Assembly: GCA_030528125.1 (NCBI GenBank)
Contig: JAUMZM010000007.1
Span: 1 to 46,931, forward strand
Direction: 5' to 3'
DNA: 46,931 nt
Source of the DNA: Tissierellia bacterium
GTDB lineage: Bacteria > Bacillota > Clostridia > Tissierellales > Peptoniphilaceae
Position numbers and translations under genes: made by a program. Positions 1 through 46,931 of the stretch are shown piece after piece; the first letter of the stretch is position 1; each line of letters starts with the position of its first letter. The notes under the pieces were generated by a model, which saw only the letters and a list, made by a program, of their open reading frames with translations, was not told the origin of the DNA and did no database searches.

Positions 1-50
1 TTAGATAGTAGAAACAAACCCAGCAAAAAGCTGGGTTTGTCTACGTTCTG
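1..50 (+). repeat. Terminal 50-bp hairpin repeat, left copy
   Basis: Bases 1-50 recur exactly, as the reverse complement, at 46879-46928. The unit contains a long hairpin: GTAG (8-11), two unpaired A, ACAAACCCAGC (14-24), loop AAAAA, GCTGGGTTTGT (30-40), CTAC (41-44). It is followed by GTTCTG and then by an unrelated terminator hairpin. The same architecture (repeat, then a short variable hairpin with T-run) occurs at the other end. A dispersed REP-like element or the conserved 3' part of a small transcript would both fit. The repeat may extend beyond the window. Confidence 0.85.
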
Positions 51-76
51 ACTCTCGAATAAATCGAGAGTTTTTT
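51..76 (+). terminator. Rho-independent terminator, plus strand
   Basis: Stem ACTCTCGA / TCGAGAGT with loop ATAAA, followed by TTTTTT on the plus strand. It would stop transcripts entering from the left of the window, convergent with the minus-strand gene that ends at 78. Confidence 0.75.
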
Positions 77-77
77 A

Positions 78-1172
78 TTATTCATTTAAAGCTCTATCTA
101 CATTTCTTATAAAATCTTGTACATTAGTTACCATAGAAACGGCTGTTATTGTTCCTCTATCTGATAGCTTATTAACGGCAAATTCTTGAATATCCACAGT
201 ATACATATATACAGGTCTTACATTTCCATCAAATACATTATAAGATGGTGTCATATTTCCTGTTGCTATTGTAAATAGTATTGCAGACATCATTATCATT
301 GTAGATGTTTTTCTTGAATGTCTTCTCATTTCATTTTGTGCTTCATAGACATTATCAATTGTCTCTGGAAGTCCTAATCTATCACGAATAGTTCCTGCAA
401 TCACAAGATCTACTCCACATTCTATACAAGCTTTTACAAATCCATCTTTAACATTTCCACTTTCAACAAGAGCTTTTGTTGATCCATATTTTCTTGCAAG
501 GTTGATTGTTTCGAATAAATTTCTTGTTGTATTTTGCTCTCTTTCGAAATGTTCTTGTCCCCAGGAAGTACCAAATATTCCTTTTTCAAGATCAAATGCC
601 GCAGTTTCTGTTCCACAGAATATTGCTTGTACATATCCATTTCTTACAAGTCTTTCTAAAGCTAAGCGTGAATCATCATCAAGTGATAATGCTGATCCTA
701 CTACAAGTGTTACATAGCCATTGTTCTTTTTTTCGTATTTTAAAACTTTATAAAGTGTATCATAATCTATTGAATAAGCTGTTTCTCTTGAACGTCCTGA
801 TCTAAATGCAAATGTATCTTTTGTTTGATCTCCTTGAAGGAAACCTTGAGTCCATACATATATTCCTTCTGAAGCATCTTCTGTACGTCCGATTACTACT
901 TTATCACCTTTTTTTAAATTTCTAAATTCTACTATATTTACACTTTCTTCTCCTGGTGTGTCATTTGCAACACATACTGTATCCATTCTTGATTGGTCTG
1001 CAAGAACCCATTTGTCATTTATCTTGAAATATTCTGGAAAAACTGAAAGCGCATGATAATTTCTAGGACTTAATCCATCTACTTTAACTTCTTCAAGTTT
1101 GGCATTTGGTGCATCTATAAATTTCTTTTGATTAAAATCAGGATGATGATATTTTGGCATTTCAAATTTCAT
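78..1172 (-). CDS. Diverged paralog of archaeal-type ornithine cyclodeaminase (LOR/SDH-like family)
   Basis: 364 aa. The C-terminal two thirds align well with the gene just upstream (1172-2347) and with the TIGR00300/ArgZ C-terminal family: a Rossmann-like start VVGSALSLDDDSR, then GTSWGQ, SGNVKDG, AGTIRDRLGLPE, GNMTPSY and MVTNVQDF. In the canonical family the loop reads roughly SIRDDGPLPD; here it is TIRDRLGLPE, and the usual GNALATHD-type segment has become GTETAAFD. Key substrate or nucleotide contacts may therefore have changed. Its ATG overlaps the stop of the upstream paralog by one base (TAATG), so the two are translationally coupled and may form a hetero-oligomer. Family members convert ornithine to proline plus ammonia using NAD. 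Family assignment is from motif memory; catalytic activity of this copy is uncertain. Confidence 0.7.
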   Translation of the reverse strand: MKFEMPKYHHPDFNQKKFIDAPNAKLEEVKVDGLSPRNYHALSVFPEYFKINDKWVLADQSRMDTVCVANDTPGEESVNIVEFRNLKKGDKVVIGRTEDASEGIYVWTQGFLQGDQTKDTFAFRSGRSRETAYSIDYDTLYKVLKYEKKNNGYVTLVVGSALSLDDDSRLALERLVRNGYVQAIFCGTETAAFDLEKGIFGTSWGQEHFEREQNTTRNLFETINLARKYGSTKALVESGNVKDGFVKACIECGVDLVIAGTIRDRLGLPETIDNVYEAQNEMRRHSRKTSTMIMMSAILFTIATGNMTPSYNVFDGNVRPVYMYTVDIQEFAVNKLSDRGTITAVSMVTNVQDFIRNVDRALNE

Positions 1173-2347
1173 TATTCTGTTTCTCCTTTGTCTTCTTCAG
1201 ATTTGTTCTCTACTTTTGCATAATCCATCTCTTCTATTTCCATCTTATCGAAGAGTTTTTTATCTGCTTCATTTATTAGAGCTTTTTGACAATTAACAAC
1301 AAAATCTTGTACATTTGTTACCATTGGAACAAACGCTACATTCTCTCTTGCTGCTCCAACCTTATTTACAACATTTTCTGTTACATCTATTGAATACAAG
1401 AATACTGGAGAAATACTTCCATCTTGTCTTATCTTATAACTTGATGCCATATTTCCAACTGATAAGCTATGAAGCATTGTAGCAATACAAATTATTACTG
1501 TAGCTTTATCTAATTCTTTTTTGGTTTCAGTTAATGCTCTTTCTGTATCACCTATTACTTCTGGAAGTGGTCCATCATCTCTTATTGATCCTGATAATAC
1601 AAATGGAATATCCATATTTGAAAGTGTCTTTATTATTCCATCTTTTACATTTCCTTCAGCTATGAACTTTTTAATAGAACCTGTTGTTCTTACTTCATTA
1701 AGTAAATCTAGATGGTTATAATGTCCCATTGGAACATTTTGCTGTGTATAGATATTTTGTCCTAGAGCAGTTCCCAAGAATCCTCCTTCAAGGTCATGTG
1801 TACACATTGCATTTCCGCCAAGTAGGCAGTTTATATAACCTGCTTCTGCTAATTGGTTTAATGCTCTTCTTGTATCATAGTCAAACACTACTGATGGTCC
1901 CAATACCCAAACTATATATCCATCCTCACTATCTCTTTCATGTTGTAATAACTCAAAAAGATAATCATAATCTTTTGAAAAGGAGGTTTCGACTGCTTTA
2001 CCAGGTGTTGAAAATACTTCTTTAGGAAATCCCTCTTTATATAATAAGATTCCTTCTTCTAAATCAACCTTTTTGGCAATTACGACTTCATCGTCTTTTT
2101 TGATATCTCTTATTTCTTTTATTATGAAATTATCATCTTTTAAGACTGCAACGCAATTTAATGAATTGTGTTCTGGTAATTTCCAATCTCCATTATACTT
2201 ATAAAATGTAGGCATGTGACTTGTAAGATAGAACCCATCTGGTGCAACTCCATCTTTTTGTGCTTTAGCTAGTTTCACATTAGCTGCATTTTGGTACTTT
2301 TCTTCTTGGAAATTTGGTTTTTCAAATTTCGGTAATCTAAATTCCAT
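1172..2347 (-). CDS. Ornithine cyclodeaminase, archaeal type (LOR/SDH-like, TIGR00300 family)
   Basis: 391 aa. This copy keeps the family's conserved segments: VLGPSVVFDYDTRRAL (nucleotide-binding start), GGNAMCTHDLE, GTALGQ, EGNVKDGI, SGSIRDDGPLPEVIGD, MLHSLSVGNM, SIDVTENVVNK and PMVTNVQDF. Characterised relatives (Methanococcus-type enzyme, C-terminal part of cyanobacterial ArgZ/AgrE) turn ornithine into proline. The C-terminus ends in a charged tail (about residues 370-391) not seen in the downstream paralog. It has a good ribosome site, AAAGGAG, five bases before the ATG, and begins one base after the stop codon of the ClpB-like gene. With ornithine carbamoyltransferase in the same cluster, it would feed arginine-derived ornithine to proline. 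The pathway role is inferred. Confidence 0.75.
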   Translation of the reverse strand: MEFRLPKFEKPNFQEEKYQNAANVKLAKAQKDGVAPDGFYLTSHMPTFYKYNGDWKLPEHNSLNCVAVLKDDNFIIKEIRDIKKDDEVVIAKKVDLEEGILLYKEGFPKEVFSTPGKAVETSFSKDYDYLFELLQHERDSEDGYIVWVLGPSVVFDYDTRRALNQLAEAGYINCLLGGNAMCTHDLEGGFLGTALGQNIYTQQNVPMGHYNHLDLLNEVRTTGSIKKFIAEGNVKDGIIKTLSNMDIPFVLSGSIRDDGPLPEVIGDTERALTETKKELDKATVIICIATMLHSLSVGNMASSYKIRQDGSISPVFLYSIDVTENVVNKVGAARENVAFVPMVTNVQDFVVNCQKALINEADKKLFDKMEIEEMDYAKVENKSEEDKGETE

Positions 2348-2348
2348 T

Positions 2349-4874
2349 TTACACTCCTTTATTTATTTGATTTACAACAAATTTGTCATTTTCAATAGTA
2401 AGTTTTATCTGTGAAAAATCTTTGAGTTTCTTTTCTAAGAACTCTTTAGAAATTTCATAATATATCTCTTGTTCAAAAATCTTTTGTATTTGTCTAATAT
2501 CTAAGTTATTTTCTATTACAATATTGTAGAATTTTGATATAAACTCATCACTTGTTACCAGTTCTATTTGATGATCTTTTAAGTTATCTTTTAATCTTTC
2601 TATATTTAAATTTATAATTTTCTTTATATCATATTCTTCTAATTTTTCTATATTAAAAATATAATCAACATAATCATATAAGTTTGTTTGAAGCTTATCT
2701 TCTAATGCTATATCTTTGTCCAAATCATTTCTAATGCTCATAACTATTATGGCATTATTTAAGTTTATATTTCTACCTTTGTTATCTTTTATCTTTCCTT
2801 CTTGTACTATTTGAATTATCAAATTCTGTATTTCTCTATTAGCTTTATCTACATTTTCAAATAGCACCACACTATAGGGCTTTGTCCTTATAGCCTCTGT
2901 AAGTGCTCCTCCGCTTTCATAACCTATATATCCTGGAGGTGCTCCTATGAGCTTAGTTATTGAAGATTTTTCGCTAAATTCGCTCATATCAAATCTTATA
3001 AAGCTCTTTTCTCCTTCATAAAGATAATCTGAAAGCAATTTAGCAAAATAAGTTTTGCCACTTCCTGAAGCTCCAGTTATTATAAAGCTTAAAACAGGCT
3101 TTTTAAAATCAACTAATCCACTTTTTGAAATCATGTATTTTTTTAATACTTTATCAATCATCTCACTTGCGCCTATAAATTCTTTATTTAGGCTTTCTCT
3201 TATATTATCCAAGTCTGTGAGTCTATCAGAATTTATCTTTCTTTTTGGCATTGCTGATAGTTTTGATATGATTTCTTTTACTTCATTTTCTGTAACTTTT
3301 GTCTTTAATGGATAATATGGTTCTTTTGATTCTATCTTATATAAATCATCTTCTAGTTTCTTCTTAGTTTCTATTAAATCATCAAGCTTATCTAAATCTC
3401 TTTTGGACTTTGCCTTTTCTATATCAAATTCCAATAGATAAATATCTCTATTTTTGTTTAAAATATTTTCTTGTCTTTCTTTTTCAAGATTATATAAGTT
3501 TGTCTTATCTTTTAGTTCTTTTTCTAATTTTTGTATTTGCTTTTCTTTTTGAAGATTTATTTTTTGGGAAAGTTCATTTTTTTCACTATTTAATGCAATC
3601 TTTTCCATTTCAAGTTGAACTATTTTCTTGTGTAGATTGTATAATTCTTCTGGCTTTTGATCTCTTGCAATCTTTACAATTGCACAAGCTTCATCTATAA
3701 CATCTATTGCAACATCAGGCAGCTTTCTTTCTGTAAGAAATCTTTTTGATAATTTTGCTGCTTGTATTAAAGCTTTATCTGTTATTTTTACAAGATGATA
3801 ATTCTCATATTTTACTTTTATTCCTCTAAGTATTGCAACAGTTGTATCGATATCTGGTTCATCTACCAAAATCTTTTGAAATCTTCTCTCTAATGCTCTG
3901 TCTGATTCGATATATTTTCTGTATTCTTCTATAGTTGTAGCACCTATTGTAAGGATTTCTCCTCTTGCAAGCATTGGCTTTAGTATATTTGCAGTATCCA
4001 TTGCTCCGCTAGATGCTCCACTTCCAATTATGTTATGAATCTCATCTATAAATAATATGATTTTTCCATCGGAATCTCTTACTATTTCAAGAATTCTTTT
4101 GAGTCTATCCTCAAAATCTCCCCTGTACTTCGCTCCAGCAACTAGAGATGATATATCAAGTGAAAATACAAGCTTTTCTTTTAGATCATCTGGCACGTCG
4201 CCATTGGCTATTCTTTGTACTATTCCTTCTACGATAGCTGTCTTTCCAACTCCTGCTTCTCCTATAAGTACAGGGTTGTTTTTTATTCTTCTACTTAATA
4301 CTCTTATTGCATTTCTTGTCTCTTCTTCTCTTCCAATTACAGGATCTAATTTTCCTTCATTTGCTTCTTTGGTAAGAACTCTGCCATATTTATTTAGATA
4401 ATTGATAGTTTCGTTATCAATTCCTTTTATCAATTCTTCATTAAATTTCTTTGAAATTATTTTTTCTAAATTCTCATAAGTTAGTCCATGAAGTTTTGCA
4501 ATTTTGGCACTTTGATTATCTCTATCTTTTAGTATCGCAAGTAATATATGATACGGATAGACTTTATCAGAATATTGATTTCTTGAAATCTCTTCTGAAA
4601 TCAAAAGAACTTTTTGATAAGATCTTGATGTAAATAGATTTGTAAGACCTTTGGAGCTTCTAAGTTTACCTATGGCATTTACTAAATCATCTTTTATGTT
4701 TTCTGCTATTATATCAAGCTCTCTAAAATATTCTCTGATTTTATAATCAGAAGTTAATATAATAGCATAGAATAAATGCAAATCAGAAACTTCAGAATTA
4801 TTATAGCTAATCGCAAGTTGATTTGCTTTTTTTATTGTATTTATAGCCTTTTCGGTATACTTAGAAATATCCAT
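2349..4874 (-). CDS. ClpB-type AAA+ ATPase with degenerate second ATPase domain
   Basis: 841 aa from the ATG at 4874, which overlaps the upstream stop (TAATG); a further six codons to an in-frame TTG are unlikely. Order: Clp N-domain (1-145), NBD1 with Walker A GEAGVGKT (205-212), pore loop AKYRG (249-252) and Walker B LFIDE (about 274-278), a ClpB-like coiled-coil middle domain (about 405-520), then NBD2 with Walker A GASGSGKT (601-608) and pore loop GYIGYESGG. In NBD2 the Walker B, normally ending in DE, reads VVLFENVDKA (E673, N674). The sensor segment TSNLGS is replaced by MSIRND, and the arginine-finger stretch FLNRVDEI is NLYDYVDYIF. NBD2 can probably bind but not hydrolyse ATP. Normal ClpB is a disaggregase; being embedded between transport and ornithine genes suggests a dedicated client. 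Confidence 0.85.
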   Translation of the reverse strand: MDISKYTEKAINTIKKANQLAISYNNSEVSDLHLFYAIILTSDYKIREYFRELDIIAENIKDDLVNAIGKLRSSKGLTNLFTSRSYQKVLLISEEISRNQYSDKVYPYHILLAILKDRDNQSAKIAKLHGLTYENLEKIISKKFNEELIKGIDNETINYLNKYGRVLTKEANEGKLDPVIGREEETRNAIRVLSRRIKNNPVLIGEAGVGKTAIVEGIVQRIANGDVPDDLKEKLVFSLDISSLVAGAKYRGDFEDRLKRILEIVRDSDGKIILFIDEIHNIIGSGASSGAMDTANILKPMLARGEILTIGATTIEEYRKYIESDRALERRFQKILVDEPDIDTTVAILRGIKVKYENYHLVKITDKALIQAAKLSKRFLTERKLPDVAIDVIDEACAIVKIARDQKPEELYNLHKKIVQLEMEKIALNSEKNELSQKINLQKEKQIQKLEKELKDKTNLYNLEKERQENILNKNRDIYLLEFDIEKAKSKRDLDKLDDLIETKKKLEDDLYKIESKEPYYPLKTKVTENEVKEIISKLSAMPKRKINSDRLTDLDNIRESLNKEFIGASEMIDKVLKKYMISKSGLVDFKKPVLSFIITGASGSGKTYFAKLLSDYLYEGEKSFIRFDMSEFSEKSSITKLIGAPPGYIGYESGGALTEAIRTKPYSVVLFENVDKANREIQNLIIQIVQEGKIKDNKGRNINLNNAIIVMSIRNDLDKDIALEDKLQTNLYDYVDYIFNIEKLEEYDIKKIINLNIERLKDNLKDHQIELVTSDEFISKFYNIVIENNLDIRQIQKIFEQEIYYEISKEFLEKKLKDFSQIKLTIENDKFVVNQINKGV

Positions 4875-6058
4875 TATATTAAAATCCTCCAAATCAAATT
4901 AGCAGCAATTCCTGCACATATTCCACCAATAGTATGGCAAAATATTGCATTTCCTGTCATCTCTTTTGTTTTTAGAGCATCCATCATAGCTATATGAGTT
5001 GACAAATATCCTGACCAACACATGCATATTGATGTAAATACTGCTATATCATTTGCTCCTATTACATTTCTTTGAGCCATATCTGCAACCATTCCTATTG
5101 CAGCTCCACTACTTCCTAATGCTGTTATTGGTACTGCTATTGCTTCAGGTGTTGAAAACCCAAACAAAGGATTTATTATAAAGCTTATCTTTTCTCCAAT
5201 TAATGGTAACAATGCAATTCCTTGGTTTGCAGATCCATCATATACTCCAGCTGCTCCAGGACCATTTGTAAGCATTATTACTAATGTACATATTAAGCAA
5301 ACTCCAGGAATTATTGCAACTCCCATATCAACTCCAACTTTTCCTCCATCTAGTAGGGCCGATATAAATCTTGCTGGAGGGGTTCCCTCTCTTATCTTTC
5401 TATATCCTATAGGTATTTCTTCTTTTAAAGTAGTTGCTACCCATTCTTCTGTTCCATAGTATTTTTTGGTCCTACTAATCATAAGCCTAACAGAAACTAC
5501 ACTTCCAATGCAAGCGCCTAGTAATCCTATCAAGGATCCTTTTACTGCTTTATCAATTGGCAAAGCCATCATTGATGTTACTGTTATAAGCCCCATTCCA
5601 AATGATGTTCCAAGGTTTGTAAGTGCAGGCATCTGATACTTTTTAAAGTATTTTCTAAAGTTATCATCATAAGCTAGAGTTAAAATTGCAGGATTATCAG
5701 ACATAAAGCAATTAAGAACTCCTAAAGAGCTTGCCCCTGGTAGATCATAAATAGGCTTCATAAGTACAGAAAGCCCTCTATTTACAAGAGAAATAACTCC
5801 AAACTCAGAGAAAATTTGTGATATTCCACCAGCAATAACTGCAACCGCCATAAGATATAAGCATACATTCATCAAAAGATCATAAGATGTCATCATCATA
5901 GTCTTTATCATATTAGTAGCTCCCATAATACTTGAAAGATATGCAAAAAATCCTATAAACAAAGCAAGAAATATAAATGCCTCTAAGCTTATTTCCTTTT
6001 TAAAGTTTATTTCATCTGTTAATTTAATGCTTTTTCTTTTCCTTACTATTCTTTTCAT
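4874..6058 (-). CDS. CD0519/CD1768-type membrane protein with nucleoside-recognition (gate) domains
   Basis: 394 aa, strongly hydrophobic, roughly eight to ten membrane segments, with the repeated gate-like segments around SLGVLNCFMSDNPAIL and FGFSTPEAIAVPITALGSSGAA. I recognise the family found in Clostridioides as CD0519/CD1768; its function is not established, though gate domains occur in nucleoside transporters and spore-maturation proteins. I chose the ATG at 6058 because AGTAGG lies six bases upstream; an in-frame ATG at 6073 and a TTG at 6091 lack a ribosome site. The basic N-terminus (MKRIVRKRKSIK) should be cytoplasmic. It lies first in a coupled four-gene run (stop/start overlap with the ClpB-like gene). 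A terminator-like hairpin lies just upstream, so expression probably needs read-through from the symporter gene. Confidence 0.75.
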   Translation of the reverse strand: MKRIVRKRKSIKLTDEINFKKEISLEAFIFLALFIGFFAYLSSIMGATNMIKTMMMTSYDLLMNVCLYLMAVAVIAGGISQIFSEFGVISLVNRGLSVLMKPIYDLPGASSLGVLNCFMSDNPAILTLAYDDNFRKYFKKYQMPALTNLGTSFGMGLITVTSMMALPIDKAVKGSLIGLLGACIGSVVSVRLMISRTKKYYGTEEWVATTLKEEIPIGYRKIREGTPPARFISALLDGGKVGVDMGVAIIPGVCLICTLVIMLTNGPGAAGVYDGSANQGIALLPLIGEKISFIINPLFGFSTPEAIAVPITALGSSGAAIGMVADMAQRNVIGANDIAVFTSICMCWSGYLSTHIAMMDALKTKEMTGNAIFCHTIGGICAGIAANLIWRILI

Positions 6059-6094
6059 AAAAAACCTACTCATAATAAAATTATTATTCAATTT

Positions 6095-6120
6095 AAAAAT
6101 CCGGTATGTACCGGATTTTT
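6095..6120 (-). terminator. Bidirectional terminator-like hairpin between symporter and gate-protein genes
   Basis: Arms AAAAATCCGG and CCGGATTTTT around a 6-base loop. It sits immediately after the symporter stop codon (6122-6124) and only about 35 bases ahead of the next start codon. There is little room for a promoter after it, so it may reduce rather than end transcription into the downstream genes. Confidence 0.65.
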
Positions 6121-6121
6121 T

Positions 6122-7488
6122 CTATTTTTTCTTTCCCGGATAATATTTTGGATTTTTGAAGAAATCATTTACAAGTTCTTTGACCTCTCCGCTAAGTAAT
6201 ATCATTCCGATCATATTGGTAAATACAACAAGACCCAATGTAGCATCTAAGAATGCTCCTGCATTATCAAATGATACAAATCCACCTAAAACTATCATCA
6301 AGCAAGCTACTAATCTTACGATTTTACCTACTGTAGTTCCAAATAAATATTCTCCTTGTTTTTCAGCATAAAATACAATTACAATTATTGTAGATAATAC
6401 AAATAAGAATAAGCTTATTGATATAATAGTTGTTCCTATATTTCCAAATGTATCATTAAATGCTCTTTCAACTCCTATATCTTTCATTTCGGGATTTTCC
6501 CAAAGTCCAGTTACAAGAACTAATAATACAGAAATTGTACAAATTATTATAGTATCTGAGATAACTTCAAATATTCCCCACATACCTTGACGACAAGGAT
6601 GATCTGTAACTGCAGTTGCGTGTGCATAAGGTGCAGAGCCCATACCAGCTTCATTAGAATAGCATCCTCTTGCGGCACCTGCTTTTATCATTTGAGAAAT
6701 ACCATGTCCTGCCATTCCTCCTATAACTGCTGTTGGATGGAATGCACTTTTAAATATTATGCCAAAAGCATAAGGAACTTTATCTATATTTATAAAAATT
6801 ATAACAAGTCCTGCTATTATGTATATTGCAGCCATTATAGGAACCATTTTTTCTGTTATTTGAGCTATTCTTTTGATTCCACCATAAGCAACTAATACTA
6901 CAAGTATTGTTATGATAATAGCACCTACAACTCTTGATAATCCCAATTGTTCCAAAGGTCCTACTGCTGAAATTGTTTGCAATGTAATTGAAGGTAGTAT
7001 CTCAATCATAAAGAAAAATGCTACAAGAAATCCCATTATTTTTCCTAGAGTTCCTCCAATTCCTTTTTTGAAAGTATATGCAGGTCCTCCAATGAATTCT
7101 CCATCTTCATTTTTCTCACGGTATTTGATACCTAGGGCTATCTCTGCAAATTTTGTTCCTTGTCCAATTATTGCAGCAATCCACATCCAAAACAATGCTC
7201 CAGGTCCTGCAGTAAATACTATAGATGGTGCAACTACAATATTTGCAGCACCAATAGATGATGCAAGAGCAGCTGTTGCTGCAGCAAATGCTGAGACAGA
7301 ACCTTCTCCATTGTTTTCTTTGGCAAACATCTTTCCAAAAGTTTGTTTTAATATAAATGGTAGATATCTTAATTGAACAAATCCCATTCTAACAGATAAT
7401 AACAATCCTCCACCTAGTAAAACAATAAGGATAGGCCCCCCCAAAAATAATTGGTAGCTTTAACTATTCCGTCTATTAAATTATTCAT
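6122..7488 (-). pseudogene. AGCS sodium:alanine/amino-acid symporter, frameshifted at a G7 tract
   Basis: The main reading frame (from about 7444) encodes an AGCS-family carrier with the conserved GSVSAFAAATAALASSIGAANI, GPGALFWMW, GGPAYTFKKG and SNEAGMGSAPYAHA segments. It lacks the expected N-terminus. That N-terminus is present just upstream in another frame: ATG at 7488 with GGAG seven bases before it encodes MNNLIDGIVKATNYFWGG and then stops at about 7414. The two frames meet at seven Gs (minus strand; 7436-7442). An eighth G would give a 455-residue protein reading FWGGPILIVLL, as in the family. So the gene is intact except for one missing base: a sequencing error, a true mutation, or slippage-based switching. 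It lies between argF and the gate-protein gene; the substrate may be an amino acid of the arginine/proline route (inferred). Confidence 0.8.
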
Positions 7489-7507
7489 AATCTTACTCCA
7501 TGTTTTT

Positions 7508-7534
7508 GTATGCTGAGGATAATCCTCAGCATAC
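7508..7534. other. Perfect 13-bp inverted repeat between argF and symporter gene
   Basis: Arms GTATGCTGAGGAT and ATCCTCAGCATAC separated by a single A. On the minus strand it follows the argF stop by ten bases and precedes the symporter ribosome site, but it is followed by AAAAACA rather than a T-run. It is therefore not a standard terminator. A mRNA-stabilising or processing hairpin, or a protein-binding palindrome, are the likely roles. Confidence 0.7.
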
Positions 7535-7544
7535 TAGAACTATT

Positions 7545-8537
7545 CTATTTTAATGTAGCATACATTACAGCTTTTATAGTATGCATTCTATTTTCTGCTT
7601 GATCAAATACAAGAGATTGTTTTGATTCAAATACCTCATCTGTAACTTCTATTGCTTCCATTCCATATTTTTCATAAATTTCTCTACCAACTTTTGTTCC
7701 TTTGTCATGGAATGCTGGTAGACAATGTAAGAAGATTGCTTCTTTCTTAGCATTTTGCATAACTTCAGTTGTAACTTGATATTCTCTTAGAAGTTTGATT
7801 CTTCTTTCCCATTCTTCTGCAGGTTCTCCCATTGAAACCCATACATCTGTATAGATTACATCTGCATCAGTTGTAGCCTCTTTTACATCTTCTATAAGTT
7901 CTACTGTTGAGAAATGTTCTTTAGCAATTTCTTTTGCTTTTTTTACTAAATCTTCTTCTGGGAATAATTCTTTTGGAGCACAAGCTACAAAGTTTACTCC
8001 TAATTTTGCACAAACAATCATCAAAGAGTTAGCCATATTATTTCTAGCATCACCCATGTATACGAATTTTAATCCTTTAAGATATCCAAAATGTTCTTCC
8101 ATTGTAAGCATATCTGCAAGCATTTGTGTTGGATGCCATTGATCTGTAAGTCCATTCCATACAGGAACTCCAGCATATTTTGCTAATTGTTCAACATGTT
8201 CTTGTTTGAATCCTCTAAATTCAATACCATCAAACATTCTTCCAAGAACTCTTGCAGTATCTGCAACAGATTCTTTGTGACCCATTTGGGATCCTGTTGG
8301 ATCTAGGTATGTAACTCCCATTCCTAAATCATGAGCTGCTACTTCAAAAGAGCATCTTGTTCTTGTAGACGTTTTCTCAAATATTATTGCTATATTTTGT
8401 CCTTCTAAATATTTGTGAACTGTTCCTGCTCTTTTCATTGACTTAAAGTCTTTTGCTAAATCAAGTAAATAACGAATTTCCTCTGGTGTGTAGTCAATTA
8501 ATTTTAAAAAACTTCTTCCTCTAAGATTTTGTCCCAT
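7545..8537 (-). CDS. argF: Ornithine carbamoyltransferase
   Basis: 330 aa, usual family length. It has the carbamoyl-phosphate motif STRTR (near residue 57), the HPTQMLAD segment, the ornithine-loop motif VSMGE and the catalytic [10 protein letters not shown]. It catalyses ornithine plus carbamoyl phosphate to citrulline plus phosphate, or the reverse in the arginine deiminase route. The sequence resembles the catabolic ArcB group, and the neighbours (amino-acid carrier, ornithine cyclodeaminase family) also suggest catabolism; no other arginine-biosynthetic or arcA/arcC gene is in the window. Start ATG is preceded by AAAGGAG eight bases upstream. It is the first gene of the leftmost minus-strand cluster and diverges from an AraC-type regulator. 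Confidence 0.95.
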
Positions 8538-8845
8538 TGTTCTTTCTCCTTTAATTTTACTAATAAAAACTGGTAACGCTTTTATACTTAAAGTATATCA
8601 TATATTTTTATACCAAAAGGACATAATTGTGTATAATTCTTGTACATTGTTTCTTTTTTGATTAATATGTACTCATTTTTTATTTTTTTTAGCTAACTAA
8701 CAAAAATATCAAAAAAATAATATAATAACTTTTTAAATTATATATTAATTATAATGCTTATAATTTTGAGATTTGTTAAAGTTATGATATACTTAAAAAT
8801 AATAACAATACTTATAGTCTTACTATCACTAAGGGAGTATTAATT
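8538..8845. other. Divergent intergenic region between argF and the AraC-type regulator
   Basis: About 308 bases of very AT-rich DNA with no gene. It must hold the promoters for argF (minus) and for the regulator (plus). Two near-identical GATATACTT stretches face away from each other (minus strand about 8600, plus strand about 8786), consistent with back-to-back -10 elements. A partial dyad TGTA-N9-TACA lies near 8633-8649. No riboswitch structure was recognised. Confidence 0.5.
8766..8793 (+). promoter_or_regulatory. Candidate sigma-A promoter of the AraC-type regulator
   Basis: TTGAGA (8766-8771), a 16-base spacer and TATACT (8788-8793), about 52 bases ahead of the start codon. The start itself has AAGGGAG eight bases upstream. 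Prediction from consensus only. Confidence 0.5.
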
Positions 8846-10063
8846 ATGTCTAAAAAAGCAATTAGAATTCAAGGTTTAGAAGATAGAATATTATTAAATG
8901 ATTCTTTTATAATAGATTTTCAAGTTCAAGAGGACAAATCAAAAACACAGCCACTCCTGCATAAATATAGTAGATTCATCTATATTATAGAAGGAAATGG
9001 CAAAATAAAAATCCAAGAAAATATATATCAATTAAAAAAAGGAAGCGTGATTTCAATCCTTCCTTGGCAATTTTCTGAGATTGTTGAAGTCAAAGAAACA
9101 TTAAGATATTATCTTTTGGTATATGATTTTGGTTATCTTAATATGTATATCAAAAATTTCATGGATTATGATTCAAATAATTTCATCGAAACTTTGTACA
9201 ACGGTGTATCTGTCATAGATAATGATGATAATTCTTATGATTTCAAAATAATATTTGAGCAAATAAATATAGAGCTTCAATCTAATATAATAAATGATAA
9301 AAAAATATTTTCGCATATTTATCTTACGGGAAAATTTGCAGAAATTTTCATATTATTTCTTAGAACTATAGAATCTAAGAATAATAAAGTAAATCAAAAG
9401 CCTGTTATAGCAAGTATTTTTGCATATATTTTTGTAAATTCTTCAAAGGATTTGACTTTAGAAAACTTATCAAAGATTTTCCTTATGAGTCCATCCTCTA
9501 TTTCAAAATATATATCGAAAGTAACCAATCTAACTTTTACTGATATATTACAAGAGATTAGACTTTATAAGACAAAATTCCTTTTAAAAAACACAAATTT
9601 TACTTTAGATGAGATTGCAAAAATCGTAAATTATAATGATTCTTCTCATTTATCAAAAGTTTTCTCTACTAATGAAAATATCAAAACCAAAGAATTTAGA
9701 AAGATCTATAGCACTTTTAAAACCATAAACAACACAAAACTAGATGATAAGTCTCCACTTGTAATAAATTACATAAAAGATAACTATGATAAAGATATAA
9801 ATATTATAAGCGTAGGCGATGAATTTGATATTTCATCTAAACAAGTCAATAAGATTTTGAGTTTCTATTTTGAAGAAAACTTCATTACATTTTTAAATAA
9901 GTATAGAGTTCATAAAGCTTGTGATTTATTAGTAGAAACAAATTACAATACAGCTGACATTGCACATATTGTAGGTTTTAATTCTAATAAAACATTCTAT
10001 AGAAATTTTATCAAATATATAGGAGTTACACTTTCTGAATTTAGAAATACTCATATTAAATAA
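8846..10063 (+). CDS. AraC-family regulator with two tandem DNA-binding domains
   Basis: 405 aa, longer than the usual 280-300. Residues 1-110 look like a cupin-type sensor (HKYSRFIYIIEGNGKI, then KKGSVISILPWQ). Two separate AraC-type helix-turn-helix domains follow. The first spans about 188-288 (SPSSISKYISKVTNLTF, then FTLDEIAKIVNYNDSSHLSKVF). The second spans about 306-404 (DISSKQVNKILSFYFEENF, then YNTADIAHIVGFNSNKTFYRNF, ending in LSEFR). A normal AraC domain already contains two HTH motifs, so this protein carries four. It diverges from argF and is the natural candidate to control the ornithine cluster, though it could also act on the convergent nickel operon or elsewhere. The ligand is unknown. 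Confidence 0.85.
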   Translation: MSKKAIRIQGLEDRILLNDSFIIDFQVQEDKSKTQPLLHKYSRFIYIIEGNGKIKIQENIYQLKKGSVISILPWQFSEIVEVKETLRYYLLVYDFGYLNMYIKNFMDYDSNNFIETLYNGVSVIDNDDNSYDFKIIFEQINIELQSNIINDKKIFSHIYLTGKFAEIFILFLRTIESKNNKVNQKPVIASIFAYIFVNSSKDLTLENLSKIFLMSPSSISKYISKVTNLTFTDILQEIRLYKTKFLLKNTNFTLDEIAKIVNYNDSSHLSKVFSTNENIKTKEFRKIYSTFKTINNTKLDDKSPLVINYIKDNYDKDINIISVGDEFDISSKQVNKILSFYFEENFITFLNKYRVHKACDLLVETNYNTADIAHIVGFNSNKTFYRNFIKYIGVTLSEFRNTHIK

Positions 10064-10095
10064 GCAGAGTTAAATTAATATTAATCTCTGCTTTT
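10062..10095. terminator. Bidirectional terminator between AraC regulator and nickel ABC ATPase
   Basis: Arms AAGCAGAG and CTCTGCTT around an AT-rich, partly paired middle, with T-rich tails on both sides. It overlaps the regulator's stop codon and the last codons of the convergent ATPase gene, so it can end both transcripts. Confidence 0.7.
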
Positions 10096-10698
10096 ATTAT
10101 TGATGTATTCTAGATCTATTATTCTATCTGACATCTTCTCTACAAGACTTTTGTTATGTGAAATAAGTAGTATTCCTATATTTCTTTTTTTATTTATATC
10201 TTTTAGAACTTTCATTATCTTTAATTGGGTTATAGAATCTAACATAGTTGATATTTCATCTGCTACTATGTATTTTGTATTTGGACTTAGAATCCTTGCT
10301 ATAAGGACTCTCTGTAATTCTCCACCTGATAATTCAACAGGAAATTTATCAAGCCAAAATTCCTCTATACCAAGTTCTTCTTTCGTCTTTTTATCAACTT
10401 TCCATCCCTCATTTAGAATTTTTCTGATCTTCCATCTATTATCTACGTTTTTTTCTGGAGATTGATGAACCATCTGAACAGGGAAAAATCCAGATATATC
10501 TGATATATTCTTGCCATCTACAATAATATCCCCTGCATAATCTCTAATATATCCAGATATTATTTTCCCAAGTGTTGATTTACCATATCCAGATGGTGCT
10601 ACAAGTCCTACAATTTCATCATCTCTTATTTCAAATGATATATTATTTATAATAGGCTTTTTGTTATAAGAAAAGCTTAAGTTTTTTACTTCTATCAT
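10081..10698 (-). CDS. nikE: ABC transporter ATPase, nickel/peptide type, second subunit
   Basis: 205 aa, short for the NikE/OppF class (usually about 250-320). Walker A is APSGYGKST, the signature is LSGGE, Walker B is YIVADE, and the switch His is in LLISHN. It should pair with the ATPase encoded just upstream to power nickel (or peptide) import through the two permeases. It starts eight bases after that gene, with GAGG as ribosome site. It is the last gene of the lar-nik operon; its 3' end lies within a bidirectional terminator. The nickel assignment comes from context with larE, larB and larC, not from the ATPase itself. Confidence 0.8.
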   Translation of the reverse strand: MIEVKNLSFSYNKKPIINNISFEIRDDEIVGLVAPSGYGKSTLGKIISGYIRDYAGDIIVDGKNISDISGFFPVQMVHQSPEKNVDNRWKIRKILNEGWKVDKKTKEELGIEEFWLDKFPVELSGGELQRVLIARILSPNTKYIVADEISTMLDSITQLKIMKVLKDINKKRNIGILLISHNKSLVEKMSDRIIDLEYINNKSRD

Positions 10699-10706
10699 AA
10701 TTTCCT

Positions 10707-11480
10707 CTATAATATAAATTCATTTTCTGGAAGGGATTTTATGAGCATTTTCGAATATGGATTTTTGAGATTTTCTCCATTATTCTTAAAATCATCTCTA
10801 TCTTCTATCTCGATTATCTTGCCATCATAAAATATTGCAATCCTATCTGCACATTGAAGTGCCATATTGATATCATGGGTTATTATAAGAGCTGACTTAA
10901 AATCTTCTTTTATTCCTTTGAAAAAGTCTATAGTACTTTTTACACATTGTTGATCTAATCCAGGTGTAGGCTCATCTGCAATTATTAAATTTCTATTTTC
11001 TAATACAGAAATTAACAAAAGAACTTTTCTTGCCATACCTCCTGATAATTGGAAAGGATACATACTATCTATTTCTAAAGGTAGATTTAGATTATCATAT
11101 ATTGCTTTCTTCTTTTCTAAATCTATATCTTTAATCATAAATTTTAATTGACTTTTTATATTTAGATATGGATTTAGTGAGTTTATACTCTGTGGAATAA
11201 ATGATATTTCATTTTTTCTTATAGTTTCTATATTGCTAGAATCTATAATTTTTCCCTTATAAAAAATCTCTCCTGAAGTCTTTGCATTATACGGCAATAT
11301 GTCTAATATAAAATGAGCCAAAAGGCTCTTTCCTGAACCTGATGCTCCAAAGACTGCAAGAATTTCATTTTCTCTAATATCTAGATTTAAATTTTTTATT
11401 ACATCAATTTTCCTTCTTTTAAGTCCTTTATCATATTGTATAAATGACATATTCAAATTTTTAACTTCTAATACATTCAT
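10707..11480 (-). CDS. nikD: ABC transporter ATPase, nickel/peptide type, first subunit
   Basis: 257 aa from the ATG at 11480, chosen because AGGTGA lies four to five bases upstream and the start falls four bases after the preceding stop; a TTG further upstream has no ribosome site. Walker A is GASGSGKS, the signature LSGGM, Walker B LIIADEPTPGLD and the switch His is in LIITHD. It belongs to the NikD/OppD class. With the second ATPase it should form the heterodimeric motor of the importer. Transport of nickel is inferred from the adjoining pincer-cofactor genes. Confidence 0.8.
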   Translation of the reverse strand: MNVLEVKNLNMSFIQYDKGLKRRKIDVIKNLNLDIRENEILAVFGASGSGKSLLAHFILDILPYNAKTSGEIFYKGKIIDSSNIETIRKNEISFIPQSINSLNPYLNIKSQLKFMIKDIDLEKKKAIYDNLNLPLEIDSMYPFQLSGGMARKVLLLISVLENRNLIIADEPTPGLDQQCVKSTIDFFKGIKEDFKSALIITHDINMALQCADRIAIFYDGKIIEIEDRDDFKNNGENLKNPYSKMLIKSLPENEFIL

Positions 11481-11484
11481 TTTA

Positions 11485-12336
11485 TCACCTGTGGTATGCA
11501 AAAGGATCTATAAATTTCTTTAAATTATCACCCAAACTATTAAAACACATTATAACTATAACTAAAATAATACCAGGAAAGAGTACCAAATGCCAATATC
11601 CTTGTATCAAATACTTCATTGATTCTTGTAAAATCACACCTATTGATGGATTGGATATATCAAGACCGAATCCAAGAAATGTTATAGATGACTCATGGAG
11701 TATAGCATGCGGAATTAAAAGTATTACTCCAACTATTATCTGTGGAATTAAATTAGGTAAAATATGATTTATAGCTATATATAGATTTGATTTTCCCATA
11801 GCTTTGGATATTTTTATATAATTTTCATTTTTTATCTGAAGAATTTCCCCTCTAATTATTCTTGTCAAAGACGGCCAATGGGTTATGGCAAGCCCTGCTA
11901 TTACCCCTTGTCTTCCTCTTCCAAGTGCAACAGATATCAATATAAGAAACATCATGTGCGGAATTGACATAAATACATCTGTTATCCGCACCACAAATCT
12001 ATCGATTCTTTCATTTCCTATAGAAACTAATAAAGAAAAAACAAGTGCTATCAAAAGGCTTATAAATGCTGATATAGTTCCTATTGATATAGAATTATAA
12101 AGCCCCTTTATTGTTCTAAGATACATATCTTTGCCCTTAGAATCTGTACCAAAGATATGATTTTTTGATGGCAAATTTAACTTGTTAGAAAAATCTATAG
12201 CTAAGCTATCATCTGAAATCATACTTCCATATATCATAATATATCCTAGTATGAGTGATGTTATTATTAATATTATAATTGTCTTAGATCTTAAAGAAAA
12301 TCTATCGTTCTTTTTTGTATTATTTACTAATTCCAT
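11485..12336 (-). CDS. nikC: ABC transporter permease, NikC/DppC type
   Basis: 283 aa, about five or six membrane segments, with the BPD_transp_1 coupling region around SKAMGKSNLYIAINHILPNL. The N-terminus includes the short extracytoplasmic stretch GTDSKGKDMYLRTIKG typical of DppC/OppC proteins. I chose ATG 12336 because AAAGGAG lies five bases upstream. The start lies 17 bases inside the end of the preceding permease gene, so the two are coupled. Pairs with the other permease to form the membrane channel. Confidence 0.85.
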   Translation of the reverse strand: MELVNNTKKNDRFSLRSKTIIILIITSLILGYIMIYGSMISDDSLAIDFSNKLNLPSKNHIFGTDSKGKDMYLRTIKGLYNSISIGTISAFISLLIALVFSLLVSIGNERIDRFVVRITDVFMSIPHMMFLILISVALGRGRQGVIAGLAITHWPSLTRIIRGEILQIKNENYIKISKAMGKSNLYIAINHILPNLIPQIIVGVILLIPHAILHESSITFLGFGLDISNPSIGVILQESMKYLIQGYWHLVLFPGIILVIVIMCFNSLGDNLKKFIDPFAYHR

Positions 12337-13303
12337 TTTTGCTCCTTTGTCTAGGATCAATCAAAGTATACAAAAGATCAGATATTCTATTTCCAACATA
12401 TACAAATATCGAAGAAAATAGCACCAATCCCAAAAGCAGTGGCACATCTCCTCTTATACCAGCTTCTATTGTAAGATTCCCAAGTCCTGGATAATTAAAT
12501 ACATTTTCTGCAATTATAGTTCCAGAAAAAATCTCAGAAAAGCTTGCAAATTGAATTGTAATTGCAGGTACTATAAGATTTCTAAATGCATATTTAAATA
12601 ATATGTCTTTTTTGCTAATTCCCTTTGATTTGGCATATATTACATAATCAGAATTTAAGATCTCTTCTGACTTACTTCTTGTATGTAAAATTAGATTGGA
12701 TGATCCAGCAATAGCCATTGTTATAGCTGGAAGAATTATATGCTCTAATCTGTCTGTAAATAATATATCTTCTTCCAAAATCCCTGCACTTGATGCCATT
12801 GACGCAGGTAATAGTTTTAATTTTAGAGAAAAAATAATTATAAGCAAAATCCCTATCCAATATGTAGGTGTTGAACCAATTATTATCGCAAAAGTTTTGA
12901 TTATATTATCCTTTTTTGAATAAAGATTTGATCCTGCAATTATTCCAAGAGGAACTCCTATTACAAATTGAAGTATCCAAGATAGAAGCATCAATATAAT
13001 AGAAGATGTAAATCCAATCTTAATCACATCTATAACAGGCATCAAGTATATATTAGATACTCCAAGATCTCCTGTTAATAGATGCTTTATCCAATAGACA
13101 TATCTTGTAAGAAGAGGCTTATCTAAGCCCCATTCAAAGATAAGTTTTTGCTTTTGCGCTTGTGTAAGAGCAATTGATCTATCTCTTGCAAATGCTGCTA
13201 TAGGATCAATTGGAGATAAATCCATAAGTATAAATGCTATAAATGAAACCGCCAATATAAATAATAAGAACAGAAAGATTTTTCTTATTATATTTCTTGT
13301 CAT
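12320..13303 (-). CDS. nikB: ABC transporter permease, NikB/DppB type
   Basis: 327 aa from the ATG at 13303, which overlaps the stop of the binding-protein gene (ATGA); an in-frame ATG at 13342 is inside that gene and less likely. About six membrane segments. Features of the DppB/NikB class are the first-helix region, MDLSPIDPIAAFARDRS, and a coupling motif around AKSKGISKKDILFKYAFRNLI. Paired with the downstream permease. Substrate inferred as nickel from the operon. Confidence 0.85.
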   Translation of the reverse strand: MTRNIIRKIFLFLLFILAVSFIAFILMDLSPIDPIAAFARDRSIALTQAQKQKLIFEWGLDKPLLTRYVYWIKHLLTGDLGVSNIYLMPVIDVIKIGFTSSIILMLLSWILQFVIGVPLGIIAGSNLYSKKDNIIKTFAIIIGSTPTYWIGILLIIIFSLKLKLLPASMASSAGILEEDILFTDRLEHIILPAITMAIAGSSNLILHTRSKSEEILNSDYVIYAKSKGISKKDILFKYAFRNLIVPAITIQFASFSEIFSGTIIAENVFNYPGLGNLTIEAGIRGDVPLLLGLVLFSSIFVYVGNRISDLLYTLIDPRQRSKNGISK

Positions 13304-14934
13304 TTCCATTCCCAGTTGGAAACAGTATCCATTATAGTCCATCCACCACCATGTGGTTCGATCTTTTGCTTACCTATATCGAGATTATCATTTACAAGAT
13401 ACAGATGGTTTTCGTTTACAAGCCATATCCAAGGACAATCACCTTTCCAAGAAAGTCCTGTATTTCCATCCCATTGTGCTTTCTTGAAGTTTTCATTTAA
13501 GCTATCAACATCTGTTGAAGAAAGTCCTTTTTCAAAATATTCATCTACCTTGTCATTTCCATAGTAATTTGCATTGTAATAATCATAGCCTTTAAATTTT
13601 GATGAATAAGAATAATACATCTCCAATGGATCATATCCTCCCCATCCAAATAATATAGCTTCGCTATACATCTTTGGAGCTATCATATCCCAATCTCCAT
13701 AAGTAGTTTGTACATCGATACCTATTTCCTTAGCCTTTTCTTTAAAATAAAGTGCTATATCTTCTCTATCTTTATATGAATACAAGAGTTTAAATTGGGC
13801 CTTTACTCCATTTTTCTCTCTTATTCCATCATCTGACATATTCCAGCCGGCTTCATCTAATATCTTATTTGCTTTTTCTATATCTCCATCTTTTAGATCA
13901 GATGTCTCTTCATTGTACCAAGGAAGTCCATCAGCAATAGATGTTGCCTTTGTGCCTTCTCCATTTAAGACATCATCTATTATCTCTTGTCTGTCCATTG
14001 CGATATTTAGAGCTTTTCTTATAGCTATATCGCTTGTAACATCATTTCCTATTGGTACATTTTCTGCTATTTGATCACTTGTAGTCTTTTCTCCGTTATT
14101 TGGCATTACAGGCATCGAGATTCCTCTATTATCTACGGTTCTTAGAGATTCTATATGGAATCCATCGATTTTGATGTCATTTGCAGTATATGGAATTCTT
14201 ATCATGTCACATTTCCCGGTCTTTGCTGTTGCAAGTGCTTGGTTTTCATCATCGAAGAAAAGGAATGTAAGCTTTTTAAATGGAGATTTATCTCCATAAT
14301 AGTATTCATTTGGCTCTACTATAAGTTGTTGTCCTTTCTTCCATTCAACAAGTTTAAAAGGTCCAGTTCCTATTGGGTTCTTGTAATATTCATCATTGTA
14401 AGCATGCTTTGGTACAATTGCCAAATCGCACATTGAAGATGTAAATGATATATCAGGACTATTCAATACAAGCTCTACTGTATAATCATCAATCTTTCTT
14501 GCTTCTACAAATCTTGTAAGATTAACTCCTGGAGTAAGTTCTTTTTTTGCAAGATTATATGTAAATACGACATCATCTGCCTTGAAATCTTCTCCATCTG
14601 ACCATTTGACATCTTTTCTTAAATTTATAGTATAAGTTAATTTGTCATCTGATATGCTATAATCTTGTGCTAAATCTTCTACTATATTTAGATCAACATC
14701 TCTTTTTAAAAGTGCTGATTGAAATATTCTAGCACTATAGTGAGTTGATCCTTTTATGGGATCCCAACCATTATCAGGCTCACTTCCAATCCCTAATACA
14801 AGCTCGTCTTTCTTCTCTGATACATTTGTATTTGATGTAGAATCTGTAGAAATGGCATCTTTGTCATTAGAACAAGATACCAATACAAAAGCTACAGCAA
14901 AAACACAAAGTATTTTTTTAAAAAGTCTTTTCAT
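13300..14934 (-). CDS. nikA: ABC transporter substrate-binding lipoprotein (family 5), probable nickel binder
   Basis: 544 aa. Lipoprotein signal peptide with lipobox LVSC (Cys about 21) and a Ser/Asp/Thr-rich linker, so it is anchored outside the membrane. The rest is the SBP_bac_5 fold: LRKDVKWSDGEDFKADDVVF, YNLAKKELTPG, NPIGTGPFKL and DIAIRKALNIAMDR. Family members bind peptides, nickel or metallophores. Its start codon overlaps the larC stop by one base (TAATG), tying it to nickel-pincer synthesis, so nickel or a nickel complex is the likely ligand. A peptide-binding role cannot be excluded from sequence alone. Confidence 0.85.
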   Translation of the reverse strand: MKRLFKKILCVFAVAFVLVSCSNDKDAISTDSTSNTNVSEKKDELVLGIGSEPDNGWDPIKGSTHYSARIFQSALLKRDVDLNIVEDLAQDYSISDDKLTYTINLRKDVKWSDGEDFKADDVVFTYNLAKKELTPGVNLTRFVEARKIDDYTVELVLNSPDISFTSSMCDLAIVPKHAYNDEYYKNPIGTGPFKLVEWKKGQQLIVEPNEYYYGDKSPFKKLTFLFFDDENQALATAKTGKCDMIRIPYTANDIKIDGFHIESLRTVDNRGISMPVMPNNGEKTTSDQIAENVPIGNDVTSDIAIRKALNIAMDRQEIIDDVLNGEGTKATSIADGLPWYNEETSDLKDGDIEKANKILDEAGWNMSDDGIREKNGVKAQFKLLYSYKDREDIALYFKEKAKEIGIDVQTTYGDWDMIAPKMYSEAILFGWGGYDPLEMYYSYSSKFKGYDYYNANYYGNDKVDEYFEKGLSSTDVDSLNENFKKAQWDGNTGLSWKGDCPWIWLVNENHLYLVNDNLDIGKQKIEPHGGGWTIMDTVSNWEWK

Positions 14935-16151
14935 TATAATCTCTCCTTTATTTCCATTATAGAAAGGTTATTTTCTTCGGCAATTCTTGCTAAATCCTCA
15001 TATTCATATTTTTGTCTTTTCATGCCAAAACCTGAGGATTTCTTTAATCTTATTTTCCCAAACTCTGTATTGATCTCTTCTATATCTCTTTTTAGAAAAT
15101 ATCTATTCATAGAATTTTCTCTTATGCCAATTGTAGTTGTATACTTAAATATAGCTCTTACAATGGCATCCTTATTGTCTTTTTTGGTCAAAACATTTAC
15201 CATAATTCCAGGTCTTGATTTTTTCATTCCTATTGATGTTGTAAAGACATCTAATGCTCCAATTTCAAATAACTTCTTTGACATAAACCCTATCTCTTCG
15301 CCCGTCATGTCATCTACATTAAATGAAAGGTCATATATATCTTCACTCTTATCTTCCTTCTCTCCTATAATTGCTCTTACAGCATTTAACCTATCAAAGT
15401 CTTTCTTTCCCATACCATAGCCTATCTTTGAAATTTTCATCAAAGGCATATTAGAAAAATCATCTGCAAAATATTTTATAAGAGCAGCTCCTGTCGGAGT
15501 TGTAAGTTCTGATTCTATATCAGATGAATAACTGGGTATGTCTTTTATTAAATATAATGTAGCTGGAGCTGGAACTGGTAGAATTCCATGAGCACATTCT
15601 ACAAATCCTGATCCTAAGTTTAGACTAGAAGATACTATTCTATCTGGATTTAATTTATTTATAAGAAAACTTACAGCAACAACATCTGCCACTGCATCAA
15701 TTGTACCCACTTCATGAAAATGAATTTCTGATATATCAGTATCATGAGAGATTGACTCTGCCTTAGCTATTAGTTTATAAACTTCTATTGCATCATTTTT
15801 TACCTTTGGATCTAAATTTAGGGAATTAATTATATCAGTAATATCTTGTAAAGATCTATGAATATGATGGTGAGTATGTTCGTACATGTGTTCATGATCA
15901 TGCTCGTGATGGTGCTCATGGTGATTGTGATGCAAAACATCCATCTCTTCTTTCCCATCAATAGATACTTTCATATAAGAACCTACTATTCCAGATTTAT
16001 TTATTTTTATAGGTTCATATTTTACCCTTTCGATTCCAATGCCATTTAGCATATCTACTATTTCTTCTTTGTTATCAAATAATTCCAATAAGGATGCTGT
16101 AAGCATATCTCCTGCAACACCCATCTTACATTCTAAATATAAAGTTCTCAT
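14934..16151 (-). CDS. larC: LarC, nickel insertion protein of pincer cofactor synthesis
   Basis: 405 aa. LarC inserts nickel into the dithiolated pyridinium mononucleotide, using CTP, to finish the nickel-pincer nucleotide. The N-terminus MRTLYLECKMGVAGDM and the stretches HFHEVGTIDAVADVV, CAHGILPVPAPAT and ELTTPTGAALI are typical. Residues 74-98 hold 15 histidines in 25 positions, a likely nickel-storage or delivery arm. The gene is one continuous frame, unlike Lactobacillus plantarum, where larC1 and larC2 are joined by programmed frameshifting. It overlaps larB (ATGA) and the nickel-binding lipoprotein gene (TAATG), supporting one operon. Confidence 0.95.
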   Translation of the reverse strand: MRTLYLECKMGVAGDMLTASLLELFDNKEEIVDMLNGIGIERVKYEPIKINKSGIVGSYMKVSIDGKEEMDVLHHNHHEHHHEHDHEHMYEHTHHHIHRSLQDITDIINSLNLDPKVKNDAIEVYKLIAKAESISHDTDISEIHFHEVGTIDAVADVVAVSFLINKLNPDRIVSSSLNLGSGFVECAHGILPVPAPATLYLIKDIPSYSSDIESELTTPTGAALIKYFADDFSNMPLMKISKIGYGMGKKDFDRLNAVRAIIGEKEDKSEDIYDLSFNVDDMTGEEIGFMSKKLFEIGALDVFTTSIGMKKSRPGIMVNVLTKKDNKDAIVRAIFKYTTTIGIRENSMNRYFLKRDIEEINTEFGKIRLKKSSGFGMKRQKYEYEDLARIAEENNLSIMEIKERL

Positions 16152-16903
16152 TTATTTCCTTTCATGTGATTAATCATGCTTGCCATATATCCTGCCCCAA
16201 AACCATTATCTATATTCACAACACTTACTCCGCTTGCACAGGAATTTAGCATTGACAAAAGTGCCGCAACACCATTAAACGATGCTCCATATCCAATACT
16301 TGTAGGAACGGCTATTACTGGACAATCAACAAGACCTCCAATAACACTTGCCAAAGCTCCTTCCATTCCAGCTATTGCAATTACTACTGATGCACTCATA
16401 AGATCGTCAGTATACGATAATAATCTATGTAAACCAGAAACTCCTACATCATATAATCTTAATACTTCATTTCCAAGAAACTCAGATGTCAAAGCTGCCT
16501 CTTGTGCAATTGGTATATCACTTGTCCCACCTGTTGCAACTACGATCTTTCCAATTCCATCAGGTTTCTTGATATCTCCTACGATTCCAATTCTTGAATC
16601 TTTGTCATAACTTAAATTATGTACTTTAGATATTTCTTTATATTTCTCATAAGAAAGTCTTGTAATAAGTATTGATTTTTGGTTATTTTCTAACATAAGA
16701 GAAATTATTCCTATAATTTGCTCGCTAGTCTTTCCTTCACCATAGATAACTTCTCCATAACCTTGACGATACTTTCTGTGAAAATCAATTTTGGCATAAT
16801 CAATGTCTTTGAAAGGATCAACTTTTAATTGAAGGGCTGCATCTTCTATGCTAAGCTCTCCTTCTTTTACTTTTTGTAAAATTGATAACATCTCATTATT
16901 CAT
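16148..16903 (-). CDS. larB: LarB, pyridinium-3,5-biscarboxylate mononucleotide synthase
   Basis: 251 aa, PurE-like C-terminal domain. LarB carboxylates and hydrolyses nicotinic acid adenine dinucleotide to the biscarboxylic pyridinium mononucleotide, the first step of the nickel-pincer cofactor. Visible motifs are YGEGKT in the N-terminal part, VATGGTSDIPIAQEA, GVSGLHRLL, GMEGALASVIGGL and PTSIGYGASFNG. I chose ATG 16903 because GGAG lies about eight bases upstream and it overlaps the larE stop by eight bases; the longer frame up to 16933 runs inside larE. The 3' end overlaps larC by four bases. Confidence 0.95.
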   Translation of the reverse strand: MNNEMLSILQKVKEGELSIEDAALQLKVDPFKDIDYAKIDFHRKYRQGYGEVIYGEGKTSEQIIGIISLMLENNQKSILITRLSYEKYKEISKVHNLSYDKDSRIGIVGDIKKPDGIGKIVVATGGTSDIPIAQEAALTSEFLGNEVLRLYDVGVSGLHRLLSYTDDLMSASVVIAIAGMEGALASVIGGLVDCPVIAVPTSIGYGASFNGVAALLSMLNSCASGVSVVNIDNGFGAGYMASMINHMKGNK

Positions 16904-17645
16904 CTCTAAACTCCAAATCAAATAAAACACCATTATAATATCTAGATAGCTCTTTAATAATTTGCTTTCTATTTTCTAATAAATTATTTATCTCATCTTT
17001 TGCGATTTCTATTTTTGCAAAACCATAGAGATTTCTAACTCTAAAGTCTTTAAATCCTAAGGATTTTAGATAATTTTCTGATCTTTCTGTAATATCTAAT
17101 ACTTTTCTTGTAATATGATCTCCCGTCTTAACTCTTGTTGCAAGGCAAGAATAAGAAGGCTTATTCCAAGTAAAAAGATCTCTTTCTTTGGATAATTTTC
17201 TGATATCATCCTTTGTAAGATTACACATTCTAAGTGGTGACAAAACCTCTAACTCATCCTTTGCTTTCATTCCAGGCCTATCAGAAACTTCATCACTTGC
17301 ATTTGTTCCATCTAATAAAATGCTATATCCATCATCCAAAGCCTTTCTTTTAATTGTAGAGAAAATTTTTCTTTTACAAAAATAGCATCTATCAGAAGGA
17401 TTTTCTAATATCTTATCTTCACTAAAAACATCCACATCTAAAATTTCCATATTAACAGATAAGAAGTCTCTGATTTTCTTTGCATCTTCCAATTCAAAAG
17501 TAGGTTGAAAAGCGCTTTTCACATAGTAAGCCTTAACATCTTTTGCATATAGTTTTGCTTGATCCAAAAGATAAGAAGAATCCACCCCTCCAGAAAACGC
17601 TATTGCAACTTTGTCGTATTTTTCAAAAAATTCTTTTAAATTCAT
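16896..17645 (-). CDS. larE: LarE, pyridinium biscarboxylate sulfur transferase (three-cysteine type)
   Basis: 249 aa. PP-loop ATPase motif SGGVDSS (18-24). LarE adenylylates the biscarboxylate and inserts sulfur to make the dithiocarboxylate of the nickel-pincer cofactor. Cysteines C87 and C90 (DRCYFCKRK) and C167 (KPSYSCLATR) give the three-cysteine pattern linked with [4Fe-4S] LarE enzymes, which use the cluster to carry sulfur instead of sacrificing a single cysteine. That mechanistic class is inferred from the pattern. GGAGG lies ahead of the ATG, and a hairpin with a T-run ends only 17 nt upstream, so expression may be set by attenuation. Confidence 0.93.
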   Translation of the reverse strand: MNLKEFFEKYDKVAIAFSGGVDSSYLLDQAKLYAKDVKAYYVKSAFQPTFELEDAKKIRDFLSVNMEILDVDVFSEDKILENPSDRCYFCKRKIFSTIKRKALDDGYSILLDGTNASDEVSDRPGMKAKDELEVLSPLRMCNLTKDDIRKLSKERDLFTWNKPSYSCLATRVKTGDHITRKVLDITERSENYLKSLGFKDFRVRNLYGFAKIEIAKDEINNLLENRKQIIKELSRYYNGVLFDLEFRDE

Positions 17646-17661
17646 AATACCTCCAACAAAA

Positions 17662-17703
17662 TAAAAAAAGGCACACGAAAGCCTTGAGCCTTTCGCATAC
17701 CTT
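17662..17703 (-). terminator. Terminator or attenuator hairpin just upstream of larE
   Basis: On the minus strand, AAGGTATGCGAAAG pairs with CTTTCGTGTGCCTT (14 pairs including G-U wobbles, loop about 7-8 bases) and is followed by seven T. Only about 16-24 bases then remain before the larE ATG, too few for a separate promoter. Either it ends the DUF3842 transcript with partial read-through, or it is a regulated attenuator in the lar leader. Confidence 0.7.
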
Positions 17704-17760
17704 CATAGTATACATATTAAAATAGTCTTTTAGATATTAATGACTTTTCAAAGCCACTTA

Positions 17761-17778
17761 CAATTGATTCATCAATTG
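17761..17778. promoter_or_regulatory. 18-base palindrome between DUF3842 gene and larE
   Basis: CAATTGAT and ATCAATTG arms separated by TC. It lies 15 bases after the DUF3842 stop codon and upstream of the larE attenuator-like hairpin. Possible operator for a dimeric repressor; no family assigned. AT-rich DNA makes chance palindromes of this size possible. Confidence 0.35.
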
Positions 17779-17792
17779 AATATCATCAAAAC

Positions 17793-18197
17793 TTATAAAC
17801 TTTTTTCTATTTCACATACAGCTAAATCTATAAGATGCTTCATAGAGTAATCATTAACTCCAACTATAACATTATTGTCATGTAAAAAAGGAATTAGAAT
17901 CTTTTTTGCAAGAGATGAAGATATAGCTTCAGCCATATTTGGACTTATCTCCCCGTAAAGAGAATTAGAAAGCAATATACCAATAGGACCTACAATGATA
18001 TCTGCCCTTTTTGAATTAAATATAATGGCGTTTTCACCAGTAGCGGCCTTATCAGCACCTGCCTTTATCATATTATTAGTAGCATTGCTATTTGTACCAA
18101 CGCAAGTAATTTCCAAATCCTTGTGCTTCTTTTTAATAGTAGATATAAGCTTATTTCCAAGCCCTCCACCTTGAGCATCAATAACTAATAAATTCAT
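17793..18197 (-). CDS. DUF3842 family protein
   Basis: 134 aa from the ATG at 18197, which has AGGAG five bases upstream; an in-frame ATG at 18212 contains that ribosome site and is unlikely. The sequence has a glycine-rich nucleotide-binding-like start, MNLLVIDAQGGGLGNKLIS, followed by alternating strand/helix segments, a small Rossmann-like fold. The family is conserved in anaerobic Firmicutes but uncharacterised. It precedes larE by 147 bases on the same strand, and a TATAAT -10-like element lies near 18222-18227. The link to nickel-pincer cofactor metabolism is inferred from adjacency only. Confidence 0.75.
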   Translation of the reverse strand: MNLLVIDAQGGGLGNKLISTIKKKHKDLEITCVGTNSNATNNMIKAGADKAATGENAIIFNSKRADIIVGPIGILLSNSLYGEISPNMAEAISSSLAKKILIPFLHDNNVIVGVNDYSMKHLIDLAVCEIEKSL

Positions 18198-18574
18198 AAA
18201 AACTCCTAACATGTCTTATTATAACATATATTTAAATTTAATCTAATAAAAAGAAATGGTTTTTTAAAGATAAATATATTATAAATGTAATACACTCGAT
18301 ATAGTTTAATTAAAAACTAAATAAAAACATTAATACTTTATATTAATTTTATTTGAACTCTAGGAATAAAATATAATAATATATTATATATAAAGATTTA
18401 AAATATATGAAAAATAGTAAAAGTATATTAATTTTATTAAGTATTGTCTTATTAAGAACTGTAGCGTTTTTGTGCCACTTGTAAACTTATTAGTATAAAA
18501 TTAATTTAATTTTCAAGAATAATAGATTTTTTAATTTATTAACGTATTTATTATTAAATAATTAGGGAGATTTT
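18198..18574. other. AT-rich divergent intergenic region
   Basis: About 377 bases with no convincing gene. It must carry the promoter of the DUF3842/lar operon (TATAAT on the minus strand near 18222-18227, weak -35) and of the broken TrmO-like gene. A 25-codon frame at 18407-18484 encodes a hydrophobic signal-like peptide (MKNSKSILILLSIVLL...), but it has no ribosome site and may be a remnant. Confidence 0.45.
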
Positions 18575-18958
18575 ATGAAATCAAAAAAAATTGGAATTAT
18601 ACATAGCCCTTATGATAGAGAAAGAAAAAATAAAGCTCCAGGCCAAGGTAAAAAAGATGTTTATTCTAAAATAGAGGTATTAAAAGAATATTAAGAAGGA
18701 CTAAAAGGCCTACATACACACGATAAAGTTTTAGTCATATACTGGACAGATATGCCAAATAGAAAAGAACTAATAGTTCCAAGAAGAGGAAATGAAAAAT
18801 TACAAGGAATTTTTTCACTAAGCTCTTCACATAGGCCTAATCCCATACTTATCTCCTATTGTGAGATTTTAGAAATTAATAAAAACATACTAGTAGTTAA
18901 TAGATTAGAAGCTTTGGATGATTCTATTTTACTTGATATAAAAATTTCTAGAGACTGA
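18575..18958 (+). pseudogene. TrmO/TsaA-like (UPF0066) methyltransferase-family protein, nonsense-interrupted
   Basis: Reading through gives 127 codons: MKSKKIGIIHSPYDRE..., KVLVIYWTDM and the family signature SSSHRPNPI (usually RPNPIGLS). This matches the TsaA/TrmO-type fold, whose characterised member methylates t6A in tRNA using SAM. Codon 40 is TAA (18692-18694), splitting the frame after EVLKEY; EGLKGL follows directly as expected for the family. The start has a good ribosome site (AGGGAG). The second part begins again only at an ATG at 18752 with no ribosome site. Either a recent nonsense mutation or a sequence error. It could belong to a paralogous UPF0066 group rather than true TrmO. 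Confidence 0.75.
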
Positions 18959-19465
18959 TTTTATGATGTAAAATCTAATATTATTATAAATAAGAATTAC
19001 ATTAAAATATTATAACTATAGTTTTATTGTCATAATATTAAATTTTATTTTAAATCCGTTACTTTATGTTCCAATTAAAAAATCGACCCAAAAAGTTAGA
19101 TTAAAATCAACTTAAAAGGTCAGTTCTTTTCTTAAATATACACCTTTATTTATTATAGATTTTTAGTATAGATAGTCCTTATCATGTATCAAATTAGTAA
19201 ATACATCTATTAGTTTATAGACTATTTTTCGTAAAGTCCCTTGTACTAAGTTATGATATGGATCTGATCCACCATACTACAATCTTCATCATAGGATATG
19301 AAATCCTTAATTTTCATATTATCACCATTATTTTACATCTAAAAAATATTTATTATAAAATACCACTTATATTCAATTAAATATTATGCCCAGTTTATAA
19401 CTACACATTAATTTAATAGATGCTTTTATAAGTTTTTTTATCCTACAAATTACAGGTATATATTT
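18959..19465. other. Gene-free, apparently decayed stretch
   Basis: About 507 bases without an intact gene. On the minus strand two short frames in different phases (about 19140-19310; reading MKIKDFISYDEDCSM, and YGGSDPYHNLVQGTL with a following KIVYKLIDVFTNLIHDKDYLY) look like fragments of one lost coding sequence, which I do not recognise. A possible IS end remnant lies at 19083-19124. Confidence 0.4.
19083..19124. repeat. Possible IS3/IS150-type terminal repeat remnant
   Basis: The left part GACCCAAAAAGTTAGATT faces the inverted AATCAACTTAAAAGGTC with three bases between. Ends of IS150-group IS3-family elements commonly carry GACCC...AAAAGTT. Two ends meeting without a transposase would be a deletion remnant or a MITE-like unit. 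Arms match imperfectly and no target duplication was identified. Confidence 0.35.
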
Positions 19466-19952
19466 CTAATCTAGCTTAGCACCAAAAGATTTACAAAATC
19501 TTGCATCTTCATCATTCAATGTCTTACAATTAGGGCATCTTACCATAATTCTTTCTTTATGATTATCAATTTTTTCTAAATCTTTATCAAAATCTGACTA
19601 TTCTCTAAATTCATCATAGATATCAGAATACTGGCCATCTTTTGATCTAGAAAATGGCTCTAAGTTTCCTCTTACCTTCTCAGGATCTAAGATAACTCCA
19701 ACTCTGGCAAATTCTCTCTTGCAAGTGATTTCAAAAAAGTTCCTAAAATATACACATAAATCCAAAAAGAAAACCAGGTCCTGCAAGTTCTCCATTAGAA
19801 AATGATGGTTCAAAAATAGAAAAATTAAGGAACCCCAAAAATCCCGAGAAGAACAAAATAAATCCAACTACAATTAGTATATTATCTATTATATATACTA
19901 TCTTTTTCCATGCTTTTAGTTTTTTGTTATGTTTTTTATTGTCATTATACAT
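19466..19952 (-). pseudogene. Broken membrane protein with C-terminal zinc ribbon
   Basis: The start (MYNDNKKHNKKLKAWKK) and a membrane segment (IDNILIVVGFILFFSGFLGF) occupy one frame that stops at 19743. The continuation (FFEITCKREFARVGVILDPEK ... YDEFRE) lies in a second frame, ends at a TAG (19598-19600), and is followed in the same frame by SDFDKDLEKI and a zinc-ribbon end, MVRCPNCKTLNDEDARFCKSFG. The fourth zinc ligand of a CPNC...FCxxC ribbon is phenylalanine here (FCKSFG). So there is a frameshift, a nonsense codon and a lost ligand: an old pseudogene rather than a single sequence error. Function unknown. Confidence 0.65.
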
Positions 19953-20033
19953 AAATTCTCTCCTTAATTTTTAATCAGGCATTCTTTTATCATATTTATA
20001 TATATAAAATAAATAAATCTAATATTAAATTTA

Positions 20034-20047
20034 CGTAAACGTTTAAA
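20034..20047. promoter_or_regulatory. Candidate cre (CcpA) site
   Basis: CGTAAACGTTTAAA differs at two positions from the ideal cre TGTAAACGTTTACA. It lies upstream of the broken zinc-ribbon gene and downstream of the membrane protein gene at 20108-20770. Chance match is possible in AT-rich DNA. Confidence 0.3.
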
Positions 20048-20107
20048 GCCTACTACTGAGATATTTTTATTTGTAATAATTTAAGCTTATATTTTGCATT
20101 CAAAATG

Positions 20108-20770
20108 CTACTTCTTATTTATAAATAAATATCTTGATTTATAAAAAACAAATACTAATATACATCCAATAAAATATACTGTTGCTACTATAATACTAAT
20201 ATCTATTTTGAAATAGAAGAATATTAAAAGAAATATAATATTAGATATTAATGTAGGTATAATGCCTTTAAAATTTTCTATTCCAATTGAAACATATTCA
20301 TATATATCTATTTTTGAACCACTATTATAACTTTTTACAGCTTTATCAAAAAATATTATAATAATATTTTCAGTCCCTAATACAAAGAACATCTGAGTAA
20401 TAATAATTTTTAAATCAACTGAAACTTTAGTTGTAAGATCTAAGCTACTAAGTATTTCTAGAATAATAAATACAATTATTATAATTAAAGATGTAAATAA
20501 TATAGCAAATAGATTTTTGCTTAATATATAGTCTATTATATTAGAAGGCTTGTCAAAAGTTTTTAGCTCATAATTATACTCTTCATCAGTTGTAATATAC
20601 CTAAAAATAGTACTTAATAAAATATCAATTGAAAAAGATATTAACCACAACCATTCTTTAATAGAAATTAGCGCAAAGCTAAATATAAATATTAACCCAA
20701 ATAAAAATCCATAAATATCATAACTTCCATCATTAACAAAAAATTTTTTGCATGTTTTTATAAAATACAT
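20108..20770 (-). CDS. Multi-pass membrane protein of unknown function
   Basis: 220 aa from ATG 20770; a GTG two codons upstream is an alternative, with AAAGG lying nine bases before the ATG but only three before the GTG. About six hydrophobic segments are visible: FLFGLIFIFSFALI, WLWLISFSIDILL, AILFTSLIIIIVFIILEIL, ITQMFFVLGTENIIIIFF, TLISNIIFLLIFFYF and SIIVATVYFIGCILVFVFY. Short charged loops separate them; no signature motif was recognised. It stands alone between two gene-poor stretches. It could be an orphan of the same decayed locus as the neighbouring pseudogenes. I assign no function. Confidence 0.6.
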   Translation of the reverse strand: MYFIKTCKKFFVNDGSYDIYGFLFGLIFIFSFALISIKEWLWLISFSIDILLSTIFRYITTDEEYNYELKTFDKPSNIIDYILSKNLFAILFTSLIIIIVFIILEILSSLDLTTKVSVDLKIIITQMFFVLGTENIIIIFFDKAVKSYNSGSKIDIYEYVSIGIENFKGIIPTLISNIIFLLIFFYFKIDISIIVATVYFIGCILVFVFYKSRYLFINKK

Positions 20771-21040
20771 AATCACATACCTTTATATAATCTAACAATT
20801 TGTGCTAATTAATAAAACTATATCCAATAATCTTAAATAATATATATTATAAATCATATTTTTAAAAAATACAATAGCCTATCACAAATATTAATTTATT
20901 TTGCCATAGCCTGATTCTACTTATTATTTATTTTTTATAATATTCTATATTATTTAAAAATTTACAATTGATATTTCTAATTAGATAAGAAATGAATATA
21001 AATTATTAATAAAATCTTATTAAAAAAACTATTTTGTCTT

Positions 21041-21721
21041 CTATAGTAGATAATCAATCATTGTTTTCTTATTAGAATCTAGTTTCAAAAAATCATTAAC
21101 AAAATCATCTATTGCACTATCTACATTTTTATCATCCACAAATTTATTCATAATATCAAAAGAACAAGTAAATCCATATATACCACATTGAATAAGCTCT
21201 AGAACCTGATTAGAATTTTTAAAACTTGCCGCTAATATCTTTGTGTCAAAATTATTTGCATCTATTATATTTTGAATTTTTTTAACTACTAATATTCCGT
21301 CATATCCTAAATTATCTATCCTATTTATATATGGTGCAACATATTTAGCTCCAGCTTTCATTGCTAAAAATGCCTGCATAGGAGAGTATATAGCTGTTGC
21401 TGTTACATTAATACCATCTTTTGCAATTTTTTTAATAGCTTTTAATCCTCCTTTATTTGCAGGAATTTTTACAAATGTATTATTACCATATTCTTTAACA
21501 ATAAGATTTGATTCTTTAATTATACTATCATAATCTTTCGATAATACTTGAATATGTAATTGATCATCTTTTATAAAGTTTCTGATTTTCTTTAGCACTT
21601 CTAATGGTTTTTCACCTTGTTTAGATAGAATTGTTGGATTTGTAGTAACTCCATCAATTTTATAATATTCATAAACTTCTTTTATATTTTTAATATTTGC
21701 ATCGTCTAATAATAATTTCAT
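21041..21721 (-). CDS. Transaldolase-like fructose-6-phosphate aldolase
   Basis: 226 aa, the length of the small TalC/FSA-type transaldolases. MKLLLDDANIKNIKE and DGVTTNPTIL at the start, the Schiff-base lysine in FVKIPANKGGLKA, and INVTATAIYSPMQAFLA and ILAASFKN downstream match the family. Such enzymes cleave fructose-6-phosphate to dihydroxyacetone and glyceraldehyde-3-phosphate, or act as transaldolases. It is the last gene of the sorbitol cluster, 41 bases after the GpsA-like gene, with AAGGTG as ribosome site. Here it would cleave the fructose-6-phosphate made from sorbitol-6-phosphate (pathway inferred). Confidence 0.85.
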   Translation of the reverse strand: MKLLLDDANIKNIKEVYEYYKIDGVTTNPTILSKQGEKPLEVLKKIRNFIKDDQLHIQVLSKDYDSIIKESNLIVKEYGNNTFVKIPANKGGLKAIKKIAKDGINVTATAIYSPMQAFLAMKAGAKYVAPYINRIDNLGYDGILVVKKIQNIIDANNFDTKILAASFKNSNQVLELIQCGIYGFTCSFDIMNKFVDDKNVDSAIDDFVNDFLKLDSNKKTMIDYLL

Positions 21722-21762
21722 TATTTCACCTTTTATCCTTATTAATTATTTGTTTTCTATCA

Positions 21763-22815
21763 TTAATTTTCAAAATCTTGCTTATTAAATTTATCCCAAG
21801 GTATATTTACTTTCTTACTATTAGCAATAAGTTCATAAACGTGCATTAAAAGAGGAAAATTATCAATTTTTATTTTTCCATCATCTGAAAGCTTTGTTAT
21901 TGATTCTCTCATTCTTTTGGATATAACAATAGATTCCAGTGTGACCCCTTTTAATATTTCCATGGATTCATCAAAAGATATTCCTCTTCCCAATAGAGTT
22001 CCTATTCTTCTTGTTCTTCCTCCATAAATTGTTACATACAAATCACCAATACCTAATTCTAATTGATTTTTATCCCAATTATAAAACGTTAATAATTCTC
22101 CCATTTCACGACTAACTTCTGTAAAAAGTGCAGCTTGTGGATTATAATGATTTATTCCCTCTTTCCCCTCTTCTACCTCTGCTATTTCCACTGCAAGATA
22201 TACAGCTAAATCATAAGCATTTTTTAGATCCACTGAAAGTTCAACTGCTCTTATATCTGTTGATAAAGAAATATGATAATAATCCATTTCAAAAATTTCC
22301 TTAAATATTTTTAATTCTTCAGCATTGTTACCACAGTAACAAACTAATGAATGATGTATGTCAGCAAGTTCATACGATATACATGGATTTCCTACAACAT
22401 TTATTTCTTTTCTTATACCTTTTTCTTCTAGTTTTTGAATCAAATATTCAGGATATGTAATCAAAGATCCATCTTTATTATTTATCATTCCTTTGGTAAC
22501 TAATAAAACTGGGATAGATAGATCTATTTTTGGAAATACTTTTTCTAAAAACCAATCAACTCCAAATGAAGATACTACACAAATAACAGCCTCTACTCCA
22601 TTAAGCACTTCATCTAGTTCTTCAACATAATAAAATTTAGTACCGTCAGATAATTGTCTTCTTAAAGTTTTATGATATTGGGTTTCTTTTCCTTATTTTG
22701 CTATATCTCTATCAAGATGAGTTCCTATCAATCTTATTTCATGTCCATTGTCATAAGCTGGAATTAATAACGCAGATGTCATCATTCCACATCCAATAAG
22801 TGTTATTGTTTTCAT
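21763..22815 (-). pseudogene. GpsA-like NAD(P)-dependent glycerol-3-phosphate dehydrogenase family, nonsense-interrupted
   Basis: From ATG 22815 (AGGAG seven bases upstream) the frame gives MKTITLIGCGMMTSALLIPA, a normal GxGxxxxA nucleotide-binding start, but codon 41 is TAA (22693-22695). The frame then continues unbroken to 21763, 350 residues in all. Family landmarks are VLLVTKGM, VVGNPCISYELAD, AVELSVDLKNAYDLAVYLAVE and GDLYVTIYGGRTRRIGTLLGRG. The downstream part alone lacks the Rossmann glycines and should be inactive. Location in the sorbitol operon suggests a sugar-phosphate or dihydroxyacetone-phosphate substrate rather than housekeeping lipid synthesis. Single substitution: decay or sequence error. 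Confidence 0.75.
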
Positions 22816-22833
22816 TATTTCTCCTAAATGAAC

Positions 22834-22870
22834 ATAGAGAGTTTGTATGTAAAATAAAACCACTCTCTAT
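22834..22870 (-). other. Intercistronic hairpin after srlD
   Basis: Nine-base arms ATAGAGAGT and ACTCTCTAT with a 19-base AT-rich loop, between srlD and the GpsA-like gene. No T-run follows on the minus strand, so it is more likely an mRNA-stability or processing element than a terminator. Confidence 0.45.
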
Positions 22871-22911
22871 ATAATTTCTTCGTATTTCTAAAATAAATTC
22901 AAAATTATACT

Positions 22912-23724
22912 TTATCCTCTTGTCTTTCCACCAGCAACATTTATAGTAACTCCATGAATATATGATGCTCTGTCACTCATCAAAAATGCGACAAGATTGG
23001 CAACTTCTGTGAGTTTGCCACTTCTACCTAAAGGAGTTGTTTTAGTAGATGAATAACCTTTTCTTAAATCATTAACTGTAATATCTCTTGTATAAGCCAA
23101 AGCTTCTTCATAAGAAGGAGTTCTTAATCCTGTAGCTTCTAATATTCCAGGAGCAACGCCAACTACACGAATTCCGTGTTTTCCTAATTCCTTTGCCCAT
23201 GATCTTGTAAATGAATTTACAGCATTTTTAGTAGCAGCATATATTGACTGACCTTCACTACCTTCAAGACCAGCTTCAGAACTCATATTTATAATAACTC
23301 CTTGATTTTCTTTTACAAATATTTTTGCTGCCTCTTGTGAAAAATAGAATAATCCCTTTAAATTTATATCTACCACTTTGTCAAAAACTTTATCATCTAA
23401 CTCATATTTACTATTTTCTTCTTTAAAATCAACTAGAAGTCTTGGTATATTTATACCAGCATTATTAACTATAGCATCAAGTTTATCAAATTTTTGGATA
23501 GTTTCATTGATCGCACTCTTTACATTTTCTCTATTAGTTACATCACAAATTTGATATAAAAGATTATCACCATTTTCGTGTTTAAATTCTGGTTTGTTTT
23601 TATTTATATCACAAGCAACTACTTTTGCTCCGACATTTAAAAGTTCTTCAACACAAGCTTTCCCTATTCCAGATGCTGCCCCAGTTACAATAACTACTTT
23701 ATCTTCTAATTCTAACCAATTCAT
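22912..23724 (-). CDS. srlD: Sorbitol-6-phosphate 2-dehydrogenase (SDR family)
   Basis: 270 aa. Classical short-chain dehydrogenase: NAD-binding VTGAASGIGKA near residue 14, NNAG (about 88-91), catalytic Ser in IINMSSEAG, YAATK active-site Tyr/Lys, and the C-terminal region YIHGVTINVAGGKTRG. It oxidises sorbitol-6-phosphate to fructose-6-phosphate with NAD. It starts directly after the stop codon of the PTS EIIA gene with no gap, GGAGG serving as ribosome site, so it is co-translated with the sorbitol PTS genes. Specificity for sorbitol is set by that context. Confidence 0.9.
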   Translation of the reverse strand: MNWLELEDKVVIVTGAASGIGKACVEELLNVGAKVVACDINKNKPEFKHENGDNLLYQICDVTNRENVKSAINETIQKFDKLDAIVNNAGINIPRLLVDFKEENSKYELDDKVFDKVVDINLKGLFYFSQEAAKIFVKENQGVIINMSSEAGLEGSEGQSIYAATKNAVNSFTRSWAKELGKHGIRVVGVAPGILEATGLRTPSYEEALAYTRDITVNDLRKGYSSTKTTPLGRSGKLTEVANLVAFLMSDRASYIHGVTINVAGGKTRG

Positions 23725-24087
23725 TTATGCCTCCAGTATCTTTATAATAGATCCAATTTTTAGTTCATCGAACTTTTTATTTTCGCAGATTATAGCTCCT
23801 GGCAATAAATCATCCACCTCATTAGAAAGATTTACTGTAAGATGTCCAAGTCTTTCAAGATTTTTTTGAGCTTCATTCCCTACAGTGAGAATTTTTGCCT
23901 TTTTACCATCAATTTCAAAATAATCTCCCACCTTAATAATTCCATCTACTCTCTTTATATCTATAGTATGACAATAATCTTTTAATGTATCTGGTGCATT
24001 CTCACCAAAAAATATTATTAATTCATTGCCAAATTCATTTGCTAAATCGCCTTTATCTTTAACTACATTTTCATAAATACTTTTCAA
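23725..24087 (-). CDS. srlB: PTS glucitol/sorbitol-specific EIIA
   Basis: 120 aa, usual size for this EIIA. Begins at TTG (24087) with GGAG seven bases upstream; no ATG is available near the start. Conserved stretches are IFFGENAPDTLKDYCHTI, with the probable phosphohistidine His, and GHLTVNL, LPGAIIC, GSIIKI. It takes phosphate from HPr and passes it to the EIIB domain of SrlE. Gap to srlE is nine bases. Confidence 0.9.
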   Translation of the reverse strand: MKSIYENVVKDKGDLANEFGNELIIFFGENAPDTLKDYCHTIDIKRVDGIIKVGDYFEIDGKKAKILTVGNEAQKNLERLGHLTVNLSNEVDDLLPGAIICENKKFDELKIGSIIKILEA

Positions 24088-24096
24088 TACTAACTC

Positions 24097-25104
24097 CTAA
24101 TATAAACCGAATGATGCAAGGTATCCTACAATTATCCTAGGTACTCCTATTAGAAATCTAGAATACATTACAGATACAACTCCTACCTCAACTGTTTCCT
24201 TTTCAGCTTCTGCAAGTCCCAATCCAACAGGTATAAAATCACAAGCATTTTGCGTATTTATAGCAAATAAAGCTGGAAGAGCTAAGCTTGGTGCAATGTT
24301 ACCTCTTGCTATTTCACTACCTATTAAAGTTCCTATAACTTGACTTATAACCGCTCCAGGCCCTAAAAGTGCAGATAAAACAGGTATTGAGCATACTAAA
24401 CCTAAAATTACTAATCCAACTATATTATTAGCTAAAGGAATTAAAAGTTTTGCAAACCAATTACCAAATCCAGACCCCTGAATTATACCTATAAGCATAG
24501 ATACAAAAGCCATAAATGGCAGAATTGTATGTATTACAGTATCAACAGCATTTCTTCCCGCTTGGAAAAATATATCTATCACTCTACCTGTTCCCATACC
24601 CACTTTTTGTATGAAAGAACTTCCTGATTGTTCTGCTAAAGTCTGAGATACTTTTTTCTCACTAGAATAAGTAACTTTTTGATTTTCTTTAACTTCTGAA
24701 GAATTTCTTTTGTCTTCTTGATTAGTTTCCATATTTTCATCTATTGCTTTTATTTGATTTAAACCTACATCTGATACATATATATCTTCTGTTATATAAT
24801 TTGCCAATGGTCCTGATTTTCCTGTGGCCATTATATTTATTGTAGGTATTCCCTTTTTAGGGTAAATGCCACATCTTAAAGTTCCACCACAATCAATAAT
24901 TACAGCAAATATACTTTCTTCTGGAACTGAAGTTTTAAATCCATTTACAGCTTCTCCACCTGTTATTTCTATTATTCTATCTACTATATCAGGTTTAAAT
25001 CCACCTCCAGTTATATATAAAAGTTTATCTTTATCACTTTCTGGGCCAATTATCAATGGACCACCATATCCTGAGCTTCCTTTTTCTATTCTAACTTTAC
25101 TCAT
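24097..25104 (-). CDS. srlE: PTS glucitol/sorbitol-specific EIIBC component
   Basis: 335 aa. Residues 1-120 form the EIIB domain with the phosphocysteine region [21 protein letters not shown] linker rich in Glu, Lys and Ser (about 125-160) follows. The rest is the membrane EIIC part with hydrophobic segments from about 180 onward and the motif [21 protein letters not shown]. With SrlA it forms the sorbitol channel and phosphorylates the sugar during uptake. Starts two bases after the srlA stop. Confidence 0.92.
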
Positions 25105-25106
25105 TA

Positions 25107-25658
25107 TTATTCCTCCACATTTAAAGTTCTTTTTAATTTAACATTTTGCTGTTTTTCAACATACTTAGTAGTAAAATCTGTTATCCAACCTGCAAAGAAA
25201 TTCATTACTAAACCTACAAGCATGTATCTAATTGCCAAAGGTACAGTTGATAATCCTAATTTTTCAACTCCCTGAGCAATTCCAAGCCAAACAAATAATT
25301 CTCCTGGATTAATATGAGGAAATAATCCATTGTTTGTATGACAATGATATGCTGCAGATGCATAATAAGAAGGCTTTTGTGCTTCTGGTAAGAATTTTCC
25401 CATGTATAATGCCATTGGATTTGCTAACATAAAAGCTGATACAAAAGGCAATACTCCATACGCAAGTATTTTATTTTTTGCACATAATTTACCAAACTTA
25501 TTTACTTTTTCTTGTCCTATAAGTGCTATTACTGCATTCATAAATACTAATAGCAATAGAACTTTTGGTACAATACTTGTTACCCATCCCATTAGTGTTT
25601 CTGCTCCTAGCTCAAATAGTCTTATAAAAGACTGAGCTAAATTTACTATAAAATTCAT
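25107..25658 (-). CDS. srlA: PTS glucitol/sorbitol-specific EIIC component
   Basis: 183 aa, the normal length of the GutA/SrlA half of the channel. About four membrane segments and the typical [17 protein letters not shown] and [19 protein letters not shown] segments, which likely line the substrate path. AAAGGAG precedes the ATG by five or six bases. Works with SrlE and SrlB to import sorbitol as sorbitol-6-phosphate. Confidence 0.93.
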
Positions 25659-25726
25659 AAAATTCTCCTTTATTTATTATTTTTTTAATAATCCAAATGC
25701 TTTTTGAATAAGTGATTTCTCCATTT

Positions 25727-26116
25727 CTATTTGTTCACCTTTTTTACTTTTATAAAATTATCCTTTGCATTTAAAATAGCTAAAGATAAATTTTTACTAA
25801 GTCTTAATCCTTCTAATATTTCTTTATCTAAATCTTTTATATTAACATTAGTAAATATAGAAGCTTCTTTAAATCTAGCCAAAACACTTACTCCATGAAT
25901 ATAAGCATAATTTTGAATATTCCCAAAATCATCGACAGAAAACATAACTATAGCTCCAGCCTTTATAGCACCTTTTTTAATTCCTATGGTCACTTTACCC
26001 TTCTGTCTAAACTTATTGAAATAAGTCTTAAATGAATTCATTTGTAGAAATGTAAAGAAATATTGTAATAAAAACATAACAAGGATAAATACACCCAATG
26101 ATATAAATTTATTCAT
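25727..26116 (-). CDS. gutM: Glucitol operon activator GutM
   Basis: 129 aa. One N-terminal membrane helix (about 5-25), then a soluble region with KGKVTIGIKKGAIKAGAIVMFSVDD, matching the GutM family of membrane-tethered activators found in glucitol operons. Known members work with the local PRD regulator to induce the operon; the mechanism is not fully settled. Preceded by AAGGAG. It lies between the regulator gene and srlA, the standard place. Confidence 0.88.
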   Translation of the reverse strand: MNKFISLGVFILVMFLLQYFFTFLQMNSFKTYFNKFRQKGKVTIGIKKGAIKAGAIVMFSVDDFGNIQNYAYIHGVSVLARFKEASIFTNVNIKDLDKEILEGLRLSKNLSLAILNAKDNFIKVKKVNK

Positions 26117-26124
26117 AACTCTCC

Positions 26125-27989
26125 TTATCTAAATAAATTAGTTTCCTTAATAAAAAATAACATCAATTCTGAATAAGACTTTATTTTAGAAATCCTAGTA
26201 CATAAATATTCATTACTTGCTATAGTTACTATTTCATCATAAAGTTTAATCAAAACTTCATCCAAATTAGCAGGTACAGAAACTAAAAATATTAAATTAG
26301 GAAAGTTGTTTTCATTAATTCCTAAAGCTACATTTAATTTATCTGACCTTGCATGAGGAAACGCTACTCTTTGTGAAAACATTGTTAAGGAAACCTTTTC
26401 TCTTTTGAAGATTTGTGTTTTAAAATTACTGTCTACATATTCGTTTTTTTGAAGCTCACCAATCATAAATTTCAAATTTTCATCTAAATTTTTATCTTTA
26501 AGTAAAAAAATTTATTATCATCTAATTCATTTAATAAGATAGATTTTAATGTTCCCTTATTAAATCCAATATTTTTTTCTTCCATAAGATCATGTATTCG
26601 ATTTTTCGTTAAAGAAATATTATAAATTTCTTTAGTAGAAATTACAGGAATACTTAAGTTTAAGTCAATATCTGTTATAAGCACATCAAAAGAAGAAAAG
26701 TCTATATTTAAACCATCAATAACATCTATATAAATATCTTCATTTAAATCCGCTTCTTTTAATTTTCTTTTTATAGCCCAGCCATTAATATTCTTACTTG
26801 TAAAAATAGCTATTTTAAATATATTTTTGTTAACAAGATCTAACTTGTCTACTATATATATTTGAAAATATGATGCTAAGTAAGACTTCTCTGAATTATT
26901 TACATTTTTATCTAGTCTATTTTCTATAACTTTACTTGCTATTTCAGCCATTTTATAAGCCACCCTATACTCGTTCTTAATTTGTTCTTTAATGTTATTG
27001 TCAATCTTATAATCAAGTTTTATTCTAGTTAGTAAAAAATAAATATTATAAGCAAATTCTTTTTTCAACTTGCCTAAATCAACTTCAAGATCCATTTTCT
27101 CTTTTATAGCTTTAAAAATATCTGTAATAATACTGTCTATATACTCATCTATTTCTACATTTGGAATTTTAGATGTTATAAGTGGTGTTCTCATTCCTCT
27201 TAGAGGTATAGTTATAAAAATGGTCTCATTCTCTGATAAATCAATGTTTAATGATTTTCTTACATTTTCTCTTAATTTAAAGCCAATTTCATTCGAAAAT
27301 TTCTTAAGATTATAGGAATAATTTTCTGGAAGTTGTGATATCGAATTCCCATTTTCTATTCTCATTATAGAAATATTCAAAAACATTTTTACTCTATCTA
27401 AAGTTTCTTTGTCTATATTATAGGGAGATAAAGTATTTACTACGATTTTTCTAATAATCTCTATCTGTTTACTTTCCTCAAACTTTATTCCATATACATT
27501 TTCTATAATAAAATTTCTTATATTAAGCTCGTCTCCAACCAGTTTGATTCCTACATTAGGTTTCCCTGAAATACTTATATCGTAAGGTTTCATTAGCTTG
27601 TTTATTTTTTCTATGTCTTTATTTAACGTAGTTTTTGATATTATCATTTCAAAAGATAAATCTCCAAGTATAGCCAAATTATTCTCAAATAAATGTCTTA
27701 TCACATATTCCAACCTGAATCTTTCATTATTGAAATTTTGATCATCCTTAATGATTTCATCTAGCTTTTTTCTATAGAGAGAATAATTATAAATAAAAAG
27801 CGAAAATTCTTTACCTTTTTTTTCTATAAAAGAACAATTTTTCATCTTATTATTTATTTCTTTTATATCATTAGATAAAGTTTTACTACTAATATTCAGC
27901 TTTTTTAAGAATGTATTTTCACTTACAGAATTTTGTTCAAGGCTTTTAATTATATAGACTTCTCTATTATAAATTTTTCCCCAAGTCAT
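26125..27989 (-). pseudogene. gutR: GutR-type PRD transcriptional regulator of sorbitol operon, frameshifted
   Basis: The first frame (27989 to 26484, 501 aa) has an N-terminal helix-turn-helix (ISSKTLSNDIKEINNKM), two PRD-like regions (about 180-390) and an EIIB-like part. It stops abruptly at KFFYLKIKI. The second frame (to 26125) supplies the missing EIIA-like end, with the probable phosphohistidine in VAFPHARSD. One extra A near 26496-26499 would join them as FFYLKDKNLDENLKFMIGEL, giving 621 aa, the expected size for this regulator class. So a one-base deletion, next to A/T runs, either kills the gene or is a sequence error. Regulators of this class activate the sorbitol operon, with activity set by PTS phosphorylation. 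GGGG ribosome site ahead of ATG 27989. Confidence 0.82.
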
Positions 27990-28434
27990 ATCCCCCCTTT
28001 CTACTTATATATATTAATATAAGATTCAAAATAATTAATATATTATTTTTCTTATGCTTAGAAATTGTCTTTATTATTTACTTTATTCATGCTTAAATTA
28101 TATCTTCTTCTATTAGTCAAATTTAAATAAAAATTATTAATGATATTTCATTATTTTCGATGAATAGCAAATTTATGCTAATAAAATAATAGTTTCTATT
28201 AGAAAAATTTCATCTTTTCAATGAAAATATAAGTAATTAATAGTTTATATAAATAAATTAAATTCTTATATAAACTAATCCTATATATTAGATAAATTTT
28301 AAATATATAAATTAATTTCTATAAATTTTTTTATATTATAAAATAATCCAAAGTCCAAATAATTTCTCCGTAAAAAATAAGCTATTTATTTATGGGTATA
28401 AACATAAAAAACCATAAAAAGTAAAGGGAGAATT
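27990..28434. promoter_or_regulatory. Divergent control region between gutR and the betaine-type ABC operon
   Basis: About 445 bases, extremely AT-rich, no gene. It must contain the sorbitol operon promoter (minus) and the ABC operon promoter (plus). The clearest structure is a 12-base inverted repeat, TAGTTTATATAA (28241-28252) and TTATATAAACTA (28266-28277), a possible operator. A shorter dyad CTAATA/TATTAG flanks about 28178-28202. No confident -35/-10 pair was found. Confidence 0.4.
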
Positions 28435-29166
28435 ATGATACAATTTAAAGAAATTTCAAAGTCTTATGGAGATAATCTAGTATTAGACCATATTTCTTTT
28501 GATATTAGAGATGGTGAGTTTTTCGTTTTGGTTGGAAAATCTGGTTCTGGCAAAACTACAACTCTAAAAATGATAAATAGGCTAATTGAGCCGACTGAAG
28601 GTGAGATACTAATAGATGATAAGGATATAAAATCTTTTGATAAAAGAGAGTTAAGACTTTCCACAGGTTATGTTTTGCAGGAGGGTGCTTTATTTCCAAA
28701 CCTAAGTGTTTATGAAAATATCGCACTTATTCCTAATATGAAAAAATGACCTAAAGAAAAAATCAATGAAGAAATAAATAATCTTATGCTTAAAGTAGAC
28801 CTTGATCCCAATTCTTATTTTGAAAGATTTCCAAGTGATCTTTCTGGTGGTCAACAACAAAGAATAGGAATTCTTAGAGCTATAGTTTCAAGGTCAAAGT
28901 TTTTGTTGATGGATGAGCCATTTTCTGCGCTTGATCCTATTACAAGAAAAAGTCTTCAAAACCTTATAATATCTATACAAAAAGACTTAAATATTACTAC
29001 GGTTTTTGTAACTCATGATATTAACGAGGCTTTAAAGCTTGCCGATAGAATTTGTGTTATGAAAAAAGGCCAAATCATCCACCTTGATAAGACTGAGAAC
29101 ATAAAGTCTATGTCCGAGGATAATTTTGTAGAGAAGCTTTTTAGTGGAGGCGATGCAAATGAGTAA
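28435..29166 (+). pseudogene. opuCA: Glycine betaine/choline ABC transporter ATPase, interrupted by TGA
   Basis: 243 codons read through. Walker A GKSGSGKTT (about 34-42), Q-loop YVLQEGALF, signature LSGGQQQR, Walker B LLMDEPFSALDP and switch His VFVTHD are all present, and length matches the OpuCA/ProV/OsmV core without the C-terminal CBS domains. Codon 105 is TGA (28747-28749) in NMKK*PKEKI, where relatives often have Trp, so a TGG to TGA change is the simplest explanation. TGA is used as a genuine stop elsewhere here (permease and binding-protein genes of the nickel operon), so recoding is unlikely. Without the second half the transporter has no ATPase signature. Overlaps the next gene by eight bases; ribosome site AAAGGGAG. 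Confidence 0.82.
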
Positions 29167-30673
29167 TCTTGTTACAACCTTTATAGAAAGATCTGATCAA
29201 TGGAAAGTTGCCTTATTAGAACATTTGCAAATATCTTTAATTTCTCTTTTTATAGCTATGCTAATAGCAATTCCATTTGCTATAATTGTAGCTAATAAAA
29301 AGAAAATTTCAGAAGTAACTTTACAAATAGCTGGCATAATGCAGACTATTCCCTCTCTTGCTTTATTGGGACTTTTTATTCCACTTTTGGGCATTGGAAA
29401 AATATCCGCAATTGTAACTCTTGTAATTTATGGAATATTTCCAATCTTACAAAACACAATTTCAGGACTTAGAGGAATAGATCCAGTTTTAAAAGAAGTT
29501 GCAACGGCTTTCGGTATGACTAGATTTGAAAAATTAAAAACCTATGAAATTCCACTTGCAATGCCTCATATAATAGGAGGAATTAGAACATCTTCAGTAA
29601 TGCTTATAGGTACAGCTACATTGGGAGCACTCATAGGAGCAGGTGGCCTGGGATCATTTATCCTATTGGGAATAGATCGAAACAATACTAACTTAATATT
29701 AATTGGTGCTATTTCTTCAGCTCTTTTAGCTATAACTATAAATGGACTTATAAAATACATGGAAGAGAAGAAAATTAAGACTATAGTTTCTGTATTTCTT
29801 ATAAGTTTTGTTATATTGTTAGTTTCAACATTTTCTTTTGGTAAAGAATCCTCCAAAAATCTTGTAATAGCTGGAAAGCTTGGAGCTGAACCAGATATCT
29901 TAATAAATATGTACAAAGATTTGATAGAAGAAGATACTGATATAAAGATTGATTTAAAGCCAAACTTTGGTAAGACCGCTTTTCTTTTTGAAGCCTTAAA
30001 AAATAAAGAAATTGATATTTATCCAGAATTCTCAGGAACAATAACTTCATCTCTTTTGGATAAAAAGATAGAAGATCTTTCAAATGATCCAGATGAAGTT
30101 TATGAAAAGGCAAAAGATGCAATCTATGAACAGGATAAATTAGTATTTCTAAAACCAATGAAATATCAAAACACCTATGCAATAGCTGTCAAGAAATCTT
30201 TTGCTGAAGAAAATGGATTAGAAAAAATTTCTGATCTCAAAAAAATCGAAGATAAGATTAAAGCAGGCTTTACCATAGAATTTAATGATAGAGAAGATGG
30301 TAATAAGGGATTACAATCACTTTATGGTTTGAATTTTAATGCAGTAACTATGGAACCAAAACTAAGATATACAGCTCTTGATAAAGGTTATATTAATCTA
30401 ATAGAAGTATATTCGACAGATAGTGAGATAATTACCCATGACCTTAAAATCCTTGAAGATGATAAGAAACTTTTCCCACCTTACCAAGGAGGTCCTCTTT
30501 TAAGAGAAGAAACCATCAAAGAATATCCAGAAATAAAAGATGCCTTAGAAAAGTTATCAGGGAAAATAACTGCAGAAGAAATGACAAAGCTTAATTATAA
30601 AGTTGATGTAGAAGGAGAAGATGCAAGTGATGTTGCAAGAGAATACCTTAAAGAAAATAATTTAATAAAGTAA
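29159..30673 (+). CDS. Betaine/choline-type ABC permease fused to substrate-binding domain
   Basis: 504 aa from ATG 29159, which overlaps the ATPase stop by eight bases and has GGAGG upstream. Residues 1-200 form the permease (about five to six helices, coupling region FGMTRFEKLKTYEIPLAMPHIIGG). A further helix (about 210-228) leads to an OpuAC-type binding domain (NLVIAGKLGAEPDILINMYKDLI to the end). Fusion of OpuCB-like and OpuCC-like parts is known in Firmicutes and removes the need for a separate lipoprotein. It would import compatible solutes or choline. The gene is intact while its ATPase gene carries a stop. Confidence 0.88.
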   Translation: MSNLVTTFIERSDQWKVALLEHLQISLISLFIAMLIAIPFAIIVANKKKISEVTLQIAGIMQTIPSLALLGLFIPLLGIGKISAIVTLVIYGIFPILQNTISGLRGIDPVLKEVATAFGMTRFEKLKTYEIPLAMPHIIGGIRTSSVMLIGTATLGALIGAGGLGSFILLGIDRNNTNLILIGAISSALLAITINGLIKYMEEKKIKTIVSVFLISFVILLVSTFSFGKESSKNLVIAGKLGAEPDILINMYKDLIEEDTDIKIDLKPNFGKTAFLFEALKNKEIDIYPEFSGTITSSLLDKKIEDLSNDPDEVYEKAKDAIYEQDKLVFLKPMKYQNTYAIAVKKSFAEENGLEKISDLKKIEDKIKAGFTIEFNDREDGNKGLQSLYGLNFNAVTMEPKLRYTALDKGYINLIEVYSTDSEIITHDLKILEDDKKLFPPYQGGPLLREETIKEYPEIKDALEKLSGKITAEEMTKLNYKVDVEGEDASDVAREYLKENNLIK

Positions 30674-30679
30674 AATAAC

Positions 30680-30705
30680 AAGACTCCAGTTTTGCTGGAG
30701 TCTTT
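30680..30705 (+). terminator. Terminator after the betaine-type ABC operon
   Basis: Arms AAGACTCCAG and CTGGAGTCTT with loop TTTTG, six bases after the stop codon, followed by TTTATAAAT. The T-run is short but the stem is perfect. Confidence 0.75.
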
Positions 30706-30792
30706 ATAAATACATTTAAATTTTTGATATATTTTCAATAATGATATGGATTTTGTTAAATATCTTTTATTAATTTAAACTTTTATGTCATA

Positions 30793-31245
30793 CTAAATAT
30801 CAAGTTTGTTGCCCCAAATATCTTTTACACTATCCCACATTTCTTTTATTAAATCCTTGTTATTCTCATAAACTTCTTTTAATTCTTCATCTTTATCAAT
30901 AATATTCATGTTTTTATCTAAGTTTATTTCGTAAGTTCTATTATTATCTTTTATACTAACTCCATATTCATAATTAGTACCAAAAAATCCAGGCCATATG
31001 ATTAGCCCAGAGCCTTCATTATCCACTACGCCTAAGTTACCTGTAAATTTAGGAAATTCTGGAAATTTGACATTATAAGTATAATCTGTTTTATCATCAT
31101 GGTATACATATAAGCCAGATTCATGTTTTGGTACATGCTCTGTAAAAGGTGTATAAACATATCTTGAATTTATAAACCAAACCAAACAATATATAGCAAA
31201 TACTACTATTATAACTATTCCAATTTTCTTTAAACTCTTTTTCAT
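30793..31245 (-). CDS. Membrane-anchored extracytoplasmic protein, unknown, in bacteriocin-type ABC unit
   Basis: 150 aa. A single N-terminal helix (KKIGIVIIVVFAIYCLVWFI, about 6-25) after basic residues, then a soluble part rich in aromatic and acidic residues: VYTPFTEHVPKHESGLYVYHDD, YNVKFPEFPKFTGNLGVVD. I do not recognise the family. It overlaps the ATPase gene by four bases (ATGA), so it is made with the exporter. It does not resemble the short lactococcin-972-type bacteriocin precursor usually carried by such loci. An accessory or immunity component is possible, not shown. Confidence 0.65.
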   Translation of the reverse strand: MKKSLKKIGIVIIVVFAIYCLVWFINSRYVYTPFTEHVPKHESGLYVYHDDKTDYTYNVKFPEFPKFTGNLGVVDNEGSGLIIWPGFFGTNYEYGVSIKDNNRTYEINLDKNMNIIDKDEELKEVYENNKDLIKEMWDSVKDIWGNKLDI

Positions 31246-31850
31246 ATTTCTACCACCCTATCTCCTAATGTTTTTATATATTCATCATGTGTTACCAAGC
31301 AAATAGTTTTCCCCATTTTTTGATATTCTTTTAAAATGGAAATAACCATATTTGCATTCTCTCTATCCAAAGAACCGGTAGGCTCATCTGCCAATATCAG
31401 TTTACACTTTTTTATTAAAAGTCTTGCGAGTGCTACTCTCTGCTGTTCTCCTCCTGATAGTGTATAAATCTTTTGATTAGACTTATCTTCTAATCCTACC
31501 ATTTTAAGTGCTTCTTCTATTGTAACATCTGTTCTGCATCTTTTTTTTACAAGATTAAGATTTTCATAAACCGTTTCTCTCTCAATTAAGGCAAAATTTT
31601 GGAACAAAAATCCAACCGTATATCTAAAATAATCTAAAAGATTTTTCTCTTTAGTGATATCTATACCGTCAACTATAACTTTTCCTGAATCTACAGTTTC
31701 AATTCCACCGATAATATTTAATAAAGTAGTCTTCCCGCTTCCACTTTTACCTGAAAGAACAACAAATTCTTTATCTTTTACATCTAAATTAAAATCTTTA
31801 AAAATAACTCTTTCATCAAAGCTTTTATTCATATTTACTATATTAATCAT
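31242..31850 (-). CDS. ABC transporter ATPase, lactococcin 972-type exporter group
   Basis: 202 aa, near the usual size of this group. Walker A GKSGSGKTT (about 33-41), Q-loop FLFQNFALIERETVYENL (the NFALIE..TV..NL pattern is characteristic of the group), signature LSGGEQQR, Walker B LILADEPTGSLD, switch His LVTHD. It is flanked by overlapping genes on both sides (ATGA each time). Powers the permease encoded upstream, for export or self-protection. Confidence 0.85.
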   Translation of the reverse strand: MINIVNMNKSFDERVIFKDFNLDVKDKEFVVLSGKSGSGKTTLLNIIGGIETVDSGKVIVDGIDITKEKNLLDYFRYTVGFLFQNFALIERETVYENLNLVKKRCRTDVTIEEALKMVGLEDKSNQKIYTLSGGEQQRVALARLLIKKCKLILADEPTGSLDRENANMVISILKEYQKMGKTICLVTHDEYIKTLGDRVVEI

Positions 31851-33820
31851 CTAAATTCTCCTTTGAGTACAAGTTGTATATTATGATTTTCGATTTTTCT
31901 AATTTCGTATCGAATAAGAATTTGTTCAATAATAAAAATTATAGCTATTATTGAAATTCCATAAGTATAAGGTACTAAATTGAAATTGTAATTTATTATA
32001 GAAAAAGTTATTACTGCTATTATGCTCCCTATAAGTGGGAAGAGTAATAACCTTTTATATCTTTCCCATATATTGTAACCAAGAATTTTTTTAATTGAGA
32101 TACTGTATGCATTCATTCTAAACTCAAGCTTAATAAGTGTAGTTATAATAATAAATTCTAAAACTATTAATATTAAAGATATCACAATAGACATTTTAAG
32201 AAGTCTTTGCATCTTTAGTTTTCCTTCCATAAAAGTATCATAAGCATTACTTTTCCCATGAATTTCTGATTCTAAATTATACTCATTAATGAAATCATCA
32301 AATTTATCTTCATCAATCTTATACAGAATATCTCTATCATAAGTTGTCTTAAAAGGGTTGCCTTTAATATTTTCTTCATTAAAGTGAGGCTTACTATTAT
32401 CCAAAATAATAATAGGATTTTTACTGATTTTGCTATTAAGAGGAAGTAGATCATCAATAGCTATTATTTTGGCATTGTCGTCATAGTAAATTACTTGTTT
32501 TTCTTTCACTTCATTTTCATCAAAATAATTTTGAAGTCTTAAATCTAATGAGTCTAAATCTTGCTTACCTTTCTTATCTTCAGGAACTAGATAATATAAC
32601 TTATCTGAAAATTTATTTTCTTTAAGAGATTTTATTTGAGATTTGATATAGTCTATGCTATTAGCATTAGCTAATACCATTTCATCATTGTCATATTCAG
32701 CAAAATTTGCCAAAATCATTGGCTCAAAATCTTTAAAATTCTTTAGATAGAAAATCTCTTTTATCCTTGCATTATCTTCAATATCAAATTGGGCTTCACT
32801 ATTAGCATTTTCTCTTGGAATATAGCCAATGTTTGTATAATAGTATTCTTTATGTTCTTTAAAAAAATTCTCTTGAGAAATAAATTCTACTGCTTCTTTA
32901 ACCATTACGACATTCATTGCAATAAATAAAGATACCAAAATAACGCTTATAGTTTTTAACAAATATAATGCTGTTAATGTAAGTTTTGATTTATCTTTGT
33001 ATATTTTACCTACTTGAATCTTATAAAAAGGCAAATACATTAAAAAATTCAACAATGCAAATATACCTAACATTAAGTAAAAAGTACCTTTATAAAACTC
33101 TGTATTTGTATATGTTTTTAAAATTTGTTGTATTAATATTGCCAAACCACAAATTGAAAATAAATCTATCAATGATTCTTTCAAAATTATATAAAGTCGA
33201 CTCTCGCCATACATTGTTTTTATAAAGACGTCTTTTTTACGAGTTTTAACATATATAGCAGTAAATATTAAACATAAGCCAAAAATTACTATCCACAAGC
33301 CATAAATGGTATAATCATATGAATTGCGAACTTCAGGAAATATTGGGTGATTCCCGGCATATTTATCAATAAGAGATAATTTGAAATTCTTAATGTCTTT
33401 ATGACTTCCAAGTACAAAATAATTATTATTAACTTCTAGATCTGAATCACTTATATTCTTATAATCATCAAATTTAACATTTACTTTCCCAAAAAATATA
33501 CTTTTATACTCTTTTGAATTAACACCCTTTTCTTTTGATAGAAAGTTTTTAATTGCTGGATCACTCTGATAAATTATTAAATTTTTCTCGCTTGTGCTAA
33601 CGATATCATGTTTAATTACAAAAAAATCAACATTATTATTTTTAGCTGATTCTAATACTTCATCTTTCATTTTTTGATGATTTAGACCTTGCTGGTAAAT
33701 AATTGTTGTGTTAGGCAAATCATTGGCAAAATTTTCAAGATAAAATATATTTAATTCACCTACAAAAATTAAGCCTATGAATATTACTATTAATGATAGT
33801 GTTATCTTTATTTTTTTCAT
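31847..33820 (-). CDS. Bacteriocin-associated integral membrane protein (DUF1430-type permease)
   Basis: 657 aa from ATG 33820, with AAGGAAG seven bases upstream; an in-frame ATG at 33844 has no ribosome site. One N-terminal helix, a large outer domain, then three helices around 180-285, a further helix near 290-310, a second large outer domain (about 320-540) and three C-terminal helices. This layout and the EYYYTNIGYI segment match the DUF1430/bact_immun_7tm permeases that accompany lactococcin 972-type ATPases. First gene of a three-gene coupled unit; substrate unknown. Confidence 0.75.
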   Translation of the reverse strand: MKKIKITLSLIVIFIGLIFVGELNIFYLENFANDLPNTTIIYQQGLNHQKMKDEVLESAKNNNVDFFVIKHDIVSTSEKNLIIYQSDPAIKNFLSKEKGVNSKEYKSIFFGKVNVKFDDYKNISDSDLEVNNNYFVLGSHKDIKNFKLSLIDKYAGNHPIFPEVRNSYDYTIYGLWIVIFGLCLIFTAIYVKTRKKDVFIKTMYGESRLYIILKESLIDLFSICGLAILIQQILKTYTNTEFYKGTFYLMLGIFALLNFLMYLPFYKIQVGKIYKDKSKLTLTALYLLKTISVILVSLFIAMNVVMVKEAVEFISQENFFKEHKEYYYTNIGYIPRENANSEAQFDIEDNARIKEIFYLKNFKDFEPMILANFAEYDNDEMVLANANSIDYIKSQIKSLKENKFSDKLYYLVPEDKKGKQDLDSLDLRLQNYFDENEVKEKQVIYYDDNAKIIAIDDLLPLNSKISKNPIIILDNSKPHFNEENIKGNPFKTTYDRDILYKIDEDKFDDFINEYNLESEIHGKSNAYDTFMEGKLKMQRLLKMSIVISLILIVLEFIIITTLIKLEFRMNAYSISIKKILGYNIWERYKRLLLFPLIGSIIAVITFSIINYNFNLVPYTYGISIIAIIFIIEQILIRYEIRKIENHNIQLVLKGEFR

Positions 33821-33844
33821 GGAGTACTTCCTTATTAATATCAT

Positions 33845-33860
33845 ATCACTAAGTAGTGAT
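33845..33860. promoter_or_regulatory. Palindrome upstream of bacteriocin-type ABC unit
   Basis: Perfect arms ATCACTA and TAGTGAT with AG between, 25 bases ahead of the permease start codon on the minus strand. A position near the promoter/leader suggests a repressor site. The binding protein is not identified. Confidence 0.4.
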
Positions 33861-33962
33861 TGAGCTTTATATTAGAACATTTCAAATTTATACTTTTCAA
33901 AATAAAAATAAATCTATATTCAACCTACCAAAATAATTATGTCAAATAGTCATATTTGAATT

Positions 33963-35501
33963 TTAAACATTCAACCCAAACCACTCCAAAGCATTTTCAA
34001 TAGCCTTTTCTTTCTCAGGTGGACATTGAGGAATTACTTGTTCTTCTTCATTTTTTTTACTTACATTATAATTTTCTCTTTCAATCAATCCATGTTTTCT
34101 CTTTACTTGTGCTATATAAAGATTTGAAACTTTCAAACCAAATTTATTCAATACATATTCTTGTATTTCTTTATAGGTTGGATCTTTTGAAAATTCTATC
34201 TCTGAAAGCTCATCTTCTCCAAATTCTATCTTGATATGTTTGTCGACATCTAGTTTGGACAATAAGACAACTGTCTCAACATTCATGCTCTGTGGGAACA
34301 TATCGAATGCCTCGATATTTTCTACTTTAAATCCTGCATCAATTAATTTTTTTAGATCTCTTGATAATGTGGCGGGATTACATGATATGTATATCATTTT
34401 ATTGACATTTGAATTTATTATGCTTTTTACAAGCTTAGATTCTAGTCCTTTTCTTGGTGGGTCTACTGTGATTATATCGGGATCTATCTTATTTATTAGC
34501 TTACTATCTATATTGCTACTATTTTGTGCGATGAATTTATAATCTTTTACTTTATTTTTTTGGGCATTGTAATTTGCATCTTTAACTGCATCTTTATTTA
34601 TCTCAACTCCTACTATATTATTATTTGATTGTGAGATTGTACTTGCTCCAACTCCACAATATATATCTAATAATTTATAGTCTTTTTTTATATATTTTCT
34701 TGCGCTATCATAGAGTTTTTTTAGCATAAAATTATTTACTTGATAGAATGATGATGCTGATATTCTAAATTTATATCCTTCATAATCCATTAGAATATAT
34801 CCATCACCTTTTAGATTTACTTCTTTCTTGTTGTATTTTAATGTTACTACAAAGTTTAAATCTTTTATGTTTTCTTTTATAAATTCTTTGATCTTATCAT
34901 TAAGCTTTGATAGGTTAATTATAAGAAAGATTTGCTTCTCATTGCTTCTAATTACTATTTCTTTGATAGCTGATTCAAATTTTGAGTTTACCTTTGAAAC
35001 CAATTGTTGAATACTAGATAGATTTTCTCTTATCAATTTGCTTGCTATCATGCAATCATTTATATATACATAGTCGTGTGAATTTTTTGCAAAATAAGAT
35101 AATTTGCCTATTTTATCGACTTTTAATGTTATCTTATTTCTATATTCGAATTCTCTATCTGATTGTATATTTATATTGGATACATCTATTCCTGCAATTT
35201 TTTGTAATTGAGATACAAGTAGCTTTCTTTTTAGTTCGAGTTGTTTTTCATATTCTATATTCATTATAGAACAGCCTCCACATTTATCGAAAAATAAACA
35301 TGGAGGTTGTCTATAGAAATCACTTGGTATAACTGTTTGTGTTTTTACAGCTTCAAGATAATTTTTCTTTTTGTTAACTACTTTGACATTTACTACTTCT
35401 CCGTAGATAGCATTTTCTATGAATATAGTTATGTCGTCTTTTTTGCCAACTCCTCTGCCATCTTGTAGAATATCAATTACTTTAACATTCTCATAATTCA
35501 T
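33963..35501 (-). CDS. rlmD: 23S rRNA (uracil-C5)-methyltransferase RlmD/RlmCD type, with C-terminal extension
   Basis: 512 aa. N-terminal TRAM-like domain, iron-sulfur cysteines in PPCLFFDKCGGCS, SAM-binding LLDIYCGVGASTISQ, TVDPPRKGLE, and the catalytic Cys in MIYISCNPATLSRD. It methylates C5 of specific uridines in 23S rRNA; whether one or two sites is not decidable here. After the methyltransferase core (about 415) comes a roughly 95-residue extension (KHIKIEFGEDELSEIEF..., ATYKEIQ-like helix, VIPQCPPEKEKAIENALEWF), an extension I recall from Clostridia relatives with unknown role. ATG overlaps the pyk stop by one base (TAATG). Confidence 0.9.
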   Translation of the reverse strand: MNYENVKVIDILQDGRGVGKKDDITIFIENAIYGEVVNVKVVNKKKNYLEAVKTQTVIPSDFYRQPPCLFFDKCGGCSIMNIEYEKQLELKRKLLVSQLQKIAGIDVSNINIQSDREFEYRNKITLKVDKIGKLSYFAKNSHDYVYINDCMIASKLIRENLSSIQQLVSKVNSKFESAIKEIVIRSNEKQIFLIINLSKLNDKIKEFIKENIKDLNFVVTLKYNKKEVNLKGDGYILMDYEGYKFRISASSFYQVNNFMLKKLYDSARKYIKKDYKLLDIYCGVGASTISQSNNNIVGVEINKDAVKDANYNAQKNKVKDYKFIAQNSSNIDSKLINKIDPDIITVDPPRKGLESKLVKSIINSNVNKMIYISCNPATLSRDLKKLIDAGFKVENIEAFDMFPQSMNVETVVLLSKLDVDKHIKIEFGEDELSEIEFSKDPTYKEIQEYVLNKFGLKVSNLYIAQVKRKHGLIERENYNVSKKNEEEQVIPQCPPEKEKAIENALEWFGLNV

Positions 35502-37282
35502 TATAATACTCTTGTTTCTCCATCATAAACTATTCCACCTAGTGGATCTACTGTTATGATTTGTCCATCTTTTAGTATTGTTGTTGCGTTTTCAACTCCA
35601 ATTATTGCAGGTTTTTGGAAATGTATTGCAGATATTGCTGTATGTGATGTAAGTCCACCTGTCTCTGTAATTATAGCTGATGATTCTTCTATATAATCTT
35701 TCAAATCTGAATCTGTGAATTTAGCTACAATTATATCGCCTTTTTCAAATTTATCTTCTATTTCTTCTTTTGTAGATCCAATACATACTTTAGATGATAC
35801 TGATCTATCACCTATTCCAAGTCCTGATGCTAAGATATCTCCTATTACATGAACTTTTATTAAGTTTGATGTTCCTGATACTCCTAGTGGTATACCTGCT
35901 GTAAGTACGATAAGATCTCCTTGTGATACATATCCTTCATTTAAGGCTCCAACTATTGCTCTATCTATTAGCTCATCTGTAAATTTAGCTTCTTTTATAA
36001 CTATTGGATGTACTCCCCAAGATATTGATAATGATCTTGCTACTCTCTCACTTGTTGTACAAGCTATTATTTCTGTTTCTGGTCTAAATTTTGATATTGC
36101 TCTTGAAGTATTTCCTGATGATGTGCAAGCTACTATTGCCTTTGCTCCTAGCTCTTCACTTATTATACATGTTGATTTTGAGATTGAATTTGTTGTATTT
36201 TTGCCATTTAATGAAATCTTATCTCCATAAGTGATTTTCTTGAAATCTTCTGAAAGTTCTGTTGTTATACAGATATTTCTCATTGTGCTAACTGCTTCTA
36301 CTGGATACTTTCCTGCTGCTGTTTCTCCTGATAACATTACGCAGTCTGTTCCATCTATTATGGCATTTGCAACGTCTGTTGTCTCTGCTCTTGTAGGACG
36401 TGGCATTCTTATCATTGAATCAAGCATTTGGGTTGCTGTTATAACTGGTTTTCCTGCTTTATTGGTCTCTCTTATGATTCTCTTTTGAACTATTGGGATT
36501 AATTCTGTCTTTATTTCTACTCCCAAGTCTCCTCTTGCAACCATAATTCCATCGCTTGCTTCGATTATTTCGTTTAGGTTTTGTACTCCTTCTTCGGATT
36601 CTATTTTTGATATGATTTTTATATATTCTCCTCCATTATCCTCGAGAATTTTTCTTATATCATATACATCTTCTTTCTTTCTAACGAAGCTTGCTGCTAT
36701 CATATCTATATCATTTTCTATACCGAATTTGATATCATCTATATCTTTTGGTGTTATAGCTGGTAGATTTATTTTGCTTCCTGGAACATTTACTCCCTTT
36801 CTATTGGAAATAACTCCTCCATTTAAGACTTTACATACTATATCTGTCTCATCTTTTATTTCTAGTACTTCAAGTTGAATCAATCCATCATCTATTGATA
36901 TTGATGAGCCTTTAGTAACGTCATTTACAAGTCCTGCATAACTTACAGAAACTATGTCTTTAGTTCCCATTATATCTCTTGTTGTTAGTGTAAAGAGTTG
37001 TTCTGGCTCAAGTCTTACTTCTTTTTCGATGAAATCTTTTATTCTAATTTCTGGACCTTTTGTATCTAGCATTATTGCTACTGGAAGATTTAATTTTCTT
37101 CTTACTCTTTTTATTGTCTTTATCTTTTTGAGATGTTCTTCATGTGAACCATGTGAGAAGTTTAATCTACATACGTTCATTCCTGATTGCATTAATGTTT
37201 CCAATATTTCAGGACTTTCTGAAGATGGTCCTATTGTACAAACTATTTTAGTTTTTTTAAGTATTTCAGGTTTATTTTGCAT
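35501..37282 (-). CDS. pyk: Pyruvate kinase with C-terminal PEP-utilising-type domain
   Basis: 593 aa. Core of about 475 residues, with KIVCTIGPSSES, NFSHGSHEEH, MLDTKGPEIR, MVARGDLGVEI and the TATQMLDSM segment around the substrate Thr. The extra 110-residue C-terminal domain ends with GGLTSHTAISAIHFQKPAIIG, homologous to the swivelling domain of PEP-utilising enzymes; the His is present but its function in pyruvate kinases is doubtful. Converts PEP and ADP to pyruvate and ATP. Ten bases after pfkA, the usual glycolytic pair in this order. Confidence 0.96.
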   Translation of the reverse strand: MQNKPEILKKTKIVCTIGPSSESPEILETLMQSGMNVCRLNFSHGSHEEHLKKIKTIKRVRRKLNLPVAIMLDTKGPEIRIKDFIEKEVRLEPEQLFTLTTRDIMGTKDIVSVSYAGLVNDVTKGSSISIDDGLIQLEVLEIKDETDIVCKVLNGGVISNRKGVNVPGSKINLPAITPKDIDDIKFGIENDIDMIAASFVRKKEDVYDIRKILEDNGGEYIKIISKIESEEGVQNLNEIIEASDGIMVARGDLGVEIKTELIPIVQKRIIRETNKAGKPVITATQMLDSMIRMPRPTRAETTDVANAIIDGTDCVMLSGETAAGKYPVEAVSTMRNICITTELSEDFKKITYGDKISLNGKNTTNSISKSTCIISEELGAKAIVACTSSGNTSRAISKFRPETEIIACTTSERVARSLSISWGVHPIVIKEAKFTDELIDRAIVGALNEGYVSQGDLIVLTAGIPLGVSGTSNLIKVHVIGDILASGLGIGDRSVSSKVCIGSTKEEIEDKFEKGDIIVAKFTDSDLKDYIEESSAIITETGGLTSHTAISAIHFQKPAIIGVENATTILKDGQIITVDPLGGIVYDGETRVL

Positions 37283-37292
37283 GGCCTATCTC

Positions 37293-38252
37293 CTATTGTG
37301 ACAAGTTATTTGCTAATTCGTATAATTCTTCTTTGAATTTTGATTTTTCTTGAATAGCAACTTCTATATCTTCTTCGATTAGTTTTCCATTTGAATATCC
37401 TATTGCAAGATTTGTTTTTCCTTCAAGCAATAGCTCAACTGCTCTAGCTCCCATTGTTGTTCCCAACAATCTATCGGGTGCTGCAGGTGTTCCTCCTCTT
37501 TGAACATGGCCTAGGACTGTAACTTTTGTCTCTACGCCTGTCTTTTCTTCAAGCTCTTCTGCTATTTTGTAAGGATTGCCTACTCCTTCTGCAAGAGTTA
37601 TTAGATGGTGTAATTTTCCTCTTTTCTTTCCTCTTTCAACTTTTGTTATTATCTCATCCATTGAAAATTCATGTTCTGGAACTATTATACTTTCTGCTCC
37701 TCCTGCAAGTCCTGCATACAATGCTATATCTCCGCAATTTCTTCCCATAACCTCTATTACAATTGCACGTCCATGAGAAGATGAGGTATCTCTTAGCTTT
37801 CCTATTGCATCAATTACTGTTTCTATAGCAGTGAAAAATCCTATAGTATAGTCTGTATAGTTCATATCATTGTCTATAGTTCCAGGAATTGCTATTGTGT
37901 TTATTCCAAGATCGCTAAGGCCTTTTGCTCCTTTGAATGATCCATCTCCTCCTATTACTATAAGTCCTTCTATTCCATAATCTCTAAGGATTTGTGCTCC
38001 TCTTTTTCTTCCTTCTAATTCTTTGAATTCTAGGCTTCTTGCTGTTCCAAGTATTGTTCCACCTTTATGAATTATATCTGCTACTGATGATACATTCATC
38101 TCATAGATATCGCCTTTCATAAGGCCATCATATCCATTTCTTATTCCTTTTACTCTAAGTCCATTCGCAAGTGCTGTTCTTACGACAGCTCTTATTGCAG
38201 GATTCATTCCTGGTGCATCTCCACCACTTGTTAGTATTCCTATTACTTTCAT
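37293..38252 (-). CDS. pfkA: ATP-dependent 6-phosphofructokinase
   Basis: 319 aa, standard bacterial length. TSGGDAPGMN at the N-terminus (ATP site), GGDGSFKGA, PGTIDNDM with catalytic Asp, GFFTA, and the allosteric/substrate arginines in EVMGRNCGD and LGHVQRGG. Phosphorylates fructose-6-phosphate to the 1,6-bisphosphate. Lies between dnaE and pyk with gaps of nine and ten bases, a Firmicute arrangement. Feeds from the sorbitol route in the same window at fructose-6-phosphate. Confidence 0.97.
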   Translation of the reverse strand: MKVIGILTSGGDAPGMNPAIRAVVRTALANGLRVKGIRNGYDGLMKGDIYEMNVSSVADIIHKGGTILGTARSLEFKELEGRKRGAQILRDYGIEGLIVIGGDGSFKGAKGLSDLGINTIAIPGTIDNDMNYTDYTIGFFTAIETVIDAIGKLRDTSSSHGRAIVIEVMGRNCGDIALYAGLAGGAESIIVPEHEFSMDEIITKVERGKKRGKLHHLITLAEGVGNPYKIAEELEEKTGVETKVTVLGHVQRGGTPAAPDRLLGTTMGARAVELLLEGKTNLAIGYSNGKLIEEDIEVAIQEKSKFKEELYELANNLSQ

Positions 38253-38261
38253 ATTAACTCC

Positions 38262-41200
38262 TTATTTTAATAAAATATTTTCTTTTCCAAATTTATTTTG
38301 TAAATAGTCAATAAAATTATTATAGCTATTTACCCAAAGTTTTTCATTAAGTCTTACACTTTTCTTTGTATCAGCAAAATAGATTACCACAGGAGTATCT
38401 CCCTTATTATTTAATATGTCTTTTTTTAATGAAGGATAATCTCTGTAATTTATTTTTACATACAAGATATTATTATCCTTTTTTTCAATATTTTCAAATT
38501 TATTTGCAATAAGTTGTACTCCGTTTTCATCTACTTGGAGATTTCCTTCTACTAATACTATTTTATCATTATCTATGAATTCTTGAAAATTTTTGTATAC
38601 ATTAGGGAAAACAACCATTTCTATACTTCCATAAATGTCTTCAAGTTCTCCGAAAATCATTATAGAATTATTTTTGGTTATTTTTTGTGTCGTTTTTGTT
38701 ATTATACCTGCCATCTTGACACTTATCCCATCCAATTTTTCTAAAAGTTCATAATTTTCATCGATAATCGATTCTGTAGTAAAAGTAACTTTTTTCTTCA
38801 AGATATCCTTGTACTGATTTAAAGGATGATTTGAAATATAAAGTCCTAGAACGTCTTTTTCGAAAGAGAGCTTCGTGTTTTCGCTATATTCTCCTAATTC
38901 TTGCAATTGTATATCTTCACTTGAATTATTATCTGATAAGTCAGCAAAATTCATCTGTCCGCTTATGTTTTTCTTCTGGCTTTCATGAATTGATACAAAT
39001 GCACTTTCAAATGATGCTACTAATTCTTTTCTTTTGTAATTTAGACTATCAAATGTCCCTGCTTTGATTAATGATTCTAATGCCTTTTTGTTTAAAACTC
39101 TAGAATCTTTCTGTTCTATTCTTTCAATAAAGTCTTTGAAATTTCTAAATCTACCCTTCTTTCTTACATCTACTATTGTATCTATTAAATTTATTCCTAC
39201 ATTTTTTATTCCTGATAATCCATACTGAATATAATTGCCATTTGTACTAAATTCAGCAAAGCTTTCATTTATATCAGGCTTTCTAATATCTATGCCAAGT
39301 CGCTTACACTCATTTATATAAAGTGAAATCTTCGATGGGCTTGACATAACAGATGATAAGAGGTTCGCCATATATTCATACTTGTAGTAAGTCTTTAGAT
39401 ATGCTGTTTGCATTGCTACAAATGAATATGCTACAGAATGTGACTTATTAAAGGCATATTTTGCGAATTCTTTCATAAGATCAAATATCTTATTTGAACT
39501 TTGCTTATCATATCCATTTCTAAGGCAACCATTTATTATAACATTACCATCTTCATCTACAAGGCCATTAATAAATATATCTCTATTGGCTTCCATTATT
39601 TGCATATTTTTCTTTCCCATGGCACGTCTTAGATTGTCTGCTTGTCCTAGCGAATATCCTGCAAGTTTTTGTACAATTTGCATAACTTGCTCTTGATAGA
39701 TAATTGTTCCATAGGTTTCTTCTAATATTGGCTTTAGAACAGGATTTATATATTCTATATTAGATGGATCATTTTTATTTTTTATATAGTTTTCTATTTC
39801 ATCCATAGGTCCTGGACGATAAAGTGAATTTGCTGCGACAAGATCATCAAACTTAGTTGGTTTAAGCTCTTTTAAGAAATTTCTCATTCCACTTGACTCA
39901 AACTGAAAGACTCCTATTGTATTTGCATCTTTAAAATTTTTGATTACTTTTGGATCATCTAAATCAATATTTAAAATATCTATATCAATATCTTTGTTTC
40001 TTTTAACGGAATTTAATGTATGTTGAATTACTGTTAGATTTCTAAGTCCTAGAAAGTCCATTTTCAAAAGTCCCAGCTCTTCAATCTCTATCATATTAAA
40101 TTGAGTTACTATCTGATCATTTGATAGTGTAAGAGGAACTATATTTGTTATTGGCTCTCTTGAAATAAGAACTCCTGCAGCATGGATTGATATATTTCTG
40201 GGAAGTCCTTCTATCTTTTTGGATGTATCTATTATTCTTCTTGTAACACTATCTTCTTCATATTCCTTTTTTAGCTTTGGATTTAATTCTAATGCTCTTT
40301 CAATTGTCATATTTATAGCTTGTGGAATCTGTTTTGCAATGCTATCAACTTTACCATATGACACATCAAGCACTCTTCCGACATCTCTTATTGCATTTCT
40401 TGCTTTTAGCCTTCCAAATGTTATTATCTGGGATACATGATCTGATTTATAAGTTTCTACAACATAATCTACTACTTTCTCTCTATTCTCATAGCAAAAA
40501 TCAATATCTATATCTGGCATTGATACACGTTCTGGATTTAGAAATCTTTCAAATAGAAGATTGTATTTTAGTGGATCAATTTTTGTAATATTTAAGGCAT
40601 AAGATACAATTGAGCCTGCGGCAGATCCTCTTCCAGGTCCTACTGCTATATTATTTTCTTCTGCATATCTTACAAAATCTTGTACTATAAGGAAATAATC
40701 TACATATCCCATAGTTTCTATTACATTTAATTCTTTATCAGCTCTTTTTCTGATTTTATCTGTAATAGCTGGATATTTTTTGCAAAGTCCTTTATTCACA
40801 AGATATCTAAGATATTTCTTGTTACTCATACCTTCTGGTAATTTTGTAAATCCTGGCAAATGTGGATTATGAAATTCTATTTCTACATTACATTGATCTG
40901 CGATTTTTTGTGTATTTTCTAAGGCATTATCATAGTCTTTGAATAACTCATTCATCTCTTCGTAGGATTTTAGATAGAATTCATTTGTAGGCATTTTCAT
41001 TCTGTCTGTATCTTTTACAAGAGATGCTGTCTGTATACAAAGCAATACATCTTGGTAATAATGATCTGATGAGTTTATATAGTGAACATCATTTGTCGCT
41101 ACAAGCTCTATATTTTTTTCTTTATGTATTTCATTTAATATTCTATTTACTTTTAGTTGTTCTTTTATACCATGATTTTGAAGTTCCAGATAGAAGTTTT

Positions 41201-41705
41201 CTCTTCCAAATATATCTACATATTCATCTGCAGCTTCTTTTGCTCTTTCTATATCTCCTTCTAATATGAGATTATTTACTTCTCCATTTAAGCATGCACT
41301 AAGGGCTATTATATCTTTGCTATATTTTCTAAGTACATTCTTATCAACTCTAGGCTTATAGTAAAATCCATTTATATTACCTTCTGATACAATTTTTACT
41401 AAGTTTTTATAGCCATTGTTGTTTTTTGCCAACAAAACCAAATGATAATATCCCTTATTGCTAGGATTTTTTATTTTATAATCTCCTTTTGATACATAAA
41501 CCTCACATCCTATTATTGGTTTTATTCCTCTTTTTACTGCCTTTTTGTAGAAATCTATAACTCCATACATTACACCATGATCTGTTATAGCTATTGAATC
41601 CATTCCAAGTTCTTTTGCTCTATCTAATAGATCATCAATTCTACAGAAACCATCTAATAAGGAATATTCGGTATGAACATGAAGATGTGTGAATTTATTA
41701 TCCAT
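38262..41705 (-). CDS. dnaE: DNA polymerase III subunit alpha (DnaE type)
   Basis: 1147 aa. PHP domain at the start (FTHLHVHTEYSLLDG, with the metal-binding histidines), polymerase core with PGRGSAAGSIVSYALNI, the catalytic acidic triad region PDIDIDFCYENR, then LKMDFLGLRNLTVI and FNKSHSVAYSFVAMQTAYLK, helix-hairpin-helix, and a C-terminal OB-fold (about 990-1070). Gram-positive bacteria also have PolC, so this is likely the lagging/initiating polymerase or the error-prone partner. Starts ten bases after whiA; nine bases before pfkA. Confidence 0.96.
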   Translation of the reverse strand: MDNKFTHLHVHTEYSLLDGFCRIDDLLDRAKELGMDSIAITDHGVMYGVIDFYKKAVKRGIKPIIGCEVYVSKGDYKIKNPSNKGYYHLVLLAKNNNGYKNLVKIVSEGNINGFYYKPRVDKNVLRKYSKDIIALSACLNGEVNNLILEGDIERAKEAADEYVDIFGRENFYLELQNHGIKEQLKVNRILNEIHKEKNIELVATNDVHYINSSDHYYQDVLLCIQTASLVKDTDRMKMPTNEFYLKSYEEMNELFKDYDNALENTQKIADQCNVEIEFHNPHLPGFTKLPEGMSNKKYLRYLVNKGLCKKYPAITDKIRKRADKELNVIETMGYVDYFLIVQDFVRYAEENNIAVGPGRGSAAGSIVSYALNITKIDPLKYNLLFERFLNPERVSMPDIDIDFCYENREKVVDYVVETYKSDHVSQIITFGRLKARNAIRDVGRVLDVSYGKVDSIAKQIPQAINMTIERALELNPKLKKEYEEDSVTRRIIDTSKKIEGLPRNISIHAAGVLISREPITNIVPLTLSNDQIVTQFNMIEIEELGLLKMDFLGLRNLTVIQHTLNSVKRNKDIDIDILNIDLDDPKVIKNFKDANTIGVFQFESSGMRNFLKELKPTKFDDLVAANSLYRPGPMDEIENYIKNKNDPSNIEYINPVLKPILEETYGTIIYQEQVMQIVQKLAGYSLGQADNLRRAMGKKNMQIMEANRDIFINGLVDEDGNVIINGCLRNGYDKQSSNKIFDLMKEFAKYAFNKSHSVAYSFVAMQTAYLKTYYKYEYMANLLSSVMSSPSKISLYINECKRLGIDIRKPDINESFAEFSTNGNYIQYGLSGIKNVGINLIDTIVDVRKKGRFRNFKDFIERIEQKDSRVLNKKALESLIKAGTFDSLNYKRKELVASFESAFVSIHESQKKNISGQMNFADLSDNNSSEDIQLQELGEYSENTKLSFEKDVLGLYISNHPLNQYKDILKKKVTFTTESIIDENYELLEKLDGISVKMAGIITKTTQKITKNNSIMIFGELEDIYGSIEMVVFPNVYKNFQEFIDNDKIVLVEGNLQVDENGVQLIANKFENIEKKDNNILYVKINYRDYPSLKKDILNNKGDTPVVIYFADTKKSVRLNEKLWVNSYNNFIDYLQNKFGKENILLK

Positions 41706-41715
41706 AGTTATCCTT

Positions 41716-42633
41716 TCATTTTATTTCATTAGCTATCTTATTAATCTTTTGTAATCTATAATTTACCTTTGCCTTACTCATTTGCGGATTTAGCATCTTT
41801 CCAAGTTCTTCAAGCGAAAGATATGGGTTTTCTTCTCTAAGATTTGCTATTTGCTGTAATTCCTCATCTAATTTATAAAATATATTGCTTTCTTTTAGTT
41901 TTTTTATGGAATTAACTTGTTTTATAGAAGCATTTACAGTTCTTGTTATATTGGCTTTATCACAATTTGTCTGTCTATTTATGTCATTTCTAAGTGACTT
42001 CATGGCTCTTACATCTTCTAATTCTAATAGTGACTTATATGCTCTTATAATACTTAGAAAATCAGAAATCCTATCTCCATCTTTCATGTATATAAGATCT
42101 GTATCATTTCTATTAATTGTCTTGGGATTTAGATTAAAGTATTTCATTATATCTAATAAGACTTTAACAAGCTCTTTTTCTTGAATAGAAATTTCTACAT
42201 AATAGCCTCTATTTGGATCATTTATTGATCCATATAACAAGAAAGCATCTTGCAGAAAGATTTTCTTAAATTCATCACTATATAAGCTATCATATATTTC
42301 TTTGCTATCAGTTATTGTAAGGACCTTAGTATCTTCCAAAATCTTATCTGCAACAGAACTTTTCTCCACAAAAACAGTATAATAATCTTCTTTTCCAAAT
42401 TTATTGCTTTCTTTTATTTCAATTGTAGGAGAATAATTGTAGAGTCTTTTTATTATATTATATATTCTTTTTGCTTGATGCTTATAATCAGCATCAAAAT
42501 ATACATTAAATTGTCCCTTTACAATTCTTAAATATCCTGCAAGTCTTATATAAGAAAATAATTCCATAGATAAATTTTCATCTTTTATAAGCTTTAAGGA
42601 TATCTCCTTTTTGCATCTTTTTGAAAAAGACAT
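41716..42633 (-). CDS. whiA: WhiA, DNA-binding cell-division regulator
   Basis: 305 aa, standard size. LAGLIDADG-like N-terminal half (MSFSKRCKKEISL, DAFLLYGSINDPNRGYYVEI) and a C-terminal helix-turn-helix with INRQTNCDKANITRTVNA and LSLEELGKMLNPQMSKAKVNYRL. In Bacillus and Streptomyces it links growth, division and sporulation; here its role is unknown. Located between the NUDIX gene and dnaE, following the rapZ region as in most Firmicutes. Confidence 0.95.
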   Translation of the reverse strand: MSFSKRCKKEISLKLIKDENLSMELFSYIRLAGYLRIVKGQFNVYFDADYKHQAKRIYNIIKRLYNYSPTIEIKESNKFGKEDYYTVFVEKSSVADKILEDTKVLTITDSKEIYDSLYSDEFKKIFLQDAFLLYGSINDPNRGYYVEISIQEKELVKVLLDIMKYFNLNPKTINRNDTDLIYMKDGDRISDFLSIIRAYKSLLELEDVRAMKSLRNDINRQTNCDKANITRTVNASIKQVNSIKKLKESNIFYKLDEELQQIANLREENPYLSLEELGKMLNPQMSKAKVNYRLQKINKIANEIK

Positions 42634-42644
42634 ATCATCAACTC

Positions 42645-43037
42645 CTAAATTTTAAAAGCTCTTACTACCATGGATCTTTCTGAATTATGTATTAATAAAT
42701 TTAAAGCATCTTCATATTTTATAAAAGATGCTTTGACAAATCCTTCTTCACTTTGAGCTTTAAGATCACTTTGTGTTTCTACTTCCATAAGAAAATAATA
42801 TACGGTCTTTCTTATTACGTCATTATCTGCTTTAAAGTTATATTTACTATAGCCTATGTATTTTTTGCATCGGGCTTTGATTCCGCTCTCTTCAAAGACT
42901 TCTCTTATCGCAGCTTCTTTTTTGGTTTCACCTTTTTCGATCCTTCCTTTTGGAAGAACCCATCCCCCATTTTTTCTTTTAAGAATAAGAACCTTATCAT
43001 TTCTAATTACTACTCCGCCGGCACTTTTCTCATTCAT
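42645..43037 (-). CDS. NUDIX hydrolase
   Basis: 130 aa. Complete NUDIX box GRIEKGETKKEAAIREVFEESGI (23 residues at about 31-53). Family members cleave nucleoside diphosphates linked to other groups, or clean up damaged nucleotides. A NUDIX gene (yvcI) also sits near rapZ and whiA in Bacillus, so the position is conserved although the substrate is open. The start overlaps the phosphatase stop by eight bases. Confidence 0.9.
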   Translation of the reverse strand: MNEKSAGGVVIRNDKVLILKRKNGGWVLPKGRIEKGETKKEAAIREVFEESGIKARCKKYIGYSKYNFKADNDVIRKTVYYFLMEVETQSDLKAQSEEGFVKASFIKYEDALNLLIHNSERSMVVRAFKI

Positions 43038-43755
43038 TTTGGCTCTCCAAGAATTTATCTTTTATCTTAGAAAGTTTTTCATCTTCTATATTACAATATT
43101 CTTTAAGAAAAACTTCTATGCTAGAATATTTTCTATTAATATAATCTATTGCCGTTTTCATAAAACTTGGCAATGTCAATCTAAATACGCTCATCTTTTC
43201 TTTTGGATTATATCTTTCAATATATCCCAAATTTGCAGAAGATACTTCATAATTTGCTATTACATCTTTTCTTGAAACTCCGACAAGAAGTAGTAATAAC
43301 ATCGCAATAACTCCGGTTCTATCCTTTCCTTCATGACAATGGAATAGACAAGCTCCCTTAGAATCAGCGAATATATTAAAGATTTCTCTGATTCCCTCAA
43401 AATTATCTATAAGATTATAATAACTTTCTCCAATTGTAAGCTTCTTATCAATTATCTTTTTTATCTCTTCATCTCTAAGAGTTTCTCTTGCCAAAGGTAC
43501 ATTATAATACTCAAATTCTTTTTTGATCTCTTCTACTTTATCAAAAGATAAGCTTATTTCATCTTCTCCTCTAAGATCAATAATTGTCGTAACGCCATAC
43601 TTTTTCAAAAAATCAATATCTTTTTTTGATGCAGAGTTGAGATTTGCACTTCTAACAAATTTATTCCAACTTGTAACTTTGCCATATATTGTAGGATATC
43701 CTCCCAAATCTCTGCAATTATCTATCTTTTCAAGTGGTAGTCTTATATAATTCAT
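43030..43755 (-). CDS. Tyrosine-protein phosphatase family protein (CX5R type)
   Basis: 241 aa. N-terminal NCRDLGGYPT, typical of bacterial Y_phosphatase3/IphP-like proteins, and the active-site loop CHEGKDRTG with Cys140 and Arg146. Such enzymes remove phosphate from tyrosine or phosphoinositide-type substrates; many also act as general detoxifying or virulence factors. It lies between rapZ (28-base gap) and the NUDIX gene (overlap), in the slot where yvcK is found in most Firmicutes. Cytoplasmic, as no signal peptide is visible. Confidence 0.9.
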   Translation of the reverse strand: MNYIRLPLEKIDNCRDLGGYPTIYGKVTSWNKFVRSANLNSASKKDIDFLKKYGVTTIIDLRGEDEISLSFDKVEEIKKEFEYYNVPLARETLRDEEIKKIIDKKLTIGESYYNLIDNFEGIREIFNIFADSKGACLFHCHEGKDRTGVIAMLLLLLVGVSRKDVIANYEVSSANLGYIERYNPKEKMSVFRLTLPSFMKTAIDYINRKYSSIEVFLKEYCNIEDEKLSKIKDKFLESQNE

Positions 43756-43783
43756 TAATATCTCCTAGTATTTTTATTTACAA

Positions 43784-44632
43784 TTACCATTTGTTTTTAT
43801 CTCTGTGTTTTTTTATTACAGTATATGAAGAATTTTCTAGTGACTTTGCAAGTTGTTCTGTCATATATACAGATCTATGCTTTCCACCTGTACAACCAAA
43901 TCCTATATTTAATATATTTTTGCCTAATTTCTTATAACCTTCTATTGTTAAACTAAGCATTTTTTTGACTTCTTTGAGAAAATCTCTACTTATTTTAAAA
44001 CTATCTAGGTATTCTATAAGCTTCTCATCTGTACCGTTTAATGGTCTAAGTTCTTCTATATAATAAGGATTTGGTAAGAATCTAACGTCAAATATAAAAT
44101 CCCCATCATCTAATATTCCATATTTATATCCAAACGAAGATATATTTACAATAAATTTTGATTCATTATTGGTTATATCTTCAAGTACAAGCTTCAAATC
44201 GCTGTAATTATAATTAGATGTATCGATCATAAAGTCTGACATATTTCTTATTTCTTTTAACATGTGAGTTTCTTTTTCGATTCCATCTTTTATATCTCCA
44301 AACTCTCCAAAAGGATGGGGCCTTCTAAGCTCGTTATACCTATTTAAAAGAGTTTTATATGAAGCATATAGGAATATTATATCTGTATCTTCATTTATCT
44401 TTTTTAATTGATTTATATTTTTAATTAGTTCATCATTACTTTTCTGTGATCTAAAGTCAATTACCACAGCCATTTTCTGTATTGGTTTTTCATCCAATTC
44501 GTTTAATTCAATATATTTTTCAAGAAGATATGAAGGAATATTATCCATAGCATAATATCCCATATCTTCAAAAATATTTAGAGCAGTAGATTTGCCAGCT
44601 CCGCTAAATCCAGTAATGATTTTTAACTCCAT
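43784..44632 (-). CDS. rapZ: RapZ/YvcJ nucleotide-binding protein
   Basis: 282 aa, usual length. Walker A TGFSGAGKS (7-15), DFRS (Walker B region), and the C-terminal NIGFGCTGGKHRSVYMTEQLA. In E. coli RapZ directs RNase E to the GlmZ sRNA; in Bacillus the homolog YvcJ affects competence and cell-envelope metabolism, so the Firmicute role is less clear. Its ATG overlaps the murB stop (TAATG). Confidence 0.95.
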   Translation of the reverse strand: MELKIITGFSGAGKSTALNIFEDMGYYAMDNIPSYLLEKYIELNELDEKPIQKMAVVIDFRSQKSNDELIKNINQLKKINEDTDIIFLYASYKTLLNRYNELRRPHPFGEFGDIKDGIEKETHMLKEIRNMSDFMIDTSNYNYSDLKLVLEDITNNESKFIVNISSFGYKYGILDDGDFIFDVRFLPNPYYIEELRPLNGTDEKLIEYLDSFKISRDFLKEVKKMLSLTIEGYKKLGKNILNIGFGCTGGKHRSVYMTEQLAKSLENSSYTVIKKHRDKNKW

Positions 44633-45534
44633 TAGAATTCTCCAATCAATTTTACTTCTCTTTCTAAATCAAACCCTGTCTTTTCTTTTACAATCTCTTT
44701 GACTTTATCTATAAAATATAACATTTCTTCGCATGTCGCATTTCCATTATTTATAATAAAACCACAATGTTTTTCTGAAACTTGGCAATCTTTATAACTA
44801 TATCCTCTTAATCCAGATTCATCAATTAACTTTGAAGCATAAGATCCAGTAGGTCTTTTAAATGTAGATCCACAAGATTTTTTATCCAAAGGTTGCTTGG
44901 TCTCTCTTCTATTTGTAAAATCAAGATATCTTTCTTTAATTAAATTATAATCGCCTTTTTCTAGTTGAAACACTGCAGATGATACTATTAAATCTTCATC
45001 AAAAACTCTAGAATGTCTATAAGAGAAATTCATTTGTTCATTGTTATATTCAATTATTTCTCCCTTTTTATTTATGAGTCTAACTGATATTGTAAAATCT
45101 TTTATTTCTCTATTATAAGCTCCTGCATTCATAGCAACAGCCCCACCAACATTACCAGGTATTCCAGATACTTCTTCCATTCCACTAAGAGAATTTTCAA
45201 TTGCTTTTAAAGCACAATCTTTTAGAGAAGTTCCTGATAGAACAGAAACTTTTGTACCGTCTATTTCAACATTAGAATAATTATCAGCTAAGCATATAAC
45301 AGCTCCTCTTATTCCTTTATCGCTAACCAAAAGATTTGTACCTCTACCAATAACAGTAGTTGGAATTTTGTTTTCATAATTAAATTTCAAAACATCTATA
45401 AGCTCATTCTCATTTGTTGGAAGTATAAATACATCTGATGGTCCTCCTATTCCAAAGCTCGTATGATTTTTCATAGGTTCATCAAAAATTATTTTCCCAA
45501 AATTCTTTTCTTTATATATTTCTCTATAATTCAT
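44632..45534 (-). CDS. murB: UDP-N-acetylenolpyruvoylglucosamine reductase
   Basis: 300 aa from ATG 45534, chosen because AGGAG lies five bases upstream; a TTG ten codons earlier lies inside folC. FAD-binding segments HTSFGIGGPSDVF, GRGTNLLVSD and SGIPGNVGGAVAMNAGAYNR, and the catalytic region CGSTFKRPTGSYA with FIINNGNAT. Reduces the enolpyruvyl group in peptidoglycan precursor synthesis. Overlaps folC by 11 bases. Confidence 0.96.
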   Translation of the reverse strand: MNYREIYKEKNFGKIIFDEPMKNHTSFGIGGPSDVFILPTNENELIDVLKFNYENKIPTTVIGRGTNLLVSDKGIRGAVICLADNYSNVEIDGTKVSVLSGTSLKDCALKAIENSLSGMEEVSGIPGNVGGAVAMNAGAYNREIKDFTISVRLINKKGEIIEYNNEQMNFSYRHSRVFDEDLIVSSAVFQLEKGDYNLIKERYLDFTNRRETKQPLDKKSCGSTFKRPTGSYASKLIDESGLRGYSYKDCQVSEKHCGFIINNGNATCEEMLYFIDKVKEIVKEKTGFDLEREVKLIGEF

Positions 45535-46750
45535 CTTTACTCCTATAATTATAAAATGATCCAAAAACTATTATAGCTTCATTGCTATTTTTCTCTAAAA
45601 TAGCGCTATTAATAGCTTTTGTAGGATCCTTTATTATACTTATATCTTTATTTTTTAAAATTTTTGAAATAATCAAAGGATCTAGCGCCCTTTTATTATA
45701 TGGTTTTGTTAAATAAAATCTATCTCCAATATCTTTTACAAGATTTGTGACTTTAATATAATTCTTATCAGATAAAATTCCATAAACAAAAATTATGCTT
45801 TTATCCTTAAAATATAAATTTAAATTAGAAATCATACTTTTAACAGATTGTTCATTATGTGATACATCAAAGATTATATTATTACCCATATTTTGAAATC
45901 TATAGGAAATTGTAGTATTTTCTAATGCCTTATATAAAATATCCTTGTTTAAATTATCGAAAATTAAATTTATAGCATCAATTGCAACACAGGCATTATA
46001 AATAGCTGATTTTCCCAATAATTTTATCTTTATATCATTAAAATTTTTATAATCAAAGATAGAATTGTCTAAATCCATCTTTTTTATATCTAATAAATCA
46101 AAATCACTTACATAAAGATTAGCACCCTTATCATAAGCTTCTTTTTCTATAACAGGCAAAGCCCTAGAATCCAAGTCATAACATACTACAGGAGTATTTT
46201 CTTTAATTATTCCTGCCTTTTCAAATGCGATTTTTTTAATTGTATTTCCAAGGTATTTAGTATGATCCAATCCTATATTAGTAATTACAGATACAGCTGG
46301 TTTTTCTATTACATTGGTAGCATCAAATCTTCCACCCATTCCAACTTCTATAACTGCATAATCACAGCACTTATTTCTAAAATATAAGAAAGCTATTACG
46401 GTTAGAAATTCAAATTTTGATAGAAATATATTCTCCTTTTCTTCAATTCCTATTATAGTTTTGGTAAATTTTTCCATATAATAGTCACTTATATAATTTC
46501 CATTTATTTCAATTCTTTCATTATATATGTGAATATGAGGAGATGTATAAAGACCTACATTATATCCATGTTTTCTTAAAATATCATAGATATATCTACA
46601 AGTAGTTCCCTTGCCATTTGTTCCTGCTACATGTATCATTTTTACTTTATCTTGAGGATTATCTAAGACTTCTAATACTCTTTTTAGATTATCCAAAGAT
46701 AAATTAGATCTCATAAAACTTTTATTATCAATGTATAATTTCCAATTCAT
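45524..46750 (-). CDS. folC: Bifunctional folylpolyglutamate/dihydrofolate synthase
   Basis: 408 aa. ATP loop HVAGTNGKGT (41-50), IEVGMGGRFDATN, and LDHTKYLGNTIKKIAFEKAGIIK, followed by the Mur-ligase-like C-terminal domain with FDVSHNEQSV and YGILSDKN. Adds glutamate to folates. It is the first gene of the housekeeping run in this window; AGAGG lies six bases ahead of the ATG and a TATAAT at 46766-46771 (minus strand) is a possible -10, with no clear -35. Confidence 0.95.
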   Translation of the reverse strand: MNWKLYIDNKSFMRSNLSLDNLKRVLEVLDNPQDKVKMIHVAGTNGKGTTCRYIYDILRKHGYNVGLYTSPHIHIYNERIEINGNYISDYYMEKFTKTIIGIEEKENIFLSKFEFLTVIAFLYFRNKCCDYAVIEVGMGGRFDATNVIEKPAVSVITNIGLDHTKYLGNTIKKIAFEKAGIIKENTPVVCYDLDSRALPVIEKEAYDKGANLYVSDFDLLDIKKMDLDNSIFDYKNFNDIKIKLLGKSAIYNACVAIDAINLIFDNLNKDILYKALENTTISYRFQNMGNNIIFDVSHNEQSVKSMISNLNLYFKDKSIIFVYGILSDKNYIKVTNLVKDIGDRFYLTKPYNKRALDPLIISKILKNKDISIIKDPTKAINSAILEKNSNEAIIVFGSFYNYRSKDEL

Positions 46751-46851
46751 CTAAACCTCTTTAATATTATACTATAATTTTCAAATAATCGTATTAGACC
46801 ATTATATTAATTTTTTAGTGAAAGTTACAAGATCAATATATTTACAAACAC

Positions 46852-46878
46852 AAAAAAAGAACTGTCTAAAGACAGTTC
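46852..46878 (-). terminator. Rho-independent terminator, minus strand, right end
   Basis: Stem GAACTGTC / GACAGTTC with a four-base loop and seven T on the minus strand. It would stop minus-strand transcripts coming from beyond the right end, ahead of folC. Confidence 0.75.
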
Positions 46879-46928
46879 CAGAACGTAGACAAACCCAGCT
46901 TTTTGCTGGGTTTGTTTCTACTATCTAA
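46879..46928 (-). repeat. Terminal 50-bp hairpin repeat, right copy (inverted)
   Basis: Exact reverse complement of bases 1-50, with the same long hairpin around GCTGGGTTTGT. As at the left end, the next feature inward is a short unrelated hairpin with a T-run. Three further bases (46929-46931) lie outside the match. Confidence 0.85.
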
Positions 46929-46931
46929 TCT

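Follow-up and report, generated by a model that had tools for sequence, protein, structure and literature searches.

The locus raises the question of what a ClpB-like ATPase does beside two tandem paralogs of the ornithine cyclodeaminase family. The window (46,931 nucleotides) is the entire contig JAUMZM010000007.1, and its sequence ends just past the second paralog. As a sequence-only reading had described, six genes stand here on the minus strand: argF, coding for ornithine carbamoyltransferase (7545..8537; TIGR00658 443.5 bits, cut-off 280.85), an AGCS amino-acid:sodium symporter (6122..7488; AgcS 370.8 bits, cut-off 272.65), a membrane protein of the CD0519/CD1768 family (4874..6091; NCBIfam 586.1 bits, cut-off 300), a second ClpB-type ATPase of 841 aa, ClpB2 (2349..4874), and the LOR/SDH paralogs OcdA (391 aa, 1172..2347) and OcdB (364 aa, 78..1172), both matched by NCBIfam NF052526. 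The last four are packed as tightly as had been claimed, since the membrane protein and ATPase genes overlap by one base, one base separates the ATPase gene from ocdA, and ocdA and ocdB again overlap by one base. For ClpB2 the ATG at 4874 was preferred to the TTG at 4892 given in the list of open reading frames; the membrane protein has further in-frame ATGs at 6073 and 6058, and the frame of the symporter is broken at a poly-G run (about 7443-7449), its ATG (7488) being out of frame with the body (6122-7444). Inverted repeats are found in the gap between the symporter and the membrane protein genes (6095-6120) and after ocdB (50-72); a terminator scan gives both a terminator-like score, and this for the plus strand alone.

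Both paralogs belong to the LOR/SDH ornithine cyclodeaminase fold (AF2 models, pLDDT 87.8 for OcdA and 77.6 for OcdB), and they are products of one old duplication according to the tree, from which sequences shorter than 300 aa and identical rows were excluded. Against NF052526 (ODC_var, cut-off 440) OcdB scored 461.4 bits, over the cut-off, and OcdA 438.5 bits, just under it; both are under that of TIGR00300 (410.8), with 204.5 bits for OcdA and 183.8 for OcdB. The conserved motifs are divided between the chains: OcdA keeps GNA, the histidines and RDDGP and has lost RMD, FxF and KLxDRG, and OcdB keeps RMD, FxF, GNMTP and KLxDRG and has lost the histidines and RDDGP. Among 49 columns invariant in single-copy relatives OcdA loses 16, OcdB 15 and both lose none, a statistic which ignores dependence between columns and relatedness of genomes; the family-invariant residues are complete in neither chain and complete in the two taken together. 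Residue comparison gave 11 residues kept by B and 7 kept by A. The gene order A-B was repeated in the 49 distinct pair loci that were read, so that the arrangement is more than chance. As to the sample, L045 is the OcdA of G181, and L068, a cut OcdB of G146, was left out of one residue comparison; G146 was counted as a pair genome because a partial OcdA lies on the edge of one of its other contigs. Loci L129, L135, L138, L139, L144, L148, L149, L154, L155, L156, L158 and L058 received no Ocd label in ORF picking and went unused.

The nearest fold other than that of their own family is deoxyhypusine synthase, and no deoxyhypusine synthase sequence family was matched by OcdA or OcdB at E 0.001 in Pfam and NCBIfam. 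Subunits of deoxyhypusine synthase have active sites in common, and the trypanosome enzyme is a heterotetramer of paralogs. The complementary residue loss and this fold likeness make it likely that OcdA and OcdB form a heteromer and share an active site, and the hetero-complex proposed in the sequence-only reading gains support from both. All three conserved histidines are present in OcdA, which might on that account act without OcdB. In a rival reading OcdA is the enzyme and OcdB a non-catalytic regulator (prozyme) with only an activating or stabilising role. Histidines 184 and 212 and D258-G259-P260 of OcdA were present in 49 of 49, and the trypanosome enzyme offers a precedent in which a dead paralog activates its partner. 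We consider such a prozyme unlikely nevertheless, since OcdA is without 11 residues (RMD and some residues of KLxDRG included) that are kept by single-copy relatives and by at least 47 of 48 OcdB sequences, and a regulator alone need not keep them.

The gene neighbours agree with an ornithine to proline activity of the pair. argF lies within 12 kb of 18 of the 49 pair loci and arcC of 11; carbamate kinase (arcC), overlooked in the sequence-only reading, is the next gene after the pair in related loci, and a single-copy relative carries an arcA-Ocd-argF cluster. These neighbours speak against a substrate other than ornithine (e.g. lysine or 2,4-diaminobutyrate) or an isomerase reaction, either of which we hold to be improbable, even though ornithine is assigned by inference, OcdA is 30-35% identical to its closest solved relatives and NCBIfam labels the family putative. 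In the genome of the window an arcA-like gene under its cut-off is present on contig C43, and arcC stands on contig C60, away from the pair. A carbamate kinase gene just past the contig end was considered and found unsupported: the sole arcC match is inside C60, where one gene separates it from a weakly ArgF-like one. Proline reductase was likewise rejected as a general proline sink: a PrdA over its cut-off is present in 9 of the family's 80 genomes and 4 of its 25 pair genomes, and the genome of the window has none. An AraC-family regulator gene (8846..10063, plus strand) diverges from argF; such a gene was close to the pair in 12 of the 49 loci.

Beyond it the module is adjoined (10081-17645) by nickel-related genes which had also been overlooked, all on the minus strand: five genes of a NikABCDE-like ABC importer (10081..14934), all below the NCBIfam nickel cut-offs, so that its specificity for nickel is inferred, and larC (14934..16151; TIGR00299 204.2 bits, cut-off 90), larB (16148..16933; NF033503 290.2 bits, cut-off 175) and larE (16896..17645; TIGR00268 241 bits, cut-off 150). 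Past these lies a DUF3842 gene (17793..18212, minus strand), which in further loci, too, has lar or nik genes for neighbours. No riboswitch ahead of the lar genes was matched in Rfam (window at gathering scores; 14800-20200 at E 1). LarB, LarE and LarC make the nickel-pincer nucleotide (NPN) according to PMC7583248. LarB takes part in its synthesis, LarE inserts sulfur and LarC inserts nickel. Genes of NPN synthesis were found in 22 of the 31 pair genomes, and larB in 17 of the 18 genomes with ClpB2. Since larB and larC are both missing from 9 of the 31, including G083, a single-contig genome with the pair and ClpB2, an NPN requirement is not demonstrable.

It is possible, if rather less probable than an NPN enzyme, that the pair is a heteromeric cyclodeaminase working with NAD+, and that the lar and nik-like genes serve a LarA homolog encoded elsewhere in the genome and are neighbours by chance or through nickel regulation. 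AgrE, a solved relative, was crystallised with NAD+ and ornithine by the title of its PDB entry, larB occurs in just 7 of 23 single-copy genomes, and the genome of the window has a LarA homolog which may be the NPN user; the 9 pair genomes devoid of larB and larC point the same way. Against this stand 10 pair genomes that have larB and no LarA match at E 0.001, the several unlike arrangements in which lar genes accompany the pair, and the naming of both families as NPN-dependent by NCBIfam, for which a supporting source was not found in the open literature. Inspection of the alignment by eye revealed no residue that cleanly splits the larB-positive from the larB-negative OcdA sequences. In the open PMC literature nothing was found that links the nickel-pincer nucleotide with ornithine cyclodeaminase, with LarA and ornithine together, or with a chaperone; a search from 2019 on for ornithine cyclodeaminase and nickel gave no title about an NPN link, and one for ornithine cyclodeaminase, ClpB and operon no title about such coupling.

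ClpB2 forms its own clade within the ClpB-type proteins. The ClpB2 of the window scored 756.6 bits with TIGR03346 (cut-off 1232.1), against 1265.8 bits for the canonical ClpB of the same genome. Judged by sequence motifs its ring 1 is intact and its ring 2 is degenerate (Walker B LFEN, a degenerate sensor 1, no TSN, no arginine finger), and it is not expected to have two working AAA+ rings; the decay of ring 2 is common to it and its nearest kin. In the subclade of Facklamia and A. marasmi ring 1 itself looks altered, with leucine in place of the pore-loop aromatic residue and in one MAG a replaced Walker B glutamate as well, therefore a motor of ring 1 only fails for the clade as a whole. The expectation that the block recurs in distant genera was borne out: pair and ClpB2 are present in Peptoniphilaceae, two further families of the order and one Peptostreptococcaceae MAG, and in Facklamia languida (Aerococcaceae) the pair, ClpB2 and the membrane protein are consecutive, so the block extends well beyond this strain and its close relatives. 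Nor was the ATPase gene found unlinked: 106 genomes were searched, and no second ClpB in them was farther than about 5.4 kb from a pair (three Clp proteins in the flanks, L041_15, L079_16 and L082_18, are not ClpB2). A second ClpB was detected in 18 of the 31 pair genomes, at most 4.1 kb from the pair, and in none of 70 other genomes, counts in which kinship is not weighed. In the family to which the window belongs, 11 of the 25 genomes with the pair lack a second ClpB, so the ATPase is not obligatory.

Those 11 genomes, which manage without ClpB2, would suit a reading of it as a stress chaperone that serves no particular client and stays in the operon through inertia, and Hsp100 proteins are general disaggregases. 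We find this doubtful, since the second ClpB keeps to the neighbourhood of the pair although gene order and orientation around them vary between lineages, a housekeeping-type ClpB is also carried by the ClpB2 genomes, and ring 2 is decayed in the subclade of the window, unlike in a general disaggregase.

The best explanation, to which we assign a probability of about 0.5, is that OcdA and OcdB make up a heteromeric ornithine cyclodeaminase with a shared site and probably an NPN cofactor, ClpB2 being the predicted dedicated remodeller. Going by the protein families, ArgF would convert citrulline to ornithine and carbamoyl phosphate, the carbamate kinase encoded beside the pair in related loci would make ATP from the carbamoyl phosphate, and OcdAB would turn ornithine into proline and ammonia by hidden hydride transfer. 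One site would take its histidine/RDDGP half from OcdA and its RMD/KLxDRG half from OcdB, and the reciprocal site would be dead. ClpB2 would probably open OcdAB for assembly or cofactor insertion; it might pull through ring 1 alone and locally unfold the pair, in the manner of mitochondrial ClpX, the Hsp100 unfoldase that controls access of the cofactor to 5-aminolevulinic acid synthase (PMC7077987). A bolder and only tentative proposal makes ClpB2 the first known case of an Hsp100 protein that matures an NPN enzyme: its one working ring would pry open a split cyclodeaminase so that NPN from larEBC could be inserted at a catalytic site composed of two complementary, individually broken subunits.

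The module offers a compact system for asking how NPN is installed in the enzymes that use it, and whether a single metabolic enzyme can have a bacterial Hsp100 protein as its cofactor-insertion factor. It also places beside trypanosome deoxyhypusine synthase a bacterial case in which two decayed paralogs may each hold part of one active site. For Anaerococcus, Peptoniphilus and their kin it suggests that annotation by profiles counts a single enzyme twice.

Compared with the known systems, the LOR/SDH cyclodeaminases (TIGR00300, Methanococcus maripaludis 3C2Q, the C-terminal domain of AgrE/ArgZ) carry all motifs in a single chain, whereas in the window two paralogs each carry a part of them and are joined by ClpB2, lar and nik-like genes. 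The trypanosomatid DHSc/DHSp couple differs from OcdAB in reaction and substrate and is eukaryotic, and the accessible part of its description mentions no Hsp100 partner. With the LarA/LarBCE system the window has larE, larB and larC in common, all over their cut-offs, but the LOR/SDH pair stands beside them instead of LarA. ClpB2 resembles the ClpB disaggregase in domain order and ring 1 motifs and departs from it by its score far under the ClpB cut-off, its degenerate ring 2 and the canonical ClpB kept alongside. The role proposed for ClpB2 is modelled on what mitochondrial ClpX does to 5-aminolevulinic acid synthase; ClpX has one ring and other clients, and its system uses PLP, whereas ClpB2 is of the ClpB type and travels with the genes of its client.

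In the source genome (1.8 Mb, 90.8% complete), of which the window is contig C16, argF, an AGCS symporter, a CD0519/CD1768 membrane protein, a ClpB-like ATPase (ClpB2) and two tandem LOR/SDH genes (ocdA, ocdB) stand in this order of transcription on the minus strand, from 8537 to 78, the last four being joined by a 1-base overlap, a 1-base gap and a 1-base overlap. An AraC gene on the strand opposite to the module lies between argF and the nik-like genes of a second minus-strand group, larE-larB-larC with the five genes of a Nik-like importer (17645 to 10081). The sequence-only reading had described the argF-to-LOR/SDH block correctly; the adjoining lar and nik-like genes went unmentioned there. 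The symporter ATG is out of frame with the body at a poly-G run (7443-7449), for which sequencing error, real frameshift or switching are the options; in many relatives the frame is open over 454-457 amino acids. A 15-pair hairpin with a T run (17667-17704, minus strand; no Rfam match) directly precedes larE, and an ABC ATPase gene upstream of a permease gene (28435-29166, plus strand) is apparently split into two ORFs.

OcdA and OcdB share 37% identity and both fall inside or at the edge of NF052526, in NCBIfam the 'putative NPN-dependent ornithine cyclodeaminase' (NPN, nickel-pincer nucleotide); TIGR00300 is named there 'ornithine cyclodeaminase, nickel-pincer nucleotide-dependent'. An Ocd match was found in 54 of 199 sampled genomes of the window's order; 31 of the 54 carry the pair, the other 23 a single copy. 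In one pair genome, G146, each half is truncated by the end of its contig, the C98 piece being most similar to OcdA and the C59 piece to OcdB. A scan of named genomes contributed the best 80 of 488 relatives. Sixty pair loci were read, and ocdA precedes ocdB in all 49 distinct ones (at L045 ocdB is known from the match search of the genome sample, not from locus reading). In a FastTree phylogeny of 146 proteins a branch with support 100 sets the 49 OcdA sequences apart from all others, and another does so for the 49 OcdB; a single duplication explains the two paralogs.

Forty-nine alignment columns show no variation among 48 single-copy relatives (39 of the NF052526 kind and 9 classical ones), and none of these columns is missing from both paralogs, whether the keep threshold is 80% (16 missing from OcdA, 15 from OcdB, 4.9 expected in both; hypergeometric P 6.6e-4), 90% (17 and 22; P 1.3e-6) or 50% (12 and 12; P 0.02), while 17 pairs set against 11 single-copy proteins, a smaller sample, showed 23 and 26 missing out of 66 columns, one of them in both (P 8.7e-6), these P values being guides only because columns are not independent and losses come in blocks. 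Looser column choices at 90% left 0 to 2 columns missing from both. The two ends are retained by OcdB and the middle by OcdA. Eleven residues (R62, M63, D64, F121, F123, Q279, G305, P309, L336, D338 and G340 in the window's OcdB) are retained in at least 47 of 48 OcdB and missing in at least 43 of 49 OcdA; the window's OcdA has S302 at the P309 column, and one glycine, G298 at the G305 column, is still present. Conversely, seven residues (A180, H184, L195, H212, D258, G259 and P260 in the window's OcdA) are retained in 49 of 49 OcdA and missing in at least 41 of 48 OcdB. We judge a heteromer of OcdA and OcdB with a shared active site likely, with a probability of about 85%.

The window's genome encodes a canonical ClpB (1265.8 bits against the ClpB model), a two-ring Clp relative on contig C79 and the divergent ClpB2 (753.9 bits). 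With a profile of four ClpB2 proteins (E 1e-150; in many genomes the first 12 candidates were scored), a second ClpB was found, among the candidates scored, in 14 of 25 pair genomes of Peptoniphilaceae versus 0 of 55 others, its match lying 8-27 bases (nine genomes), 1.07 kb (one) or about 4 kb (four) from the pair's match. Among 26 further genomes two ClpB, the second near the pair, were present in G028, G051, G064, G083, Facklamia languida, Peptoniphilus indolicus and Peptoniphilus sp. BV3C26; G137, G146, a Treponema MAG and A. tetradius had the pair and a single ClpB, and 15 genomes without the pair had one ClpB or none. Combined, the second ClpB occurs in 18 of 31 sampled pair genomes versus 0 of 70 without the pair, and no ClpB-like gene was found in stretches of 4 to 21 kb around 48 single-copy relatives. 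The 24 pair-linked ClpB2 form one clade (SH-aLRT 96) separate from 19 housekeeping ClpB, a grouping to be read with caution on account of long branches.

In 14 distinct pair-linked copies, all from Peptoniphilaceae and including that of the window, the motifs of the first AAA+ ring are intact; in the second, N or D stands in place of the Walker B glutamate, and neither sensor 1 asparagine nor arginine finger remains. Ring 2 motifs are intact in Facklamia, locus L094, the A. marasmi group (Peptoniphilaceae), families f13 and f19 and a Peptostreptococcaceae MAG, but the ring 1 pore-loop aromatic is leucine in the first three of these, and valine replaces the ring 1 Walker B glutamate in one MAG (L098). 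Anaerococcus has two module lineages, with L096, L097 and L098 on one side and L079 and L082 on the other: in one lineage ClpB2 has a degenerate ring 2 and lies directly upstream of the pair, in the other it has an intact ring 2 and an altered ring 1 pore loop and lies some kilobases downstream. It is plausible, and somewhat favoured, that ClpB2 is a client-specific remodeller of OcdAB. Its task might be cofactor insertion, a tentative idea modelled on mitochondrial ClpX, for which partial unfolding of ALAS is described as gating PLP binding (PMC7077987).

According to PMC7583248, NPN is made by LarB, LarE and LarC. We found larB above cut-off in 65 of the 199 genomes, and by Fisher tests that ignore relatedness it was more frequent in Ocd-bearing than in other Peptoniphilaceae (23/29 versus 10/51; P 2.5e-7), in pair than in single-copy genomes (22/31 versus 7/23; P 0.005) and in pair genomes with ClpB2 than in those without (17/18 versus 5/13; P 0.001). 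Among the 54 Ocd genomes larC occurs in 30, the same set as larB except G086 (larC alone). The genes also stand together: ocdA-ocdB-larE-larB-larC on one strand (L037/L084, L070, L087); ocdA-ocdB-arcC-DUF3842-larE-larB-larC-nik genes (G104, L034/L171); in another family (G028, L166 with L048), larE-DUF3842-larB-larC-nik genes followed by ClpB2, at most 17 kb from the pair; ocdA-ocdB-argF-membrane protein, with larC-larB-larE facing it (G194, L165); and, in a Clostridiaceae MAG (L101), the pair with adjoining larB, larC and a nikA-like gene. In other Peptoniphilaceae pair genomes the lar genes lie away from the pair (e.g. G150, G156, G181, G196).

Nine pair genomes (five of genus g10, G167, G083, G137, G146) have neither larB nor larC, which counts against NPN as the cofactor of the pair. 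Ten pair genomes have larB and no LarA match at E 0.001; in other pair genomes NPN may serve LarA. On balance we lean towards NPN being the OcdAB cofactor. A DUF3842 (PF12953) protein adjoins lar or nik genes in the window (17793-18212) and at L034/L171, L166, L046, L040 and L072, in several unlike arrangements and once between larE and larB; it is a candidate accessory of NPN synthesis or nickel handling. Seven genomes of one genus (G021, G124, G130, G145, G152, G166, G185) have larB with no LarA match and no Ocd gene, and perhaps hold another, novel NPN enzyme. Three genomes of one genus (G042, G014, G029) have a LarA homolog with no larB over cut-off and no larC, thus LarA there is without a known cofactor source.

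Within 12 kb of the 49 pair loci, where stretch lengths vary and counts are lower bounds, carbamate kinase was found at no fewer than 11 (at most 120 bases away in 8), argF at least at 18, the symporter at 14 or more, the membrane protein at 13 or more and the AraC gene at 12 or more; at L147 a single-copy relative sits between arcA and argF. Carbamate kinase, argF and arcA fit a route in which citrulline would be converted to ornithine and carbamoyl phosphate, the latter would yield ATP and ornithine would become proline. Ornithine cyclodeamination is the probable reaction of OcdAB. Proline reductase was rejected as a general sink for proline.

In a body of open-access literature with few subscription papers and no bioRxiv preprints, we found no description of a split enzyme provided with an Hsp100 and an NPN supply of its own; the NCBIfam NPN names imply a source outside the papers covered. 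Every component is a member of a known family. AgrE, one PDB entry of which is titled as a complex with ornithine and NAD+, carries the motifs of both halves in one protein, whereas the window splits them over OcdA and OcdB.
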